From an uncultured Prevotellaceae bacterium (GTDB taxonomy: Bacteria > Bacteroidota > Bacteroidia > Bacteroidales > Muribaculaceae): a stretch of 64,000 nt of DNA. The stretch is taken from assembly GCA_900317325.1 (NCBI GenBank), contig ONGE01000004.1:1-64000 (forward strand), written 5' to 3'. The notes under the pieces are model-generated. The model saw nothing but the letters and a program-made list of their open reading frames with translations, was not told the DNA's origin and made no database searches. Of the stretch, positions 1-64,000 are shown in pieces; position 1 is the stretch's first letter; each line of letters begins with the position of its first letter. Both the position numbers and the translations under genes were made by a program.

Positions 1-2
1 AG

Positions 3-347
3 TCCGAGCTGGAAGGCAAGGCGGAAGACGTCATCTATGCCATCAGGCAATCTTCGGCAGGCAGGAAAGACATGAGCGAAGCGGACTGGAAGCAGCTCTT
101 CCAGGCGGTCGACCAGCTTTACCCGACATTCCATGGCAGGGTGTCGGCTGAACTGGGACGCGGCTTGACAAAACAGAAGATGCAGGTGTGCTACCTCATG
201 CGCATCGGCCTGTCCAACCCCCAGATACAGGGCATGACCAACCTCTCGCGCGTCACCGTCTGGAGGTGGGTGAAGAAGTTTGACTGGGTAATGACGAATG
301 ATGATGAGCATGGCAGCCCACACCATAACGATCATAGCAAAAAATAG
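3..347 (+). CDS. C-terminal part of an HTH regulator (5' end outside window)
   Basis: The frame is open from the first bases, so the gene starts upstream of the window. A charged, probably coiled-coil stretch (SELEGKAEDVIYAIR) leads into a C-terminal helix-turn-helix: LTKQKMQVCYLMRIGLSNPQ, then a recognition helix with VTVWRWVKKF. In Bacteroidales this kind of HTH often ends TPR-containing, membrane-anchored regulators; that assignment is inference because the sensor part is not visible. Its composition resembles the core genes at the right of the window, so it probably marks the left edge of the AT-rich island. An internal ATG at 72 exists but the reading frame continues upstream of it. Confidence 0.6.
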   Translation, partial: SELEGKAEDVIYAIRQSSAGRKDMSEADWKQLFQAVDQLYPTFHGRVSAELGRGLTKQKMQVCYLMRIGLSNPQIQGMTNLSRVTVWRWVKKFDWVMTNDDEHGSPHHNDHSKK

Positions 348-878
348 CCTTGGACTTGGCTTCTTTATGCTGTCACCAATGAAAAGGGACAACGTGTTTG
401 TCACTAATTGAAGGCTATAACAGATAGATCTAGCATTCAATTGTGCTTCTTGGTGGCGCATATGAGGCTGCCAAAGCATTGCGTTTTCAATGTTTGTTGT
501 GTTTTTGAGCTGGAGGTTTTAGCTTCATATGCTATTCAGTTAATAACGGCAGTTTTGAGCTAACCCCTGCTACTACGATACACGTTCTAAAACGGCACGT
601 CTGCACTCAACTGGCGCAATGATCAACAGTACACATAAGCATGACTTTTGGCAGATAGGTGGTTAATTCATCGTCTATAGCAAGACTAAGCAACACGAGA
701 ATGGTTAATTTTCCCCTATCCAGTACTCATTAATACATTACTTTTATCAATTATACTACACTATGCTACATAAGGCGACACATTCGCTACAACTCTTTAT
801 AGCAATATGATATCGTAATCAATTGTGTTTCAGAGCCGCTACACATAGATACAATTTTCTCGAGACAAGCCATGAGTT
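348..878. other. intergenic, no gene recognised
   Basis: This AT-rich stretch lies between the HTH gene and the convergent FRG gene. I see no open frame with protein-like composition and no clear hairpin. It is the first AT-rich sequence after the core-like gene, so it may hold the left junction of the island, but no repeat or integrase site is evident. Confidence 0.4.
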
Positions 879-2624
879 TTAAAACATAAAAGCGTCTCCA
901 CCATGGAAATATATGTCATTGCAGAATTCCTCCCACCATCCTTCTTTGATTGACTTATAATATTGGTCAAGCAATTCTGGAACAAAGGATGGATGAATGT
1001 CGTCGACAATAATGTTTCTGTTTTTAAGCTTCTGGCAGATACTTTCGAACGTCTCCCCTGGATTCCTTGAAACATTCAGTCGAACCGCATCTGCTGAAAC
1101 TATCCTGTTTTCAAGCCTTTGTTTGTATTTATCCTTCCATACTTCTTCTAGAATATCCATAGGAAAATATTTTTTCCCATTGTTCGATTGCTTGAATATC
1201 TCGTCAGATATAGTGGGATCATGACGAAAATAGAATTTTCTGACTTGAGGTATCTTTTTAAAGTCTACTCCCTTGTCCATCTCCAAAAGGAATCCATGCT
1301 GAGCACCGCTACGCATAAACACCTGCTTGCCAATCACAGACAGGGCATAACCTTCTTGTTGGGCGAAAGCACCTGGCATCTGAAGTTCATAGCAATAAAT
1401 CATCCCCAACTTTTCAGTACTATGCACAGGCTTGTATTCATCAGTTTCTTTATCATAATTGGTCGTTGCAAAGAACTTTGCGCCTTCCAAATCAGATGTC
1501 AAATCTAAAAAATGAGTCTTATGATAATAATGCTGCGCCAATCCCACTAAATTCATCAGAATGCTAAAATGATCATGCATAATCACTATGCCTTTCTCAA
1601 GCAGTTTCACCAATGGATGGGTCATCAGTAGTACTTCCATTTCTTGAGACCAAATCAGATCATCCAAAAAATAGGTTTTGGTTTCATCACGATATAGGTT
1701 AGGCGTACAAGGTTTCGGATAGTCCTGACTTTGGCCTCGATAGAGAAATTTCTTACCATACAAGTTCGGTTTCAGGGTGAAATGAAACTTACCATCGGGA
1801 TGGATTTGGTTCTGATTGACAATAAATCCATCTGCAGGTATGTTATCGTCATGATAAAAGGACACATAAGAACACGCCCAAGGGACTCGAAACTGTCTAA
1901 ACTCCAGATCATAGAAATACTGTTGCGAAGCAATATCTCTCAGCAATGCATCATTAGCGAATGCATCCTCTTCAAGTTTTCGAATATAATCAGACGCTTC
2001 GTTCACATTATCGAACGGATTTTCCTCAGTTCCCTTCTCAGACTTGTCAATAACCCTCACCGTCGATTTGGGTGGTTTTGTGTAGTATCGGTCCGCATAT
2101 TTCTTTTCGTCGCTCCGTGTAAGCATAAACTTCCAAACATTGCCAGATTTAACAAACTCTTTGGGCATCAAGTAATACTCTGTATTCATCCCAAATTCTT
2201 CTTTTAATATGCGCTGGGTCTTATCCAATAAAGATTTAACTAGTGGAGGAATGGGCGGCATCGGAAGTGTCAGACCTTTAATAGTTTGTAGTGCACAATT
2301 GAAAGCCAATGCATCCTCTATTGCTTCATAAGAGTATTGATCAAACCCATTGGGTCTTTTTGCCTGCTGATACAACATCCGCACCTTGCAATAAACTTCA
2401 CAACGCGTACTCGTTAGAGTCTCATTTCTTATCTCTTGATTAACCCACGATTCGTCAAGAACAAGACATCCGTCAGGTGTGATGGTTGAATGATGCGAAA
2501 CACCAGCATCGGGCTGTATTTGCGGCACATAAATAATTCGCACATTTGACATGTCAAAGCCCAGAATACCACATGCTTCTTTGACATATCCTCGAATAAC
2601 CTCATCTGCAACTTGGTCTATCAT
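879..2624 (-). CDS. FRG domain-containing protein
   Basis: A 581-residue protein with the two hallmarks of the FRG domain: YRGQSQ near residue 295, followed by PNLYRD, and the LAQHYYHKTHFLDLT segment near residue 360, which matches the family's G-x-x-QH-(G/Y)-x-x-T-x-x-LD pattern. The ~280 N-terminal residues look like a separate module; a CEVYCKVRMLY stretch is visible, but I cannot name it. FRG proteins are widespread in phages and defence islands and their activity is not well established. Here the gene stands alone, divergent from hipBA across a 441-bp gap. Start: ATG at 2624, the first in frame. Confidence 0.8.
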   Translation of the reverse strand: MIDQVADEVIRGYVKEACGILGFDMSNVRIIYVPQIQPDAGVSHHSTITPDGCLVLDESWVNQEIRNETLTSTRCEVYCKVRMLYQQAKRPNGFDQYSYEAIEDALAFNCALQTIKGLTLPMPPIPPLVKSLLDKTQRILKEEFGMNTEYYLMPKEFVKSGNVWKFMLTRSDEKKYADRYYTKPPKSTVRVIDKSEKGTEENPFDNVNEASDYIRKLEEDAFANDALLRDIASQQYFYDLEFRQFRVPWACSYVSFYHDDNIPADGFIVNQNQIHPDGKFHFTLKPNLYGKKFLYRGQSQDYPKPCTPNLYRDETKTYFLDDLIWSQEMEVLLMTHPLVKLLEKGIVIMHDHFSILMNLVGLAQHYYHKTHFLDLTSDLEGAKFFATTNYDKETDEYKPVHSTEKLGMIYCYELQMPGAFAQQEGYALSVIGKQVFMRSGAQHGFLLEMDKGVDFKKIPQVRKFYFRHDPTISDEIFKQSNNGKKYFPMDILEEVWKDKYKQRLENRIVSADAVRLNVSRNPGETFESICQKLKNRNIIVDDIHPSFVPELLDQYYKSIKEGWWEEFCNDIYFHGGDAFMF

Positions 2625-3065
2625 ACTATTGATGTTTCTTTTATTGAAGTTTCTACACTATTCGGTTATTGAGAAACGGATAAAACTGTCACAGTAAAAT
2701 GGAACAGTCTATATCATTTTTGATAGCACAAAAATAAGCATATTTCTTGAAGATGTCGTAATAAATTACTAATCTCCCATTCATGCAGATCATTATTTCG
2801 AGCATGTATTTGATTTTTAGTGAAAAAATGTAAAAACAATAACGAGAACTTACAACCAATGAAACAAACAGATAAATGCTGTATGTGATTGCTGAAATCT
2901 GCTTATTGCAATTATTCTGAAAATAGTTGGCCTCACTATATTGATTCATAGAATGCCATTTTCAAATCAAAAGAACGAATAATATGTATTAAGACACAAA
3001 TATATTTCAAAATGTTTGTTATATTAAACATTTTTATCTATCTTTGCACCTGATAAGATACAATT
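2625..3065. other. divergent intergenic region between the FRG gene and hipB
   Basis: This 441-bp AT-rich region separates two divergent genes. The hipB promoter and a dyad sit at its right end (separate entry). An 86-codon hydrophobic minus-strand frame at 2689-2949 is probably chance. No promoter for the FRG gene could be assigned with confidence. Confidence 0.5.
3009..3046 (+). promoter_or_regulatory. hipBA promoter with overlapping palindromic operator
   Basis: TTTG at 3015-3018 and TATCTTTG at 3039-3046 are 20 nt apart, an exact Bacteroidetes promoter. A perfect 9-bp inverted repeat (AAAATGTTT at 3009-3017, AAACATTTT at 3026-3034, 8-bp spacer) overlaps the -33 element and the spacer. 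HipB-type antitoxins repress their own operon by binding dyads in the promoter, so this is the predicted HipB operator (inference). Confidence 0.7.
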
Positions 3066-3365
3066 ATGGGAAAGAATACATTCGGCAAAACGATGCCAAG
3101 GGCATTGAGCCAGAACCTGAAGATTATGGGCGAGCAAATCATGTTGGCCCGCAAGCGTAGGCATCTGTCTATGCAGGATATTGCAGACAGAGCTACGGTG
3201 ACGCGCCTAACTGTCTCTAAGGTGGAACATGGTGACCCAACAGTTTCCATGGGTATCTATGCGCGTGTTCTCTTTGCACTTAATCTAGAAAACGATATCA
3301 CCCTGCTTGCTGCTGATGACGCTCTTGGCAGACAACTTCAGGATGCAGAATTACTGAGAAAATGA
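3066..3365 (+). CDS. hipB: HipB-like XRE-family antitoxin
   Basis: A 99-residue protein with a Cro/C1-type HTH at about residues 20-75 (ARKRRHLSMQDIADRA, then VTRLTVSKVEHG and a YARVLFALNL helix). This is the usual layout of the HipB antitoxin, which dimerises, binds the operon operator and neutralises HipA. The start at 3066 lies 20 nt after the -7 element. The stop overlaps the hipA start (ATGA at 3362-3365), so the two genes should be translationally coupled. An operator-like dyad lies directly upstream. Confidence 0.85.
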   Translation: MGKNTFGKTMPRALSQNLKIMGEQIMLARKRRHLSMQDIADRATVTRLTVSKVEHGDPTVSMGIYARVLFALNLENDITLLAADDALGRQLQDAELLRK

Positions 3366-4612
3366 AGAGGATTATAGTTTACGCAGATTTTGACTTTCTA
3401 TCTGCTCCACAGGAGATTGGAACATTGGGTTACGAACATGTTCGTGGCAAAGACCATTTTGTCTTTGAGTATTCGCGCCATTGGCTGAAGCAGCATGGCG
3501 GCATTCTGCTGAGCGGTGACCTGCTGAATGTCCCTTCGTTGCAGCATCCTCGTGGTAATGATAATGTCTTCGGTTTCGTCAAGGATTCCTTCCCCGATCG
3601 TTGGGGGCGTTTATTGCTTGACCGCAGAGAGCGACTGACTGCCCAACAGGAAGGTAGGCCGAAACGTATGCTTACTAATTACGACTATCTCATAGGGATT
3701 GAAGACTTTACGCGCATGGGTGGCATACGTTACAAAGAGGAAGATGGTAATGACTACATCAACGCGAGTGCAAAATACCTTGTTCCCCCTATTGAGAGTC
3801 TTCGTGCCCTATGCGATGCTTGCCATGAGATTGAGTTGGCAGAGGAGCGTAATGTATTACCGGAACAACGCTGGCTTGACCAGTTGATTGACCCGGGAAC
3901 CTCACTTGGTGGTGCTCGTCCTAAGGCCAATGTGGTTGATACAGACGGAAAACTGTACGTTGCAAAGTTCCCATCAAAAAAGGATCTGGAGAATACTGAG
4001 CTTATAGAGCACTTTTCACATCAACTGGCGGCCAAGGCTGGTATCAACGTGGCAAAGACGCGCACCATGAAGATTTCAAAAGACCGTGATCTGCTTCTTT
4101 CTGAACGCTTCGATAGAACAGCAGAGGGCCGTCGCATTCATTTTGCTTCCGCTATGTCGTTGCTTGGTCTTGATGATGGTGCTGGCAGCAGCACAGGTAA
4201 CGGCTATCTTGATATTGTTGATTTCATCCTTCGTGGGTGTTCCGATGTGCGTCAGAATCTCAGGGAACTATATCGCAGAGTGGCATTTAACGTCATGTTT
4301 GGCAATACCGATGACCACTTCCGCAATCATGGTTTCCTGCTCACGCCGAAAGGCTGGACACTCTCTCCAGCATACGATATCAATCCAGGAGCAAAGTCAC
4401 ATCAATGCTTACTCATCGATTCATACACAGAAGAGTCAGACATCAACGCCTTACTCTCTGCAAGTGAAAGCTACATGCTTGAACACCAAGAAGCATCAGA
4501 GATTATTGAGGAGGTTCGTGCTGCCATCAAAGACTGGCGCAAGACCGCTACTGAACAGCACATTTCCCTCAAACTGCTTGAATCATACTCAATGCTATGG
4601 GAAGAATTGTAA
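3362..4612 (+). CDS. hipA: HipA-family serine/threonine kinase toxin
   Basis: A 416-residue protein with the HipA fold in one chain: N-terminal subdomain, then the SLGGARPKA loop near residue 180 (family G-loop, G-x-x-x-GARPK), the catalytic segment FGNTDDHFRNHG near 313 and DINPG near 339 (metal binding). HipA kinases phosphorylate a translation component (glutamyl-tRNA synthetase in E. coli), causing growth arrest. All key residues appear intact, so the toxin should be active. It is coupled to hipB by a 4-bp overlap. A 71-bp gap separates it from the unrelated four-gene operon downstream, so read-through is possible. Confidence 0.9.
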   Translation: MKRIIVYADFDFLSAPQEIGTLGYEHVRGKDHFVFEYSRHWLKQHGGILLSGDLLNVPSLQHPRGNDNVFGFVKDSFPDRWGRLLLDRRERLTAQQEGRPKRMLTNYDYLIGIEDFTRMGGIRYKEEDGNDYINASAKYLVPPIESLRALCDACHEIELAEERNVLPEQRWLDQLIDPGTSLGGARPKANVVDTDGKLYVAKFPSKKDLENTELIEHFSHQLAAKAGINVAKTRTMKISKDRDLLLSERFDRTAEGRRIHFASAMSLLGLDDGAGSSTGNGYLDIVDFILRGCSDVRQNLRELYRRVAFNVMFGNTDDHFRNHGFLLTPKGWTLSPAYDINPGAKSHQCLLIDSYTEESDINALLSASESYMLEHQEASEIIEEVRAAIKDWRKTATEQHISLKLLESYSMLWEEL

Positions 4613-4683
4613 GACTTTTCGAATTAACATGAGTGACACGGTGATTATTATCTATATTTGATTAATAACGTTGACACAAGACA

Positions 4684-5589
4684 ATGGCACAAAAGATACA
4701 TATCACATTCAAGACACGATCAACACTTGCCAATATCTTTAAGAAAGAAATGGATGAACTTGGTTTTGATACATCTGAACTGAACAATGAAAAAGACACT
4801 CTTCATGCCTATTGCTCTTATGTATCGAGACTTGTGGAAACAAGGCCACGTAAGATTCATAAGGCAGATACATTTGTATGCCCTGAAAATGTGAAAATTG
4901 GTCTCGCATGGTTGGAGAGCAAGATAGAAAAAGGTGAAAGCGTGAATGCTCATCTTAATGGGGCGTCGAAGAAAGATAAGTTGGATGGTCTGCTTTATGA
5001 TTGGGGCATCCAACATTTACATTTGGGCGAAGAACTAGCTGCGCCAGGCTATGTGAAGAGGACGGGAAATGTTCTGTTTGCCATTTTCAAGCCTAACGAT
5101 GTTTACTTCGTCGATATTAGAGACCACGAAGGATGGTCAGACAAGGCATTGCTGGATACGGTAAACAGGAACTGGCCTGAATTACTTTCGTGCTATAAGA
5201 TAGATGGTAAGAGCGAATATAACCCAACAAACACTGATATTATCCAGCTGAGAAAAAATGGTGTCAATGCCATGATAGAACTTGCTGATGGGAACTCTTA
5301 TATCTCGATGGGTGGTGGTATCACTACAGCAGGAACCAGCATGAATGCTGCAAGGACGTATGTAGAACTAATACGGATGTTGAACGGTGTAGAGAACCAA
5401 ATCCATAAGAATGTCAGATATTTTTCAAAAAGCCTTAGACCTAAAGGCCGTGCCATGCTTAACAGGTTTAGATTTGTATTCGTATGTAGACGTGATGGGG
5501 ATATGATTCGCTTTTATGATGTTGTGAATAACAACTATTGGGAGCAATGTTTGGCTATCCCGACATTGAAAGTGAGGTTTGGTATATGA
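4684..5589 (+). CDS. unknown protein, first gene of a putative defence operon
   Basis: A 301-residue soluble protein that I do not recognise. Visible features are a charged N-terminus, a DWGIQHLHLG motif near residue 110, a YVKRTGNVLFAIF strand near residue 125 followed by VYFVDIRDHEGW, and a mixed alpha/beta C-terminus (RFRFVFVCRRDGDMIRFYDVV). The H-x-H pair suggests a metal or catalytic site, but that is only a guess. It opens an operon with no gaps: the next gene starts at the overlapping ATGA at 5586. A TATATTTG at 4653-4660 could be a -7 element but lacks a good -33 partner, so the operon may also be read from hipBA. Confidence 0.7.
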   Translation: MAQKIHITFKTRSTLANIFKKEMDELGFDTSELNNEKDTLHAYCSYVSRLVETRPRKIHKADTFVCPENVKIGLAWLESKIEKGESVNAHLNGASKKDKLDGLLYDWGIQHLHLGEELAAPGYVKRTGNVLFAIFKPNDVYFVDIRDHEGWSDKALLDTVNRNWPELLSCYKIDGKSEYNPTNTDIIQLRKNGVNAMIELADGNSYISMGGGITTAGTSMNAARTYVELIRMLNGVENQIHKNVRYFSKSLRPKGRAMLNRFRFVFVCRRDGDMIRFYDVVNNNYWEQCLAIPTLKVRFGI

Positions 5590-6611
5590 TACAAGAAAAG
5601 AGTATAAACATTATGACAGAGGCAGAGACAAGAGAATATGAACAGACGCGACGGAGGGTGAAGTACAACAATTGTTGGCCCTCTGAGAGGTGGATTTCAC
5701 CATTACAAGAAGAACTGCTTGCAAGAATGGATAAGGTGGGACTAAAGCAAGTATTTTATCCAATGGCGCTGGATGAAAGCCGAGCTGTTGACATGCTGTT
5801 TGAGGATGCGGAACTTAACAGGCTGCTTTCAACTTTGTTGGATCTGTATGATGAACTCCCTTTGCGACCTGATGCCGCATTTGATGTGGCATGGCGGGCA
5901 CTTGAGATAGTCATTATTTTGTATTTTAAGAACTACGACCAACAGGTGTATTTTGATAAGAAAGCCAGTACGGAGGAAAAAATAAAACGTATATGCAATG
6001 CTGTGTTTGATTCTCAGTTGAAAACGAATGAGAAACTGATGGATGTATTTAACCGTTTGATAGGTGACAATGTCTCATGGAGTGTGCTGCATTATATCGT
6101 AGCAAGGATGTTTCTGCCAGGAGAGTTACAGGTTAAGACACAGCATGATTATGTAAGTGCTCGATGCAGAGAAATATTGGGCGTAGACATGTATGAAGAT
6201 ATAAAGACAAAATATGTTGTGGATGAGAATCTGACGGCAGACAATCACAGGAAAGCAGAAAGATTGTTGGGGCTCATCATTAAAGGAATGCCCGTAAAAC
6301 TGGGTGCACATTCATATAAGGCACTTAGTCTGCAAGAAAGAATTACATATGTCCTATCAGGAATTCTGTATTCTTCTCGTTGTGAGCGGTTCCATGGCGA
6401 TTTCTTCTCTCCGCTGAAAAGTGACAGGTCAACTCTGCAGACTTATTACGGACAATACTGGCTGCTGACAGTCAGTTATATGTTCTTCTGGATGGTGGTG
6501 CAGAAGTATTTGGAAAAGAAAGGCGTGGAACCATTCTTTACGCTGGACGATCTAGCAGAATGCGTTAACAAGACAATAGATTCATCAACGGCTGTAATGA
6601 TAAAAAGATAA
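5586..6611 (+). CDS. predicted HEPN-like protein (RxxxxH motif), operon gene 2
   Basis: A 341-residue protein, helical by composition, not assigned to a named family. Near residues 264-270 it has SSRCERFHGDFFSP. R-C-E-R-F-H-G fits the R-x4-H motif of HEPN ribonucleases and resembles the RxxLFHG form of Apea-type HEPN proteins. A long aromatic helix follows (YGQYWLLTVSYMFFWMVV). HEPN proteins are commonly RNA-cleaving effectors in toxin and abortive-infection systems. The frame is open from 5538, but the ATG at 5586 overlaps the upstream stop (ATGA) and is preferred. Only 2 nt separate it from the next gene. The HEPN call is motif-based. Confidence 0.65.
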   Translation: MIQEKSINIMTEAETREYEQTRRRVKYNNCWPSERWISPLQEELLARMDKVGLKQVFYPMALDESRAVDMLFEDAELNRLLSTLLDLYDELPLRPDAAFDVAWRALEIVIILYFKNYDQQVYFDKKASTEEKIKRICNAVFDSQLKTNEKLMDVFNRLIGDNVSWSVLHYIVARMFLPGELQVKTQHDYVSARCREILGVDMYEDIKTKYVVDENLTADNHRKAERLLGLIIKGMPVKLGAHSYKALSLQERITYVLSGILYSSRCERFHGDFFSPLKSDRSTLQTYYGQYWLLTVSYMFFWMVVQKYLEKKGVEPFFTLDDLAECVNKTIDSSTAVMIKR

Positions 6612-6613
6612 GT

Positions 6614-7891
6614 ATGGTACAGAGATGGTATGTTGAATGCCCAATATGTGGCAAACTATATCAGATAAAGATGCAGATTGACATGAATATAGGTCTATAT
6701 GAATGGCCTATCAGTTTTGAATGTCTGGAGTGTGGTGAGAATCTTGACTACACTTTTAGCAAGAAAGGACTCCGACCCAAGAAAAGTGATTTTCAGCCGA
6801 GTCCATCAGATGCACCAATAACTACAATAGGCTATTCATCGTCGCTGCCTATTTCTGACGAACTCTATATGAAAGATTTAGACTATGTGCAATCCATGGC
6901 TTTATCATCACCGTATATGAATTTGACTTATAGTGGCGGGTTCATAATTGAGGAAGTTCATCAATTTGATCTTTTCTTACAAAGGATGCAGGAGAATCTG
7001 CTGCCATATAAAGGTGTATTACTGTCGCTTCTGCCCATATTCAAAAAAGGGAATGTAGATGCTTTCAGTAAAAAAATGGCATTACTCTTCGATATGAAGA
7101 GGTATAAACCATTGACCTCATCCAAAGGCATGTATGATACTTATTTTGAATTGATAGAGAAAAGCTATCATAATCTCATTACACCTTACTATTATGAGCA
7201 TTATTTTAAGCGAAATGTGAAGCCACTTAGTGATTACTTGAATGGCGCGTCTTCGGCTGACATCAAGGCAATAAAGGAGAAGTTGGATGAAAGCGGGAAG
7301 ATTTCGGCATGGTACGAAAATGAAGCTATACCATATATAGCCGAAGCGATGAATAAGATACAAAAACTGATACCGGCTATGATTTATTCGAGTGTGGGTG
7401 AAAGTGACGTTGCCAAGAGGGGGAATTTGAAAATTGTAACTATTTCTTGTGAAGAGGTCGTTTCCATGTATAGTAAAGGTTTTGAGACCTATACACATGC
7501 ATTGAAGATTATGGTAGGTTTGAACAATATAGTGGAAAACGGTAATATTGATACATTTACCAATCCGAAGGTGGGGGGAGTGGATTCAATTGATAAATTT
7601 GCAAGATTATCGGGGGGGAAAATGCTAGAACATCTGGAAGACTATGCAACCATATACGACTATCTCGATGGAGCCATGAACAATAAGGTGCGAAACGCCG
7701 CAAGCCATGGAGAGGGAGGCTTGGAATATGTGGTATTGACGCAAGAGGTGAAATGCTACTATGATGACTCAGACAGGAGTAAGCATTATGATACGTCGCT
7801 AATAGCGATATGCAGGATTTGCTACGTGCAGTTACTGCATATACTGGAAGTGACGCTGCTGGCGAGGAAAATTGTGGAAAAAGTGAACTGA
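6614..7891 (+). CDS. zinc-ribbon protein with C-terminal HEPN-like motif, operon gene 3
   Basis: A 425-residue protein. The N-terminus carries a zinc ribbon: C9-x2-C12 and C37-x2-C40. The middle is helical and unrecognised. Near residues 360-366 it has VRNAASHGEG, an exact RNxxxH HEPN signature, followed by a closing helix (IAICRICYVQLLHILEVTLLARK). This makes a second HEPN-type protein in the same operon, here with a nucleic-acid or protein-binding ribbon in front. It starts 2 nt after the previous stop and ends 19 nt before the nuclease gene. Family membership rests on motifs alone; the motif itself is clear. Confidence 0.7.
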   Translation: MVQRWYVECPICGKLYQIKMQIDMNIGLYEWPISFECLECGENLDYTFSKKGLRPKKSDFQPSPSDAPITTIGYSSSLPISDELYMKDLDYVQSMALSSPYMNLTYSGGFIIEEVHQFDLFLQRMQENLLPYKGVLLSLLPIFKKGNVDAFSKKMALLFDMKRYKPLTSSKGMYDTYFELIEKSYHNLITPYYYEHYFKRNVKPLSDYLNGASSADIKAIKEKLDESGKISAWYENEAIPYIAEAMNKIQKLIPAMIYSSVGESDVAKRGNLKIVTISCEEVVSMYSKGFETYTHALKIMVGLNNIVENGNIDTFTNPKVGGVDSIDKFARLSGGKMLEHLEDYATIYDYLDGAMNNKVRNAASHGEGGLEYVVLTQEVKCYYDDSDRSKHYDTSLIAICRICYVQLLHILEVTLLARKIVEKVN

Positions 7892-7910
7892 CTTTAGATC
7901 CTTTTATGAT

Positions 7911-9053
7911 ATGATTGCACCAACTCAGATGAAAAAGCCTAGTAATTGGCAAGATTTCGAAAAGCTCTGCAAATTATTGTGGGGTGAGATATGGGACTGC
8001 GAAGATACCATCAAACAGCATGGTAGGCAGGGGCAAAACCAACATGGTGTGGATGTGTATGCTTACGTAGAGAAGTATAAGGGCTATTGTGGTATTCAGT
8101 GCAAGGGTAAGGATGACTATACAAATGCTGAACTTACAGAGGCAGAGATTGAGGATGAAATCGAGAAAGCATTAACCTTTGAACCGGAATTAAAGCTGCT
8201 CGTTTTCGCCACCACAGCGAACAAAGATGCCAAAATAGAATCTTATATAAGGAAGAAGGATATTGAGAATAGGAATAAGAGCCTCTTTGCCGTTGACATA
8301 GCTTCATGGGAGGATATAGTTGATCACTTGGAGCGTTATAGAACAACATATAACTGGTATGTGAACAACTGCCAATTCAAGGAAGCAACGGATGTGACTG
8401 TTTCCTTTGATGGAGAAGAGGAAGTGGTGATATATCCTGAATATGTACGGACAACATACCATTACGTTTATCAAGAGCAAAATCCGTTGGCATTAGATTT
8501 TATGGCAACATTGAAGCAAATTAATGCCATTACAACTCACTCTGGCATATCGCCATGGAATAGAACTATAAGGGTAGATAAGAGGTGGTGCAAGTTGCGT
8601 ATTCAGATAGAGAACACAGGTAGTACTGTAATAAAGACACCAAAGCTACAAGTGTTCTTCAGAGATGAGGATATAGAAGATATTTCTGATAGGTTTAGCT
8701 ATTGTAATGACCCTCATATAAATGAGACTGCAAGAGCTCAAATAAATGTTGGCAGGGATGCAAAAAGGGAAGTGTTCCAAGTTTACGATACAGGCGTGGA
8801 ATATCGACCTAAAGAGAGCGTCTTTGTCCAAAAGGATAGTAGGTTATTTACAATTAGCATTATTCCGAGAGAGGGGAAGAAAGAAATCCCTTTAATCTGG
8901 AGGTTTCTTTGTGAGGATTATCAAAAGGACGGCTTCTTGACGGTTGTTATTGAACCAAGGATAGAAGAAATAACAAAGACGATAGAGGTTGAGAGTGAAG
9001 CTAACCTAAAACCAGATGAGGTGGTTCTTGAAGCTAAGATAGAAGAGACATAA
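7911..9053 (+). CDS. Mrr-like PD-(D/E)XK nuclease-fold protein, operon gene 4
   Basis: A 380-residue protein. Residues 12-70 show a restriction-endonuclease fold: NWQDFEKLCKLLW with E17, then GRQGQNQHGVDVYA with D48, then YCGIQCKGK with Q63-x-K65, i.e. the E...D...(E/Q)xK arrangement of Mrr-like enzymes. A Rossmann-like extension follows (LKLLVFATTANKDAKIESYIR). The C-terminal ~200 residues look beta-rich, possibly a recognition domain. Catalytic residues appear intact. Start: ATG 7911; ATG 7929 (MKKPSNWQDF) is an equally good alternative. It ends the operon and a hairpin follows at 9254. It is probably the DNA-cleaving arm of a defence system (inference). Confidence 0.8.
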   Translation: MIAPTQMKKPSNWQDFEKLCKLLWGEIWDCEDTIKQHGRQGQNQHGVDVYAYVEKYKGYCGIQCKGKDDYTNAELTEAEIEDEIEKALTFEPELKLLVFATTANKDAKIESYIRKKDIENRNKSLFAVDIASWEDIVDHLERYRTTYNWYVNNCQFKEATDVTVSFDGEEEVVIYPEYVRTTYHYVYQEQNPLALDFMATLKQINAITTHSGISPWNRTIRVDKRWCKLRIQIENTGSTVIKTPKLQVFFRDEDIEDISDRFSYCNDPHINETARAQINVGRDAKREVFQVYDTGVEYRPKESVFVQKDSRLFTISIIPREGKKEIPLIWRFLCEDYQKDGFLTVVIEPRIEEITKTIEVESEANLKPDEVVLEAKIEET

Positions 9054-9253
9054 TTGAAAATGAGAAGGCTCGATACTTATAGACATAAGGATATGTCGGC
9101 ATACCTGATGGACTTTGGTGAGTGCATTGGGTATGGAAAATGAATGCCCGTACGTTTGTTGAAGGAAGAGCTAAATGGAAGGAAGATGTATGATGGATGT
9201 GGTAAGACGAAGGAAGTATAATATTGAGTTGTAGATGGACGGCTTTGCATCCT

Positions 9254-9305
9254 ACGAGCATCCCCTGATTCTGCTTTTCGTGAGCTGAGTCGGGGGATGT
9301 CTCGT
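9254..9305. terminator. hairpin terminator after the four-gene operon
   Basis: ACGAGCATCCCC on the left pairs imperfectly with GGGGGATGTCTCGT on the right across a loop of ~25 nt. It lies between the plus-strand operon (stop 9053) and the end of a decayed minus-strand gene (stop 9320), a typical place for a shared terminator. In the 200 bp before it, a 27-codon frame starts at 9060, six bases after the operon stop. It may be the stub of a lost fifth gene, but I would not call it. Confidence 0.5.
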
Positions 9306-9319
9306 TTATAGTAGTCTGT

Positions 9320-9840
9320 TCACAGGCGGCGATAGTTACCGACTACCTTGTAGTTTTCGAGGATAATATCCTTAGGGATGATGGACTCTACGGGCTTGCC
9401 ATCAACCATCTGTGTAAATATGATACTATGCTCGTTGGACTGAGGAACAGAGGCTTTGCGAAATACTCACATGTTACGACGATATTGATGAAATCTCCAA
9501 AATATTCCTTCCATGGGCTTTGACGCTTCAGCGCAATAATGTTAGCTGGCATGGTAACTGGTGCCAGCTACATGTCGATGCTTAAGCAAATGAAATCAAT
9601 GTCACCGGCCAAGAGGAATGCTACTCGCTTCAGATTTTCATTGGATATAGACTGACCATCAGCACTAGTCAACATACTCTATGACGGTGCAGGGTAAGAA
9701 GACTAAAACTGTTCTTTAACGAAAGACGCTGGGTAGCCTTTTGGGGTGGCGTGTGCAGCCATTTGCTGAAGTTAGGTTCGATATAGTGAAGCGGATACCC
9801 TGGCCTTGACCTAATACACGTTGGGATAAGAAGCATTGAG
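9320..9840 (-). pseudogene. decayed protein-coding gene, family not recognised
   Basis: Reading the minus strand gives protein-like text broken by stops and frame changes. One frame reads ADGQSISNENLKRVAFLL, then AGDIDFICLSIDM, a stop, then ANIIALKRQSPWKEYFGDF and INIVVTCEYF. The text then continues in another frame as RKASVPQSNEHSIIFTQMVD, GKPVESIIPKDIILENYKVV and GNYRRL before the stop at 9320. The upstream ~150 bases carry further fragments with several stops. At least one nonsense and one frameshift change are needed, so the gene is dead. I cannot name the family. Confidence 0.5.
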
Positions 9841-10335
9841 GATAAAGGTCGTGGATCTAAAGTGCACAAAAAAATGTAACCCCCGGATTAAAAATCAAAA
9901 AAGGAGCGCATTCTGCACGTTTTCCGTGAAAAATGTGTAACTTTGCAGCGCAATTGAAACATGTAGCGTACAGAGAGGAACTCGTTGAAATCCAGCGGGA
10001 TAATACATTCAAACGAGAAACTCTCAAATCGAGCAAAAAGGCGCGGTACAAGTCAAAACAGCAAAGCGCTTATTATCAAGCACTTGCACTTTCGCTTACT
10101 TTCGAAAAACTTTCGAAAAATAGCCATGTACCGATTAAATTCACTGAACGCTGATATTCAATTGATTGTCGATGGTGCGTGGGAAAGTAAATATTTATGC
10201 AATTTTATTGCAATTATATTAGTTTTAGAATCGTTTTTCCTTAAATAACAACATGAGAAAAATCTGATTTCGTTGGAAAAACAACACTAGACATCATTCA
10301 ACTTACTAATACAACGCATTTTGCGGTCAATCATT
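9841..10335. other. intergenic with an isolated promoter-like motif
   Basis: A good -7 element (TAACTTTG, 9938-9945) points to the right, but the plus-strand frames behind it (9933-10154 and 9985-10248) do not resemble a known protein and overlap one another. This looks like the promoter and remnants of a lost gene in the decay zone between 9.3 and 11.3 kb. Confidence 0.35.
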
Positions 10336-10859
10336 CTATTCCTCTGGCATATCTGAATAATCATAATGGATGTCCCACATTGTGTCAGGGAATCCCCAGC
10401 CGGATGACTCGCAATTATGCAGAATTGTGTCTATCCGTTGCTGGAAATGACTTTGAAGATGGTGTTGGCTTATAAACTTCATGGCTGCTTTGAAATTGTT
10501 CTCGGCTGCATCGTAGAACTGTTCCCACATGTCGCCACACTCATCAGCAATTTGACTGGCATATTCCGGAATGCTGAGCATCAAGTCGGCCAACAACTCG
10601 GGAAGAGGATCGAGTGACTTGAATTCTGACACCGCTTTACGGCAGACCGAGAATCTCAATTTTGCATCGCCACGGCTGGGAAAAACTCATTTGTAATGAT
10701 TTTCCTATATTCTTCCAGCTTCGCATTGTCATCTGGCTTGATCACATACTCAAGATACTCTTTCGCTTCTTTGCGAGCCGAATACAAGTCCATCACCAAC
10801 TCCTCTAATGAGCTGCGCTCCAGTGACTTGATATAGTTCTTGACTTCTGATTTGGACAT
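10336..10859 (-). pseudogene. DUF6155 family gene broken by one frameshift
   Basis: The 5' part (start 10859, MSKSEVKNYIKSLERSSLEE...) and the 3' part (RFSVCRKAVSEFKSLDPLP...) together make one ~175-residue DUF6155-like protein. The frame is lost in a homopolymer tract, TTTTTCCC on the coding strand (10678-10685). One extra C would restore ...EFFPSRGDAKLRFSVCRKA..., a natural join. It is therefore a one-base deletion, a sequencing error, or less likely a slippage site. The function of DUF6155 is unknown. The family call is from memory of its N-terminal pattern. Confidence 0.7.
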
Positions 10860-10923
10860 TTCTATTTCAATTGGAGTTTTTCAAAAATGCTTTTGAGTAC
10901 AAAAAACATGACTTGTATTGAAG

Positions 10924-11315
10924 TCAGTTGGAATCGTTTGAGTAGAATGATGCAAATCTTTTGATGTACTCACGGGGCTCGTCGCTGAGGCGGGCAATTT
11001 CTTCATCGGTCAGCCATTTGTCAAAGTACAGGACTGCAACGCAATCGAGGTAGTGGGAGCCTGTGACATCGTCGTAGCGGCGAGCCACGTGATCGTTGAA
11101 TTTGTCGGTGGCTCTGAACAGCTGGGTGAAGCGTTTGTGCCACACTCGTTCGACACTTTGACCGTTCTCCTCACGGTAGGTTCGTTGAGTTGCTCGGGAG
11201 GGATCGGTTCTCTGGCAATTCTCTGAATCTGCTCAACAAAATGCCTGCACTCCCTTTCGAGTCCAGTATTGATTAATTCACGGCATAGCCGCTTGTCTGA
11301 TTTAGATAGTTCCAT
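10924..11315 (-). pseudogene. small conserved Bacteroidales protein broken by a frameshift
   Basis: The start at 11315 gives MELSKSDKRLCRELINTGLE... up to PIPPEQLNE. The downstream half continues in another frame as TYREENGQSVERVWHKRFTQ, then LFRATDKFNDHVARRYDDVT and onward to 10924. The switch lies between about 11,150 and 11,200. Joined, it would be a ~130-residue protein of a type I associate with uncharacterised Bacteroides proteins (RRYDD-TGS-Y pattern). It lies directly beside another frameshifted gene. Its promoter may be the minus-strand side of the 61-bp repeat at 11,468. Confidence 0.55.
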
Positions 11316-11467
11316 AATGATTTGGTTAAGATTATTGAGTTACAAAAGTACAAAAAAACGCTGATTATAAGCCCGGAGAAAAAAAGTTCAGGATATCATG
11401 TATGTTTTCGCAAGTGATCTAACGTCTTAAGATGTATCATGAGGTGGTTTAGAAATAGAGAAGATGC
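11316..11467. other. leader region upstream of the broken 11,315 gene
   Basis: AT-rich sequence with no gene. It separates the minus-strand gene start from the 61-bp inverted-repeat copy, which carries a promoter-like TATTTTTG reading toward this gene. Confidence 0.35.
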
Positions 11468-11528
11468 CATTATCTTGTGTTCATTATTTTGTTAGCAAAA
11501 ATAGACATTTTTTGTCTAACTGCGCAAA
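11468..11528 (-). repeat. 61-bp repeat, copy 1 (inverted relative to 16,384)
   Basis: The reverse complement of this segment matches 16,384-16,444 with about five differences in 61. It contains the dyad TAGACA-N5-TGTCTA followed by TATTTTTGC, a -7-like element. Read on the minus strand it points at the broken gene ending at 10,924, so the copy may be a promoter/operator module. Confidence 0.7.
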
Positions 11529-11613
11529 TAGATATGAAAGAATGTCCTATTATTATATTTTTGACTTATTTATTTCAGTTAATTGTGTCGATGCAGTCGA
11601 CGCAATCAATAAA

Positions 11614-11711
11614 GTATTCAACCTTTGAGAATTTCGGCATTTTTCAGTATTCAACCTTTGAGAATTTCGGCATTTTCCAGTATTCAGCCTTTGAGAATTT
11701 CGGCATTTTCT
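11614..11711 (+). repeat. three tandem 33-bp repeats upstream of the ATPase
   Basis: Units begin at 11,614, 11,647 and 11,680. Each contains CAACCTTTGAGAATTTCGGC (the third has CAGC) followed by ATTTT and CAG. A degenerate fourth copy (CCTTTGATATTTGGGATTTT) follows at about 11,720 and supplies the TTTG that acts as the -33 element. The array therefore looks like tandem duplication of the upstream promoter segment. Confidence 0.85.
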
Positions 11712-11721
11712 GCACATTTCC

Positions 11722-11752
11722 TTTGATATTTGGGATTTTATGTTTACATTTG
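11722..11752 (+). promoter_or_regulatory. promoter of the AAA/DUF4143 ATPase
   Basis: TTTG at 11,722-11,725 and TACATTTG at 11,745-11,752 are separated by 19 nt. The TTTGCACCTGATAA that follows is identical over 14 nt to the sequence after the hipB -7 element. The ATPase start lies 24 nt downstream. Confidence 0.75.
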
Positions 11753-11775
11753 CACCTGATAATACAAAGAGGAAA

Positions 11776-13143
11776 ATGGCAGAAAGAATTTTCAGACGCA
11801 AAATATATGAGCAAATGCTGAGTTGGAAGCAAAATCAGCACGGAACGACAGCACTTCTTATCAGGGGTGCAAGGCGTGTCGGCAAGTCCACTGTTGCCGA
11901 GGAATTTGCCCGTAATGAATACGAGAGCTACATTTTGGTTGACTTCTCAACAGCAACGCAAGCAATACACCGTTTGTTTGAAGATGTCTCCAATTTGGAC
12001 TACATCTTCACCCAATTGCAACTTAACTATCGAAAAAGCCTGAAACCACGCAAGTCTGTCATCATCTTTGATGAAATACAGAAGCAGCCATTAGCCCGGC
12101 AAGCCATTAAAACACTTGTGGCCGATGGACGCTACGATTACATCGAAACAGGCTCTCTATTGAGCATCAAGCGTAAAAGGAAGTCAGCTGGCAACTCCGA
12201 GCAACAGAAAAACATTCTCATTCCCAGTGAGGAAACGCGCCTTGATATGTACCCCATGGATTATGAGGAGTTTCGTTGGGCATTGGGAGACGACCAAACT
12301 ATTCCACTTTTGCGCACAATGTTCAACAGCCTAAGTCCGCTAAGTGACGATACCAACCGTCGAATGATGCGTGATTTTCGTCTGTATGTCTTGGTTGGAG
12401 GCATGCCCCAGGCAGTCAACGACTACATTGACTCACACGATTTGAGTATTGTTGACCAGCGCAAACGCAGCATCCTTGACCTCTACGATGAGGATTTCTA
12501 CGAGTTGGATCCGTCAGGGCAGACCTCTGATTTGTTTCACGCTATCCCATCCCAACTAAACAGCAACGCCTCTCGCTATAAGGTAAGTAGCGTGATTACA
12601 GGAGGGAAATTGGACCGTCTGAGAGATCAGATATCCATTCTTAAAGATTCAATGACCGCAAACCTGGCTTATCACGCCAATGACCCAAGTGCAGGCTTGG
12701 CATCACACATCAACCGCGACCAGTTCAAATTGTATTGTGGAGATACGGGGCTGTTCGTAACTCTCGCTTTCTGGGACGATGCATTTACAGAGAATGTCAT
12801 TTACCAAAAATTGCTGAGCGATAAACTGAACGCAGATGTGGGCTACGTATATGAGAACGTGGTATCGCAGATGCTGACAGCCGCAGGACATAAGTTGTAT
12901 TACCATACGTGGCCAACACCATCGGGCAAGCATAACTATGAAATAGACTTCCTGTTGTCCCGTAAAGCTAAAATCTGCCCGATAGAAGTCAAGTCATCGA
13001 CATCCAATCTTCATGTTTCCATTGATGAATTCCAGAAGAAGTTCTCGGCCCGCATCCTTCAACGATACCTCCTTCATTCGAAGGACATTCGGAAAGAGCG
13101 GGACTTGATAATGCTGCCAATGTATATGGCAATGTTTCTTTAG
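11776..13143 (+). CDS. AAA-family ATP-binding protein with DUF4143 C-terminus
   Basis: A 455-residue protein. Walker A is GARRVGKST near residue 32; Walker B is VIIFDEIQK near 95. The ETGSLLSIKRK and TRLDMYPMDYEEFRWAL segments are typical of the AAA_14/DUF4143 group. The C-terminus has YENVVSQML and NYEIDFLL...PIEVKSS, a PD-(D/E)XK-like D...ExK signature found in these proteins. The family is very common in Bacteroidetes, often in many copies, and its cellular role is unknown. The longer frame from 11,740 would start inside the promoter, so ATG 11,776, preceded by AGAGGAAA, is chosen. Confidence 0.85.
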   Translation: MAERIFRRKIYEQMLSWKQNQHGTTALLIRGARRVGKSTVAEEFARNEYESYILVDFSTATQAIHRLFEDVSNLDYIFTQLQLNYRKSLKPRKSVIIFDEIQKQPLARQAIKTLVADGRYDYIETGSLLSIKRKRKSAGNSEQQKNILIPSEETRLDMYPMDYEEFRWALGDDQTIPLLRTMFNSLSPLSDDTNRRMMRDFRLYVLVGGMPQAVNDYIDSHDLSIVDQRKRSILDLYDEDFYELDPSGQTSDLFHAIPSQLNSNASRYKVSSVITGGKLDRLRDQISILKDSMTANLAYHANDPSAGLASHINRDQFKLYCGDTGLFVTLAFWDDAFTENVIYQKLLSDKLNADVGYVYENVVSQMLTAAGHKLYYHTWPTPSGKHNYEIDFLLSRKAKICPIEVKSSTSNLHVSIDEFQKKFSARILQRYLLHSKDIRKERDLIMLPMYMAMFL

Positions 13144-13223
13144 TGCAATCAGCTTATAGATTTGATACTATTCCGATATGATTAAGATGATGGTCAAAAT
13201 CCCCGTTTTTGACTCATTTCGAT
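13144..13223. other. short spacer between the ATPase and the left direct repeat
   Basis: No gene. The spacer leads into the 124-bp direct repeat at 13,224. Past the repeat, 13,348-13,578 is AT-rich with no recognisable gene; a promoter for the HTH-recombinase pair should lie there but no canonical pair of boxes was found. Confidence 0.4.
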
Positions 13224-13347
13224 CGTTAAACTTAGTCAAAAGTGTTAAATGTGAAGGCTTTGAAAGTTGTACTGCAAAACTCTACCATATTTGTACCGTT
13301 TGGTTGGTATATATTTGATAATCAATATATTGCATCTTCTGCATCGG
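13224..13347 (+). repeat. 124-bp direct repeat, left copy
   Basis: Aligned by eye with 23,658-23,781 without gaps, at about 11 differences in 124 (roughly 91% identity), most in one block of 12 bp. It runs from CGTTAAACTTAGTC to CTTCTGCATCGG. The two copies enclose a recombinase gene, so they are candidate ends of an integrated element. Alternatively they are a duplicated regulatory region. Confidence 0.85.
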
Positions 13348-13578
13348 AAAGTAATTCTCTATAATACACTGAAATACAGATGGTTACAATTTTTACAGAA
13401 GAGGATAAGCAATTTTTGATAAGTATTGACATTCAATAAGTTACACTTAGTTTTGCAAATAATCACACGATAAAATCGTCATTTTTTCTACCCCATTCTT
13501 ACTCATTTTCAGGGGTGTTGACAACACAACCATTTTTATTATTATATACCAAGCCACTCTAATGTGGCCGTATATAAT

Positions 13579-14178
13579 ATGTTCTTAAAAAACTACAAGT
13601 ATTTTCATGATCCATTCGAAAGACTGGACCAAAAATGGCAGTATGCAATTGCCAAAGGTTACCTGACAGTAACCGAGACAGCTGAACTATCAGGGTTCAG
13701 CCGCCAGTATGTCAACAGCCAGATTTTATCGGGCAAGATCAAAAGCGTAAAAGGCCGTAACGGAACCATCGGAATTCGTGCCAGGGAATTCACGAAGTGG
13801 TATTCTTCCCTAGACGTCCTTCCCTCATCTCCAATCGGGAAAAGCTCCTTTTCTCTGAAGGGGCTCATGAAGCAAATCAGAATGGGAAGGGCTTGGGTAC
13901 TGAAGTTTGCCGACAGGAATAATATCTCTTGCTATTATCTTGGCAAGTTCAGAAGATTTGACAAAGAGGAAGCTATTGTAGCCTGGGACAGAGAACGCTT
14001 TCTGTATCAAAAATGGATCACTGTGGAAGAAGCAACGCTCAACATGGAGATCACACAGCACGAGCTGTACATGCTCGTCGCCACTCACCTGGTAAGGACA
14101 AGGAAGATGGAATGCGTCCTCCACTATCTCAAGAGTGACATCGCAAAAAATATAGAAAGGAGGCAACACCATGTATAG
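13579..14178 (+). CDS. excisionase-like DNA-binding protein with two HTH modules
   Basis: About 199 residues. The first module, YLTVTETAELSGFSRQYVNS with GKIKSVKGRNGTIGIRAREF, has the winged-helix excisionase/MerR layout. A second module near residue 135 (WITVEEATLNMEITQHELYM) is similar. The gene overlaps the tyrosine recombinase by 8 bp, so it is probably a partner that helps direct recombination or regulates it. The longest frame starts at GTG 13,564; ATG 13,579 (MFLKNYKYF) is preferred but not certain. Confidence 0.65.
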   Translation: MFLKNYKYFHDPFERLDQKWQYAIAKGYLTVTETAELSGFSRQYVNSQILSGKIKSVKGRNGTIGIRAREFTKWYSSLDVLPSSPIGKSSFSLKGLMKQIRMGRAWVLKFADRNNISCYYLGKFRRFDKEEAIVAWDRERFLYQKWITVEEATLNMEITQHELYMLVATHLVRTRKMECVLHYLKSDIAKNIERRQHHV

Positions 14179-15286
14179 AGTTGCATTGAGATACAAATCA
14201 AAGAGAGGTGACACCATGAAGTCTGTCTACCTTGAGTTCAGACCTTCCATTACTGATATTCGGGGTCATGTCATCAGATATGAGTTCCTGAACCTTGAGC
14301 TCTACACGAAGCCGAAAAACGCTATTCAAAAACAGCATAACAAGGTGATTGAGGAAGTTGCGGAGGAAATCCGATGCAAGAGGTATCTACAGTTGGTGAG
14401 AAGGGACTTCTCTTTTATCTCGAAAGACAATCTGGATGGTGACTTTTTGGAGTATTTCAGAAAGAATGGTGACTATCATGGTCCCAAGTACGAATGCGCG
14501 AGGCTCCACTTCGAGAAATTCTGTAACCACAAATGCGCATTCAAGGATATTAACGGTGCTTTGTGTAATAAATACAGAGCATATCTTTTGAGGGACACAA
14601 AGCTGCACGACGGAGCAAAGGAACTGTCACATAATACAGCAAGTGCCTACTTCAATGTGTTCTTGAGCTTGGTCAAGCTTGCGTTCGTGGATCATGTCCT
14701 TGGCGAGGATTACACAAAATATGTGAGACCAATCAGATGGAACCATGACACCCAGAAGGAGTATTTGAGCATCAACGAGGTACATCTGCTAGAGCAAACT
14801 CCATACGAGAAGTGCCCAGAACTGCGGAGAGCATGCCTACTTTCCATCTACACAGGTCTAAGAAGGAGCGATGTGCTGAAATTACATTGGGAGCAAATTG
14901 TAGACAGATCGACTCAGAACACCTATATTGAGATCAAGATGTCGAAGACAGACCACTTCGTCTACCTTCCTATATCAAAGGCAGCCATAAATATCTTGGG
15001 AGAAAGGCAGAATGAAGGATTGGTGTTTACGAAACTAACAGAAAGCATTCTGAACACACATCTTTCGAGGTGGCTCAAAGCAGCGGGTATCAACAAACAT
15101 ATCACGTTTCATTGCTTTAGGCACACTTTTGCCATGATGCTTCAGGAACTGGGCACAGGAATTTACGTCATCTCCAACCTGCTCGGGCACAAAAATGTAT
15201 CAAGCACTCAGCATTATGCCAAGATGAAAAGCAGTGATGCGCAAGAGGCAATTGACAGAATGGATGAAGCCTATGAAATGAAATAA
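14171..15286 (+). CDS. tyrosine recombinase / integrase
   Basis: A 371-residue protein. A SAM-like core-binding domain (CARLHFEKFCNHKCAFKDI and YRAYLL) precedes the catalytic domain. Visible catalytic residues are Arg in TGLRRSD near 230, Lys in the MSKTDHFV beta-hairpin near 258, His-x-x-Arg in FHCFRHTFA near 313, His in LLGHKN near 340 and the nucleophile in STQHY near 348. All are intact, so the enzyme should be active. A second in-frame ATG at 14,216 follows a purine-rich stretch. It is the only recombinase in the window and lies just inside the left 124-bp direct repeat. Confidence 0.9.
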   Translation: MYRVALRYKSKRGDTMKSVYLEFRPSITDIRGHVIRYEFLNLELYTKPKNAIQKQHNKVIEEVAEEIRCKRYLQLVRRDFSFISKDNLDGDFLEYFRKNGDYHGPKYECARLHFEKFCNHKCAFKDINGALCNKYRAYLLRDTKLHDGAKELSHNTASAYFNVFLSLVKLAFVDHVLGEDYTKYVRPIRWNHDTQKEYLSINEVHLLEQTPYEKCPELRRACLLSIYTGLRRSDVLKLHWEQIVDRSTQNTYIEIKMSKTDHFVYLPISKAAINILGERQNEGLVFTKLTESILNTHLSRWLKAAGINKHITFHCFRHTFAMMLQELGTGIYVISNLLGHKNVSSTQHYAKMKSSDAQEAIDRMDEAYEMK

Positions 15287-15327
15287 GTTATAATTGATTA
15301 AAAAATAAGAGTAAGGGCTTCTAATCT

Positions 15328-15358
15328 TTTGCCATGCAGAATATAATCATTAACTTTG
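15328..15358 (+). promoter_or_regulatory. promoter of the AbiEi-like regulator
   Basis: TTTG at 15,328-15,331 and TAACTTTG at 15,351-15,358 give a canonical pair with a 19-nt spacer. The longest downstream frame begins with TTG inside this -7 box, which argues for the ATG at 15,383. Confidence 0.75.
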
Positions 15359-15382
15359 CAAATAATCACAGACACAAAGAGT

Positions 15383-16360
15383 ATGGAAGATAAAGAGAAA
15401 GCCGTTATAGAACAAACCCAGTCGTATATCTATTCTTTGATCGACCAGACAATTAAAATAAGGGTAGTTGACGACGAGCTTCGAAAGAGAATGCCGGCAG
15501 TGCTGATTGAGCAGTACAAGTGCTACATATCATCACTGTTCGGCATTCCCGTGATGCTGTGCTACCCGAAGGAAGTGAAAACACTAACCCCGGCACAGAT
15601 ACAGCGGCATATGCAGATCATGTCAGATAAGTGCGGTATCATTAGTATTATTGTTATCAGAGACATCCCATCATACAACATCCAGCGCCTCATCCACCAG
15701 CGCGTGAACTTCATCATTGTCGGGAAACAAATGTTCGTCCCTTCCCTGCTGATGGATCTCAGAAAACTGCCTCAGACAGGCAAAGACATAAAGGAAGAAA
15801 TTCCTGCATTGGCACAGTGCCTGATACTACACAGTATCATCTTCGGACCGCTATGGATGAGTGTCAATGAAATCATGGAAGCGTTTGACGTTTCCTATTC
15901 GACAGCTAACAGGGCCGTAAGATGGCTCAAATCGAAAGAACTGGTCTTGGTGTCAAGAGGTGAGGAAAAGAAAGTGCAGATGATGAAATCAGGAAGAAGC
16001 TTGTGGGAGCCCTGCATTGCATATCTAAGTTCTCCGATAGAGAAAGTAGTATATTCTGATGGAAAGCCCAATGGTGCATCGCTCAGTGGAATGGATGCTG
16101 TACGCTATTATACCAATACGGCTGATCCAAAAGAAGGAACATGCTACGCTATCAGCAAAAGCCAATTATCTGAGATCACGGCTTTCGATAAAAAGGGAAA
16201 TCATCCATATACATTAGAGGTCTGGAAATACAATCCTAAGCTACTTAGCCAGTCTGCTGTTGTTGACATCCTTTCTTTATATATTTGCCACAAAGCAGAC
16301 AGAGACGAAGAATATGCGAAAATGTTAGAGAATCTAATTGACAGTTTTTTCTTTAAATAA
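15383..16360 (+). CDS. winged-helix regulator resembling AbiEi-type antitoxins (orphan)
   Basis: About 325 residues. The N-terminal half is alpha/beta (MLCYPKEVKTLTPAQIQRHM, IISIIVIRDIP, VNFIIVGKQMFVPSLLMDLR), the type of domain seen in MarR-annotated or AbiEi-like Bacteroidetes proteins. A winged HTH follows (MSVNEIMEAFDVSYSTANRA, VRWLKSKELVLVSRG), then a C-terminal domain. Type IV AbiEi antitoxins sit next to an AbiEii nucleotidyltransferase, but no such gene follows; instead there is an 817-bp gap. It may be an orphan whose toxin was lost, or a plain transcription factor. The family call is tentative. Confidence 0.55.
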   Translation: MEDKEKAVIEQTQSYIYSLIDQTIKIRVVDDELRKRMPAVLIEQYKCYISSLFGIPVMLCYPKEVKTLTPAQIQRHMQIMSDKCGIISIIVIRDIPSYNIQRLIHQRVNFIIVGKQMFVPSLLMDLRKLPQTGKDIKEEIPALAQCLILHSIIFGPLWMSVNEIMEAFDVSYSTANRAVRWLKSKELVLVSRGEEKKVQMMKSGRSLWEPCIAYLSSPIEKVVYSDGKPNGASLSGMDAVRYYTNTADPKEGTCYAISKSQLSEITAFDKKGNHPYTLEVWKYNPKLLSQSAVVDILSLYICHKADRDEEYAKMLENLIDSFFFK

Positions 16361-16383
16361 ATCTTTTATCATGACTTCGTCAC

Positions 16384-16444
16384 TTGCGTAGTTAGACAAA
16401 AAATGTCTATTTTTGCAAACGAAATAATGAATACAAGATAATGG
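16384..16444 (+). repeat. 61-bp repeat, copy 2 (inverted relative to 11,468)
   Basis: Matches the reverse complement of 11,468-11,528 with about five differences. On the plus strand it reads TTAGACA-N5-TGTCTA and then TATTTTTG (16,408-16,415), with CTTG at 16,383-16,386 as a weak -33 element 21 nt away. It looks like a promoter with a dyad operator, but no gene of convincing length follows. Confidence 0.7.
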
Positions 16445-16671
16445 TCTTTCAACACGATAAACATATCTGCGTGGATGTATTCAAATCAGTAGTGAACATA
16501 TAGCAGCATTAAATAATTGAATATCAGTAACGGGTTACAGCGTTTTATTCACCTTTTGTTGTCTTGAACACTTTATCACATGATGGTCTGTATTGAATAT
16601 CGCACCTATTGTTGATAGGTATTACTGGAACCTTATAGAAAGGTGACCATCAATGATGATTATCCCTATTC

Positions 16672-16707
16672 GGGCGAAATGTATCCAATTACTGACTGAT
16701 TTCGCCC
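16672..16707. repeat. 36-bp hairpin repeat, copy 1
   Basis: GGGCGAAAT at the left and ATTTCGCCC at the right form 9-bp perfect arms around an 18-nt centre. Two more copies of exactly the same length lie at 24,413 and 24,465. The arms are conserved and the centres vary. Confidence 0.75.
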
Positions 16708-17103
16708 AGTGAACCTTGTTACTGCCAATGGTTGCTGTGACTTCCCCGTACAAATAAGCCAAATAACCAAACGGAATCCAGCCAAATGACCAAATAAATG
16801 TTGATTTATCCTTTTGCATCGGCAAGTAATGTGATGATAATCAACATGTCACGAAACTCTTGAAAGAAAGTGGACGCATTTCGTCAAAAAGTTATCCTAT
16901 TAATTTTCAATACTTTAAGTTTCTTATTTAGACTCAATCCAAGCATTTTCCTTTGATTTTTCTACCGCGCTTTTGGGGCTTATTATTTGAAAAGTGTAAT
17001 TTTTGTAGCAGAAAAAACATTGAAAAGTGTAGTTTTTTTAAAGAACATTGAAATTGACAAATCATATATTGAATAATTTGCCATGACGGGGGCGTTCATA
17101 CTT

Positions 17104-17135
17104 CTTGCTTATTTTATAACTAATTACTATCTTTG
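17104..17135 (+). promoter_or_regulatory. promoter of rhuM
   Basis: CTTG at 17,104-17,107 and TATCTTTG at 17,128-17,135 are 20 nt apart. The GTG that would open the longest frame lies within the -7 box, so translation should start at ATG 17,178 after a leader of ~37 nt. Confidence 0.7.
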
Positions 17136-17177
17136 TGCGCAAAAAGTGACGCAATAAGGCTATTATTTGACAGAGAT

Positions 17178-18209
17178 ATGAGCAACGAAATACAGTTTTT
17201 GTTATACAACCTGCCCGAAGATGACGGCAAAGTGCAGGTGGTCATCAAGGATGACACCATCTGGTGTACCCAGAAGGCAATGTCTCAACTCTTCGGAGTT
17301 GGCGTGCCTGCAATCAGCAAGCATCTTTCAAACATTTATGAGGAAGGAGAACTGCAAGAGCAGGCAACTATTTCCAAAATGGAAACAGTTCAAATTGAGG
17401 GTTCAAGAGAAATAAGACGTCAAGTTGATTTTTATAGCCTTGATGCCATTATCGCCGTCGGCTACCGTGTGTCATCGTTACGGGCAACCCGGTTCCGTCA
17501 GTGGGCAACCAGAGTACTCAACGAGTATATCCGCAAGGGATTCGTTCTTGACGACGACAGGTTGAAGCAGGGCATTTCTGTGTTCGGCAAAGACTACTTT
17601 CGCGAGTTGCTGGAACGGGTGCGTTCCATCCGCGCCAGCGAGCGCAGGATATGGCAACAGATAACAGATATCTATGCCGAGTGTAGCATCGATTATGATA
17701 GCAACTCGCCGACGACACGGGAGTTCTATGCGATGGTGCAGAACCGCTTCCATTATGCTATCACTGGCCATACTGCTGCCGAAATCATCTACACCAAAGC
17801 AGACCACGCTAAGGAGCACATGGGGTTGACCACATGGAAGAACTCTCCCGACGGGCGCATCCTCAAATCGGACGTGTCAGTGGCAAAAAACTACCTGACT
17901 GAGAAAGAAATCCGCCAACTCGAGCGAGCCGTCTCAGGTTATTTCGACTACATCGAAGACCTTATCGAGCGTGAAAACACGTTCAATATGGAGCAGTTCG
18001 CAGCCAGCGTCAACGAATTTCTCGCTTTTAGGCGATATGAGATACTACCGGATAAGGGAAACGTGTCCGCTAAGCAGGCAAAAGACAAAGCTGAGCGAGA
18101 GTACGACATCTTTAACCGAACGCAGCGCATAGATTCAGACTTTGATAAGCGCGTCAGGGGCATGCTCGAACAGGGCGATGGTGACGATGGTGACGATGGT
18201 GGGAAATAA
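17178..18209 (+). CDS. rhuM: RhuM family protein
   Basis: A 343-residue protein with the RhuM/Fic-associated layout. The N-terminal DNA-binding-like region has the motif IKDDTIWCTQKAMSQLFGV, then ISKHLSNIYEEGEL, VDFYSLDAIIAVGYRV and FRQWATRVLNEYIRKGF. The central and C-terminal part contains FYAMVQNRFHYAITGHTAAE, KADHAKEHMGLTTWKN and FLAFRRYEIL. RhuM was named in a Salmonella pathogenicity island; its biochemical role is not settled, and it often sits among restriction or toxin genes. The C-terminus is an acidic GDDGDDGG repeat. It is followed after 53 bp by a DNA methyltransferase gene, possibly in the same transcript. Confidence 0.9.
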   Translation: MSNEIQFLLYNLPEDDGKVQVVIKDDTIWCTQKAMSQLFGVGVPAISKHLSNIYEEGELQEQATISKMETVQIEGSREIRRQVDFYSLDAIIAVGYRVSSLRATRFRQWATRVLNEYIRKGFVLDDDRLKQGISVFGKDYFRELLERVRSIRASERRIWQQITDIYAECSIDYDSNSPTTREFYAMVQNRFHYAITGHTAAEIIYTKADHAKEHMGLTTWKNSPDGRILKSDVSVAKNYLTEKEIRQLERAVSGYFDYIEDLIERENTFNMEQFAASVNEFLAFRRYEILPDKGNVSAKQAKDKAEREYDIFNRTQRIDSDFDKRVRGMLEQGDGDDGDDGGK

Positions 18210-18262
18210 CTTTTAAAGGCATAATCCCAATGAGCATACAAGGCTTTATATAATAAAGGGCA

Positions 18263-19594
18263 ATGGTCGATCAAAGACAAGCAAGAATTAAAAAGGAACT
18301 AGAAGCATACCGGCTTTCATATATGAAAACGGGTATGCCAATAACTGTTAATTTCCGTAGTTTGGTGCCAGAGTTGAAGAAAAGTGATCGTTATTCGCAT
18401 CAGATTCACTCATATCCAGCCAAGTTGTTGGCTAATATTCCATATTATTTCCTTGCTACTGACGTGTTTTGCCCTAGTAATGGCATTGTTCTTGACCCTT
18501 TCTGCGGCACGGGAACGGTTCTTTTAGAAGCTCTACTCAGTGGGCGGAGTGCATTGGGGGCCGATGCCAACCCGTTGGCAGAGTTAATAACCTCGGTAAA
18601 AACAAACTATATTGCAAAAGAAACACTTCAGGAAACTTTAGGCCAGATAATGAAACGGGCCAAAAGCTACAGAAAGATTATTGAATATCCCAATGCGGTA
18701 GCAGTTTGGTACTCCATGACAAGTCTGCGCCAGCTGACGAACCTTCAACGAGCCATCAATAAAGTTGAGGATGAACGTCAAAGGGCGTTCTTTGAGCTTT
18801 GTTTTTCTAGTACAGCCAGGAAAGTGAGCTACTCTGATCCATCTATCTCCGTGCCGGTTCGCTGGAATCCTAGGCGTTTCAGCGCCAACCCAAATCGAGA
18901 GAAGGAAGTAAGGGAGAAGCTTGAAGAGCTAAAGACGATTAATGTTTACATGAAATTTGAAACAATTTGCAAAGCAAATATTGACAGGCTTGAAACACTT
19001 AACGGCAAGATACGAGATGATGTGGCTGCTAGGATTGTCGCTAATGATGCGCGGCAACTGGGACTAGAAGACAAAAGTGTTGATCTGATACTGACTTCGC
19101 CTCCGTATGCGGGAGCACAGAAATATATCCGTGCATCATGGCTGAATCTGTATTGGCTAAATAGGGTAAAACTTGAAAATGTTAGGGAATTGAAGAAACG
19201 CAACATTGGTAGAGAAGACTACAAGAAATCGGAAGTTTTTGAAAGCTACACCGGAATTGAAGCAGCTGACCAGGTATTGCGGATGCTATACAATAAAGGC
19301 AAAACAGAAAGGGCATTCCTTGTTGCCAACTACCTAAATGAGATGAAAGTAGCTTTAGATGAGTCTTGCCGAGTACTAAAAGCGAATGGTTATATGGTGA
19401 TTGTAATAGGCAATAACACCGTATGTGGACAGTCATTTTATACGCAGGACTACTTGACCCGATATCTTGAATGCAAAGGCATGACATTACAGTTTAAACT
19501 GATAGATGATATTAAATCTTACGGCCTGATGACCAAAAGAAATAAAACCGCTAATAGGATTACCAGGGAATGGATACTGGTATTCAAGAAATAG
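18263..19594 (+). CDS. DNA methyltransferase (N4/N6 class)
   Basis: A 443-residue protein. An early HSYPAKLL segment (residue ~50) is followed by motif I LDPFCGTGT near 78 for AdoMet binding, then ALGADANPLAE. Motif IV TSPPY is near 277. The SPPY form is typical of N4-cytosine enzymes but also occurs in some N6-adenine enzymes. A late VIVIGNNTVCGQSF strand completes the fold. No restriction endonuclease is adjacent; instead it overlaps (25 bp) or nearly touches a PRTase-like gene and an AAA ATPase gene, so it is probably the modification or self-recognition part of a multi-gene defence system (inference). Confidence 0.88.
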   Translation: MVDQRQARIKKELEAYRLSYMKTGMPITVNFRSLVPELKKSDRYSHQIHSYPAKLLANIPYYFLATDVFCPSNGIVLDPFCGTGTVLLEALLSGRSALGADANPLAELITSVKTNYIAKETLQETLGQIMKRAKSYRKIIEYPNAVAVWYSMTSLRQLTNLQRAINKVEDERQRAFFELCFSSTARKVSYSDPSISVPVRWNPRRFSANPNREKEVREKLEELKTINVYMKFETICKANIDRLETLNGKIRDDVAARIVANDARQLGLEDKSVDLILTSPPYAGAQKYIRASWLNLYWLNRVKLENVRELKKRNIGREDYKKSEVFESYTGIEAADQVLRMLYNKGKTERAFLVANYLNEMKVALDESCRVLKANGYMVIVIGNNTVCGQSFYTQDYLTRYLECKGMTLQFKLIDDIKSYGLMTKRNKTANRITREWILVFKK

Positions 19595-20613
19595 AGAATA
19601 TGGAAGATAGGGAGAGATATGCCATATACAACAAGATTGATATCTTAAACAGCATTCTATGGGATAATCGGGTTCTGAAACCCTGGATTGAGGATTGGCT
19701 GGGCAACTTCAAGGAAGATGAGAGGGACGATGCCCTTTACTTGTTATCTAAATGTATGTATTTCAACAATGCCAGTATAAGAGCTATCCTAAGAGCATTA
19801 TACAGAGATAAGTATCGGACCCCTATCATTCAAGCCATTAGGGAGGCTAATAACGGCACCCTTGATGAAAATGTGATTGAGACGGCATTCCATGTTCGAC
19901 TGATGAATACCCGTTTCCTGGGTGTTGGTAACCCTTCGGAGAGTGGGGTTCACTTATTATATTACTTTAGGCAAGAGAATAAGATTCCCAAGAAGTTATT
20001 TGTTAATACGGATGACCTTTATGAAGTGAAATCAACCGGAGAGGTTCTGTTGAGAAAAGAATGTGCTAGTGTGGAACATATTGTATTCATAGACGATTTA
20101 TGTGGAAGTGGCCAACAGGCTAAGAGTGATAACAACGTAAAACGGTGCGTGGAAAAGCTTCGCAGTCTTGAGAATCCTCCTAAAATATCATACCTAATGA
20201 TGTTTGGAACAACGAATGGGATTGACATCGTTAGGAATGCCACTTTGAAAAACAGTGAAGTAAAACTGTTTGACGAGGCAGAAGCCGTAATGGAACTAAA
20301 TGAGAGTTATAGGTGCTTTAGTGATGATTCGCGTTATTTTAATGATGATGTGTCAAAAGAACAAGTACGTAAAATGGTTTTCAAGTATGGTGAGAAGTTG
20401 ATGGTTAAGATCGTGGAGAAAGATTATCCTAAAAAGAGCGAAAAGGAACGCAAAGTGATAGTAGAACATAGCGCGTTAGGTTTTGGCGACTGTCAACTAT
20501 TGTTGAGCCTTTACCATAATACTCCGAACAACACATTGCCTATCATTTGGTATGATGAGGATGATGAGGAGTGGACACCAATTTTCAAAAGATATAACAA
20601 AGTTTATTTTTAA
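19570..20613 (+). CDS. phosphoribosyltransferase-like (PRTase-CE type) protein
   Basis: A 347-residue protein. Near residues 168-182 it has EHIVFIDDLCGSGQQ, which matches the PRPP-binding loop of phosphoribosyltransferases (hydrophobic strand, D-D, then G-S/T-G) and the variant I know from conflict-system PRTase-CE proteins. An N-terminal helical part (DDALYLLSKCMYFNNASIRA) may be the associated winged-helix region. GFGDCQLLLSLYHNTPNNTL near the C-terminus is the other conserved part of that family. The product or target is unknown. ATG 19,570 overlaps the methyltransferase; ATG 19,600 just after its stop is an alternative. The ORC/CDC6-like gene follows 5 bp later. Confidence 0.7.
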   Translation: MDTGIQEIENMEDRERYAIYNKIDILNSILWDNRVLKPWIEDWLGNFKEDERDDALYLLSKCMYFNNASIRAILRALYRDKYRTPIIQAIREANNGTLDENVIETAFHVRLMNTRFLGVGNPSESGVHLLYYFRQENKIPKKLFVNTDDLYEVKSTGEVLLRKECASVEHIVFIDDLCGSGQQAKSDNNVKRCVEKLRSLENPPKISYLMMFGTTNGIDIVRNATLKNSEVKLFDEAEAVMELNESYRCFSDDSRYFNDDVSKEQVRKMVFKYGEKLMVKIVEKDYPKKSEKERKVIVEHSALGFGDCQLLLSLYHNTPNNTLPIIWYDEDDEEWTPIFKRYNKVYF

Positions 20614-20618
20614 AGCGT

Positions 20619-22649
20619 ATGATAAAGAATCCTTTTGACATTAACAAAGCAGTTGACTATACTGATGAGGACATCTTCAAGTATTGGGTGGACATTAACG
20701 ACCAAGCTGGTTTCAACGAGATTCTGAAACCTGGTTCCCTGATGCCTATGATTATGGAAGGAGGCAAGGGAAGTGGAAAAACCCATATTATGAAATATTA
20801 TTCATATGAATTGCAGAAAATCCGAATCACATCAGAAAATGGAAGTAGCTTGAAGGCTGGTTTTGATAAGGAGAGTTTTATAGGTCTATATATCCGATGC
20901 AGTGGACTGAATGCCAATGTTTTTTCTGGTAAGGGCGTGGACGATAATACATGGGAGTTGCTTTTTGCCTTTTATTGGGAACTTTGGATAGGCGAACGTA
21001 TTCTCTATATTTTGTCTGATATGCAATCAGAAGGTATTATTGATGAGGGAGAAAATGTGGATTTAGTAAACGGTATTATCAACCTGTTTATGAATTGTGA
21101 TATTTTGTGCAGTGATTTGGATAAACTGCGCGACTACTTTATACAATTGCAAAAGAAACTGCTGTATGAGATTCATAACTTTCTATTGCTCGGTAAGAGC
21201 CAGCCTCAAGTGGATATCTCACTGAATATTGGTGCGCTAACATATGGCATTCCTAACTTGCTCAAAAAAACAGTTAGCTTTTTCAAGAAAAAGCATATTC
21301 TCTTTTTGGTTGATGAATATGAGAATTTTTCGGAACAGCAACAACAAGTTATGATGACGTTACTTAGAGAAAAGCCCACAAGCTGTTCAATTAGAATTGG
21401 AACACGTCCTTATGGCATAAGAACTTACTATACTATGGGTAAAATTGAAGAAAACCGTGAAGGATCAGAGTTTGAACGAGTGAAATTAGATGAGAAAATT
21501 AGAGAAGCAGAAAATTATAAGGACTATTTGAAGAATATCTGTGTAAGGAGGCTTCAAGGAGCAGGCATTACACTTAGTAAAGACTTCGATTTGAATGCAC
21601 AAATAGAAGACATTATTCCTAAAGTATTATTAGAGAGGGCTCAAAAGGTCAAGTCCACTGCCAAAGTGAAAGAAAAACTAGGAAAGAACTTAGAAAAATA
21701 TAAGCACCAATCACTCACTAAAGAGGAGATTAATCAGATACTTGAATGCTTGAATTTTGAGCAAGACCTCTTGATTGAACGCGCTTGCATTGTTTTTATG
21801 TATAAAAAGATTAAAGCAAAGAGCACCAATTTAGTTGTGGACGCAAATTCAATACATGATATGGCTTTACAGTACCTCAAAAAGGTGAATCTTGCAGATA
21901 ATGATATGGCAAAGTATCTGCACTATTACCGCACGGATCTTAGGGATTCCATTGCTCGTTCTGCTAACATCCCTATACCATATTATGGGCTTGATACTCT
22001 CATCAAGTTATCTTGTGGAACACCAAGGACGTTGCTTAGGTTGCTGAAGCATGCCTACTCAAAACAATATTTCAATACAAGTAAGGAACCGTTTGTTAAG
22101 GGACGCCTCTTAAAAGTAGAATCGCAACAAGCCGGAATAGAAAATACATACGACTGGTTTTTTGAAGAGAATCGTATTCCTAACGACGTGAACGGTGTTA
22201 TGGAGGCGGTTAAGCGACTTGGTGGTTATTTGCAAAATGTCCGTTTTTCGGACTTGCCTCCACAGTGCTCAATTAATATTTTTAGTGTGCAGGAGGAGAC
22301 TCTTTCGTCAGAAGCCTTGCGGACTCTTAAAATGCTCGAAATGTATTCTTATATTGTGCCTCATAAGGATCGAAGAAAGAAGAATGCTGATTCTAAAAGC
22401 TCAACCTATAAGTTGAATACTATTCTAATACCCAAATATGAGTTGTCACTAGAGACACGAGGAAACGTTGAAATATCAAAAAACGATGCGGAGATTATAC
22501 TGAACCCCAACAGGGCTGATGAATATGAAGACTTCGTTCGGAATAAATTAAAGGCCTATAACTTCCCTTTCGCTGCGCAAAAAGGAATAAAAAAACTCGC
22601 AGAGGCTACTCAAGTTCAACCCACATTATTTGATGACAATGGATTATAA
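20619..22649 (+). CDS. ORC/CDC6-like AAA+ ATPase of a conflict system
   Basis: A 676-residue protein. The N-terminus NPFDINKAVDYTDED leads to Walker A EGGKGSGKTHIMKYYS near residue 45. Walker B ILFLVDEYENF is near 226, and a sensor-like RIGTRPYG near 262. The C-terminal half contains CGTPRTLLRLLKHA near 465 (an AAA+ lid or ORC-like segment) and a winged-helix-like tail. This fits the ORC-CDC6-like ATPases that accompany PRTase-CE proteins. The ATPase probably acts as the sensor or switch of the module. It is tightly placed: 5 bp after the PRTase gene and overlapping the next gene. Confidence 0.75.
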   Translation: MIKNPFDINKAVDYTDEDIFKYWVDINDQAGFNEILKPGSLMPMIMEGGKGSGKTHIMKYYSYELQKIRITSENGSSLKAGFDKESFIGLYIRCSGLNANVFSGKGVDDNTWELLFAFYWELWIGERILYILSDMQSEGIIDEGENVDLVNGIINLFMNCDILCSDLDKLRDYFIQLQKKLLYEIHNFLLLGKSQPQVDISLNIGALTYGIPNLLKKTVSFFKKKHILFLVDEYENFSEQQQQVMMTLLREKPTSCSIRIGTRPYGIRTYYTMGKIEENREGSEFERVKLDEKIREAENYKDYLKNICVRRLQGAGITLSKDFDLNAQIEDIIPKVLLERAQKVKSTAKVKEKLGKNLEKYKHQSLTKEEINQILECLNFEQDLLIERACIVFMYKKIKAKSTNLVVDANSIHDMALQYLKKVNLADNDMAKYLHYYRTDLRDSIARSANIPIPYYGLDTLIKLSCGTPRTLLRLLKHAYSKQYFNTSKEPFVKGRLLKVESQQAGIENTYDWFFEENRIPNDVNGVMEAVKRLGGYLQNVRFSDLPPQCSINIFSVQEETLSSEALRTLKMLEMYSYIVPHKDRRKKNADSKSSTYKLNTILIPKYELSLETRGNVEISKNDAEIILNPNRADEYEDFVRNKLKAYNFPFAAQKGIKKLAEATQVQPTLFDDNGL

Positions 22650-23583
22650 TTATTTTAAAAAAGTGAAATATGACTCAGTGGATAATCTTTCTGGATTGGA
22701 AGAATATGACTGCCTTATCTCGTCATACGTAGAGGCTGACCGTGTGAGAGAACCAGCAGTAAGGATTCCTTGTAAAGAAATATGGTGGGTTTGTACAGAA
22801 TTGAACAAACCAGAAGAAAAAGAAGGAATACGATTGTTTCAAATTACTAGCGAATTCGATGGTGGCATCTGTGAAGCTTTGAAACAGGCTGGATACAAAC
22901 GACTATGTATCGACATTACTGGCTTTGTAATTCCCCAACTGTTACTCCTTCTGCGTTTTCTACAGATTAAAGGCTTTAATAGTTTTGACACAATTTATAC
23001 AGAGCCAAACAAGTATAAGTATAATGAAAACACCCAATTTTCTGATACTCCATTAGAGGTAAGGCAGATACTAGGATATGGTGGACAACATGTATCAGAC
23101 ATGAAGAATGATTTATTAGTAATTGCTGCAGGATATGATCACAGTCGTATCATTGACGTGGCTAGTGCGAAGAAAAGTGCGAAGAAGAAAGTTCTGCTTT
23201 TTGGATTTCCTCCGACAAGTCCAGGAATGTTCCAAGAGAATATCCTAAGAGCTTATCAAGCTGAAACCGCTATTGGTACAGACTGTTTTAAAAACATGGA
23301 TATGAATATTTTTGCGCCAGCAAATGACCCGTTCTCAACAGCCCAAGCCCTGAGGGATTATATGAATCGTAAAAGACGTAACGATTTTACGAATGTTTAT
23401 TTTTCTCCGTTGGCAAGTAAACCGCAGGCATTGGGGATGGCATTGTTCTATATGTGGGAAAAAGGTTGGGAAAAGCAGTGGAGTATTATATATCCATTCT
23501 GCAACAAATACATTGATGATACCACAACGGGTATTTCGCGTATTTGGAGATACGAGGTGGAACTACCAGAGTTGGGTAGTTGA
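22633..23583 (+). CDS. unknown alpha/beta protein, last gene of the PRTase/ORC operon
   Basis: About 316 residues. I do not recognise a named family. It looks Rossmann-like: strands IWWVCTELN, RLCIDITGFVIPQLLLLLRF, NDLLVIAAGYDH, KKVLLFGFPPTSPGM and NVYFSPLASKPQAL alternate with helices. The phrase GFPPTSPGMFQENILRAYQA is distinctive and could be used for searching. It could be the effector of the operon (nucleotide-processing fold), but no catalytic motif is plain. The frame opens at a TTG; ATG 22,633 or 22,639, both overlapping the ATPase stop, are the likely starts. Confidence 0.7.
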   Translation: MTMDYNYFKKVKYDSVDNLSGLEEYDCLISSYVEADRVREPAVRIPCKEIWWVCTELNKPEEKEGIRLFQITSEFDGGICEALKQAGYKRLCIDITGFVIPQLLLLLRFLQIKGFNSFDTIYTEPNKYKYNENTQFSDTPLEVRQILGYGGQHVSDMKNDLLVIAAGYDHSRIIDVASAKKSAKKKVLLFGFPPTSPGMFQENILRAYQAETAIGTDCFKNMDMNIFAPANDPFSTAQALRDYMNRKRRNDFTNVYFSPLASKPQALGMALFYMWEKGWEKQWSIIYPFCNKYIDDTTTGISRIWRYEVELPELGS

Positions 23584-23657
23584 AAATTATCATAGTTAGA
23601 AACGACGAAAGACCACTTTTTTAAGGGATGATTATTGAAGTTCACTTTATCGCACAG
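23584..23657. other. spacer before the right direct repeat
   Basis: No gene or clear terminator hairpin was seen between the end of the operon and the right 124-bp direct repeat. Confidence 0.35.
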
Positions 23658-23781
23658 CGTTAAACTAAGTCAAAAGTGTTAAATGTGAAGGTTTTGAAAG
23701 TTGTACTGCAAAACTCTACCATATTTGTACCATTTAGTTGACAACTTCTTGATAATCAATATGTTGCATCTTCTGCATCGG
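23658..23781 (+). repeat. 124-bp direct repeat, right copy
   Basis: Partner of 13,224-13,347, same orientation and same length; it ends in CTTCTGCATCGG. It lies 57 bp before the GIY-YIG-like gene, so it could also act as that gene's upstream region. Together with the left copy it delimits about 10.5 kb holding the recombinase and the RhuM, methyltransferase, PRTase and ATPase genes. Confidence 0.85.
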
Positions 23782-23838
23782 CAAATAAATAATGGATTAT
23801 CTGAGAATAGTTTAATCAGGCTTTAATAAAATAGGAAT

Positions 23839-24393
23839 ATGCAAAGAATTGATACTTATCTTATTAAATGGTATGGCCCATTTAATTCTAAAGAAGAACT
23901 GAGAAAATGGGAAGAAAAACGTTCTGAAGTGTTTAATCTGTATGTTTTTCAAGCAAGGAGGAAACGTAATAAAGACAAGTACTATTGTGGGATGACCTTT
24001 AAACAAACTGTTGGTATGCGCATGAGAAATCATGATCACCATATTCATGATTTTGAAAATGAACAGACAGAATTCCTTCAGATTTGGATTGGAACAATTG
24101 CTAATATTAAAGCTAAAGAATCTGACGTGAGGGTTTGTGAAAACTTGATTACCAGTAAATTGGCAGTTGATTTTGGTGCTGGACGACTTGAAAACTGCAC
24201 AAACATGAATCCTCCCTTAAACGATGTTTATATGATAAATGAGTGGTGGAGGACAAATGGTAATTATGTGCAGAGAAAATCTCGTGGCAGCATTCCTGCT
24301 GTAATACCCGAAGTGATGGTTTACTATAGCGATAGAAAATCTCATGAATTGTACGGAATAGATAGGCTAAAATATTTTGGTGATTTATTATAA
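23839..24393 (+). CDS. GIY-YIG-like nuclease domain protein
   Basis: A 184-residue protein. Residues 34-37 LYVF and 48-53 YYCGMT occupy the positions of the GIY and YIG strands. R61/R63 in GMRMRNHDHH and E101 in VCENLI would be the catalytic Arg and Glu. The protein is little more than this one domain, with a short N-terminal region (YGPFNSKEELRKWEEK) and a tail. The match to GIY-YIG is by motif spacing, not search. It lies directly outside the right 124-bp direct repeat and before two 36-bp hairpins. Confidence 0.55.
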   Translation: MQRIDTYLIKWYGPFNSKEELRKWEEKRSEVFNLYVFQARRKRNKDKYYCGMTFKQTVGMRMRNHDHHIHDFENEQTEFLQIWIGTIANIKAKESDVRVCENLITSKLAVDFGAGRLENCTNMNPPLNDVYMINEWWRTNGNYVQRKSRGSIPAVIPEVMVYYSDRKSHELYGIDRLKYFGDLL

Positions 24394-24412
24394 ACGAGCT
24401 TAACAAATGTTC

Positions 24413-24500
24413 GGGCGAAAAGTATACAATTATTGGTAGATTTCGCCCAGAATATTGGCCTTCCGGGCGAAATCTATCGACTTTTGGTTAGATTTCGCCC
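24413..24500. repeat. two 36-bp hairpin repeats (24,413-24,448 and 24,465-24,500)
   Basis: Each unit begins GGGCGAAA and ends GATTTCGCCC, with variable centres, and matches the single unit at 16,672. The first follows the GIY-YIG-like stop by 20 bp and could serve as a transcription terminator, although no long T-run follows. The two copies are 16 bp apart. Confidence 0.75.
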
Positions 24501-24593
24501 GAAATGCCTTGGCTATCTCAAATGTTTTTTGTTATTTTGCGATGGCAAATAATCTCGGTATTTTCGTAGGGTCTTTCGTAATATCATAGAATC

Positions 24594-25217
24594 ATGGTAA
24601 GCAGATTAACAGAGCAAATAAGGCGTTTTTATCAATCTGATAAAGAAGATATTCAAGAACGCATGAGAAAACTTGCTGAGGTGTTCCTTTATGGGGGTTA
24701 TATCAATGTGAGGGATCGGTATCATATTTATATTCGTACAGTAGAATTCTACTATCACGAAGAAGAGGGCTCCATTAAGGACAAAAAGATGTATCACCGT
24801 AACAATTATAGAATTGAAGGAGAAATACCATACTACAGAACGCTAGCTTTTAATTCACATGATTCGGGTGTTGATATAACCTTCGAGAATGAACAAAAGA
24901 GGGTCAGGGCTGCTGTATTGATTCGAGCCTATGAAATATTAGATGTAAATTCAACTAACCGGTTGATTTGGAATAAAGCTAAGCAACAGTTCCAAGTATC
25001 AAATGGGCAAGAAAAGCCTAATTATAACACGCAAAGCTTGTATCTGAAGAACTTCCTCAATGGTTTTTCATCCAAGGGCCAGCCTGATATCTATTGGGTA
25101 GATGTGCCTTTCAAGGAAGAGGTTAAACAGACCGACATCATTGCTGTCAAAAGAAAAGGCCTAAAAGACGGACGAGAGTGGGGATTCCGAAGAGAAAGAG
25201 AAATAGCTTTAGAATAA
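24594..25217 (+). CDS. uncharacterised 207-residue protein
   Basis: I do not recognise this family. The sequence looks like a real, soluble alpha/beta protein: VEFYYHEEEGSIKDKKMYHR, then PYYRTLAFNSHDSGVDITFE and RVRAAVLIRAYEIL, and a C-terminal IIAVKRKGLKDGREWGFRRE. The combination of HDSGVDITFE with a preceding MYHRN recalls proteins that act on modified bases, but this is only an impression and I make no functional claim. It is the last gene of the AT-rich island and converges on agmatine deiminase at 25,243 with only 25 bp between stops. Confidence 0.65.
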   Translation: MVSRLTEQIRRFYQSDKEDIQERMRKLAEVFLYGGYINVRDRYHIYIRTVEFYYHEEEGSIKDKKMYHRNNYRIEGEIPYYRTLAFNSHDSGVDITFENEQKRVRAAVLIRAYEILDVNSTNRLIWNKAKQQFQVSNGQEKPNYNTQSLYLKNFLNGFSSKGQPDIYWVDVPFKEEVKQTDIIAVKRKGLKDGREWGFRREREIALE

Positions 25218-25242
25218 GTTCTTACCATAATAATTATTTCTA

Positions 25243-26070
25243 CTAGTCGGTCGTGATGTTCCAGGTGGTGCAGTTCAGGGCGCCGCCGTCGTTGACGATG
25301 GTTTTGCAATCGGGGACTGGGTGGCAGTGGCATGTGGGATATGCCTCGGCGATTTGGCTGAGTGCTGACTCACCCAGTTTGTCGCCTGGCATGGGGACAA
25401 AGATGTGCTGGCCCACGTGCAGGAAGTTGAGGTAAGCCCAACTCTGGCCAGTGTGAGTGCCATAATGCAATTCTGTGACATTGAAATGAGGATTCAGAGC
25501 GACTAGCAGTTTCTTGCGGAGGGCTTTGTCAAAATCGCAATAATTGTTGAGCAACACGTTGCCGTCTCCCATATATCGCACCATTCCGTCGGCATGGCCG
25601 TATTCTTCGTACACATCTTCAGGAATCAGCACAATCTCTGCCTTGAGCAACCGAGTTAGGGAATCAATGAGCTTTGATTGAGCGAGATGAGGATTCTCTC
25701 TGAAGATTTTGTCGGTCATGATCACCTTGTCTCCACAACTGACGACATTGCCGCCATCAACGACCAGACCGGCGTCTATCACCGTTAAGCCGAGTTCTGA
25801 AAGAATAGCGGACGTGTCAGGTTTATATTCAGGATAATCCCGCAAATAGTCGGGATTGTAGTCGAACCTCACAAACTTCTTCTCGCTCACCTGCACGGGC
25901 ATATAGTCACGTGCCCAGATGTGTAGAGGGGAATCAGTATAAGTCAGTTGCTCCCACTCCACGTGTTGATTGTCTAGCGCCGAGATGAGAGATTTGGCAG
26001 CAGGACAATAGGAGGGCGAACTGAGTCCCTTTGCGAAAAAAACTTTGTTGGTTTCAAAATTAGTGAGCAT
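25243..26070 (-). CDS. agmatine deiminase family protein (guanidino-group hydrolase)
   Basis: A 275-residue protein of the peptidyl-arginine/agmatine deiminase superfamily: WARDYMPV near residue 48, VVDGGNVV near 103 (acid residue), EYGHADGMVRY near 150 (catalytic His-x-Asp) and GGALNCTTWN near the C-terminus with the nucleophilic Cys. It hydrolyses the guanidinium group of agmatine (to N-carbamoylputrescine) or a related arginine derivative. At ~275 residues it is shorter than AguA (~365), so the exact substrate is uncertain. First clear core gene after the island, divergent from murB. Confidence 0.85.
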   Translation of the reverse strand: MLTNFETNKVFFAKGLSSPSYCPAAKSLISALDNQHVEWEQLTYTDSPLHIWARDYMPVQVSEKKFVRFDYNPDYLRDYPEYKPDTSAILSELGLTVIDAGLVVDGGNVVSCGDKVIMTDKIFRENPHLAQSKLIDSLTRLLKAEIVLIPEDVYEEYGHADGMVRYMGDGNVLLNNYCDFDKALRKKLLVALNPHFNVTELHYGTHTGQSWAYLNFLHVGQHIFVPMPGDKLGESALSQIAEAYPTCHCHPVPDCKTIVNDGGALNCTTWNITTD

Positions 26071-26221
26071 AGAATCAATCCGAATAAAGTTATTTCATCA
26101 TCAATGGCAAAGGTCAAAAAATAGAGACAAACGAGCGAAAAACTTTTGTTAAAACTTACAAAGATTTCGCGAAAAGTTATTTTTGTTTTGTGGTGGATTG
26201 ATTTGGGTTTATCCTGATATA

Positions 26222-26253
26222 TTTGGCAAATTTTTGTATTAACACTAATTTTG
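26222..26253 (+). promoter_or_regulatory. murBA promoter
   Basis: TTTG at 26,222-26,225 and TAATTTTG at 26,246-26,253 are 20 nt apart. The murB ATG follows 21 nt later. Confidence 0.7.
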
Positions 26254-26274
26254 CGGTCTTAAATCAATGCTGCA

Positions 26275-27306
26275 ATGAGAGACATGGCAAATTCCATCAC
26301 GATAAAGCATCACTATCCGTTGCTTGGGCACAACACCTTCGGGCTTGATGTCAAGGCAAAGCAGTTCGTCAATTACAGTACGGTCGATGAACTTGTTGTG
26401 TTGCTGGCGGTTCTCAAGGAGAGCAATGAACGCATTCTGCACATTGGCGGAGGCAGTAACCTGCTGTTCACTAAGGACTTTGAAGGCACAGTCCTGCATT
26501 CAGGCATCAAGTTCGTTGAAGAAGTCTCTCGCGACGATCGGCACATATTCTTCCGTGTGGGTTCGGGCGTGGTGTGGGACGATTTCTGCGCCCAAATGGC
26601 CCGTGACAATTATTACGGCCCTGAGAACTTGTCCTACATACCGGGAGAAGTCGGTGCCTCGGCCATACAAAATATCGGTGCCTACGGCGTGGAAGTGGAG
26701 TCCATTATCCATGAGGTGGAAACGATTGAGGTTGCAACAGGCCAACCGAGGGTATTTCAGGCCAATGAGTGTGAGTATGGCTATCGGGACAGTATCTTCA
26801 AGAACCGCTTGCAGGGGGATTATATCGTCACGGCTGTTGTCTATCGTCTATCCATGATTCCCGTCGTGCATTTGGACTATGGCCAGTTGCAAGAGTTGCG
26901 TTCACATGGAGGGGCGCCCACGGCACAGGAGATTCGTGACGCTGTGATAGCCATACGCCAGTCGAAACTGCCCGAGCCTGCGGAGTTGGGCAGTGCTGGC
27001 AGTTTCTTCAAGAATCCTGCTGTGCCTGTCGAGGTTTTCCGTCAGATAGCGGCATCCCATACCGATGTGCCCCATTACGTCATCAGCGAGGACGAGATTA
27101 AGATTCCTGCCGCATGGCTCATCGATCAATGCGGGTGGAAGGGAAAGACTCATGGTGGAGCCGCTGTGTATGAGAAACAGCCCTTGATCCTGGTCAACAA
27201 GAACCATGCCACGCCTGCCGATATCATGGAACTCGCGACACTCATTGAGCAAAGCGTTTTGGAGAAGTTCAACATCCGTCTTTCTCCTGAAGTCAATTAC
27301 ATCTAA
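26275..27306 (+). CDS. murB: UDP-N-acetylmuramate dehydrogenase MurB
   Basis: A 343-residue cytoplasmic flavoenzyme that reduces UDP-GlcNAc-enolpyruvate to UDP-MurNAc in peptidoglycan synthesis. Visible landmarks: HIGGGSNLLFT (FAD binding) near 56, IPGEVGASAIQNIGAYGVEV near 122, YGYRDSIFK near 168, and GSAGSFFKNP near 240, where Ser is the general acid. The length and the YRDSIFK segment fit type I MurB. It is followed 21 bp later by murA, the enzyme for the preceding step, so the two form an operon. ATG 26,275 is used; ATG 26,284 (MANSITIKHH) is a close alternative. Confidence 0.95.
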   Translation: MRDMANSITIKHHYPLLGHNTFGLDVKAKQFVNYSTVDELVVLLAVLKESNERILHIGGGSNLLFTKDFEGTVLHSGIKFVEEVSRDDRHIFFRVGSGVVWDDFCAQMARDNYYGPENLSYIPGEVGASAIQNIGAYGVEVESIIHEVETIEVATGQPRVFQANECEYGYRDSIFKNRLQGDYIVTAVVYRLSMIPVVHLDYGQLQELRSHGGAPTAQEIRDAVIAIRQSKLPEPAELGSAGSFFKNPAVPVEVFRQIAASHTDVPHYVISEDEIKIPAAWLIDQCGWKGKTHGGAAVYEKQPLILVNKNHATPADIMELATLIEQSVLEKFNIRLSPEVNYI

Positions 27307-27327
27307 TACAACTAAAAAACAAACATT

Positions 27328-28638
27328 ATGGCATCATTTATCGTTGAAGGGAACCATCCCTTACACGGCGAAATCACACCTCAAGGAGCCAAAAATGAAG
27401 CATTACAGGTCATCTGTGCATGTCTGCTCACGACCGAAGAGGTAGTCATAGAGAACGTCCCCGACATCCTGGACGTGAACAACCTGATACACATGCTCCA
27501 AGACATGGGAGTCACCGTCAAGCAACAAGACAAAGACACCTATAGTTTCAAAGCCGAACATATCAACACGGCGTTTATCGAAAGCCAAGATTTCATGAAT
27601 AAATGCGCCAAGCTGCGTGGTTCCGTTCTCCTGATCGGTCCGTTGTTGAGTCGCTTGGGCAAGATGTACTTCGCCAATCCTGGTGGAGACAAGATCGGTA
27701 GGCGTCGCCTGGATACCCATTTCCGGGGCATCTGCAATTTGGGCGCCACCTACAGCTTTGACAGCGAAAAGAAGGCTTTCCAGTTCGAGACGGCAGGCCG
27801 ACTGCAGGGAACCTATATGTTGCTTGACGAGGCTTCATTGACCGGCACTGCCAACATCGTGATGGCTGCTGTGATGGCACAGGGCACGACAACCATCTAT
27901 AATGCGGCTTGTGAGCCCTATGTTCAGCAACTGTGCCGAATGCTGAATCAAATGGGAGCTAAAATCACGGGCATCGCCTCCAACCTCCTGACCATCGAGG
28001 GCGTGGACCAGTTGCATGGCGCGCACCATCGCATCCTGCCCGACATGATCGAGGTGGGCAGTTTCATCGGCATGGCTGCCATGACAGGAAGCGAATTGAC
28101 CATCAAAGATGTGTCTTGGAACGACTTGGGTATCATTCCCGACAGTTTCCGCCGGTTGGGGCTGAAGTTGGAAAAGCGGGGCGATGACATGTTTATCCCC
28201 CGGCAGGAGCATTATGAGGTGGAACGTTTCATGGACGGGTCCATCCTGACGTTGGCCGATGCGATTTGGCCGGGCCTCACCCCTGACTTGTTGAGCGTGC
28301 TGCTGGTTGTAGCCACACAGGCCAAAGGCAGCATCCTGATTCATCAAAAGATGTTTGAGAGCCGCCTCTTCTTTGTGGACAAGCTCATTGACATGGGCGC
28401 ACAAATCATCCTGTGCGATCCGCACCGAGCCGTGGTCATCGGCCACGACCACCACATCCGCTTACGGGCCAACCACATGGTCTCGCCCGACATACGTGCC
28501 GGCATTGCCATGCTGATAGCCGCCATGAGTGCCGACGGCGTGAGCCGCATCGACCACATCGAGCAGATAGACCGCGGTTACACCAGGATAGAGCAACGCC
28601 TCAACGCCATCGGTGCCAAGATAACCCGCATGGATTAA
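27328..28638 (+). CDS. murA: UDP-N-acetylglucosamine 1-carboxyvinyltransferase MurA
   Basis: A 436-residue EPSP-synthase-fold enzyme that transfers enolpyruvate from PEP to UDP-GlcNAc, the first committed step of peptidoglycan synthesis. N-terminal GAKNEALQVI near 21 holds the conserved Lys-Asn. KLRGSVLLIGPLLSRLGK is followed by NPGGDKIGRRRLDTHF near 120. The loop residue that is Cys115 in E. coli MurA is Asp here (GGDKIG). Asp enzymes are active and not alkylated by fosfomycin, so intrinsic tolerance is expected. The Asp form occurs in other bacteria, and I believe it is normal in Bacteroidetes. Confidence 0.95.
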   Translation: MASFIVEGNHPLHGEITPQGAKNEALQVICACLLTTEEVVIENVPDILDVNNLIHMLQDMGVTVKQQDKDTYSFKAEHINTAFIESQDFMNKCAKLRGSVLLIGPLLSRLGKMYFANPGGDKIGRRRLDTHFRGICNLGATYSFDSEKKAFQFETAGRLQGTYMLLDEASLTGTANIVMAAVMAQGTTTIYNAACEPYVQQLCRMLNQMGAKITGIASNLLTIEGVDQLHGAHHRILPDMIEVGSFIGMAAMTGSELTIKDVSWNDLGIIPDSFRRLGLKLEKRGDDMFIPRQEHYEVERFMDGSILTLADAIWPGLTPDLLSVLLVVATQAKGSILIHQKMFESRLFFVDKLIDMGAQIILCDPHRAVVIGHDHHIRLRANHMVSPDIRAGIAMLIAAMSADGVSRIDHIEQIDRGYTRIEQRLNAIGAKITRMD

Positions 28639-28729
28639 TCAAGCATGCAGGACGGGGACGATAGCCTTGATGATAATGAGTTACAAGGAAACGACATAGA
28701 TGTTGGGCCAACAGCTATATCATTGCCAG

Positions 28730-29038
28730 TTACAACGTGTCGTCCTGGGTTTGGGAAGGTTTGCGTTTAAGCTTGTTTTTTAGGCGTTTGTAGCCCTCGA
28801 CGCCCAGAATGGTCAGACCTCCGTATTGGCAGGTCTTGGCCAGGCCGAAGAGGATGGTCCATAGTACGCCCTTTGCTGTGGCGCTGATAGGCAGCAGCAT
28901 CTGGGCAAAGGACAGTATGTAGAACGGGATGCAGCACGCCAGCACGATGACTCCGGTCCTGAAGGAAAGAGACTGCAGCCAGTGTTTTAACCTGTTCCAT
29001 AGGCGCATGACCGTATCTTTGGGCGAAAAAGGCTTCAT
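28730..29038 (-). CDS. small two-TM membrane protein (transporter-suffix-like)
   Basis: 102 residues with two probable membrane segments: FRTGVIVLACCIPFYILSFA and a second centred on VLWTILFGLAKTCQYGGL, then a basic tail ILGVEGYKRLKNKLKRK. The pattern (Pro after the first segment, ILG-x-E-x-x-x-x-LK after the second) resembles proteins annotated 'transporter suffix domain', whose role is unknown. Its start overlaps the stop of the CPBP protease gene (29,035-29,038), so the two are coupled. Confidence 0.65.
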   Translation of the reverse strand: MKPFSPKDTVMRLWNRLKHWLQSLSFRTGVIVLACCIPFYILSFAQMLLPISATAKGVLWTILFGLAKTCQYGGLTILGVEGYKRLKNKLKRKPSQTQDDTL

Positions 29039-29826
29039 TCTGTTTTTCTCTTTGTTTTTATCAACAACGCCCCCACTGTGAACAGGATAACGCAGGCGAT
29101 GATAACTTTAGCGTCAGTCAGGATGATGACTGGTGTCCTCGACATCTGCAGGTCACCGAGACCGAGCCAGCAATATACCGAAAGGAGCGTAACCGTCATG
29201 TTGCAGCCCGCGTGAAGAGCCACGCTATTCCAGATGCTCCGCGACCCGATGAATACCAAGCCGTAGAACAAGGCGTCAATGAACGCTCCAGGGAAATTTC
29301 GCACGTGGAGCATCCCAAACAATAGGGCCATCACCACACAGACAGCTATCTGCGCACGCCGTCCGCGGAATGGGGAAATAGCAATTTGCCTGAAACACAA
29401 CTCTTCGAGTATGGGCGCCAGCAACACGGCATGAATACTGGCCAGCAGGTCCTCGCGCAGTTCTGGCGTTGTATAGGTCAAATGCTCCATGTGCACATTG
29501 TGGACGAGGCTCGTGAGACCGTATACGATATATTCTTTCGCTACAAACCAGAGCGGAGCCATTAACAACAGCCCGACAATGACAACGGCCATTGGCCGCC
29601 TGAGTTGGAATTGTCTGGCAGACGGGAACAATCTAGGTTCTACCCGTTGAACGAGAAATAGCGTCAGCCCGATGCCCGCCAATGTGAGCAGCCACGACAG
29701 TAACTCGCCGCCAAAGCCCAGCGAGTCACTGTCAATCGGCAATGCAGTGACATAGATGAGTGCAGTGCCGTATGCTGCCGCAAGTATAGGCATCAGGGAC
29801 TTGAGAAGGCTGACCAATTTGTTCAT
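29035..29826 (-). CDS. CPBP family intramembrane glutamic endopeptidase
   Basis: A 263-residue protein with about seven to eight hydrophobic segments and the three CPBP (Abi/CAAX) motifs: EELCFRQ near residue 133 (EExxxR), FGMLHVRNF near 160 and SVALHAGCN near 198. The family includes Rce1-like prenyl-protein proteases and bacterial proteins linked to bacteriocin self-immunity. The substrate is unknown. It is coupled by a 4-bp overlap to the small membrane protein downstream. The start ATG at 29,826 follows the end of an unrelated oxidoreductase operon by 31 bp. Confidence 0.85.
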   Translation of the reverse strand: MNKLVSLLKSLMPILAAAYGTALIYVTALPIDSDSLGFGGELLSWLLTLAGIGLTLFLVQRVEPRLFPSARQFQLRRPMAVVIVGLLLMAPLWFVAKEYIVYGLTSLVHNVHMEHLTYTTPELREDLLASIHAVLLAPILEELCFRQIAISPFRGRRAQIAVCVVMALLFGMLHVRNFPGAFIDALFYGLVFIGSRSIWNSVALHAGCNMTVTLLSVYCWLGLGDLQMSRTPVIILTDAKVIIACVILFTVGALLIKTKRKTE

Positions 29827-29857
29827 GCCGTCAATTATTCATCCCTGCTTGCGATTC

Positions 29858-30421
29858 TCACTTTATTTGAGCACCGTCGGCAAATGCATGACCGACCTTC
29901 TTTCCCAACTGGATGTAGGTGTGATGAATGGGGTCGAAGGTGATAATCTCCATTTTCTCCACATCGGGTTCGCCGTCGATTGCCAGATATTTCTCATCGC
30001 AGAGGACGTTGACGATCTGGGCCACGAGGTTATAGCCTGATTCGGTTTGATCGAGCTTTTCCTTGATGCGGCATTCCAATGTCATCGGGAACTCCTTGAA
30101 GATCGGAGCATTCACGTTGGGTGCTTTCTCTACGGTCCAACCTGCCTTTTCCATCTTGTCGGGCGTGTTACGGCCGCTGGTAATGCCCACGTAGTCTGCT
30201 GCCACCATAGTTTGGACGGTGGCAAAGGCAACGGTCAGGTCATGGTTGTTTTTGAGATTATCGGTTGTGGCGTGAGAGCCAAGCGAAATCATGATTTCGC
30301 CATTATCCCACTGTCCACCCCATGCAGCGTTCATGGCATTGGGCTTGCCATACATGTCGTAAGTACCAATAATCAATACGGGTTGCGGAAGAACCCATGG
30401 CTTTGATCCAAAACTTTTCAT
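29858..30421 (-). CDS. flavin reductase family protein
   Basis: About 187 residues of the FMN-binding split-barrel type: PQPVLIIGTYD, KPNAMNAAWGGQW, ISLGSHATTDNLKNNHDLTV, ADYVGITSGRNTPDKMEKAG and the C-terminal AIDGEPDVEKMEIITFDP. It reduces flavin with NAD(P)H or acts as a flavin-dependent oxidoreductase. An AAGGAGATTTGACT site precedes ATG 30,421; the in-frame TTG 6 bp upstream is not used. It is the last gene of the peroxide-stress operon that begins at 32,770, 18 bp after the GPx-nitroreductase fusion. Confidence 0.85.
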   Translation of the reverse strand: MKSFGSKPWVLPQPVLIIGTYDMYGKPNAMNAAWGGQWDNGEIMISLGSHATTDNLKNNHDLTVAFATVQTMVAADYVGITSGRNTPDKMEKAGWTVEKAPNVNAPIFKEFPMTLECRIKEKLDQTESGYNLVAQIVNVLCDEKYLAIDGEPDVEKMEIITFDPIHHTYIQLGKKVGHAFADGAQIK

Positions 30422-30439
30422 AGTCAAATCTCCTTTAAA

Positions 30440-31582
30440 TTACTTGATATATTTAACTTTAGATGCATCACGGGGTTTAGCATCGGGTTGTTCATCGGGA
30501 TAGCCGATAGCGAGGATGTAGTTCAGCCTGTAGCCCTCGGGGATGTCGAGACGGTCAAGAAAGAACTTGGCGTCGGCGTTAGCGTTGAGGAAACGAACGG
30601 GACCACCCAGGCAGCAAGTGCCGAGACCCATCGACTGGGCCGCCAGCATCATGTTCTCGCCCAGCAGACCGGCATCAAGTTCGCCGCCACCCTCGGCAGG
30701 CGTGCAGACGCAGATGAGGTTAGGCGCATTGCGGAACATGTTCTTGAAATCCTTGTCACGCTTCACCTGCTCGGCATTATTGCGCTTGTAGACTTCAGTC
30801 ACGTCGGCAATCAGTTGCTGGTCCTCCACCACGCGGACGATCCACGGCTGGCGGTTCATGCCACTTGGGGCATTGATGCCTACACGCACTATCACCTCCA
30901 GCTTCTCGTGCTCCACGGGTTTGTCGAGATACTTGCGAATAGAACGACGGGCCATCATGTTGCTCAGCACGGGATTCAGTTCCATCTGGATATCGGTGTC
31001 AATATCAGTCATCTTGTCCGTCGGCTCGTAGCGCTTCACAACACGGCCATCACGAGCAACCAGGAACTTGGTGAAGTTCCACTTGATGTCGCTCTTTTTG
31101 TCGTAGTCGGCTTCCTGCTTGCGCAGCATCTCGTCCATGAACTTGCCGCGCTGGTCATTGAGGTCGAAACCGCCAAAGCCTTTCTGCGCTTTCAGATAGG
31201 TAAACAGGGGCGACTCATTGGCGCCGTTCACGTCGATTTTGTCGAACTGCGGGAACTTGATGTTGAAGTTGGCTGTGCAGAACTGGTGAATCTCTTCGAT
31301 GGTGCCAGGAGCCTGCTCGCCGAACTGGTTGCAGGGGAAATCGAGAATTTCCAGGCCATCGGCATGATATTTCTCATAGAGAGCCTCCAACTCGTCGTAT
31401 TGGGGCGTGAAGCCGCAACGCGTGGCGGTGTTCACAATCAGCATTACCTTGCCCTTGTAGTCGGCAAGTGACACGTTTTCACCCATGTCATCCTTCACCT
31501 TGAAGTCATATATACTTTGTGCCGATACACCCAGCACGCTCAATATAGCCATAAGACTGAATAGTATTTTTTTCATAATCAT
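30440..31582 (-). CDS. exported glutathione peroxidase-nitroreductase fusion
   Basis: A 380-residue protein with two enzymes in one chain. Residues 1-22 are a signal peptide (KKILFSLMAILSVLGVSAQ). Residues ~23-200 are a GPx/thioredoxin-fold peroxidase: NTATRCGFTP with the peroxidatic Cys56, FPCNQFGEQ and WNFTKFLV. Residues ~208-380 are a nitroreductase (MARRSIRKYLDKPV, NAPSGMNRQPW, LLGENMMLAAQSMGLGTCCL), which should bind FMN. The pairing suggests linked peroxide reduction and flavin-dependent reduction in the periplasm. An FMN enzyme exported by a plain signal peptide is unusual. The start is coupled to the upstream 62-codon gene by ATGA at 31,579. Confidence 0.88.
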   Translation of the reverse strand: MIMKKILFSLMAILSVLGVSAQSIYDFKVKDDMGENVSLADYKGKVMLIVNTATRCGFTPQYDELEALYEKYHADGLEILDFPCNQFGEQAPGTIEEIHQFCTANFNIKFPQFDKIDVNGANESPLFTYLKAQKGFGGFDLNDQRGKFMDEMLRKQEADYDKKSDIKWNFTKFLVARDGRVVKRYEPTDKMTDIDTDIQMELNPVLSNMMARRSIRKYLDKPVEHEKLEVIVRVGINAPSGMNRQPWIVRVVEDQQLIADVTEVYKRNNAEQVKRDKDFKNMFRNAPNLICVCTPAEGGGELDAGLLGENMMLAAQSMGLGTCCLGGPVRFLNANADAKFFLDRLDIPEGYRLNYILAIGYPDEQPDAKPRDASKVKYIK

Positions 31583-31767
31583 TTCTGATATTTGGTGAAT
31601 TGATATTTCTTGCGGAGTTCATCCTTTTGCTCGTCGCTCAGGCTTGTAAAGTAACCTTTCCAACCAGGGCAGAAGTTGATGTGCCAACGCCAGAAGCGCC
31701 CCAGCAATGAGTTCGGCTTTTGGTCATAATGAGCACGGAATTTGCAGTTTTCACACGTATGTGCCAT
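31579..31767 (-). CDS. small conserved cysteine-rich protein
   Basis: 62 residues beginning MAHTCENCKFRAHYDQKPNS with a Cys-x2-Cys pair at 5 and 8, then LLGRFWRWHINFCPGWKGYF with a third Cys. I associate this pattern with a small conserved Bacteroidales protein of unknown function, often near GPx or redox genes. It may bind a metal through the cysteines. It sits between the OhrR-like regulator and the GPx fusion in one transcript, with 7 bp to the former and a 4-bp overlap with the latter. Confidence 0.7.
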   Translation of the reverse strand: MAHTCENCKFRAHYDQKPNSLLGRFWRWHINFCPGWKGYFTSLSDEQKDELRKKYQFTKYQK

Positions 31768-31774
31768 AATACCT

Positions 31775-32215
31775 TTATTTTTTTAATGTGTTAATAATTG
31801 AGTCAAGTTCTTGAACAAGGCACTGGTAATCCTCAAGTTTCAGCGGGCATGAAGCGAGTCGTTCACTCATGCCGTCAGGAATGAGGTCATAGGCTCTCTG
31901 TTCCATCTCACGACCTTTTGAGGTCAGGCTGACAATGTGTTGACGCTTGTCTTGCTCCCCTCTTTTGCGGCTGACAATCCCGAGTTTCTCCATGCGTTGG
32001 AGCAGTGGCGTGACGGTGTTGGTCTCCAGCATCAGCCTATGGGCGATGTCATTTACGGGCTGGCAGTCCTTTTCCCATAGCACCATCAGCACCAGATACT
32101 GCGGATAGGTGATGCCCAGTTCCGTCAGCATAGGCGTATAGGCCTGTGTGACCAATCTTGCTGCCGTATAGAGGCGGAAGCAGACTTGATTATCCAGTTG
32201 TAACTCTGCGTGCAT
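31775..32215 (-). CDS. MarR/OhrR-type peroxide-responsive repressor
   Basis: A 146-residue winged-helix regulator. LDNQVCFRLYTAARLV with Cys12 matches the reactive N-terminal cysteine of OhrR, and LGITYPQYLVLMVLWE the strongly conserved OhrR helix. The DNA-binding wing is TNTVTPLLQRMEKLGIVSRK with DKRQHIVSLTSKG. OhrR repressors are released from DNA when the cysteine is oxidised by organic hydroperoxides. Its place between two GPx genes supports a role as the operon's regulator. A dyad operator was not identified. Confidence 0.85.
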   Translation of the reverse strand: MHAELQLDNQVCFRLYTAARLVTQAYTPMLTELGITYPQYLVLMVLWEKDCQPVNDIAHRLMLETNTVTPLLQRMEKLGIVSRKRGEQDKRQHIVSLTSKGREMEQRAYDLIPDGMSERLASCPLKLEDYQCLVQELDSIINTLKK

Positions 32216-32224
32216 GATAATGTT

Positions 32225-32770
32225 TTAAGCCAACATGGCTTCAACGTCTTTCTCAAAGTCCTTGGGCTCGGTGGTGGGCGCATAACGCATGATGGTCTCA
32301 CCGTCCTTCGAAATCAGGAACTTGGTGAAATTCCACTTGATGTCGCTGTCCTTCTCCACACTGTTGCTGATTGACTTGAAGAGCAGTGCGGCTCCCTTGG
32401 CCTTAAGGCCGTGGTATTCCTCGGTGGGAGCCTGAGCCTTCAAGTACTCGAAGATAGGTTCAGCATCAGCGCCGTTCACATCGATCTTCTTCATGATCTG
32501 GAAGGTCACGCCGTAGTTCAACTGGCAGAATTCCTCAATTTCTCCGTCGGTGCCGGGGTCTTGCTCTTTAAACTGGTTGCAGGGGAAACCGATGATGACC
32601 AGTCCCTGATCCTTATATTTCTGGTTCAGTTCTTCCAGTCCTGCGAATTGGGGTGTGAAACCGCACTTGCTGGCGGTGTTGACAATCAACAGAACTTTAC
32701 CCTTGAATTCCGAGAAATCAATCTCCTTGCCTCTGCTTGTTGGAGCCTTGAAGTCATAAATTGTAGCCAT
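32225..32770 (-). CDS. glutathione peroxidase (thioredoxin-type GPx)
   Basis: A 181-residue cytoplasmic peroxidase without a signal peptide: NTASKCGFTPQ with the peroxidatic Cys36, GFPCNQFKEQDPGTDGEIEE (containing the likely resolving Cys) and DIKWNFTKFLI. Bacteria of this group lack much glutathione, so thioredoxin is the likely reductant (family knowledge). First gene of a five-gene minus-strand operon (GPx, OhrR-like, Cys-rich protein, GPx-nitroreductase, flavin reductase). A -7 element TATCTTTG lies on the minus strand at about 32,817-32,824; I did not find a clear -33 partner. Confidence 0.92.
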   Translation of the reverse strand: MATIYDFKAPTSRGKEIDFSEFKGKVLLIVNTASKCGFTPQFAGLEELNQKYKDQGLVIIGFPCNQFKEQDPGTDGEIEEFCQLNYGVTFQIMKKIDVNGADAEPIFEYLKAQAPTEEYHGLKAKGAALLFKSISNSVEKDSDIKWNFTKFLISKDGETIMRYAPTTEPKDFEKDVEAMLA

Positions 32771-33047
32771 ATCTTAATATTAAATTATAAATCGTTATTG
32801 CATATATTGTTTTCATCGCAAAGATATAACAAATGTGTGATATATCCAGCAATTTATCCACAACTTTAAGAATGTTTAACAATATATCGCGCACGATATT
32901 ATTTTTTATCATCGAATTGAGTGGATTTACGGTGCTTTTTCCTTTTTTTCGCATTTTTAATGCGATTATTGAGATTAAGTTGTATTTTTGTGGCAATATC
33001 AACTCAGAACCAATAATACAAATACATCCGTCTCAATTTTTTGTTCT

Positions 33048-33548
33048 ATGAAATTATCTCAAGATAAGAAAAGGAAATATCAGATAGTCACGTTGCTTTT
33101 CTCGCTACTGTTGGGGGTGGGTGTTGTAGCCTTTTACACACTAGTGATAAAGTTGGTTGATTATGACGGTGCAATCGGGATGATCATCTTTTCGTTGACC
33201 CCAGCGGTAATCGCATGGTTGAGTATCCGTTTGGCTTTTGCCCGATGGAAAGGTAGCCACTGGATGTTATTGGCGATGAAGATGGTGCTCTATTTTTGTG
33301 GGATGATGACTGTACTCTTTTTGATGATGATGTTGATTTCTTCAAAATTCTACCAAGACATTGAGACTTATCCTTTGGTGGTGGTACACATCCTTTGGTT
33401 TGCAGGAGTGTTCTTGTTGGCTATTGTTTTGATGATTCCCTTCGGTTTTCTCTCTCATTGGCTATCACGCTTGTCATCAACCGAGAGTCAGGAAAACCAG
33501 TTGATAGAAAAAAACGACATCACAGGGACGGGTCTTAACGAAGAATAA
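33048..33548 (+). CDS. small integral membrane protein, unknown
   Basis: 166 residues with four probable transmembrane helices (IVTLLFSLLLGVGVVAFYTL; IGMIIFSLTPAVIAWLSIRL; MLLAMKMVLYFCGMMTVLFL; VVVHILWFAGVFLLAIVLMI) and a charged soluble tail. No family recognised. The open frame extends upstream to a TTG at 32,988, but that lies inside a TATTTTTG promoter element (about 32,982-32,989), so ATG 33,048 is the better start. It stands alone between the divergent GPx operon and the SDR gene. Confidence 0.65.
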   Translation: MKLSQDKKRKYQIVTLLFSLLLGVGVVAFYTLVIKLVDYDGAIGMIIFSLTPAVIAWLSIRLAFARWKGSHWMLLAMKMVLYFCGMMTVLFLMMMLISSKFYQDIETYPLVVVHILWFAGVFLLAIVLMIPFGFLSHWLSRLSSTESQENQLIEKNDITGTGLNEE

Positions 33549-33697
33549 GGAGGAAGTGTTCATTCAACTGAGCTTCGTTTAGTTGGTGTTTATCATCTCA
33601 GTAGTTTTTCGTCTAAAAAAATGAGTTCAGTGGGATAAACTGCTGAATTATTGCTATAATTGTTCCCGTAAATTGATCATCAAATGCCACAATAAGT

Positions 33698-34405
33698 ATG
33701 AATTTTAAAGATAGAATAGCCATCGTGACTGGCGGCGCGCAAGGCATAGGGCGTTGCATCGCCGACGAGTTCCAGAAGGCTGGTGCGCACGTCTGCGTGA
33801 TTGACAAGCAGCCTGGAAATCACTTTGTGGGTGATATCGCTGACAAACAAGTGCTGGAGCGTTTTGCTCGCGAGGTCATCGAGAAATATGGTCGGGTGGA
33901 CTATCTCATCAACAATGCCCTGCCGCTGATGAAGGGGATTGACGAGTGCAGCTACGAGGAGTTCCAGTATGCGATGAGCGTTGGTGTCACTGCACCGTTC
34001 TACCTTTCCAAACTCTTCTCTCCTCATTTTGCCGAGGACGCCGCGATTGTCAACATCTCCTCGTCTCGTGACCGCATGAGCCAGCCTCAGACCGAGAGCT
34101 ACACCGCCGCCAAGGGCGGAATTGCTGCGCTGACCCATGCGCTGGCCGTCAGTCTTGCTGGCCGTGTTCGGGTCAACTCCATTTCTCCTGGCTGGATTGA
34201 TACAACCGGTACCGTTTATGAAGGGCCCGATGCCACTCAACAGCCCGCCGGCAGGGTAGGCAATCCCATGGATATCGCCAACATGGTCCTATTCCTCTGT
34301 TCAGACAAGGCGGGCTTCATCACGGGCGAAAATATCTGCATTGACGGTGGCATGACCCACCAGATGATTTATCATGGCGATCATGGTTGGAAATTAAATA
34401 AATGA
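33698..34405 (+). CDS. short-chain dehydrogenase/reductase (SDR)
   Basis: A 235-residue classical SDR: TGGAQGIG at residues 11-18 (NAD(P) loop), NNAL near 70, the catalytic Ser in VNISSSRDR near 115 and YTAAKGG near 134 (Tyr-x3-Lys), then SPGWID and the C-terminal ENICIDGGM. Asp36-like D-K after the second strand (VIDKQ) suggests NAD rather than NADP. The substrate is unknown. It is the first of three genes with a GH109-like protein (3 bp gap) and a sugar kinase, so a sugar or amino-sugar derivative is plausible. Confidence 0.9.
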   Translation: MNFKDRIAIVTGGAQGIGRCIADEFQKAGAHVCVIDKQPGNHFVGDIADKQVLERFAREVIEKYGRVDYLINNALPLMKGIDECSYEEFQYAMSVGVTAPFYLSKLFSPHFAEDAAIVNISSSRDRMSQPQTESYTAAKGGIAALTHALAVSLAGRVRVNSISPGWIDTTGTVYEGPDATQQPAGRVGNPMDIANMVLFLCSDKAGFITGENICIDGGMTHQMIYHGDHGWKLNK

Positions 34406-34408
34406 AAG

Positions 34409-35944
34409 ATGAGACAGAAATATATCATAGCACTTGTTTTGGGATTATTTTCGCTGATGTCGTTTACCGCATTGGCGCAGTTTAATTGGCCTTATACCAT
34501 CAAGGACGGGACGATTGTGACCGAGGTGCCTGATCGACCTGGTGGGCAACAGTCGGCATTGGGACTCACGGTCGAGAAGATACCTGTCGTCAGGGTGGCG
34601 TTTGTCGGGCTGGGCATGCGTGGCCCCGATGCAGTGGAGCGCTGGACCCACATTCCCGGCATCGAGGTGAAGGCCCTGTGTGACCATGAGCGTGACCGTG
34701 CCGAGGCTTGCCAGCAGATCTTGCGCAAAGCCTCCATGCCCCCTGCCGACGTCTATTACGGCGAGGACGGCTATAAGGACCTGTGTCGTCGCAACGATAT
34801 CGATTTGGTATATATCGCCACCGACTGGCTCCACCATTATCTGGTGGCGCGCGAGGCGCTGGAACATGGCCATCACGTCGCCATCGAGGTGCCCTCGGCC
34901 ATGAACATGACCGAAATTTGGTCGCTCATCAACTTGAGCGAGAGCCGTCGTCTGCACGTGATGATGCTCGAGAACTGCTGCTACGACTTCTTTGAGCTCA
35001 ACTCGCTCTACATGGCTCAGCGCGGTCTGCTGGGCGAGGTGATTTATGTGCAGGGAGCCTACCGCCACGAGCTGTCGCCCTATTGGGACGAATACTGGAA
35101 ACGTGGCGACGATGACAAGTTGGGCTGGCGCCTGGACTATAACAGCAAGTTCCGCGGTGACGTTTATCCCACCCACGGCCTAGGGCCCATCGCGCAGGTG
35201 CTGAACCTTCATCGCGGCGACCGCATGAGAACGCTGTTGGCGATGGATACCCGCTCCTTTAATGGCCAGGAACTGTACAAGGCTCGCACTGGCGAATATT
35301 GTCCGAATTTCAAGAACGGTGACCACACGACTACACTCATTTCAACCGAGAAGGGTAAGGTCATTGAGATCCACCACAATGTGATGACGCCGCAACCCTA
35401 TAACCGCATGTACCAGCTCACCGGCACCAAGGGCTTTGTCAACAAGTATCCCGTCGAGGGCTTTGCACTGGACAAGGACGTGATGGCCAAGGCCGGTGTC
35501 AACGTCAGCAAGAACTATACGGGCCATTCCTACCTGAGCAAAGAGGACACCGAGGCGCTGCTGCAGAAGTTCACCTCGCCGCTCGTGACCCGCTACGGCG
35601 AGGAAGCCAAGGAAGTGGGCGGACACGGTGGCATGGACTTCATCATGGACTCGCGCTTGGTCTATTGTCTGCAGAACGGCCTACCGCTCGACATCGACGT
35701 GTATGACCTGGCCGAGTGGTGCTGTCTGGCTGAACTGGGCAGCCTCTCGATGAACAACGGTAACAAGCCTGTGCAGGTGCCCGATTTCACCCGAGGCGAG
35801 TGGAGCAGGTTCCGTAGATACCGCCATGCCTGGGCCAAGCCCGAGGACGAGGCCGCGACACGTGCTGCCGCCGAAGCCTTCACCAGGCAGCTCAAAGCCA
35901 AGGGAGCTAAGTATTGGGAGAAAGCATCTAAAGATGCTGATTAG
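34409..35944 (+). CDS. exported Gfo/Idh/MocA oxidoreductase, GH109-like
   Basis: A 511-residue protein. A signal peptide (KYIIALVLGLFSLMSFTALA) is followed by the Rossmann motif VAFVGLGMRGPDAVERW near residue 70, VYIATDWLHHY near 133, the EVPSAMNM segment (E-x-P, substrate/NAD) near 155 and HGLGPIAQVLNLHRGDRM near 253. This layout and length fit GH109 alpha-N-acetylgalactosaminidase-like proteins, which cleave by an NAD-dependent redox mechanism and carry a secretion signal. Substrate specificity cannot be read from sequence. It is in an operon with the SDR and NahK-like genes. Confidence 0.85.
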   Translation: MRQKYIIALVLGLFSLMSFTALAQFNWPYTIKDGTIVTEVPDRPGGQQSALGLTVEKIPVVRVAFVGLGMRGPDAVERWTHIPGIEVKALCDHERDRAEACQQILRKASMPPADVYYGEDGYKDLCRRNDIDLVYIATDWLHHYLVAREALEHGHHVAIEVPSAMNMTEIWSLINLSESRRLHVMMLENCCYDFFELNSLYMAQRGLLGEVIYVQGAYRHELSPYWDEYWKRGDDDKLGWRLDYNSKFRGDVYPTHGLGPIAQVLNLHRGDRMRTLLAMDTRSFNGQELYKARTGEYCPNFKNGDHTTTLISTEKGKVIEIHHNVMTPQPYNRMYQLTGTKGFVNKYPVEGFALDKDVMAKAGVNVSKNYTGHSYLSKEDTEALLQKFTSPLVTRYGEEAKEVGGHGGMDFIMDSRLVYCLQNGLPLDIDVYDLAEWCCLAELGSLSMNNGNKPVQVPDFTRGEWSRFRRYRHAWAKPEDEAATRAAAEAFTRQLKAKGAKYWEKASKDAD

Positions 35945-35964
35945 TGATTAGAGGTTAGTGATTA

Positions 35965-37065
35965 ATGAATATTGTCATGGAAGCTATTGATACTGCCGGG
36001 ATTCTGGCACAATTTGAAATCGAGGGAACGGTCAAGGAGGTCAAGCCGCTGGGCAACGGGCTCATCAACGACACCTATCGTGTGGTGACCGATGGCCATG
36101 CGCCCGACTATGTGCTGCAGCGCATCAACAACGCCATCTTTCAAGACGTGGACCTGCTGCAACGCAACATCGAGGTGGTAACAGCCCACATCCGCTGCAA
36201 GCTGGAAGCTTGCAATACCGACGACATCGATCGCAAAGTCTTGCAATTCGTCAAGGCCTGCAGCGGCAAGACCTACTACCGTGACGAGGCTGACCGCTAC
36301 TGGCGCGTGATGGTATATATTCCCGATTCTATCACTCGCGAGGCTGTCACGCCCGAGAGTGCCCGCGACTGCGGCAAGGCCTTCGGTAACTTTGAGAAAA
36401 TGCTGGTTGACGTGCCTGAACCATTGGGCGAGACCATCCCTGATTTCCACAACATGGAACTGCGCATGCGCCAGTTGCGCGAGGCCGTCGCCAACGATGC
36501 CGCCGGGCGTCTCGACGAGGTGCGCGATATCGTTGACGAACTGGAACGCGATGCCGACGAGATGTGCCAGGCCGAGCGCCTCTACCGCGAGGGCCGTCTG
36601 CCCAAGCGCATCTGCCACTGCGACACCAAGGTCAATAACATGCTGTTTGACCGTGACGGCCAAGTGCTGTGTGTCATCGACCTCGACACGGTGATGCCCT
36701 CGTTCATCTTCTCGGATTACGGCGACTTCCTGCGCACCGGCGCCAATTTCACCGCCGAGGACGACCCTGACCTGTCCCGTGTGGGCTTCAACGAGGAGAT
36801 TTTCAAGTCCTTCACGACAGGCTATCTCGAGTCGGCCCGCGACTTTCTCACTCCTATCGAAATCGAGATGTTGCCCTATGCGGTGGCCCTGTTCCCCTTC
36901 ATGCAATGCGTGCGCTTCCTGGCCGACTACATCAACGGCGACACCTACTACAAAATCAAATATCCCACCCATAACCTGGACCGCACCCGCAACCAACTGG
37001 CCCTCTACCTCGACGTCCGCCGCCACGACCAAATGATGACCGCCTTTATCCAAGGCTTGCTATAA
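35965..37065 (+). CDS. aminoglycoside-phosphotransferase-fold kinase, NahK-like
   Basis: A 366-residue protein. KPLGNGLINDTYRV near residue 27 is the nucleotide loop, DYVLQRINNAIFQDV near 49 the Lys/Arg strand, ICHCDTKVNNMLFD near 215 the catalytic H-x-D-x4-N loop, and VIDLDTVMP near 233 the metal-binding Asp. The combination with QRIN and a late RFLADYINGDTYY is the pattern of N-acetylhexosamine 1-kinases. It probably phosphorylates the sugar freed by the GH109-like enzyme. The second in-frame ATG at 35,977 is also possible. Separated from the GH109-like gene by 20 bp. Confidence 0.85.
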   Translation: MNIVMEAIDTAGILAQFEIEGTVKEVKPLGNGLINDTYRVVTDGHAPDYVLQRINNAIFQDVDLLQRNIEVVTAHIRCKLEACNTDDIDRKVLQFVKACSGKTYYRDEADRYWRVMVYIPDSITREAVTPESARDCGKAFGNFEKMLVDVPEPLGETIPDFHNMELRMRQLREAVANDAAGRLDEVRDIVDELERDADEMCQAERLYREGRLPKRICHCDTKVNNMLFDRDGQVLCVIDLDTVMPSFIFSDYGDFLRTGANFTAEDDPDLSRVGFNEEIFKSFTTGYLESARDFLTPIEIEMLPYAVALFPFMQCVRFLADYINGDTYYKIKYPTHNLDRTRNQLALYLDVRRHDQMMTAFIQGLL

Positions 37066-37212
37066 CAGTATTTTGGAAATTCTTTGCAAAAAACAGCCAT
37101 GGATGTCACCTTTTGGCGTCCTGGCTTGTTATATGGGTGAACTGCGATGTAAAACGCAGGACCCGGGTAAGTTTAAATAGTCAAAAGTATAACGTCATAA
37201 TTCAATAAAAAT

Positions 37213-37659
37213 ATGGAAAACCTTACTGAAATATTAGTGCCGATTGCATGTGGTTGTATTCTCCCCATCGTTGCCATTGTATCGGGCGTCCGTAAAAAGA
37301 TAAATGAGACCAACCAACGCACACAAATCGTGCTGGCCGCCATTGAAAAGAATCCCGATATGGATATCGAGGAAATCATGAAGAAGATATCGCACAAGCC
37401 CAAGCTGCTGAAGGAGAAACTGCTTACTAAACTGCTGTGGGGATGTCTCGCCATTCTGCTCGGCATCGGATTGATAGGCACAGGGGCATGGATGGGTTAT
37501 GTGGGCGGTTCTGTCCCCGACGATATCTATGCAGTCGTGTGCTCTGGCTTGATTGCACTCGGTGTGGGCATTGCATTTCTTGTCAATTATTTCGTGGGCA
37601 AGAAGATGCTTGCCAAGGAAATGGAGGCCGAGGAGAAAAGAGAGACGACACAAGAATAA
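37213..37659 (+). CDS. DUF6249-like membrane protein
   Basis: 148 residues. One membrane segment at the N-terminus (ILVPIACGCILPIVAIVSGV), a charged cytoplasmic stretch (NETNQRTQIVLAAIEKNPDM, DIEEIMKKIS), then two more segments (LLWGCLAILLGIGLIGTGAW, VVCSGLIALGVGIAFLVNYF). This matches the Bacteroidetes DUF6249 family in layout. It is the first gene of an operon with an ECF sigma factor (3 bp gap) and a second membrane protein, so it may take part in the signal that controls the sigma factor. Confidence 0.75.
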   Translation: MENLTEILVPIACGCILPIVAIVSGVRKKINETNQRTQIVLAAIEKNPDMDIEEIMKKISHKPKLLKEKLLTKLLWGCLAILLGIGLIGTGAWMGYVGGSVPDDIYAVVCSGLIALGVGIAFLVNYFVGKKMLAKEMEAEEKRETTQE

Positions 37660-37662
37660 CCT

Positions 37663-38139
37663 GTGACGCGCGAAGTATTCATAGCGCATGTGGAGCGTGA
37701 GCAAGAGGCCCTGCGAGGTTTCTTGCTTGCCCTGTGCTGCGGCAACAAGAGCGATGCCGACGACCTGGCCCAGGATGCCTTGGTCAAGGCTTACCTCTCG
37801 CTGGTGGGTTATCGTGACGAGGGCAAGTTCCGATCGTGGCTCTTCAAGATAGCCCACAATACTTTCCTCAATCACAAAGCAAGTTGCCGCACGATGGAAA
37901 GCATAGACGAGGCACGTACGCTCATCGGCGGCACGGCCGCCGATTCCAGCTTCGAGCATCAGGACCTCTACCTCGCCTTGCGCACCCTGCCGCCCAAGGA
38001 ACGCTCGGCCATCACGCTGTTTTACCTCAACGGATACAGCATCAAGGAGATTGCCGCCATTACCGACGCATCGCAGGATGCGGTTAAACAACAACTCTCC
38101 CGAGGACGTGACAAACTAAAATCAAAGCTACAGCTATGA
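37663..38139 (+). CDS. ECF-type RNA polymerase sigma factor
   Basis: 158 residues. Region 2 is near residues 20-80 (ADDLAQDALVKAYLSLVGYR, GKFRSWLFKIAHNTFLNHKA) and region 4 near 108-155 (LRTLPPKERSAITLFYLNGY, SIKEIAAITDASQDAVKQQL, SRGRDKLKSKL). It would direct RNA polymerase to stress or envelope promoters. The start is GTG 37,663; no early in-frame ATG exists. The stop overlaps the next start (ATGA at 38,136), which fits a sigma/regulator pair. Confidence 0.9.
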   Translation: MTREVFIAHVEREQEALRGFLLALCCGNKSDADDLAQDALVKAYLSLVGYRDEGKFRSWLFKIAHNTFLNHKASCRTMESIDEARTLIGGTAADSSFEHQDLYLALRTLPPKERSAITLFYLNGYSIKEIAAITDASQDAVKQQLSRGRDKLKSKLQL

Positions 38140-38552
38140 ACAAAGATAAAGCTCTTGAGGAACTTTTCCTCGCCAATAAACCGCAATTCGACGACAAGGA
38201 CGCCTTCATGGCTTCGCTCTCCAAGCGCCTTGAGGCCGTCGAGTATATCAAGCAGTACCAGGAAGCGACCATCCGTCGTTACAAGATGGCTATGGTGGTA
38301 GCGTTTCTTGCGGGACTTGTTGTTGGAGGCATTGCCATCGCTTATCTCCTCACGTCGCCGGCAGATGCACCCCTCTTCAATTTCGATACGCGCAATATCT
38401 TTGTTCTGGAGTGGCTTTGCTGCAACTCCCGGATGCTTACCGTCACTGCCATCTCGTTGCTGATGACCTTTGGCATCGTCTCATTCGTCAGCAATATCCA
38501 AGAACTCATGACCTTGCGCCAATCCCTCCAACGCCAACATGCATCCCTGTAA
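38136..38552 (+). CDS. small membrane protein coupled to the ECF sigma factor (anti-sigma candidate)
   Basis: 138 residues. A soluble N-terminus of ~48 residues (DKALEELFLANKPQFDDKDA, FMASLSKRLEAVEYIKQYQE) precedes two membrane segments (MAMVVAFLAGLVVGGIAIAY and MLTVTAISLLMTFGIVSFVS). Position and topology fit a membrane-bound anti-sigma factor with a cytoplasmic sigma-binding segment, though I do not see a zinc-binding anti-sigma motif. It overlaps the sigma gene by 4 bp and ends 20 bp before a strong terminator. Confidence 0.65.
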   Translation: MNKDKALEELFLANKPQFDDKDAFMASLSKRLEAVEYIKQYQEATIRRYKMAMVVAFLAGLVVGGIAIAYLLTSPADAPLFNFDTRNIFVLEWLCCNSRMLTVTAISLLMTFGIVSFVSNIQELMTLRQSLQRQHASL

Positions 38553-38572
38553 CCACAACAAAGCACTAAAAA

Positions 38573-38638
38573 GAAGACAATAAGTACAATAAATACAAGG
38601 ATGCGGATGCCATTGTATTTATTGTACTTATTGTCTTC
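38573..38638. terminator. perfect 26-bp stem bidirectional terminator
   Basis: GAAGACAATAAGTACAATAA... (38,573-38,598) is perfectly complementary to 38,613-38,638, with a 14-nt loop. It lies between the convergent sigma operon and nitroreductase gene. A stem this long and AT-rich is unusual for a simple terminator. Confidence 0.8.
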
Positions 38639-38662
38639 CTTTTATCAAGAGCGCAGCGAGCA

Positions 38663-39352
38663 TCATGCCCAGACGAAGTTGTCTTTGCCGGCGCCGATTT
38701 CGAAGTGGTACTTGGCGATGCCCAGGTCCATGTGGGTGTAGCCCACTAGGGAAAAATGGCGCTTGGCTGCAACGCGGGGCAGTTGGCCTGGCTCGACGGG
38801 CAGGAGTTCGAAGGAGAACTTCTGCTGATTGATGGCGGTGGGGGCGAGTAGGGCGGCCTCGACGCCGCGACGGAACCACTCGGGCGACGTTTCGCTCACG
38901 TTGCTCACCTGGTCGATGCGCTTGATCTTGTGCGTCACGCCTTGCGTCTCGCCGTAGCCGATGGAGATGTAGGCCTGGATGACCTCGCCATTGTTAAGGA
39001 CGTAGGTCCCCGGAATCTTGGTGTAGCTCAGTCCCACCCAGCAGGTGTTCAGCCCGATGGTCTGGGCAAACAGCACCAGTTGCTCGCCGTAGTAGCCGAT
39101 GCGATCGTCCAGGTCATCGGCCTTGACACCTGCCATGACCAGGTAGTCGGTCACCCCGCGGAACTTGCCGTAACGGGCAAAGGGCCCTAGGAAGGCCTTG
39201 GGCTCGTTGCGAATGAGCTGGATGTGCAGCTGTCCCTCGCGGTTCAACTGCTCGATCTTGTCTTGCAGCGCCCGGGCATCGGCATCGGTCAGCGGCTGCC
39301 CCTTGTAGTACCTCACGCTGTGGCGGGCCTGAATAGCTTCTTGTAGTGTCAT
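38663..39352 (-). CDS. nitroreductase family protein
   Basis: 229 residues: an N-terminal AIQARHSVRYYKGQPL that binds FMN phosphate, GVKADDLDDRIGYYGEQLVL and AQTIGLNTCWVGLSYTKI, then a second half resembling a duplicated nitroreductase fold (EWFRRGVEAALLAPTAINQQ, KFSFELLP). This is the 'TM nitroreductase'/Nfs-like variant common in Bacteroidetes. The electron acceptor in vivo is unknown. It follows the AlkZ-like gene by 8 bp, so the two are probably co-transcribed, and ends 25 bp from the strong terminator at 38,638. Confidence 0.85.
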   Translation of the reverse strand: MTLQEAIQARHSVRYYKGQPLTDADARALQDKIEQLNREGQLHIQLIRNEPKAFLGPFARYGKFRGVTDYLVMAGVKADDLDDRIGYYGEQLVLFAQTIGLNTCWVGLSYTKIPGTYVLNNGEVIQAYISIGYGETQGVTHKIKRIDQVSNVSETSPEWFRRGVEAALLAPTAINQQKFSFELLPVEPGQLPRVAAKRHFSLVGYTHMDLGIAKYHFEIGAGKDNFVWA

Positions 39353-39360
39353 TGTCGTTG

Positions 39361-40419
39361 TTATTTTAATTTATTGGATAGACTGGAATCTAGAAATCGT
39401 TGATAGGTTGACCAGGCTTCTTGCACGGCCGTCTCGTCGTGGTCACCGATGAAGAAGTCGGCATGACCGTCGGCCTTGAAGGGTGTCCAGTTGCCGCAGA
39501 TGATGCCGTCGTGGGCGATGATGGGCTGGAAGATGCCGCTGTTGTTGTGGGCCCGGTGCGTGTGCTCCGTCGGGAGCACGATGTCGCGGCTCTTGTAGCC
39601 GATGAGGTATTCGTCGTAAGGCGGAATCAGGAGATATTTGCCCTTGCGGAAACCGCGCGTGCGGCAATCGTCGGTGAGGTAGAACTCGCGGCCTTTCCAT
39701 TTCACGGTGTGAATTGCATTTCCCAGCAACCTGATGCCGCTGCGGCAGATGTTGATGCTTAGGCCCGACCACCACGCAAAGTCCTGAAGTGTGGCGGGCT
39801 GGTGGCTCTGGAAATACTTGCGGGTGAAGTTCATCAGAACTTCGTCAGTGTAGATACAACCCGCAGGTTTCACTTTATTGGCCGTGAGGGCATAGGTCGC
39901 CTTCATGGGCAATAGGTCGCCACTGCACAGTGTTCCCGTCATCTCGGCCATGCGGATGTGGTAGGACAGGCGATGGGCATCCATGCTGATATCCTTCTCG
40001 GCCAAGGCCTGAACAAAATCATCTTTTGTCACACTCCCCTTGTCGGCTGCAGTTTGGGCGAGGATGTCTCGGACAGTCGTGATTTCCTTCTCAGTAATAT
40101 GTATTTTGTTGCTGTTCATCCAGCCTCGGGTAACAGCGATGGACCTGGGGGCGCACAGGGTGATCATCGACCAGTAGTCCTCGGCTGTGATCAGTTGCCA
40201 CGTGCCGCGCATCAGGTGCAGACGGATGATGCGCCCGCTGTCGTAGGCCGCCTTGAAGGCCGCGGCCGACGGCTTGCGGGTGCGCATGGCTACCGCCCAC
40301 CGCATCATGCGGTATTCCTGGGCTTGCATGGCGCCCAAATGGCTTACCACCTCGGCCGGATCACCAAACTGCGGCGCTGCTAGCTGCTGATTGAGAAGAC
40401 GCAATGCTATCGGGTTCAT
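39361..40419 (-). CDS. winged-helix DNA glycosylase-like protein (AlkZ/YcaQ family)
   Basis: 352 residues of the HTH_42 (AlkZ/YcaQ) family: LRLLNQQL at the N-terminus, GAMQAQEYRMMRWAVAMRT near 29 with the QxQ motif (Gln32, Gln34) used by AlkZ-type glycosylases, RLHLMRGTWQLI near 66, GRIIR, and the C-terminal LIPPYDEYLIGYKSRD. In E. coli YcaQ unhooks DNA interstrand crosslinks; Streptomyces AlkZ gives resistance to azinomycin. Here it is a general repair gene in the core, not next to a biosynthetic cluster. Confidence 0.85.
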   Translation of the reverse strand: MNPIALRLLNQQLAAPQFGDPAEVVSHLGAMQAQEYRMMRWAVAMRTRKPSAAAFKAAYDSGRIIRLHLMRGTWQLITAEDYWSMITLCAPRSIAVTRGWMNSNKIHITEKEITTVRDILAQTAADKGSVTKDDFVQALAEKDISMDAHRLSYHIRMAEMTGTLCSGDLLPMKATYALTANKVKPAGCIYTDEVLMNFTRKYFQSHQPATLQDFAWWSGLSINICRSGIRLLGNAIHTVKWKGREFYLTDDCRTRGFRKGKYLLIPPYDEYLIGYKSRDIVLPTEHTHRAHNNSGIFQPIIAHDGIICGNWTPFKADGHADFFIGDHDETAVQEAWSTYQRFLDSSLSNKLK

Positions 40420-40423
40420 GTTT

Positions 40424-40538
40424 TTAGTTTCTAGTCCTTAGTCCCTAGTCCTTAGTCCCTAGTCCTTAGTCTATGGTTTGTTGGCGGATGGCAATTCCTA
40501 ATTCCTAACTCCTAATTCCTAATTCCTAACTCCTAACT
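40424..40538. repeat. two arrays of 7-bp repeats
   Basis: Positions 40,431-40,471 carry alternating CTAGTCC and TTAGTCC. Positions 40,494-40,536 carry ATTCCTA/ACTCCTA units. The second array runs into the 3' end of the DUF4298 gene and codes for its last residues (LGVRN). Such 7-mer arrays between Bacteroidales genes are variable in length. Confidence 0.8.
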
Positions 40539-40821
40539 TTTCTTTCAGTTCCTTGCAGTCGGCTAGGAGGTTCCAGATGCCGTCCTCGCTGAGGACGCCA
40601 CGCTTCAGGTCGGCGGGCAATAAGCCTGCCTCGTCGTCGGCAAAGTCCTGCCGCCACAGGTCGCTGCCGTAGTATTCCTCGAGCGCGGCGATGGCCTCCT
40701 GGGCCTCGTCCCACTTGTCGAGGGCTGTTGTGAGACGCTTCACTGCTGCCAGGGCACGGTCAAGACGTCGTTCCATCTGTCGGATGCGTGCAATCTGCTG
40801 TTTGTTCATCATCGGTTCCAT
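40519..40821 (-). CDS. DUF4298 family protein
   Basis: About 100 residues, helical, with QMERRLDRALAAVKRLTTAL, KWDEAQEAIAALEEYYGSDL, WRQDFADDEAGLLPADLKRG and VLSEDGIWNLL, the pattern of the DUF4298 family, function unknown. Three in-frame starts exist (40,821, 40,812 and 40,809); MNKQQIARI at 40,809 is closest to the family's usual length. It overlaps the preceding GDPD gene by up to 13 bp. Its stop is supplied by the intergenic 7-bp repeat array, so the C-terminal tail may vary between strains. Confidence 0.8.
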   Translation of the reverse strand: MEPMMNKQQIARIRQMERRLDRALAAVKRLTTALDKWDEAQEAIAALEEYYGSDLWRQDFADDEAGLLPADLKRGVLSEDGIWNLLADCKELKEKLGVRN

Positions 40822-41783
40822 TCCAGGATTTTATTGGTTTGTACTATGCCGTTGCTCAGGTGCTGAACGCTGATGTAGATGCCGCCAGCCGTTTGCTCCC
40901 TGTTCAGGCTCATGCCCGTTATCGTGTAGTAGTCGGTGGCATCGACCGTAACACCGTCGGTGGCAGGTTCATTCAGGCCGTCGCTGCCCCAGTCGATGTC
41001 TTCGAGCTCGGGCATCTCGCTGGGCTTGAGCGAGTTGCAGGTCATCATATAGACGCCCATATTGCCGTATTTCAGGTAGTTGGCCTTGCTGTCTACGGTC
41101 CACATCGCCACATTCAGCCCCATGTCATGGAATTTCTTCACGGTAGCGGCGTCGAAGTTGCCGATCGAGATGCTGGGATGCAGGCCGTACTGGAGGCACC
41201 ACTCCTCGTTGCCCTCCCAGTTGGCGTTGCACAGCCACTGACGGGTGAATTGGGGATAGTGTTCGGCGATATACTCCTGTGACTTCTTCATCGAGGTGAG
41301 GAAGATCACTTTGTCGGTCAGCCCCCGGTCAATCACCAGATGAGCCAGGCCGTCGAAGTTGCTCATGTCGTTGTTGTTGATGCCCGTGGTCCACTTGAGC
41401 TCGATGACCGGGAAGACCCCTTTCTCGACGCAGATGGCCAGATACTCATCGACGGTGCAGATATGCCCCGTGTAGGTCACGCCGCCACGCGTCTGGGTGT
41501 AAGTCTCGGCTTGCAATTCGGCCAGGGTGGCATCGGCAACGGTGAGGTTGCCGCCCACACGATTGGTGGTCTCGTCGTGGCTGATGACGTAAAAGCCGTC
41601 CTTTGTCACACGCACGTCACACTCCAGCCCGTCGTAGCCGTACACATCAACGCCGTTACGGTAAGCCTCGGAGGTGTTCTCCACGCCGATGTTGCAGCCG
41701 CGATGCCCCACAAACAGCGGTTTCCAGGCCCAAGCGTCAGCCGCCAGCACCAGCATTATCATTATGGTAAAAAGTCGTCTCAT
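40809..41783 (-). CDS. exported glycerophosphodiester phosphodiesterase
   Basis: 324 residues. A signal peptide (RRLFTIMIMLVLAADAWA) precedes the GDPD TIM barrel: FVGHRGCNIGVENT at 25-37 (His27, Arg28, Glu35), GLECDVRVTKDGF near 52, ISHDETTNR near 68, and PVIELKW near 125. It hydrolyses glycerophosphodiesters from phospholipid turnover to glycerol-3-phosphate and an alcohol. The C-terminal ~65 residues, with YYTITGMSLN...GIYI, look like a Por-type sorting tail, suggesting surface delivery by type IX secretion (inference). Confidence 0.88.
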   Translation of the reverse strand: MRRLFTIMIMLVLAADAWAWKPLFVGHRGCNIGVENTSEAYRNGVDVYGYDGLECDVRVTKDGFYVISHDETTNRVGGNLTVADATLAELQAETYTQTRGGVTYTGHICTVDEYLAICVEKGVFPVIELKWTTGINNNDMSNFDGLAHLVIDRGLTDKVIFLTSMKKSQEYIAEHYPQFTRQWLCNANWEGNEEWCLQYGLHPSISIGNFDAATVKKFHDMGLNVAMWTVDSKANYLKYGNMGVYMMTCNSLKPSEMPELEDIDWGSDGLNEPATDGVTVDATDYYTITGMSLNREQTAGGIYISVQHLSNGIVQTNKILEWNR

Positions 41784-41839
41784 AGTCGTTATACTTGAAT
41801 CCAGATGGGCAAATATACATCATTTTGCTGAATTTCAAT

Positions 41840-42718
41840 CTATTTCTTGACGTAGCGGGAGAAGAATTGCCAGATTTCTTCACCAGTGTCGATGTCGCCG
41901 GTGTGCCAGCTGTGGACACCGCCCACGACCTCATAGAGCCACACGGCGCAATGGGTGGTGGGGCTTGAGTAGCAATGCTTAATGACGGGATGGCCCTCGT
42001 CGCCCTTGAGGCTCTCGACGCGCTCGGTGACCTCTTGGCTGCAGCGGTTCTTCGCCACCCAGTAGCCGATGGCGACCGGCACGGGCAGACAGGAGCCCCA
42101 ACCGCCCTTGTTGTCCATGTCGCCGACCCATTCCGACAGGCGGTCCTCGGTGCCGTGGATTTCCATCAAGGGGATGGGACGGGGAGCCTCCATTTGCTCA
42201 TATATCCATGCCATCGTCAGGCCTGCGATGGAAGCAACGGCCCTGAAGGTGTATTGTTCACTGTAGGCCATCAGGTAGCACATCTCGCCGCCATTCGAGA
42301 ATCCAGTCAAGAAGGTGTTCAGTTGGCTCAGACGGTAGCGCTTTTGCACATGGCGGGCGATGCTGCACAGGGCCTTCACATCATCCACTTTCCAACCCTG
42401 CTGGAAGCTATAGCCCACATTCCAGCTGGTGTTCCCCTGCGGATCCTTGAGCCCCTGGGGAATGCACACAGCGAAACCATGCCGGTCGGCGGGCCCGATC
42501 ATGATGTTCTCGCGCAGGATGCCTGCATCGTAGCCGTGCAACATGAACACCAGCGGCGCGTTGTCCTGCAAGCCGTCGGGCAGGTACATCACGAACTGCC
42601 GCATGTGGCCGTCCACCTTGAGTGAATCTTCGACATAGGTCCCTGCATGGGACGGGGTGCCATGGAAAGCCAACACTAGCATCAGCATGGATATGGTCAA
42701 GAGGCGCTTCATTTTCAT
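41840..42718 (-). CDS. exported alpha/beta-hydrolase, PHB-depolymerase-type esterase
   Basis: About 292 residues. A signal peptide (KMKRLLTISMLMLVLAFHG) is followed by an LpqC/PHB-depolymerase fold: MYLPDGLQDNAPLVFMLHGY with the oxyanion HGYD, GFSNGGEMCY near 140 (nucleophile Ser in GxSxG), HGTEDRLSEW near 195 (Asp) and VVGGVHSWH near 270 (His). It probably cleaves feruloyl, acetyl or related esters on plant polysaccharides; the substrate is unknown. ATG 42,718 gives a proper signal peptide; the longer frame to 42,760 would precede it. It follows no strongly linked gene. Confidence 0.85.
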   Translation of the reverse strand: MKMKRLLTISMLMLVLAFHGTPSHAGTYVEDSLKVDGHMRQFVMYLPDGLQDNAPLVFMLHGYDAGILRENIMIGPADRHGFAVCIPQGLKDPQGNTSWNVGYSFQQGWKVDDVKALCSIARHVQKRYRLSQLNTFLTGFSNGGEMCYLMAYSEQYTFRAVASIAGLTMAWIYEQMEAPRPIPLMEIHGTEDRLSEWVGDMDNKGGWGSCLPVPVAIGYWVAKNRCSQEVTERVESLKGDEGHPVIKHCYSSPTTHCAVWLYEVVGGVHSWHTGDIDTGEEIWQFFSRYVKK

Positions 42719-42858
42719 TGCATCATAACAGGTTACTGGCGGTTCATTGATTGTTTGCAACTACAAAAATACAATAGTTTTTGGATTATTGTTGGCGCCA
42801 CGGCTTTAAAACCGCCAAGATGGATGGCGTTAATGGAAATATCGTGTATCTTTGCGAC

Positions 42859-43611
42859 ATGATGACAGCCGACGAGATTATAGGGTATATGGAGTCGCTG
42901 CGTAACGAGAAGCAGCGGCAGGTGCTGATACGGTTCTTCAAGACAGGACCGGGTGAGTATGGCGAGGGCGACGAGTTCCTGGGGCTGAAAGTGCCGCAGA
43001 CGCGCCAGATCGTGAAACTGGCCGAGGCCGATACGCCGCTTGACGAGGTGCCCCGGCTACTGATGTCGCGTTGGCACGAAGTGAGGCTGTGCGGCTTGCT
43101 CATGCTGGTCGAGAAGTTCGGGCGATTGGCCAAAAAACGGCTTGTCGATGACGAAGCAGCCATCCGTGGACGCGACGAAATCGTGACGATGTACCTGCAA
43201 TATGCCAAGCAGGCCAACAACTGGGACCTGGTGGACCTGTCGGCTCCAAAGATTCTCGGCTACTGGCTGCTGTTGCCTACCCATCTGGGTGACAAGCACG
43301 AAATCATGGACCGTTTGGCGGCCAGCTCTTGCCTGTGGGAACAGCGCATGAGCATGGTGAGCACCTGGAAGACCACCCAGCAGGGCGACCCCTCGTGGTG
43401 CCTACGCTATGCCGAATGGCACCTGCATCACCCGCATGACCTGATGCACAAGGCCGTGGGCTGGATGCTGCGCGAGGTGGGCAAGCGTTGCAGCATGGAC
43501 TTGCTGCGCCAGTTCCTCGAGCATCATGCCCACGAGATGCCACGCACCGCCCTGCGCTATGCCATCGAACAGATGACCGATGACGAACGCAAGTACTGGA
43601 TGTCAAGATAA
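42859..43611 (+). CDS. DNA alkylation repair protein AlkD-like (HEAT-repeat glycosylase)
   Basis: About 250 residues. The start MTADEIIGYMESLRNEKQRQ and RFFKTGPGEYGEGDEFLGLK match AlkD, followed by VPQTRQIVK and HEAT-like helices (WHEVRLCGLLMLVEKFGRL, NNWDLVDLSAPKILGYWLL, CSMDLLRQFLEHHAHEMPRT). It removes alkylated bases from DNA. The longer frame from 42,781 adds 26 unrelated residues and crosses a TATCTTTG element at 42,847-42,854, so ATG 42,859 or 42,862 is chosen; the leader would then be very short. Confidence 0.9.
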   Translation: MMTADEIIGYMESLRNEKQRQVLIRFFKTGPGEYGEGDEFLGLKVPQTRQIVKLAEADTPLDEVPRLLMSRWHEVRLCGLLMLVEKFGRLAKKRLVDDEAAIRGRDEIVTMYLQYAKQANNWDLVDLSAPKILGYWLLLPTHLGDKHEIMDRLAASSCLWEQRMSMVSTWKTTQQGDPSWCLRYAEWHLHHPHDLMHKAVGWMLREVGKRCSMDLLRQFLEHHAHEMPRTALRYAIEQMTDDERKYWMSR

Positions 43612-43635
43612 TCAATGAGTTCTCAACTCCCAACT

Positions 43636-43793
43636 CATCCCCCCGCCTGGGGGAGGTGCCCGAAGGGCGGAGGAGGGGAAGCGATTAGAGGGGACCGGGG
43701 GCGTTGATGTTACCGATTAAGGTTATTTGTCGCAGTATCACGAACGCCCCCGCCCTAACGGGCACCCCCTCTTAACCAAGAGGGGGAATTGAG
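43636..43793. repeat. REP-like cluster of GC-rich inverted repeats
   Basis: Several short hairpins sit in mirror-like order: CCCCC-GCCT-GGGGG, GCCC-GAA-GGGC, GCCC-TAAC-GGGC and CCCCCTCTT-AACC-AAGAGGGGG (43,765-43,786). The left and right halves resemble each other's reverse complement, including GGGGGCGTT and AACGCCCCC. The pattern recalls REP/BIME-type interspersed repeats of Bacteroidales intergenic regions. Confidence 0.7.
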
Positions 43794-43892
43794 TATCAGC
43801 ACTTTGTTGTCGTCGAACTCACATTAAATAATTGATGTCCTGCAGAACAAACATTTTTCGTTCAGGCATCTATGAGACCCTGGTAAGTACAC

Positions 43893-43921
43893 AAAAAAGG
43901 CGGCCCGGTAAGGGGTCGCCC
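43893..43921 (-). terminator. intrinsic terminator of the secreted-protein gene
   Basis: On the minus strand GGGCGACCCC-TTAC-CGGGCCGCC is followed directly by TTTTTTG. The stem has one mismatch. It lies 25 bp after the stop codon at 43,946. Confidence 0.75.
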
Positions 43922-43945
43922 TTTAATCGATAGGAACCTGTTAGT

Positions 43946-45019
43946 TTACTTTACAACCTTTGCAGCGCTGGTGGTGCCGTCGGTGTAGGTGGTAACAACG
44001 ATGGTCAGACCGTTGGCCTGCTGCATCTCTTGGCCAGCCATGTTGAAGTAGCGAACGCCAGCGACGGTCTTGCCACCCATGAGCTCGTCGAGAGCGGTAG
44101 CTACGGTGAACTCATAAGCCACATCCTGGCTCAGATCCTGACCGATGAAGGCATAAGCCTCGATGCGAACCTTCTCACCGTTGTTCTCAAACCAGATCTC
44201 ACCCTCGTTGCCCTCGTACAGGGTCCAGTCACTCCTCAGAACCCACTCCTCGGTAACAGCATCCCAAACCAGGATGCGGTACATGATCTCGCTGCCCTCG
44301 GTAGTCGGGGTGATGGCAACGCCATAACCGGTAACACCGTCGATGGTGTAACCCTGGAAGACGGGGGCGCCAACAGTAACAGTCGTGGCAGCCTCATAGG
44401 TGAAGGTGGCCTTGGGCAGAAACCAACTGGCTTCTTCAATCCAATAGGCGTCGTGATTCTCTAAAACATTCTCGTGAATTTTTATTGATGAGTTGATCGG
44501 TGGTAAGTAGTCTCCCAAGTAGCGATCACCACTAATATCTGTGATTCTTTCCGTTACTTTGGCCTGGACGAGGAGGTTGCCTCCGGTGTAGCGGTATGGT
44601 TGGTCTAAATCAAACACCACCTCGAAGGCTCCTTCAACTAGAGTTCCATTGGCAACAGGCACAGCACCATATTGGTAGCAGCGATTCTCATCGGTGAAAT
44701 TGATGAAATCGACAATCAACAATGACAGTTCGACATTGCCTCCATAACTACGAATAGCATATCTGGAATGGAATTTGATCTGCGAGATATCGCCGTTCAC
44801 CATGTCGGTCAGCATGTCGGCAGGGTAAATCATTTGGGTAATTGAGCCCTCCTGGGTGTAAACCCAAAGAGCCCCATCGTTATCTACAAATTCATAATCG
44901 CCAGACATCCAAATTGGCCAGTCAGATGATGAATGGTCGCCGTCACACACTATTAGGGTCTCGGCCTGCATGTTGGCCATCGCAACGATGGCTACGATAA
45001 GTGTAAAGAATTTTTTCAT
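43946..45019 (-). CDS. secreted protein with Bacteroidales C-terminal tail, unknown function
   Basis: About 357 residues. A signal peptide (KKFFTLIVAIVAMANMQA) is followed by two beta-rich domains: residues ~20-200 (VCDGDHSSSDWPIWMSGDYE, MLTDMVNGDISQIKFHSRYA) and ~210-310 (VGAPVFQGYTIDGVTGYGVA, TEGSEIMYRILVWD, KVRIEAYA), the latter fibronectin/chitobiase-like. The C-terminal VAGVRYFNMAGQEMQQANGL, TIVVTTYTDGTTSAAKVVK is a recurring tail in secreted proteins of Muribaculaceae-type bacteria. ATG 45,019 is supported by the signal peptide; the longer frame from 45,073 lies in the promoter. No enzymatic motif is visible. Confidence 0.75.
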   Translation of the reverse strand: MKKFFTLIVAIVAMANMQAETLIVCDGDHSSSDWPIWMSGDYEFVDNDGALWVYTQEGSITQMIYPADMLTDMVNGDISQIKFHSRYAIRSYGGNVELSLLIVDFINFTDENRCYQYGAVPVANGTLVEGAFEVVFDLDQPYRYTGGNLLVQAKVTERITDISGDRYLGDYLPPINSSIKIHENVLENHDAYWIEEASWFLPKATFTYEAATTVTVGAPVFQGYTIDGVTGYGVAITPTTEGSEIMYRILVWDAVTEEWVLRSDWTLYEGNEGEIWFENNGEKVRIEAYAFIGQDLSQDVAYEFTVATALDELMGGKTVAGVRYFNMAGQEMQQANGLTIVVTTYTDGTTSAAKVVK

Positions 45020-45070
45020 AATCAATGAATGTTTAAAAAGTTTGAAATTTGGAAAAAAAATTGACACTTG

Positions 45071-45102
45071 CAAAGATAGCTATTAATGTGCAACTTGACA
45101 AA
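45071..45102 (-). promoter_or_regulatory. promoter of the secreted-protein gene
   Basis: On the minus strand TTTG (45,099-45,102) and TATCTTTG (45,071-45,078) are separated by 20 nt, a canonical pair. The leader to ATG 45,019 is about 45 nt. Confidence 0.8.
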
Positions 45103-45295
45103 AAAAGCCCCTAATATTTTTTAATTTTTGAAAATTTAGCAAGTTTTTACAATTCACAGGCAATTCATGAAGGTGCTGTTGCCCACTGCCCCATCGACTG
45201 AAAACCGATGACTTCAAAACTTATTGAGCAAAGATTGTAATAAATCAATGATTATGTGTAATTTTGCAAAAATCTGACTAAACCCAATATACAAC

Positions 45296-48200
45296 ATGAC
45301 CATTAAACGAAAAATGACCTTGTTGGTCGCTTTGATGCTGACCATCGGTGCTGCGGCACAAGTTAACCCGTTGTGGATGCGTTTCTGCGCCATTTCCCCT
45401 GACGCCCAAACCATCGCATTTTCTTATAAGGGCGACCTGTTTACCGTCCCGGTACAGGGCGGGATTGCCCATCAGCTGACGTCGAACGCGGCCTATGATG
45501 CATATCCCGTGTGGAGCCCCGACGGCCAGCGCATCGCCTTTGCCTCGGCTCGCGAGGGCAGCCTCGACGTGTATGTCGTAAGCAAGGACGGCGGCGACCC
45601 CAAACGTCTCACCACCGACAGCGGCAACGAGACGCCGTTGTGTTTCCTCGACAACGAGACCGTCCTGTTCGAGGCTACCATCATGCCGACGGCCAAGTCG
45701 ATCTTGTTTGCCAGCCGCTCGTTCCCGCAGGTGTATCAGGTGAGCACCAGCGGTGGCCGTGCCCGCCTGTTCTCGGCCTTGCCGATGCAGGACCTGAGCA
45801 TCAACAGCCGTGGCGACATCCTCTACCATGACATCAAGGGCTACGAGGACCCCTTCCGCAAGCATCACACCAGTTCCATCACGCGTGACATCTGGTTGAA
45901 GCAAGGCGAGAAATTCACCAAACTCACCGATTTCAACGGCGAGGACCGCACGCCGCGCTGGGCGGCCGACGGCAATGCCTATTACTACCTGAGCGAGCAG
46001 GACGGCACGTTCAACGTGTACAAGAGCACGGTGGGCGGTCGCCCCGTGCAACTCACTCACCACGAGGCCAATCCCGTGCGCTTCTTGACGGTGGCCGACA
46101 ACGGCACCCTGTGCTATGGCTATAACGGCGAGATATACACCCTGCGCGAGGGCCGCGAACCTCAACGGGTCAATATCACCATCAATGCCGACCGCAGCGA
46201 GAAGGAACTCGTCCGCCAGATCAAGCAGGACGGCGCGACGGCCATCAGCGTCTCGCCCGGCGGCAAGGAAATCGCCTTTGTGATGCACGGCGACGTGTAT
46301 GTCACCTCGGTCGACTATAAAACCACCAAGCGCATCACCGACACCCCCGAGCAGGAACGCACCATCGATTTCTCGCCCGACGGTCGCAGCATCGTCTATG
46401 ACAGCGAGCGCGACGGCATGTGGAAAATCTACCAGACGTCGATCAAGAACAAGGACGAGAAACTCTTTACCTATTGCACCGACCTGGAAGAAGTGCAGCT
46501 CACCAACACGGGCCACACGTCCATCCAGCCGCAGTACAGCCCCGACGGCAAGAGCGTCGCTTTTCTCGAGGACCGTGCCACCCTGCGTGCCGTCGATGTG
46601 AAAACCAAGGCCGTGCGCACCCTCATGGACGGCAAGTACATCTACTCTTACAGCGACGGCGACGTGTGGTTTGAATGGAGCCCCGACAGCCGATGGCTCC
46701 TCTCGTCCTACATCGGCAACGGTGGATGGAACAGCCAGGACATCGCACTGGTCAACGCATCGGGCAACGGCGAAATCCACAACCTGACCGAGAGCGGCTA
46801 CAACGAGAGCAACGGCAAGTGGGTGCTGGGCGGCAAGGCGATGATCTTTGAGAGCGACCGCGCCGGCTACCGCAGCCATGGCAGCTGGGGCACCGAGGAC
46901 GACGTGTACATCATGTTCTTTGACCTGGATGCCTACGAGCGCTTCAGGATGACCAAGGAGGAGAAGGTGCTGCGTGAGGAGGCCGAGAAGGAGAAGAAGA
47001 AAGAGGCCGACAGTCAGCAGGCCGACAAAGGCAAGGATAACAAGAAAAAGAAAGACACCAAGAAGAAAAAAGGCGCTGTGGACGAGAAACCTGCCGTGCC
47101 GGCGCTGGCCTTTGACCTGGAGAACTGCCGCGACCGCATCGTGCGCCTGACGGTGAATTCTTCCCGCTTGGGCGACTATGTGCTCTCGCGCGGTGGCGAC
47201 ACATTGTACTATCAGGCGGCCTTCGAGGGCGGCATGGACCTGTGGAAGCATGACCTGCGCGAGAACAAGACCGAGATCGTGATGAAGGGAGTAGGGCAAG
47301 GCCCCATGAAGGGTGACAAGGACATGAAGAACCTGTTCGTGCTCACCGGCCGTGGCATCAACAAGATAGACCTGGCAAAGGGCAAACCCGAGCCCGTCAG
47401 CTTCGAGGCTTCGTTCAACTACAAGCCCTATCAGGAGCGGGAATACATCTTCAACCACATCTGGCAACAGGTGAAAGACAAATTCTACGTCGAGGATATC
47501 CACGGCGTGGACTGGGAAGGTTACCGCGAGAACTACAAGCGTTTCCTGCCTTACATCAACAACAACTACGACTTCCGTGACTTGCTCAGCGAGATGCTCG
47601 GTGAGCTGAACGGTTCTCACACCGGCGCACGCTACAATCCCGGCGGCCCGACCCTCCAGACGGCAGCCTTGGGCCTCTTCCTTGACGAGACCTATCAGGG
47701 TGATGGCCTGCGCATCGAGGAAGTCATCAAGCGCGGCCCCTTCGACGTGAAGAATACCGGGGTCACGGCCGGGTGCATCATCGAGGAGATCGACGGCATC
47801 AACATCGCTGCCGGCGAAGACTATAACTGGATACTCGACGGCAAGGCAGGGAAGCCGATACGTGTCAAGGTGTTCGACCCCAAGAAGGGCAAGCGCTTTG
47901 ATGTCACCGTCAAGGCCATCAGCAAGGGCGCACAGCAGGAACTGCTCTACAAGCGCTGGGTTGACCGCAACCGTGCGCTGGTTGACAGCCTCTCGGGTGG
48001 CCAGCTGGCCTATGTCCACGTCAAGGAGATGAACAGCGAGAGCTTCCGCACCGTTTATCGCGAACTGCTCAGCGACAAGAACCGTAACCGCAAGGCCGTC
48101 ATCGTGGATGAGCGCCACAACGGCGGTGGCTGGCTGCACGACGACTTGTGCACCCTGCTCAGCGGCAAGCAGTATCAGGAATTCGTGCCTCATGGCAAGG

Positions 48201-48547
48201 TCGTGGGCGCCGACCCGTTCAACAAGTGGACCAAGCCCTCGTGTGTGCTGATGTGTGAGGACGATTACAGCAACGGTCACGGTTTCCCGTTTGTCTATAA
48301 GGAACTGGGCATCGGCAAACTCATCGGTACGCCTGTTCCCGGAACGATGACCGCCGTGTGGTGGGAGACGCTGATCGACAGTTCACTGGTGTTCGGCATC
48401 CCGCAGGTGGGCTGCCGTGATATGCGTGGCAACTACTGCGAGAACACCCCGTTGCTGCCCGACGTCGAGGTCTATAACACCCCCGAGGATTACCTTACCG
48501 GCCACGATCGCCAGCTCGAGCGTGCCGTGCAGGAGATGCTCAAGTAA
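45296..48547 (+). CDS. tricorn-like S41 family protease
   Basis: 1083 residues. A signal peptide (MTLLVALMLTIGAAA) precedes two beta-propeller regions with repeated WSPDG and FSPDG motifs (residues ~25-550), a Lys/Glu-rich linker (~555-610), the tricorn core and PDZ domains (to ~880), and the S41 protease domain: VDERHNGGGWLHDD near 940 and the nucleophile region CEDDYSNGHGF near 985, followed by GTPVPGTMTAVWWE. Tricorn proteases cut peptides; this exported type probably processes peptides in the periplasm or at the surface. A TAATTTTG at 45,259-45,266 is the likely -7 element. A long minus-strand frame runs antisense but is a composition effect. Confidence 0.92.
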   Translation: MTIKRKMTLLVALMLTIGAAAQVNPLWMRFCAISPDAQTIAFSYKGDLFTVPVQGGIAHQLTSNAAYDAYPVWSPDGQRIAFASAREGSLDVYVVSKDGGDPKRLTTDSGNETPLCFLDNETVLFEATIMPTAKSILFASRSFPQVYQVSTSGGRARLFSALPMQDLSINSRGDILYHDIKGYEDPFRKHHTSSITRDIWLKQGEKFTKLTDFNGEDRTPRWAADGNAYYYLSEQDGTFNVYKSTVGGRPVQLTHHEANPVRFLTVADNGTLCYGYNGEIYTLREGREPQRVNITINADRSEKELVRQIKQDGATAISVSPGGKEIAFVMHGDVYVTSVDYKTTKRITDTPEQERTIDFSPDGRSIVYDSERDGMWKIYQTSIKNKDEKLFTYCTDLEEVQLTNTGHTSIQPQYSPDGKSVAFLEDRATLRAVDVKTKAVRTLMDGKYIYSYSDGDVWFEWSPDSRWLLSSYIGNGGWNSQDIALVNASGNGEIHNLTESGYNESNGKWVLGGKAMIFESDRAGYRSHGSWGTEDDVYIMFFDLDAYERFRMTKEEKVLREEAEKEKKKEADSQQADKGKDNKKKKDTKKKKGAVDEKPAVPALAFDLENCRDRIVRLTVNSSRLGDYVLSRGGDTLYYQAAFEGGMDLWKHDLRENKTEIVMKGVGQGPMKGDKDMKNLFVLTGRGINKIDLAKGKPEPVSFEASFNYKPYQEREYIFNHIWQQVKDKFYVEDIHGVDWEGYRENYKRFLPYINNNYDFRDLLSEMLGELNGSHTGARYNPGGPTLQTAALGLFLDETYQGDGLRIEEVIKRGPFDVKNTGVTAGCIIEEIDGINIAAGEDYNWILDGKAGKPIRVKVFDPKKGKRFDVTVKAISKGAQQELLYKRWVDRNRALVDSLSGGQLAYVHVKEMNSESFRTVYRELLSDKNRNRKAVIVDERHNGGGWLHDDLCTLLSGKQYQEFVPHGKVVGADPFNKWTKPSCVLMCEDDYSNGHGFPFVYKELGIGKLIGTPVPGTMTAVWWETLIDSSLVFGIPQVGCRDMRGNYCENTPLLPDVEVYNTPEDYLTGHDRQLERAVQEMLK

Positions 48548-48563
48548 GGCAAGAGCAGGAGAT

Positions 48564-48604
48564 AAAAAAAGGGATGCACCTTGTGTGGCGCATCCCATTT
48601 TTTA
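48564..48604. terminator. bidirectional intrinsic terminator
   Basis: GGGATGC (48,571-48,577) pairs with GCATCCC (48,590-48,596). An A-run precedes it and a T-run follows, so it can stop transcription from both the protease gene and the convergent S1/P1-like gene, whose stop codon lies at its edge. Confidence 0.85.
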
Positions 48605-49651
48605 TTGCTCGGTGCTTTGTGAATCTTTTTCTTTTTCTTTTTCTTTTGCCTTCTGTTCTTTCTTCTCTTTGACTGCGGCATCAATCATGGCCTTGTCGGG
48701 CCCCCAGTTGCGGTAGCGCACCCACACGTGCAGCCAGCTGCGGGCAATGGAATCGACAGCATCGGCCATCAGCATGGCACTGTATTCCTCAAAGTTCTTG
48801 TAGGCTTCGGACTTCTTGTACTGGCCGATTGAGACGTCTCCCACCGATTCGGGAACCATTTCTCGAGCCAGCATGTAGGAGTATTGGGCTACGGCCTCCA
48901 TGTACTCACGAGTGCCGGATGCACTGCCCCAGCTGTAGTCGAAGGGGCGCGTGACGATTTTTTCCTCCACTTTCTGGGTCATGGGAGTCATTTTCTTTGC
49001 CAGCGGGTATCCCTCAGGGTCATAGAAGAAACGCTCGTTGTCTTTGTCGATCTCATAGGAATTCTTGATCTGCCTCTCCCATTCGCTCTCGATGGCGCCA
49101 TGGATGCCACCCAGGGAACGGGCGTCGCAGTGCAACGGCATGTGGCAGTCGGCAATGTAATGGCTGAACATGAAGTAGCGCAACGCCATGTGGGTCGATG
49201 ACGGCAAGATGGGGTTGCCCTTCTCCTCGGTGTACTGGATCTTGAAATTGTCCACGATGGTGTGAGCCATGGCGTCGCAGCGGTCCTGCAGGTTGCCCAG
49301 GCAGATGATGAAAGGCTCTTTGTTCTTGTAGATGGGTGATTTGGCTTTCATCAACTTGTACACCTCCATGGTGTCGGGCAATCGCTTGAACGTCGGTTTT
49401 TCCCCGGCCAGGAAAGGCGTATGTTTCAGACTGTGGGAATAATCTCCGGCGTTGTCCGACAGCACATGGTCAGGATACCAGGCGCCCTTGACAACAAAGT
49501 CGCGATAGCTCTTGAACAGGCGCACCAGCAACTTGGCGTCTCTAGCCATGGGAGTGGGTTCGCCTTTGATGTTCATCATCTCGGGAATCTCGACTTTTTC
49601 AAGTCGTTTGATGGCCAACATGGCCAACCAGGCATGGGTATATTGTTTCAT
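48602..49651 (-). CDS. S1/P1 nuclease / zinc phospholipase C fold protein
   Basis: 349 residues. THAWLAMLAIKRL at the N-terminus and YFMFSHYIADCHMPLHCDAR near residue 165 (H-x3-D-x2-H-x2-H) are the metal-binding signatures of the S1/P1 nuclease and zinc phospholipase C fold; HMALRYFM precedes them. HSLKHTPF gives another His. Unlike classical members it has no signal peptide and begins right at the TH motif, and its N-terminal Trp ligand is absent, so it may be cytoplasmic or altered in function. The C-terminus ends in a Lys/Glu-rich tail. Monocistronic, 47 bp upstream of it the uracil permease gene ends. Confidence 0.7.
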   Translation of the reverse strand: MKQYTHAWLAMLAIKRLEKVEIPEMMNIKGEPTPMARDAKLLVRLFKSYRDFVVKGAWYPDHVLSDNAGDYSHSLKHTPFLAGEKPTFKRLPDTMEVYKLMKAKSPIYKNKEPFIICLGNLQDRCDAMAHTIVDNFKIQYTEEKGNPILPSSTHMALRYFMFSHYIADCHMPLHCDARSLGGIHGAIESEWERQIKNSYEIDKDNERFFYDPEGYPLAKKMTPMTQKVEEKIVTRPFDYSWGSASGTREYMEAVAQYSYMLAREMVPESVGDVSIGQYKKSEAYKNFEEYSAMLMADAVDSIARSWLHVWVRYRNWGPDKAMIDAAVKEKKEQKAKEKEKEKDSQSTEQ

Positions 49652-49698
49652 AATGATATAGTTATTAATGATGGTTTTTCTATCAGGTTAACAGGAGA

Positions 49699-50901
49699 TC
49701 ACTTGTTTTTTTCTTGAGGTATCACAAGGTTCAGGATGACACCCGACAGGGCCGAAAGACCGATGCCGCTGAGCGAGAAATTGCCCATCTGCAGGATGGC
49801 GCCGCCGATGCCCACAGTCAACACAACGCTCACGATGATGATGTTGCGCGTCTGGTTCAAGTCCACCTTGTTGTTCACCAGGTTCTGGATGCCCACCGAG
49901 GCGATGGTGCCGAACAGCAGCATCATGATGCCACCCAACACGGCGGCGGGAATGCTCTGCAGGATGGCGCTCAGTTTGCCGATGATGGAAAACACGATGG
50001 CTGTGCCGGCAGCGATGCGGATGACAGCCGGACTGGTAATGCGTGTGATTTGCATTGCTCCGGTCACCTCGCTGTAGGTGGTCACGGGAGGACCGCCGAA
50101 GAAGGAGGCCACCAGGCACGCCAGGCCGTCGCCCAGCATGGTGCGGTGCAAGCCGGGATCTTTCACGAAGTCCTTGTCGGCGACAGCACTCACCACATAC
50201 ACGTCGCCGATGTGTTCAATCACGGGCGCTATGGCCACGGGAATCATGAACAGGAACGGCTCCCAGGCAAATTCAGGCAGGTGGAAATGGGTGATGCTTG
50301 ACGGCAGCGCGAACCAGGGTGCACTGCTCACGGCCGTGAAATCGACCAAGCCCATACATATCGACACGATGTAGCCCACGATGATGCCGCACACCACGGG
50401 CACCAGTTTGATGAGTCCGCGTCCCAGGACAAGCACAAGGATGGCGGTCAGCAGCGAGATGAAGGCCAGCAGCCAGTTCTCTTGAGCCATGTTGACTGCC
50501 GAGGGGGCCAGCGACAGACCGATGCAGATGATGACAGGCCCGATGACGACGGGCGGAAACAGCCGTTGAAGCAGCCGCTTGCCCTGCCACTTGATGAGTG
50601 CCGACATCACGAAATAGACCAATGCCACACCAGCCATGCCGGCCAATGTGCCTGGCATACCCCATTGCTGGGATGCCGAGATGATGGGTGCGATAAAAGC
50701 AAAGCTGGAGCCCAGGAAGATGGGGACTTTGCCCTTGGTAATGAGGTGGAAGATGAATGTGCCCAAGCCTGCTGTGAACAGCGCCGTGGCGGGATCGAGA
50801 CCTACAAGCAGGGGCACCAGAACCGTGGCACCGAAGGCCACAAACAGGAACTGAACGCCCACTACCGTCTTTCGAATGGAGGATAGATTAGCGGTTTCCA
50901 T
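49699..50901 (-). CDS. uraA: uracil permease (NCS2 family)
   Basis: About 400 residues with ~14 hydrophobic segments. Landmarks: FLFVAFGATVLVPLLVGLDP, GSSFAFIAPI near 65, FPPVVIGPVIICIGLSLA near 115, APVIEHIGDVYVVS near 225 (the conserved Glu that binds uracil) and FFGGPPVTTYSEVTGAMQIT near 265. These fit UraA-type NCS2 proton symporters for uracil; xanthine as substrate cannot be fully excluded. The frame opens at TTG 50,925 but ATG 50,901 (METANLSS) is the proper start. Confidence 0.9.
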   Translation of the reverse strand: METANLSSIRKTVVGVQFLFVAFGATVLVPLLVGLDPATALFTAGLGTFIFHLITKGKVPIFLGSSFAFIAPIISASQQWGMPGTLAGMAGVALVYFVMSALIKWQGKRLLQRLFPPVVIGPVIICIGLSLAPSAVNMAQENWLLAFISLLTAILVLVLGRGLIKLVPVVCGIIVGYIVSICMGLVDFTAVSSAPWFALPSSITHFHLPEFAWEPFLFMIPVAIAPVIEHIGDVYVVSAVADKDFVKDPGLHRTMLGDGLACLVASFFGGPPVTTYSEVTGAMQITRITSPAVIRIAAGTAIVFSIIGKLSAILQSIPAAVLGGIMMLLFGTIASVGIQNLVNNKVDLNQTRNIIIVSVVLTVGIGGAILQMGNFSLSGIGLSALSGVILNLVIPQEKNK

Positions 50902-51062
50902 TGAATTACTCTTGTTGAGTGTCAATAATTGTTTGCCGTAGGCAAAGGTACAACACTTTTTTAGTTTTTACCAATCTCCCACGCCAAAAAACTATCAACA
51001 CCCCCATTCCTAACCAACCGCTACTGTTATTTTTCTTGAAAGGGGGCTGGGGTGTGGTAGGG

Positions 51063-52052
51063 TTATTCCCAGTCCTGGATGCGGCATTGTTGCTTGGGGA
51101 TGGCGCTGGAGAAGGTGAGGCCCGTGCGGCGCTCGACCTCGGCGACGGTGACGGCATACTTGCTGATGCCGCCGGGGCAGGGCTTGTTGTCGTAGATGAA
51201 GGCGATGGCACGGCCTTGCTCGGGGGCATACACGACCTTGAAGAAGGCATCGGGCACGGCGATGTTCTGCTTGTCCTTACCGATGCGCGCGGGATTCTTG
51301 CCCATGATGGGACCTGTATAGACCATCAGTCGCTTGTCGCGCTTGGCCCAGCGGTGAACCTTCTCCTCGAGCACGCGCCAGTGGTCATTGTTGAGTTTGG
51401 TGTCTTGCGGGCACATGTTGGTCATGTAGAAGCACTCCTTCATCGGGGTTTTGTCCCATCGCATATCCATTGCGGGTGCCATGTGGCCACGGCTGTAGCC
51501 GCTGCCGCGGTACTCCCAGTTCTCGGGGCAGGACTTGACATTGTTATCCCGGGCATAGTTGTAGTTCTTGCGCACCTCGTGGTCGGGAGCATCGGCCATG
51601 GAGACCATCGTCGCCGTCAGTTCATAGGCTACACAGTTGGGAATCCTCAACGACGGGTTGAAGTTCACACGGATGGCTTGATAGTTCAGCACCTCGTTGG
51701 ACACGCCTTTGGGAATGCCCACTGCCAGCAGTGCGTTGCTGTTCTGCTGCGGCACCACAGTCTTGGCTGCCGTCTTGCCGATGGTGGGAACGCTTACCAG
51801 GGGCGAGGCGATTGAGGATTGCTGCCCCAGTTTATTTTTCTTGCCTGACTTCTTGAAAGCCTTCGCCTTTTTCTTGTCTTTCTTGGCCTGATTCTTTTTC
51901 TGTTTTTTGGTTTTCTTCTTGCCCTTGGTTTTGCTCTTGGCCTGGGCACACCACTGGCTGGTGACCTCATTGTCGCCCATCACTTGCGGTGGCAGGGCTC
52001 CACCCATGACCATCACCGCTGCCAGTAACCAAATCTTTACTATTCGCTTCAT
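51063..52052 (-). CDS. exported DNA/RNA non-specific endonuclease (NUC), copy 1
   Basis: 329 residues. A signal peptide (KIWLLAAVMVMGGALPPQVMG) is followed by an extended Lys-rich linker (residues ~38-75) and the NUC domain: YSRGHMAPAMDMRWD near 187 (the DRGH motif with Ser for Asp; catalytic His190), FYMTNMCPQDTKLNN near 210 (Asn for metal), VYTGPIMG near 247 and PDAFFKVVY. It should degrade extracellular DNA and RNA. Tandem with a second, divergent copy at 52,108 upstream. Confidence 0.88.
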   Translation of the reverse strand: MKRIVKIWLLAAVMVMGGALPPQVMGDNEVTSQWCAQAKSKTKGKKKTKKQKKNQAKKDKKKAKAFKKSGKKNKLGQQSSIASPLVSVPTIGKTAAKTVVPQQNSNALLAVGIPKGVSNEVLNYQAIRVNFNPSLRIPNCVAYELTATMVSMADAPDHEVRKNYNYARDNNVKSCPENWEYRGSGYSRGHMAPAMDMRWDKTPMKECFYMTNMCPQDTKLNNDHWRVLEEKVHRWAKRDKRLMVYTGPIMGKNPARIGKDKQNIAVPDAFFKVVYAPEQGRAIAFIYDNKPCPGGISKYAVTVAEVERRTGLTFSSAIPKQQCRIQDWE

Positions 52053-52107
52053 TTATTTTGCTATTAATCTCACTAACCTCTAATCACTGTTTATTGCTCA
52101 TGGCGCA

Positions 52108-52947
52108 TCAATTCAGCCATGCGTCGAGATTGATGGTGCTCTCCAACCGTTCTTGCTCATTAAGGGGCAGGGTGGGGAAGAAGTCCAGCCCGGTCTTGCG
52201 CTCCACCTCATCGACGCTCACGGCATATTGCCGCAACCGGCCGCCGCTGTGGCCGTTGGGGTAGATGAAGGCGATGGCGCGCACGGGTCTCACGCAGGGC
52301 GCCATGATGACCTTGTAGTAGGCGCCCGGCACCGTCACATGGCTGTTTGCCAGCGTCGTGTCGCCCTCGGCGACGACTGGCCCGGTGAACACCAACAGCG
52401 CACTGTCGCGTGCAGTCCACTCGCGCACTTTCTCCTCGAGTTTGGCCCAACCGCCCTCGTTCAGGGCCTTGTGCATCGGGCAGATGTTGGTCATCAAGAA
52501 CGACTGTCGCATGGCCGTCTCGCTCCACTTCAGGTCGCCGGCTGGCACCAGATGGCCGCGGTCCATGCCGCAGCCGGCATAGTCCTGCGGCGACGGGCAC
52601 CCCTTCACGCCGCTGTCCTGCATGAACTCGTTACCGCGCTCGGCAGTTCCGTTCAGCTCGTTGCTAACGAGCTCATAAACCGCACAGTTGGCGATGCCGC
52701 GGGTGCTGTTGAAGTGCACGGCGAAGGCTTCGCCGTAGTTCACCAGCGTGTCGCTCATGCCACGGGGCCCGCCGACGGTCATCAGACTGTCGCGCCCACC
52801 CTCGCTCAAGGGCACCAGATGTGGAGCATTGTTGTTCACGATAACGCGATATAGCAAAAAGCATACCAACGCCACCGTCAAGCCCCACAAAAGGAACCTG
52901 ACGGCATCGCCCCACCGCTGCCACAACTGCTCAACACGCTTTTTCAT
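52108..52947 (-). CDS. membrane-anchored DNA/RNA non-specific endonuclease (NUC), copy 2
   Basis: About 279 residues. An N-terminal membrane anchor (FLLWGLTVALVCFLLYRVIV) rather than a cleaved signal precedes the NUC domain: MDRGHLVPAGDLKWSE (the full DRGH motif), FLMTNICPMHKALNEGGW and VFTGPVV, then VPGAYYKVI. Paralogue of the downstream gene, with the canonical Asp that copy 1 lacks. The open frame extends to 53,019, but this overlaps a small reading frame ending at 52,955. ATG 52,947 (MKKRVEQ), 7 bp after that stop, is the better start. Confidence 0.85.
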   Translation of the reverse strand: MKKRVEQLWQRWGDAVRFLLWGLTVALVCFLLYRVIVNNNAPHLVPLSEGGRDSLMTVGGPRGMSDTLVNYGEAFAVHFNSTRGIANCAVYELVSNELNGTAERGNEFMQDSGVKGCPSPQDYAGCGMDRGHLVPAGDLKWSETAMRQSFLMTNICPMHKALNEGGWAKLEEKVREWTARDSALLVFTGPVVAEGDTTLANSHVTVPGAYYKVIMAPCVRPVRAIAFIYPNGHSGGRLRQYAVSVDEVERKTGLDFFPTLPLNEQERLESTINLDAWLN

Positions 52948-52954
52948 AAGTTCG

Positions 52955-53062
52955 TCATTCTGCCCTGCGGATGAGGGCATGGCGGTAAAGTAATGAAGCC
53001 AAGAAGAGTACTTCGGCAATACCTACAATGAGGAGATAAAGATTTCGGTTTATATTTTGCAT
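52955..53062 (-). CDS. candidate 35-residue single-TM micro-protein
   Basis: Too short for ordinary gene calling. The frame begins MQNINRNLYLLIVGIAEVLF, continues LASLLYRHALIRRAE and stops at 52,955. One hydrophobic helix is flanked by positive charges, a plausible membrane micro-protein. It lies between the 210-residue membrane protein (stop 53,110) and the NUC copy 2 start at 52,947 with 7-bp spacing, as expected for a real gene in the transcript. There is no clear Shine-Dalgarno site. Confidence 0.5.
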   Translation of the reverse strand: MQNINRNLYLLIVGIAEVLFLASLLYRHALIRRAE

Positions 53063-53109
53063 AATCAATTCTTTTTGATTAGCGTAGTCAAAGAACCGCA
53101 CTATCGGTC

Positions 53110-53742
53110 TCATTTGTTCCTTTTATGCAAGAAGACAAAGAGGAGATCGGTCCCGATCCAGGCAATACCAAGGCAAATCAATATAACCACCATCAAGTGC
53201 TTGTCAACAGGACTGATGCTGAGGATTAGAGCCATCAAAGCGGAGACAATCGCGAACACTCGTTTTTTTCTGATCAGCAGTTTGAACTGCTCCTCATTGG
53301 TGACGCGCATCGATGACCGGATGGGGATGAAGAACAACGGATGATAGGCAAATATGAGAGCCGCGATGGCCCCGATGAAGAGAAGCACATATTCTTCCAA
53401 TAAGCCGTCGTTGCCTCGTGACTCAAACGTGTGGGTGACAAACCCGAAGACTACCGAGCCGGCAAGAATCAGGGCCGTTGCAATCTCAAAGATAGTTCCC
53501 TCGCGAGTGCGCGGCACCTTTTTATGCTCAAGCGCCCGTTCTATTTTATCTTCAACCCTGTCTTCTTGGGTCTTGACCTCGGGGTAGATAACATAGAAAA
53601 CCAGAGCGCAAAGGCCAACGATGGCTCCAAATAACGATGCGACAAGGTTATCAATCCGGCCAGCTGCATAGAGTACTAGAATCAACGCCAATGCTATGAC
53701 AATGACTGTGGTTATCAGTTTATTTGTTTTCTTGCGGTCCAT
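53110..53742 (-). CDS. membrane protein, module of a repeated family
   Basis: 210 residues with about six hydrophobic segments. RTREGTIFEIATALILAGSV in the middle matches the same module in the two upstream membrane proteins, after which come LLFIGAIAALIFAYHP and the basic MRVTNEEQFKLLIRKKRVFA, IVSALMALIL. Function unknown. It is part of a minus-strand run starting with the RHH gene at 56,366: 36 bp after the 363-residue protein. It carries one copy of the module where the others carry one or two. Confidence 0.7.
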   Translation of the reverse strand: MDRKKTNKLITTVIVIALALILVLYAAGRIDNLVASLFGAIVGLCALVFYVIYPEVKTQEDRVEDKIERALEHKKVPRTREGTIFEIATALILAGSVVFGFVTHTFESRGNDGLLEEYVLLFIGAIAALIFAYHPLFFIPIRSSMRVTNEEQFKLLIRKKRVFAIVSALMALILSISPVDKHLMVVILICLGIAWIGTDLLFVFLHKRNK

Positions 53743-53778
53743 GACTTTCTCGTTTCGTTGTTAATGATTTTCTTGAGC

Positions 53779-54870
53779 TTATTCTTTGTCCGTTTCGTCA
53801 TCTTTCAACTCATTCCTGATCAAGTTTCGATAGAAGAGATCAATAAAGAGGATAACGGCAAAGAAATGTTGTGCAATGAAGTCCATCGGCCCGATTGTTC
53901 CCTTGTAAGGCTGATACACGACCAGCATGGCTGCAACGGCACATCCGACGGCCAGAAGGTGATAGAGCTCAATGTTCTTGATGAGCTGACGACTATTGGT
54001 GAAACTCTCCGACCGATTCATCCAGCGCGGGCAATAGGTGATGATGAGTGCGATAACGGCAAGCACCGAGTAACAGATCAGCTGAATGACCGTTAAATCC
54101 AAGATGCTCTTTCCCGCTAACTGGCGGGTGTGCCAGGCCGCATACCATGTGCCGGCGAGAATGAGGATTGTCACAGCCTCGAAGACAAAGGCAGAAAGTG
54201 TGTGGGGCACTCTCACCTCGTTGATGTTGAACTTGCCAGCGCCGTTCTGTTGATTGGGAGCACCCTTGATCACGAGACTGAAGATGAGTCGCAAGGCAAC
54301 GTACAAGATACAACCGAAAAAGGTGAGATTGGCGGAACCCTTCCATGGAAGGAACACGATGGCTAGTGAAAACAGTGCCAATGCTACCGAGCGCACGCGC
54401 AAGCGGCGGCTCTTGACGATATCGGCAGCCGTGGCTTTGGGATGAATCTCACCTTCCCTTGAATCGGGGTAGTAGGCTACCCCGAGCATGCCGCAAACCG
54501 TGATCGCGAGGGGGATGATGAAGACATAAAGCACCTTGTCGACTGTCCATGCCTTGTAGCAAGCCACGGCAAACATGGCGGCAAGCACAATCTCGAGGAT
54601 GGTGCTGCCTACCGTTCGTGGCAGTTCTACCATGTCATCGGTATTGCTCAGGTCGATGTCCTCTGTCTCTTGTTTGGGAGGAGCCAGTGACGGGTACTTC
54701 TTACGGATGATTTGCTTAGCGGCGAAGAAGGCGACAATGACTCCGGCGCATAGTGCCAATGAGACTCCACTGTTGATGATGTGCGTTGAGTGAAGTTCCT
54801 TGATAATGAGTACGAGGACCAATGAAACCACTCCAAGAGCAATATTCACTATTCTGTTAGTATTATTCAT
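53779..54870 (-). CDS. membrane protein with two copies of the repeated module
   Basis: 363 residues with roughly ten hydrophobic segments. LPRTVGSTILEIVLAAMFAV near residue 80 and HTLSAFVFEAVTILILAGTW near 225 are two copies of the (R/H)-T-x-x-(T/A)-x-x-x-E-(I/A)-x-T/L-x-x-L motif that also occurs in the 210- and 375-residue neighbours. YYPDSREGEIHPKA and YCPRWMNRSESFTNSRQLIK are the equivalent cytoplasmic loops. The protein appears to have arisen by internal duplication. Role unknown. Confidence 0.7.
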   Translation of the reverse strand: MNNTNRIVNIALGVVSLVLVLIIKELHSTHIINSGVSLALCAGVIVAFFAAKQIIRKKYPSLAPPKQETEDIDLSNTDDMVELPRTVGSTILEIVLAAMFAVACYKAWTVDKVLYVFIIPLAITVCGMLGVAYYPDSREGEIHPKATAADIVKSRRLRVRSVALALFSLAIVFLPWKGSANLTFFGCILYVALRLIFSLVIKGAPNQQNGAGKFNINEVRVPHTLSAFVFEAVTILILAGTWYAAWHTRQLAGKSILDLTVIQLICYSVLAVIALIITYCPRWMNRSESFTNSRQLIKNIELYHLLAVGCAVAAMLVVYQPYKGTIGPMDFIAQHFFAVILFIDLFYRNLIRNELKDDETDKE

Positions 54871-54933
54871 AGCTGTACTTTTTTGGGTTTTTAGGTGAGA
54901 TTGTTGTTGCCTTTCAAAAATGCGAAGGCCGAT

Positions 54934-55011
54934 TCATTTCGCCCTGCCGATGAGGATGACCATGAATGTAACACCCAGCAGGTTGAATGCGCTATTGCTG
55001 TTAAGTTTCAT
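54934..55011 (-). CDS. candidate 25-residue membrane micro-protein with strong RBS
   Basis: A GAAAGGAGGGACGTT sequence precedes ATG 55,011 on the minus strand, the strongest Shine-Dalgarno site seen in this window. The product begins MKLNSNSAF and ends LIGRAK, with one hydrophobic helix (NLLGVTFMVILIG). It fills the gap between the 375- and 363-residue membrane proteins (31 bp after the first, 63 bp before the second). The good ribosome site in a group that seldom uses them supports reality. Confidence 0.6.
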   Translation of the reverse strand: MKLNSNSAFNLLGVTFMVILIGRAK

Positions 55012-55042
55012 AACGTCCCTCCTTTCTGTGACAGGTACAAAA

Positions 55043-56170
55043 TTATTTGGCTCTTTTGCTGAAATAATTGAAAATGAAGTAAGTTCCAAAGAACATGACC
55101 AGTATCGCGATGAGCAAAGTGACGGCGTCGACGATATTGTGCTTTATATCAATAGCCAGAATCAAGCTGATAATGGCAAGTTCAACACCATCGACCCGGT
55201 TCTCGAGGACACTCAGGCGGAATTGCCTGATGTTTTCGAGGCTATCGTCGGCCTTGGCAAACTTAACGGCCCCAACAAGCTGGTTCATGGCCATGTAAGC
55301 TGCCAGGATGATGAAGATCACTCTTGTGGAATGGCGCAAGGAATCAGTCTTGATGACATCTAAGGATAGCAACACAAAACACATTGCCGTCAGGATGATG
55401 AAGCCTGTCACGATGTAAAAGCCTATCTCCACCTTGTCATGGGCGACTTGAATGTTGCTGGAATCAAAGGCCTTGTCACTCACTTGGCCCGAAGTGGAAA
55501 CGTTCGTGCCTTGCGCCGATTTTTTCTTGCGGTCGAAGTAGAACTCGACAAGAAGAGCAGCAAGGATAATTACAAAAAAGTTCTCCCTGATATCCAAGAC
55601 GGGCGAGAGCACTGCCATGATGGCACAGATCAATGCATAAACCTGTTGCTTTTTCACTGAAAGACTGATTTGGCTCATCTCCTTTTGCTTCTCGGCATCG
55701 TGCAACAAGAACGGGAAACGAGCCCAGATAAGTGCCGTTACCGAACCGATCGTCAAGATAACAGCCCCGCCGATGTGCTCCCAGTCCATCTGGTGCTTGC
55801 TCCAGAATATGCCCCATGTGGCAAGGAGCAGGAGCACGGTCAACGCTTCCATGATAACCTTGGTGGGAGAACTGTGGACCTTGATATTGTAGATATTCAT
55901 CCCTTGAGCTGTTTCGCTCACGGCTCCTGTCGAGGTCCTGTTCTTGTGCGCTTGCAAGATCTCATTTTCGACTTCGATTCGGCGGGAGCGGTAGGCCCAC
56001 CAGTATAATGCTGCCAGGATAACCGCTGTTGTCGCGATAACTGCTGCCATGCCCGCTGTGCCAAGTTGTTGCGAAAACACACCCAGGACGCTGCCAGCTG
56101 CGATAGCCGTGCCGTAGGTCAGAACATTCCACAACAATGTCTGCCTCTTATTGTTAAACTTGGGTTTCAT
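55043..56170 (-). CDS. membrane protein of the repeated-module family
   Basis: About 375 residues with around ten hydrophobic segments. HSSPTKVIMEALTVLLLLAT near residue 110 and HDKVEIGFYIVTGFIILTAM near 250 correspond to the module of the two downstream proteins, with RFPFLLHDAEKQKEMSQISL as the loop. The open frame reaches 56,332, but that stretch is antisense-type text overlapping the RHH gene; ATG 56,170 (MKPKFNNKRQ) overlaps the RHH stop by 17 bp and is preferred. Function unknown. Confidence 0.7.
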   Translation of the reverse strand: MKPKFNNKRQTLLWNVLTYGTAIAAGSVLGVFSQQLGTAGMAAVIATTAVILAALYWWAYRSRRIEVENEILQAHKNRTSTGAVSETAQGMNIYNIKVHSSPTKVIMEALTVLLLLATWGIFWSKHQMDWEHIGGAVILTIGSVTALIWARFPFLLHDAEKQKEMSQISLSVKKQQVYALICAIMAVLSPVLDIRENFFVIILAALLVEFYFDRKKKSAQGTNVSTSGQVSDKAFDSSNIQVAHDKVEIGFYIVTGFIILTAMCFVLLSLDVIKTDSLRHSTRVIFIILAAYMAMNQLVGAVKFAKADDSLENIRQFRLSVLENRVDGVELAIISLILAIDIKHNIVDAVTLLIAILVMFFGTYFIFNYFSKRAK

Positions 56171-56366
56171 CGCTATTCTCCTCCACGTTATCGGTTTCAC
56201 TTTTTTTCTTCTTGGGCAGACGGCGGGCCTTGCGCAGCGCCTCGGTGATGATCCACTGCAACTGACCGTTGGTCGAGCGGAACTCGTCGGCTGCCCACTT
56301 CTCAATGGCATCCATCGTGTCGCTGTCGACACGCAGGATAAAACTTTTTGTGGCTTTCTTTGCCAT
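56154..56366 (-). CDS. Arc-like ribbon-helix-helix DNA-binding protein
   Basis: 70 residues: KSFILRVDSDTMDAIEKWAA and EFRSTNGQLQWIITEALRKA form the strand-helix-helix of the Arc/MetJ fold, then RRLPKKKKSE. The combination 'Arc-like RHH next to an SPFH protein' is common in Bacteroidetes and other bacteria. It heads the membrane-protein operon (overlaps the next gene by 17 bp) and follows the SPFH gene by 121 bp in the same direction. It may repress its own operon. Confidence 0.85.
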   Translation of the reverse strand: MAKKATKSFILRVDSDTMDAIEKWAADEFRSTNGQLQWIITEALRKARRLPKKKKSETDNVEENSDETQV

Positions 56367-56487
56367 AGTCTGCTAATGATTTGGGCGGGTTCTTAATGCG
56401 AATTCCGCAAATGGTGCTGATTTCACGAATTGTTATAAAGTTCGCTAAATCCGTTGAATTCGCGAAATTCGCATTATCCCCGCAGGG

Positions 56488-57456
56488 TTACATATTCAGT
56501 GTGCCAGTGTTGACAACAGGCTGGGCCTGTTCGTCGGCGCACAGGACAACGAGCAGGTTGCTCACCATCGAGGCCTTCTTGTCGTCGTCAAGTTCAACGA
56601 TCTCCTCGCTCGAGAGTTTGTCAAGGGCCATCTTCACCATGCTCACGGCACCCTCGACGATCTTCTCGCGGGCGGTGATGATGGCGCTGGCCTGCTGGCG
56701 GCGCAGCATCACGGCAGCAATTTCGGGAGCATAGGCCAGGTAATTGATGCGGGCCTCGACCACCTCGATGCCGGCCAGCGACAGTCGCTCGTTGAGCCTC
56801 TCCTCGAGTTGCTCGTTGATCTCGTCGCCACCCGAGCGCAGGGTCAGCTCCTTGGTGTTCTCGTCATTGTCGTCGTAGGCATACAAGCCGGCCACCTGCC
56901 TCAGGGCAGCATAGCTCTGCACGCTCACGAAGTCCTCCAGGGCGCGCATCAGGCCCTTGGCATTACCGCTCAGCGTGCCGTCGGTTGAGGCCATGGTCTG
57001 CGAGTCCACCTCGAACAGGGCCTTGTAGGTGTCCTTCAGTCTCCAGACCAGCACCAGGCCGATCATCACGGGGTTACCCACCTTGTCGTTGACCTTGATG
57101 GGCTCGGCGTCCAGGTTGCGGGCGCGCAGCGACACTTTCTTGGTGCCATAGAAGGGGTTGATCCAGTAGAAGCCCGTCTTGGTGAACGTGCCGCTGTACT
57201 TGCCGAACCATGTGGTCACCCTGGCAGTGTTGGGCTCAAGCATCATGAAACCGCCTAATATAAATAAGGTGAGAATGATGAACAGGATGCTCACGATGAG
57301 CAGTGCAGTGGGCAGCCAACCGTGATGGGGCTGGTCATACATCATGATGCTCTCGTAGATGCCCCATACCGAGAGGATAGGCAACAGGATGACAACAAAC
57401 AACATTAAAAATCCGTTCAGGATTGTGCCTTTGAAATTGAATTCTTTCGTTTCCAT
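56488..57456 (-). CDS. SPFH (band 7 / stomatin) domain membrane protein
   Basis: 322 residues. Two N-terminal membrane segments ([20 protein letters not shown] and [20 protein letters not shown]) are followed by the SPFH domain: [60 protein letters not shown] and [20 protein letters not shown], then a [17 protein letters not shown] coiled coil. SPFH proteins form membrane rings or rafts that hold proteases or transporters. It is followed by the RHH gene; a promoter lies upstream at 57,517. Confidence 0.9.
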
Positions 57457-57920
57457 AATCGTAGAAGTTGAAAAGTTAATATTCAGTTTTATTAAAATGA
57501 TATCGTTTTGATATCACAAAGATATAGGCAATTTTTGGACCGACAATGGATATTGCCAAATATTTAACACATTTTAACTATTTTGCCTTTTATCGGTATC
57601 TGTTCGGTCCTTTGACCTCACGCAAAGGCGCAAAAGACGCTAAGCTTTTATAATCAAGGATTTTATCAATGGTTATGAACGGTCATCAAGAACAATCATT
57701 GTTAGCATTTGTTCAGTGACTGGGAAAGCATGATACATGATAAATTTCTTAAAATTAGCATCTTGTGACTTGGCTTCTAATCGTGGAATCAAACAGACTG
57801 AAAAATATGACTTTCAGTCCCAATTTTTTATTCGTGATTATATGAGGTTTCAATGATTTTTTTTTACTTTTGCTTGTTGAACCGAATATCTAGTCTTAAC
57901 CAACTATAACTAACCAAAAA
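57457..57920. other. divergent intergenic region between SPFH and LRR genes
   Basis: 464 bp without a gene. It holds the SPFH promoter (57,517-57,547), the phrase CTCACGCAAAGGCGCAAAAG near 57,620, common in intergenic repeats, and a TACTTTTG (57,865-57,872) that could be the -7 element of the LRR gene, with no clear -33 partner. Confidence 0.6.
57517..57547 (-). promoter_or_regulatory. promoter of the SPFH gene
   Basis: On the minus strand TATCTTTG (57,517-57,524) is preceded at 19 nt by ATTG (57,544-57,547), one mismatch from the TTTG consensus. Confidence 0.55.
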
Positions 57921-59903
57921 ATGAAGATTATGAGTACAATTACATTTAAATTCCGATTGTTGGCCATCCTGGCCTGTGTGCTGTGCGCCTTAGGCGCAAG
58001 CGCCTACGATTTCTATGTTGACAGTATCTATTACAACATCACTGGCCCCAACACTGTCGAGGTGACCAGCCAGAAAAACCGAGTACCTAGCTACACCGGT
58101 GACGTGGTCATTCCCGAAACGGTGACTCACGAAGACGTGACCTACACGGTCACCAGCATCGGTTACGAGGCTTTTTACAATTGTGTGGATTTGACCAGCA
58201 TTGAGATTCCGCAAACGGTAAAAACCCTACGAGATGGAGCGTTTAATCGCTGTAGGCGCTTGACCGAAGTTGTGGTACCCGATTCGGTTAATGTCATTGA
58301 AAACTGGGCTTTCTACGGTTGTGAGAAAATGGTGAGAGTGAATATACCTGAAGGCGTCACCAGAATCGGAGCGTATACTTTTTGTAATTGCAAAATGTTA
58401 CCCGAAATCACTCTTCCCGAAAGTCTTGAGATTTTAGGAAAAGAGGCGTTTTGTCATTGCGAAAGGCTCACCTATGTCTACATTCCCAAGAACGTACGTC
58501 AGATTGATGCCGAGGCGTTTTCCCTCTGTCTGCGTCTGAATACCATGGCTGTTGATCCCGAGAATCCCTATTTTGACTCACGTGACAATTGCAATGCCAT
58601 TATCCAGACGGCTACCAACACACTGGTTGCCGGTGGCTCGCAGACAGTGATTCCCAACACGGTCGAAACTATAGGTGATTATGCATTCTCCTACCGCCAG
58701 GATGTGGATTCCATCTACATTCCGAACTCGGTAAAGGCAATCGGTGCCTATGCATTCTACATTAGTTGCATCCATCAAGTGAATTTCCCGGATTCTCTCC
58801 AGAGGATTGGCGCCTACGCTTTTCAATACGCACATATCAAGAGCGCAATTCTCCCCAATACTGTTACCAGCATCGGTGGTCATTGTTTCGAAGACTGCCG
58901 TGAACTTGAAAATGTCAAGCTATCCCAGAATTTGACGATTCTCGAGGGTTCGTTATTTGATGGCTGTGTAGGCTTGAAGCATGTCATCATTCCTAACGGT
59001 GTGACCGAAATTCGATATAGTGCCTTTGCATGGTGCATGGGTTTAGAGAGCATCGTTATACCTGCATCGGTGACCAAGATTGACCGGAACCCCTTCCAGA
59101 GTTGTACGTCCTTGACCAGCATGGTCGTTGAGGAAGGAAACCCCGTCTTTGATTCACGTGATAACTGCAATGCTATTATCGAGACAGCGACAAATAAGCT
59201 CTATGCCGGTTGCTTGACGACGGTATTACCTAGCACCATTGACTCCATTGGCAATATGGCATTCTCCTATGCAGTGTATTCTGGCGAATGTCTGGATATT
59301 CCCGACAGGTTGAAGTTTATCGGATGGATGTCTTTTGACGGCAGTCCGAATTTGAAGAAAATATGTGGCGGTGATTCGCTTATTTACATTGAGTATTATG
59401 GCTTTGGCAGTTGCCATGAATTAAAGGAGATATACCTGGGCAAATCGCTCAAGACTATCAGTGAGGGTGCATTCTCAAACAGCGTTAAATTAACAACAGT
59501 TGTTCTTCAAGACTCTGTGAACTACATTGGGCCGCGCGCATTCGATAACAGCAAACTGCTGGAATCGTTCACTTGCAAGGCTCTGACTCCGCCTGAGCTT
59601 GGCACAAAGGCATTCCCTGACGAGGCGTTGGCCAATGCCACGCTCTATGTGCCGATGCGCACTATCGAGGACTACCGCAATGCCGACGGCTGGAAAGACT
59701 TTGCTCACATCGAGGGCATCTACCTGCCCGTTGACGCCAACGCCGACGGCAAGATCAACGTGAGCGACATCAACGCCATGCTCAATCGTCTGCTCAGCGG
59801 CGAGGAGATTACCGACCCCGTCTATGACATGAACTGCGATGGCGCGGTCAACGTCACCGACGTGATGCTGATGATCAACTACATCATGACCATGACCGAG
59901 TGA
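57921..59903 (+). CDS. secreted BspA-type leucine-rich-repeat protein with dockerin tail
   Basis: 660 residues. A signal peptide (FRLLAILACVLCALGASAYD) leads to many LRR_5 repeats of the form 'SIGxYAFxxCxxLxxVxIPxSV' (VTSIGYEAFYNCVDLTSIEI, and again at ~20-25-residue spacing to ~590). A SMVVEEGNPVFDSRDNCNAI insert occurs twice. The C-terminal ~55 residues (DANADGKINVSDINAMLNRL and MNCDGAVNVTDVMLMINYI) are a type I dockerin with two Ca-binding loops. BspA-type LRRs bind host or matrix proteins. The dockerin would attach the protein to a cohesin, which is not in this window. Confidence 0.9.
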   Translation: MKIMSTITFKFRLLAILACVLCALGASAYDFYVDSIYYNITGPNTVEVTSQKNRVPSYTGDVVIPETVTHEDVTYTVTSIGYEAFYNCVDLTSIEIPQTVKTLRDGAFNRCRRLTEVVVPDSVNVIENWAFYGCEKMVRVNIPEGVTRIGAYTFCNCKMLPEITLPESLEILGKEAFCHCERLTYVYIPKNVRQIDAEAFSLCLRLNTMAVDPENPYFDSRDNCNAIIQTATNTLVAGGSQTVIPNTVETIGDYAFSYRQDVDSIYIPNSVKAIGAYAFYISCIHQVNFPDSLQRIGAYAFQYAHIKSAILPNTVTSIGGHCFEDCRELENVKLSQNLTILEGSLFDGCVGLKHVIIPNGVTEIRYSAFAWCMGLESIVIPASVTKIDRNPFQSCTSLTSMVVEEGNPVFDSRDNCNAIIETATNKLYAGCLTTVLPSTIDSIGNMAFSYAVYSGECLDIPDRLKFIGWMSFDGSPNLKKICGGDSLIYIEYYGFGSCHELKEIYLGKSLKTISEGAFSNSVKLTTVVLQDSVNYIGPRAFDNSKLLESFTCKALTPPELGTKAFPDEALANATLYVPMRTIEDYRNADGWKDFAHIEGIYLPVDANADGKINVSDINAMLNRLLSGEEITDPVYDMNCDGAVNVTDVMLMINYIMTMTE

Positions 59904-60023
59904 ACAGGCATGATGATTGAGACCAGGTCTTGAAAATATTGATGATTGATGGTTTGTTGTCGTTTTTTCATTATCTTTGCCGATTGAAAAAGCATATAAC
60001 CATTAACACAACTGTATATCACT
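59904..60023. promoter_or_regulatory. pepT upstream region
   Basis: TATCTTTG at 59,972-59,979 is a good -7 element, 44 nt before the pepT ATG. No clear -33 box at the right spacing was seen, so the promoter call is partial. Confidence 0.5.
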
Positions 60024-61241
60024 ATGACAAAATTAGTTGACAGATTTTTGAAGTATGTGAAGTTCGACACCCAGAGTGACGAACTCACCAACCTGACGCC
60101 GTCCACGCCCGGACAGATGGTGTTTGCCAAGGAACTGGAAAAGGAACTGCATGCCATGGGCTTGAGCGATATCTCGCTCGACGACAACGGCTACCTGTTT
60201 GCCACCCTGCCCGCTAACACCGACAAGCCCGTGCCCACCGTCGGCTTCATCGCCCACATGGACACGGCCCCCGACATGAGCGGCCACGACGTGAAACCCC
60301 GCATCGTCAAGTATGAGGGTGAACCCATCGTCCTGAGCGAGGAACCCCGCATCGTGCTTGACCCCGTTCAGTTCCCCGAGATGAACGACTACAAGGGCCA
60401 GGAATTCATCGTCACCAGTGGCGACACACTGCTCGGTGCCGACGACAAGGCCGGTATCGCCGAGATATTGAGTGCTGTGGAGTGGCTCCAGGAGCACCCC
60501 GAGGTGAAGCACGGCAACATCCGCGTGGGCTTCAACCCCGACGAGGAAATCGGCCTAGGTGCACACCACTTCGACGTGGAGAAATTCGGCTGTGACTGGG
60601 CTTACACCATGGATGGTGGCGCCGTGGGCGAGCTGGAGTATGAGAACTTCAATGCCGCCAGTGCCAAGATCACTTTCAAGGGCCTGAACGTCCACCCGGG
60701 AGCTGCCAAGCACAAGATGCTGAACTCGATGCGTGTCGCCCTGCAGTTTGCCACCATGCTGCCGCGCTGGGAGACCCCCGAGCACACCGAGGGTTACGAG
60801 GGCTTCTATCACCTCATCAGCATGCAGGGCAGTGTGGAGCAGACCACGCTGAGCTACATCATCCGTGACCACGACCGTGACCGCTTCGAGAGCCGCAAGC
60901 GTGAGATCGAGCACCTGTGCCGCAAGATCAACTGCGAGTTCCCCGACTGCGCTTCCTGCGAGATCAAGGATCAGTACTACAATATGCGCGAGAAGATCGA
61001 GCCGGTGATGAACATCATCGACATCGCCAAGCAGGCCATGGAGAATGCCGGCGTCACCCCCAAGGTTCAGCCCATCCGCGGCGGCACCGATGGTGCCCAG
61101 CTCTCGTTCAAGAACCTGCCTTGCCCCAACATCTTTGCCGGTGGCATGAACATGCATGGCCGCTTCGAGTATGTGCCCATTCCCTCGATGGAGAAAGCCA
61201 TGATGACCATCGTCGAGATTTGCAAGCTCGTTGCTGAATAA
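60024..61241 (+). CDS. pepT: peptidase T (tripeptide aminopeptidase)
   Basis: 405 residues of the M20 family. [20 protein letters not shown] near residue 75 (His78, Asp80), [20 protein letters not shown] near 137 (Asp140), [14 protein letters not shown] near 172 (Glu174, Glu175) and the C-terminal [20 protein letters not shown] with [11 protein letters not shown] are the zinc ligands and dimerisation-domain residues of PepT. It removes the N-terminal residue from tripeptides in the cytoplasm. Monocistronic and followed by a strong hairpin at 61,248. Confidence 0.95.
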
Positions 61242-61247
61242 AACCAG

Positions 61248-61284
61248 TTGGCCCTATCAGTCGCAAGTGTCCTGATAGGGCCAA
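61248..61284 (+). terminator. hairpin terminator of pepT
   Basis: TTGGCCCTATCAG (61,248-61,260) and CTGATAGGGCCAA (61,272-61,284) are perfectly complementary over 13 bp with an 11-nt loop. It is followed by a short T-containing stretch. Confidence 0.8.
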
Positions 61285-61318
61285 TACTTTGGTCAAAAAG
61301 CAAAAACCTGCCAAATTA

Positions 61319-61350
61319 TTTGGCCAGTAGGGAAATTTGCTATACCTTTG
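61319..61350 (+). promoter_or_regulatory. promoter of tRNA-Lys
   Basis: TTTG (61,319-61,322) and TACCTTTG (61,343-61,350) are separated by exactly 20 nt, 15 nt before the first base of the tRNA. Confidence 0.8.
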
Positions 61351-61365
61351 CACCGCTTTTTGGGA

Positions 61366-61438
61366 GATTCGCTAGCTCAGCAGGTAGAGCACATCCCTTT
61401 TAAGGATGGGGTCGTGGGTTCGAGCCCCACGCGAATCA
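61366..61438 (+). tRNA. tRNA-Lys (anticodon UUU)
   Basis: 73 nt without an encoded CCA. Acceptor arms GATTCGC and GCGAATC pair fully. D-arm GCTC/GAGC, anticodon stem CATCC/GGATG with loop CTTTTAA (anticodon TTT), variable loop GGGTC, and T-arm GTGGG-TTCGAGC-CCCAC all fit the cloverleaf. The discriminator base is A. A terminator follows at 61,457. Confidence 0.97.
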
Positions 61439-61456
61439 CGATAAAAACAATAATGA

Positions 61457-61482
61457 GCTTCTCGTTTCGAGAGGCTTTTTTT
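61457..61482 (+). terminator. intrinsic terminator of tRNA-Lys
   Basis: GCTTCTCG and CGAGAGGC form an 8-bp stem (one G-U) with a TTT loop, followed by a run of seven T. Confidence 0.85.
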
Positions 61483-61517
61483 GTCGCTTAACTCGACGGA
61501 TTTGTAGGGTGTTGAAA

Positions 61518-61556
61518 AAACAGTGGATTCAGGCGCGTTGCCCGAATCCACTGTTT
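61518..61556 (-). terminator. terminator of the CotH gene
   Basis: AAACAGTGGATTC (61,518-61,530) and GAATCCACTGTTT (61,544-61,556) are perfectly complementary. On the minus strand a T-run follows the stem, 22 bp after the CotH stop codon; it would also work in the plus direction. Confidence 0.85.
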
Positions 61557-61578
61557 TTTGTTATGTCGTTGTGGCGAC

Positions 61579-63303
61579 TTATCCCAGGATGATGTCCATG
61601 ATGGTGTTGACGTCGGCGATGTTGATCTCACCGTCGCCGTTCACGTCGGCACGCTGCATGGTGCCCTCATCAGCGCTACCGCCCAGGATGATGTCGATGA
61701 CGGTGTTGACGTCGGCGATGTTGACCTCGCCGTCACCGTTCACGTCACCTCTTACAAATTCGGGCAGCGGGATGAACACGAACTCGTCAAGATAAGCCAT
61801 GCGACGACGGATCCAGTCCTCGACATAGTCCATCTCACCACTCAGGTCAAGCGTCTTCTTGAAGATGTCGGTGTCACCGCTCCAGCGCTCCTCCTCGCGA
61901 CCTGCAGCACCGCAGCTCTCGAGCTCATCGATGGCGGTGCGGTAACGGTTCACGAGATTGTCGGTGTCGAGCCAGGTCTTGCGCAGCTCCTTGTAGCGCT
62001 CGATCATCGGGGTGCGGAAGACCTCCAGATTCCACATGTCGACCATGGGCACGTGGTTGATCCAGTCGAGGTCGCGCTCGGGCTTCACCATATCGGGAAT
62101 CTCGACAGCAGGTGCATAGTTCTCGCCCAGGCAGATGTCAAGGTCCCAAGGGGTCACCGTCAAGCGACGGTCCACAGTGATGTCACGGCAGGAATAATAG
62201 ATGTTCTTGCTCTCGTTGTCAAGGGCCTGCAGGGCTGCAATGAAGATGAAATAGTCTTGCAGGACGGGCAGGTCAAAGTAGTCACCGATGCTGTCGATGA
62301 ACATCTGCTTGCTGGCGGCGTTGTCGGCACGGTTAACGAACCATACGGCGTCTTCAAGCGTGGTCCAATCCACGCGGTGAATCTCCTGATAGTCGGGGTA
62401 GCGAACTCTGAAGCCGTCCCAGGTCAGCTTGCCGGTACGTTCCTCGGGCTCACTCATCATCACGGTGCGGGTGCGGGTGTAGGCATCCCAAATCTCGCCG
62501 TGGAAGGTCTTGGTATCGGCATCGTAGCGTTCGAGCTTGAGCTGCTTGCGGTCGATGGGCTCACACATGTTGTAGATACCCCTGTACTCGCCGTTGAGGA
62601 ACACTTCGACCATCTGGCCGCGTGAACCGTTGCGCACGTTGGCCACGGTGTCGGCATAGAACGGCTTGCGGGCCATGTCGAGCCACAGGTCACTGCTCAC
62701 GCGATTGCGCACGCGCAGGAAGTCCATCTGTCCGGCATCCAGAATCCAGTTGTTGTCGTTGCGCAGACCGAAGAAGCGCCTGTTCATCTTGGTGCTGTCC
62801 TCGGCAACAAACTTGATGCGGTAGTTGCGTTTGTGCTTACGCGAGGCATTGGTGGAGATGCCACGGTGCTTGATCTTGGCTTTCATGGGCTCGGGGAACA
62901 CCGAATCGGGTTCGCTGACGAAGATCTCGGTGTAGCTGTAGAAGTCGGTGAAGTTGCCGAACAGTTCCACGATGGGGAGCCACGTGAAGGTGATACTGCC
63001 GGTGATCAGGCTGTCGCCCATGTGGGCGGTCACTGTGTACTGCTTGCCTCCCTCGATGCCGTCAAAGGTGAACACCTCGCCGCTGGCGACTGCTACACCA
63101 TCGATAACAACTTCGCTCAGTTCTTCACCATAGGTGACCTGGGCATCGAAGTCGTTGCCGAACAATGACTGGGGGATGCTGCACAGCCAAGTGTGGCTGA
63201 CCGTGTCAAGCGGGGCGCGATGACCGTCGATGTGAAGCACCTGGGCCATCGAGGCCATTGCTGTCAACACGATAGTCATAGCAAGAAGTAATTGTCTCTT
63301 CAT
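61579..63303 (-). CDS. exported CotH kinase-like protein with dockerin tail
   Basis: About 574 residues. A signal peptide (KRQLLLAMTIVLTAMASMA) is followed by an Ig-like N-terminal domain (~25-110) and a CotH domain: MKAKIKHRGISTNASRKHKR near 145 (with R-G-x-x-T/S), LRNDNNWILDAGQMDFLRVR, FLNGEYRGIYNMCEPIDRKQ near 245 and VTPWDLDICLGENYAP near 395 (the W-D-x-D metal motif). CotH proteins are atypical kinases; those in anaerobes often decorate extracellular proteins. The C-terminal ~60 residues contain two DVNGDGE-(V/I)-NIADVN loops, a type I dockerin. The TTG at 63,309 is not used; ATG 63,303 gives the signal peptide. Confidence 0.92.
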   Translation of the reverse strand: MKRQLLLAMTIVLTAMASMAQVLHIDGHRAPLDTVSHTWLCSIPQSLFGNDFDAQVTYGEELSEVVIDGVAVASGEVFTFDGIEGGKQYTVTAHMGDSLITGSITFTWLPIVELFGNFTDFYSYTEIFVSEPDSVFPEPMKAKIKHRGISTNASRKHKRNYRIKFVAEDSTKMNRRFFGLRNDNNWILDAGQMDFLRVRNRVSSDLWLDMARKPFYADTVANVRNGSRGQMVEVFLNGEYRGIYNMCEPIDRKQLKLERYDADTKTFHGEIWDAYTRTRTVMMSEPEERTGKLTWDGFRVRYPDYQEIHRVDWTTLEDAVWFVNRADNAASKQMFIDSIGDYFDLPVLQDYFIFIAALQALDNESKNIYYSCRDITVDRRLTVTPWDLDICLGENYAPAVEIPDMVKPERDLDWINHVPMVDMWNLEVFRTPMIERYKELRKTWLDTDNLVNRYRTAIDELESCGAAGREEERWSGDTDIFKKTLDLSGEMDYVEDWIRRRMAYLDEFVFIPLPEFVRGDVNGDGEVNIADVNTVIDIILGGSADEGTMQRADVNGDGEINIADVNTIMDIILG

Positions 63304-63675
63304 GATCAATTAATTGATTAAAAAATTTTGTTGATATTTCGTTAATGTGATGTTCGAACTCATGTCTTTTGGAACCTGAAAACAAACAGATCTCTAAAAA
63401 CCGTGCAAAGATAGTAAAAATGTCAACACGCAGTGGTCTAGGTCGCTAATTTTCAAGAATATTTTACATGAATCGGGTATTTGAACGAACTAAATTATTC
63501 ATTATGAGAGCCGGTCATGCAATTGATGGTGCAGTAATCAGGAGGATGAAATGGCGTTTGCTGCAGGGCAAGAAAAAAAGTCTTCAGTTTTAAGTTTTTT
63601 TTAGAGTCTCATCCGCCAAAAAATAAGTAACTTTGTTGGCTCAATTAAACAAAACTTGAAAATCACTCGACCAGA
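63304..63675. promoter_or_regulatory. divergent promoter region of cotH-type gene and nnr
   Basis: On the minus strand TATCTTTG (63,406-63,413) faces the CotH gene. On the plus strand TAACTTTG (63,628-63,635) lies 40 nt before the nnr ATG. Neither has a clean -33 partner at the right distance. No gene is visible between them. Confidence 0.6.
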
Positions 63676-64000
63676 ATGAAAATATTTACCAACGAAGGTC
63701 TTCGCCGCATCGGCGACCGCACTTTGGAAAAGGATGGCATAGAGATGCTGGACCTCATCGAGAGGGCAGCCTCGGCTGTGTCCTACGAACTCATATCGCG
63801 CTGGAGAACTTCCAAGCGTTTTGTCTTTTTTGCTGGCCCCGGCGACAATGGGGCTGATGCTCTGGCAGTTGCCCGCATGATGTACGAGCAGGGTTATCGC
63901 CCCGAGGTGTACCTGTTCAACATCAAGTCGGCGGCGCTGTCGCCTTGCTGTCTTGCCAACCGTGACCGTCTGTTGCAGGCGGCTGGCGATGACATCGATT
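63676..64000 (+). CDS. nnr: NAD(P)H-hydrate epimerase/dehydratase, 5' part (truncated by window end)
   Basis: The first 108 residues of a YjeF N-terminal (NnrE) domain: MKIFTNEGLRRIGDRTLEKD, MLDLIERAASAVSYELISRW, FVFFAGPGDNGADALAVARM with the conserved G-P-G-x-N-G-A/G-D loop that binds NADHX, and YRPEVYLF. The enzyme epimerises damaged R-NAD(P)HX. In Bacteroidales the epimerase is usually fused to the NnrD dehydratase; that part is beyond the window, so the fusion cannot be confirmed. Confidence 0.88.
   Translation, partial: MKIFTNEGLRRIGDRTLEKDGIEMLDLIERAASAVSYELISRWRTSKRFVFFAGPGDNGADALAVARMMYEQGYRPEVYLFNIKSAALSPCCLANRDRLLQAAGDDID

Follow-up and report, generated by a model that had tools for sequence, protein, structure and literature searches.

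Four tightly packed genes beside hipBA, here called P1 to P4, are best read as stacked defence modules that move independently of one another. Within the 64,000-nt stretch of DNA that was analysed (the window), we put at about two in three the probability that P1 to P4 form one transcription unit in which separable anti-phage genes are stacked on a defence island. A stack of separate genes is favoured over a four-part system because relatives of each gene are found without the others. In a sampling of one genome per species, with flanks that were often only 1.5-8 kb, family HMMs applied to 90 non-own loci found a second family of the set at 0 of 68 distinct relative places (P1, 14; P2, 1; P3, 6; P4, 47). 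The initial annotation had proposed that the genes make up one defence system; within the reach of our searches the four were never together elsewhere, and a single four-gene system was dropped as the main reading given that it had no second occurrence in the 90 non-own loci. The proposed defence setting did hold up, and relatives repeatedly neighbour anti-phage genes (e.g., Cas13b, bSEFIR, PycC, AbiH and Gabija). A random stack would not need spacing as tight as the 2 and 19 nt seen here, or the possible 4-nt overlap, and so the genes may cooperate in this array.

We infer RNase and DNase activities, and triggers, for the products of the array as follows. P1 would be a single-gene abortive-infection protein of the PD-T4-7 type. 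In the likely action of P3, its zinc ribbon or an associated factor would sense infection, and a HEPN dimer would then cleave RNA, with P2 as an additional rare HEPN-type RNase candidate. P4 would be an Mrr-like PD-(D/E)xK DNA nuclease with a C-terminal domain that probably senses or docks. The four genes were probably assembled by separate insertions, and a single complex would not be required.

Layout of the array and transcription signals

The array follows hipB (3066-3365, + strand; helix-turn-helix matches) and hipA (3362-4612, + strand; HipA_C, 1e-48). An AT-rich island had been reported here, and this is borne out by a GC content of about 0.40-0.45 at 3-10 kb versus 0.44-0.59 (nearly all at least 0.47) at 26-64 kb, computed over 2-kb windows. 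An integrase gene lies at 14171-15286 (Phage_integrase, 2.4e-23). P1 (4684..5589, 301 aa), P2 (5586..6611, 341 aa), P3 (6614..7891, 425 aa) and P4 (7911..9053, 380 aa) are co-directional on the + strand, with an ATGA overlap at 5586 followed by a gap of 2 nt before P3 and one of 19 nt before P4; the packing originally described is the same in the list of open reading frames and in the sequence. The start of P2 at the ATGA is uncertain, since homology with its sole convincing relative begins at residue 8-9 and another in-frame ATG, at 5613 (residue 10, MTE...), is offset by one residue from an MTE of the relative. The real start may thus lie away from the overlap, and a start at 5613 would give a P1-P2 gap of 23 nt. 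The list of open reading frames has P2 begin further upstream, with a TTG at 5538.

Spacing, a candidate promoter and a terminal hairpin suggest that P1 to P4 are likely co-transcribed as one unit. The -7 promoter consensus of Bacteroidetes is TAnnTTTG, and it is fitted by the box TATATTTG at 4653-4660 (+ strand), which sits inside the 71-nt gap between hipA and P1, 24 nt before P1. No TTTG is found at the expected -33 distance from this box. Boxes of the -7 type number 56 in the window versus 36.5 expected from shuffling, and similar ones occur within P1 and P3; the number of sigma-70-like matches, 24 against 19.3 expected, is close to chance. The transcription unit possibly ends at a strong hairpin some 200 nt beyond P4 (9254-9305, + strand; -37.7 kcal/mol versus a mean of -19.7 for 200 shuffles, z -6.16).

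P1, a PD-T4-7 homologue

P1 had been considered a protein of unknown type; instead, it matches two PADLOC models for PD-T4-7, at 7.9e-46 (residues 25-257) and 7e-33. On the strength of these matches P1 is a PD-T4-7 homologue and a putative abortive-infection protein. PD-T4-7 is presented in the literature as an abortive-infection system made up of one gene (PMC11201134), and Vassallo et al. 2022 class it as toxin-antitoxin-like and abortive (PMC9519451). Residues D101, H111, H113, L114, R126, H148 and P165 are invariant in all 14 aligned family members, the window protein included; from this diverse set, H111, H113, R126 and H148 emerge as residues worth mutating. The relatives appear mostly solitary. 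Among plasmids, 15 records matched and 12 were fetched, and 11 of these 12 lack any annotated gene of the same direction within 100 nt of the P1 relative, as judged from PLSDB gene tables that are incomplete. One relative (L009) has a helicase gene 48 nt downstream and another (L005) an open reading frame ending 29 nt upstream. The viral scan confirmed no relative, and a match of the P1 profile to CdvA in the PDB (0.61) was judged to be chance.

P4, a recurrent Mrr-like nuclease candidate

The most interesting part of the array is P4, a recurrent Mrr-like nuclease for which PADLOC has no model. Its Mrr-like domain (residues ~1-145) carries the core residues E17, D48 and Q63-C-K65, and the nuclease core recognised at the outset is reinforced by the invariance of E17, D48, Q63 and K65 in 22 of 22 aligned proteins, including that of the window. 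The match to Pfam Mrr_cat_2 has an E-value of 7.3e-4 and scores 19.9 bits, below the cut-off of 22. The C-terminal domain (residues ~150-380), beta-rich by eye, matches no Pfam family above cut-off, and N235 and G237 are present in 21 of the 22 aligned proteins. In the PDB, P4 weakly matched designed TIM barrels (5.3e-4) as well as STN1 (0.002), both judged to be chance.

The whole P4 architecture occurs at 20 of the 47 relative places. Elsewhere the N-terminal domain forms part of larger fusion proteins, one of them (L015) with a P-loop-like segment by eye, and in L041 the C-terminus differs in the alignment. The closest relative of P4 (L017, 71%) lies in 17 kb that hold no relatives of P1 to P3. 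Defence-type genes lie within ~5 kb at 11 of the 20 full-architecture loci, a count that stands without a random-gene base rate for comparison. The neighbours of P4 relatives include AbiH, ThsA-like, Gabija, TmtA, PDC-M62A and restriction genes, with L021 counted as AbiH only by its resemblance to L020. The neighbour scans left out L022, L023, L026, L027, L033 and L057, and for L019, L029 and L031 they covered one gene each, with weak matches (PHP/AAA_21; HNH_5) or none. No P4 relative was present in 100 other genomes of the genus, and none was confirmed in the viral scan. Our literature search found no paper combining Mrr-like, defence system, Ig-like and nuclease.

P3 and P2, two HEPN-type candidates

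P3 combines an N-terminal CxxC/CxxC zinc ribbon (C9, C12, C37 and C40) with a C-terminal HEPN-type RNAASH motif at residues 360-365, and the motif RCERFHG occupies residues 265-271 of P2. A bare R-x4-H is at chance, occurring in 28% of P2 shuffles and 19% of P3 shuffles, and hence the support for HEPN in both proteins comes from conservation of R-x4-H in relatives and not from the bare motif. In P3, the four cysteines and K358, R360, N361, A362 and H365 are invariant in 4 of 4 family members (window included), and SRCERFHGD of P2 aligns with SRNNRFHGD of its relative, so that R-x4-H is kept in 2 of 2. The HEPN-type motifs proposed for both proteins are thus present as annotated and kept in relatives.

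P3 matches phrog_13366 (1.3e-9, residues 8-385). No HEPN family was found in Pfam for the whole protein up to an E-value of 1 or for the C-terminal 154 residues up to 10, and PADLOC gave no match at E-values up to 1; zinc finger matches in the PDB (0.082) were judged to be chance. P3 relatives adjoin bSEFIR (3.8e-44) in L007 and PycC (5.9e-81) in L068, the latter relative being matched by 29 plasmid records. No P3 relative was found in 148 other genomes of the family, and 392 other genomes of the order yielded two weak matches (L002 and L003). No relative was confirmed when viral sequences were scanned with P3 or its profiles, and there was no phage match. The first P3 profile carried a SEC-C tail and was later trimmed, because the tail matched short tails of long frames taken to be SecA. 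Two partial matches were dropped as relatives, L069, with a frame like RNase R by eye, and L070.

P2 is, by its conserved motif, a second and rare HEPN-type RNase candidate. A search of 392 other genomes from its own order gave one convincing relative (31-35% identity, E-value 1.4e-37), and this relative adjoins Cas13b (1.3e-115) and PtuA/PtuB. Given the single relative, the independence of P2 rests on one locus. Five weaker matches came from the order search, from which L086-L088 were left out and the frames of two were read; after the frames had been read, L084 (a membrane-type protein) and L085/L091 (a large frame) were judged to be chance. P2 had no match in Pfam (up to an E-value of 10), PADLOC or the PDB (up to an E-value of 10), and no curated HEPN family was found there; an NCBIfam match to a DNA polymerase III subunit (E-value 0.0018; 18.2 bits, cut-off 140) was judged to be chance. 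No relative was confirmed in viral contigs, plasmids, phages and genome contigs by near-exact peptide seeding, which misses distant relatives, nor in a sample drawn across the phylum, which held 394 other genomes, and P2's relative used as the query confirmed none among plasmids.

Alternative explanations

HEPN proteins are usually dimeric in action. An unlikely alternative is that P2 and P3 form a bipartite system (perhaps a heterodimer of two HEPN proteins, or an RNase and the protein that regulates it), in which P4 would be a partner that cleaves DNA and P1 an independent gene upstream. The dimer habit would fit such a pair, as would the 2 nt that separate P2 from P3 and the 19 nt on to P4, and the conservation of R-x4-H in relatives of both. 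Against it, the convincing P2 relative (L089) has no P3 relative in its 18-kb stretch, P2 is absent from all six P3-family places, and P4 relatives are found without P2 and P3.

It is also possible, with a low probability, that P2 and P3, two dissimilar HEPN proteins of which one bears a zinc ribbon, build the active site jointly and so constitute a new RNase switch of two components, and that P4 is an accessory DNA nuclease of general use, able to plug in behind many defence systems unrelated to each other; the array would then mount an attack on RNA and DNA downstream of a PD-T4-7 trigger. Still less probable is that P1 to P4 are one four-part defence system that is very rare or came together recently. 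The compact co-directional array would suit this reading, with its candidate promoter ahead of P1 and its hairpin beyond P4; the P1 family, however, is described as acting alone (PMC11201134). Moreover, no two of the families met at any of the relative places, and P4's closest relative occurs without the other three in its 17 kb. The least probable alternative is toxin or addiction cargo that stabilises a mobile element and is not anti-phage, for although HEPN and abortive-infection proteins can serve as toxins and both hipBA and the integrase are at hand, the family scans recognised no antitoxin-like partner in the array and known anti-phage genes repeatedly neighbour the relatives.

Significance and comparison with known systems

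Under the stack of separable genes, which we prefer, the array illustrates that packed, motif-rich arrays can pass for one system, and that synteny examined gene by gene can tell their components apart. It also brings forward two families without a PADLOC model, namely the Mrr-like nuclease with its conserved C-terminal domain and the rare HEPN-type family of P2. The former recurs near many unrelated defence systems, and the latter was met once, beside Cas13b. If P4 is indeed a portable accessory nuclease, this would add a specific and testable element to the picture of how defence islands are put together.

The match of P1 to both family models places it with the PD-T4-7 of Vassallo et al. 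2022 (PMC9519451), and the copy here differs in that it heads a packed array. P4 resembles Mrr-type PD-(D/E)xK nucleases in E17, D48, Q63 and K65 and in its weak Mrr_cat_2 match, and it departs from them in a C-terminal domain without a Pfam family. P2 and P3 share R-x4-H with the HEPN superfamily (PMC3710099), and an N follows the R in P3 and in P2's relative; neither protein matched a curated Pfam HEPN family. Anantharaman et al. 2013 already describe fusions of zinc ribbons with HEPN domains, as well as HEPN genes close to restriction genes (PMC3710099). As outlined in Vassallo et al. 2022 (PMC9519451), one of that study's 21 systems is of a zinc-finger/RNase type and offers a close comparison for P3, which has no PADLOC match. 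Plasmids of Enterococcus and Lactococcus encode zinc-ribbon/SEC-C proteins of the HEPN type, which share the four-cysteine ribbon and K.RNA..H with P3. Our literature search found no paper combining SEC-C, abortive infection and HEPN. These plasmid proteins are 19-22% identical to P3, and two of the type (L007 and L008) end in a SEC-C motif that P3 lacks; P3 also differs in having a HEPN-type neighbour.

Results

The four open reading frames (ORFs), all on the plus strand (protein 1, 4684-5589; protein 2, 5586-6611; protein 3, 6614-7891; protein 4, 7911-9053), are as described in the initial annotation, with an ATGA at 5586 and gaps of 2 and 19 nt in the ORF listing and the sequence itself, and the motifs of all four proteins lie at the positions assigned to them. 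The array does adjoin hipBA on its downstream side (HipA_C match, 1e-48), and it does occupy an AT-rich stretch, with a GC content of about 0.40-0.45 versus 0.44-0.59 at 26-64 kb, where nearly all values are at least 0.47. The left end of this island is out of view because the first base of the window is the first base of the contig. A candidate -7-type box, TATATTTG (4653-4660, 24 nt before the gene for protein 1), matches the Bacteroidetes -7 promoter consensus; reading by eye showed that it lacks a TTTG at the customary -33 spacing, and further boxes of this type occur within the genes for proteins 1 and 3. A strong hairpin (9254-9305; z -6.16) lies downstream of protein 4. As judged from sequence, the four genes likely form a single transcription unit.

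Elsewhere in the window, a gene for an FRG-domain protein (879-2624, minus strand; 3.5e-10) with PDC-S15 matches up to 2.6e-07 lies upstream of hipBA, and an AAA_14/DUF4143 ATPase (11740-13143; PADLOC PDC-S01 match, 3.6e-94) is encoded between the array and an integrase. Peptides of the KCRNSQRLNT type recur in overlapping short ORFs at 11553-11841 (minus strand), suggesting that the DNA there holds a short tandem repeat. Defence-like genes are also tightly packed in a second array (17133-24393), which encodes a PDC-S05 protein, a type II methyltransferase, a PRTase_III-A protein, an ATPase with a weak CARF6-STK-AAA match, a CARF6 protein (22630-23583; 1.1e-81) and a protein assigned to no family (23839-24393); the CARF protein is next to a phosphoribosyltransferase.

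The array had been proposed to be one four-gene defence system, and the synteny search did not bear this out. HMMs made for the four families were run on all 94 collected loci, four of which are the window itself. The loci were collected gene by gene with flanks of ~1.5-9 kb and one representative per species, several being short contigs. None of the 68 distinct places outside the window (14 for protein 1, 1 for protein 2, 6 for protein 3 and 47 for protein 4) carries a second family.

Protein 1, previously listed as unknown, matches PADLOC PD-T4-7 (7.9e-46 and 7e-33). Residues invariant in an alignment with 13 relatives (14/14) include D101, H111, H113, L114, R126, H148 and P165, and three of the invariant residues fall within the DWGIQHLHLG motif. 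According to PMC9519451, PD-T4-7 was discovered in E. coli by functional selection and is classed as toxin-antitoxin-like and abortive; PMC11201134 describes it as a single-gene abortive-infection system, present in 155 of 22,803 RefSeq genomes. The family occurs in 2 of 246 other genomes of the source organism's order and in 15 plasmid records. The plasmid relatives examined with flanks (12 of the 15) are 282-355 aa long, and 11 of these 12 have no annotated co-directional gene within 100 nt in plasmid gene tables that are incomplete. One plasmid relative (L009) lies between a transposase, 55 nt away on its upstream side, and a helicase, 48 nt away on its downstream side, and a genome relative (L005) follows a same-strand ORF by 29 nt.

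Relatives of protein 4 were found at 43 loci in a scan of genome contigs. Its whole architecture is common to 20 relatives (19 of the 43, plus plasmid locus L011), 18 of them in records titled as Bacteroidota lineages; others have the N-terminal domain alone in common, several being fused to large proteins. The proposed Mrr-like core held up, as E17, D48, Q63 and K65 are invariant in 22/22 aligned sequences (the 20 relatives, the window protein, and L041, which has a different C-terminus). Recognised or likely defence genes lie within ~5 kb at 11 of the 20 full-architecture loci: type I RM genes (HsdR, L017; HsdM, L018), AbiH (L020; L021 by resemblance), a ThsA-like SIR2 protein (L024), TmtA (L025), a HATPase with a weak REase_II match (L028), PDC-M62A (L030), GajA/GajB (L032), a type IIG RM gene (L034) and, from the record annotation, Piwi/SIR2 genes (L011). 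At the other nine loci, the neighbour scan was confined to one gene in each of L019, L029 and L031. The defence neighbour is immediate in some cases (5 nt in L018, 52 nt in L020), and genes intervene in L017, L030, L032 and L011. The link with defence genes is suggestive, since 11/20 stands without a random-gene base rate. A similar-looking 348-aa gene follows the protein 4 relative in L030 (9140-10186) and L027 (9116-10162); the L030 copy overlaps the relative by 4 nt and has no Pfam or PADLOC match.

The relatives of protein 3 are zinc-ribbon HEPN-type proteins. The ribbon cysteines (C9, C12, C37 and C40) and K358, R360, N361, A362 and H365 are invariant in protein 3 and three relatives of 19-22% identity (4/4), and phrog_13366 matches residues 8-385 (1.3e-9). 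Protein 3 lacks the SEC-C motif present at the C-terminus of two relatives (L007 and L008). No convincing member besides its own copy was found in the source organism's family or order. One was found among 277 genomes from the class to which G1018 belongs (the source genome of L019, with Bacilli as its title). Plasmid matches numbered 2 records with protein 3 as query and 29 with its relative L068 (26 Enterococcus, 2 Lactococcus and 1 Aeromonas). Neighbours of the relatives include a PycC cyclase directly downstream (L068; 5.9e-81), bSEFIR upstream (L007, E. faecium; 3.8e-44), Fic upstream with FRG close by (L008), and AbiGi-type and Fic genes in the vicinity (L094); plasmid genes surround L092 and L093, none annotated as defence. 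In L071 (5176-7869), a zinc-ribbon HEPN gene is followed directly by a PycC cyclase and then by another PycC-like gene, and is possibly an unrecognised partner of the Pycsar-type cyclase. On three Enterococcus plasmids, the SEC-C HEPN gene is preceded, at a distance of ~90 nt, by a nearly identical 57-aa ORF (L092, 2736-2909; L093 and L094, 2737-2910), which is a candidate small regulator or antitoxin; the upstream context is common to L092 and L093, and L094 differs on both sides.

Protein 2 is rare, with no match among 394 phylum-level genomes, its own aside, and one convincing match among 392 other genomes of the order (G400, loci L083/L089; E 1.4e-37). This relative has the usual RN...H form, since SRCERFHGDFFS of protein 2 aligns with its SRNNRFHGDNFS. 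Its gene is convergent with Cas13b (1.3e-115), 96 nt away, which in L089 comes after PtuA, PtuB and a CRISPR array (18 repeats; 1107-2276 and 2364-10105 for the whole arrangement). No relatives of proteins 1, 3 or 4 occur in this 18-kb stretch.

A bare R-x4-H is no proof of HEPN, because 28% of protein 2 shuffles and 19% of protein 3 shuffles contain one by chance. Of the proposed HEPN type, the motifs stand, being conserved in relatives, yet neither protein has a match to a curated HEPN family in Pfam; by motif conservation the assignment is well supported for protein 3 and reasonably supported for protein 2, and proven for neither.

Discussion

Family relationships and conserved residues are what the sequences show, and the array is most likely a stack of separable defence genes. 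One promoter would drive the whole stack, which would comprise an abortive protein of the PD-T4-7 family, two HEPN proteins of the RNase type, and a DNA nuclease bearing a sensing or docking domain. It is possible that proteins 2 and 3 work as a pair because just 2 nt separate their genes, although nothing beyond this genome points to pairing. For the stack of separable genes, as for any pairing within it, we infer the activities and triggers.

PADLOC 2.0.0 (2023) has no match for protein 2 or its relative, for protein 3, or for protein 4 or its relative L017, and matches the protein 3 relative L007 through the SEC-C tail alone. The protein 4 architecture was not found in a limited search of the published literature, which is weak evidence of absence. 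The 21 systems of PMC9519451 include one with a zinc-finger/ribonuclease layout, to which no system name could be tied. Fusions of a zinc ribbon to HEPN, and HEPN genes in the vicinity of restriction genes, have been described before (PMC3710099). Each of the four proteins belongs to an already known kind.
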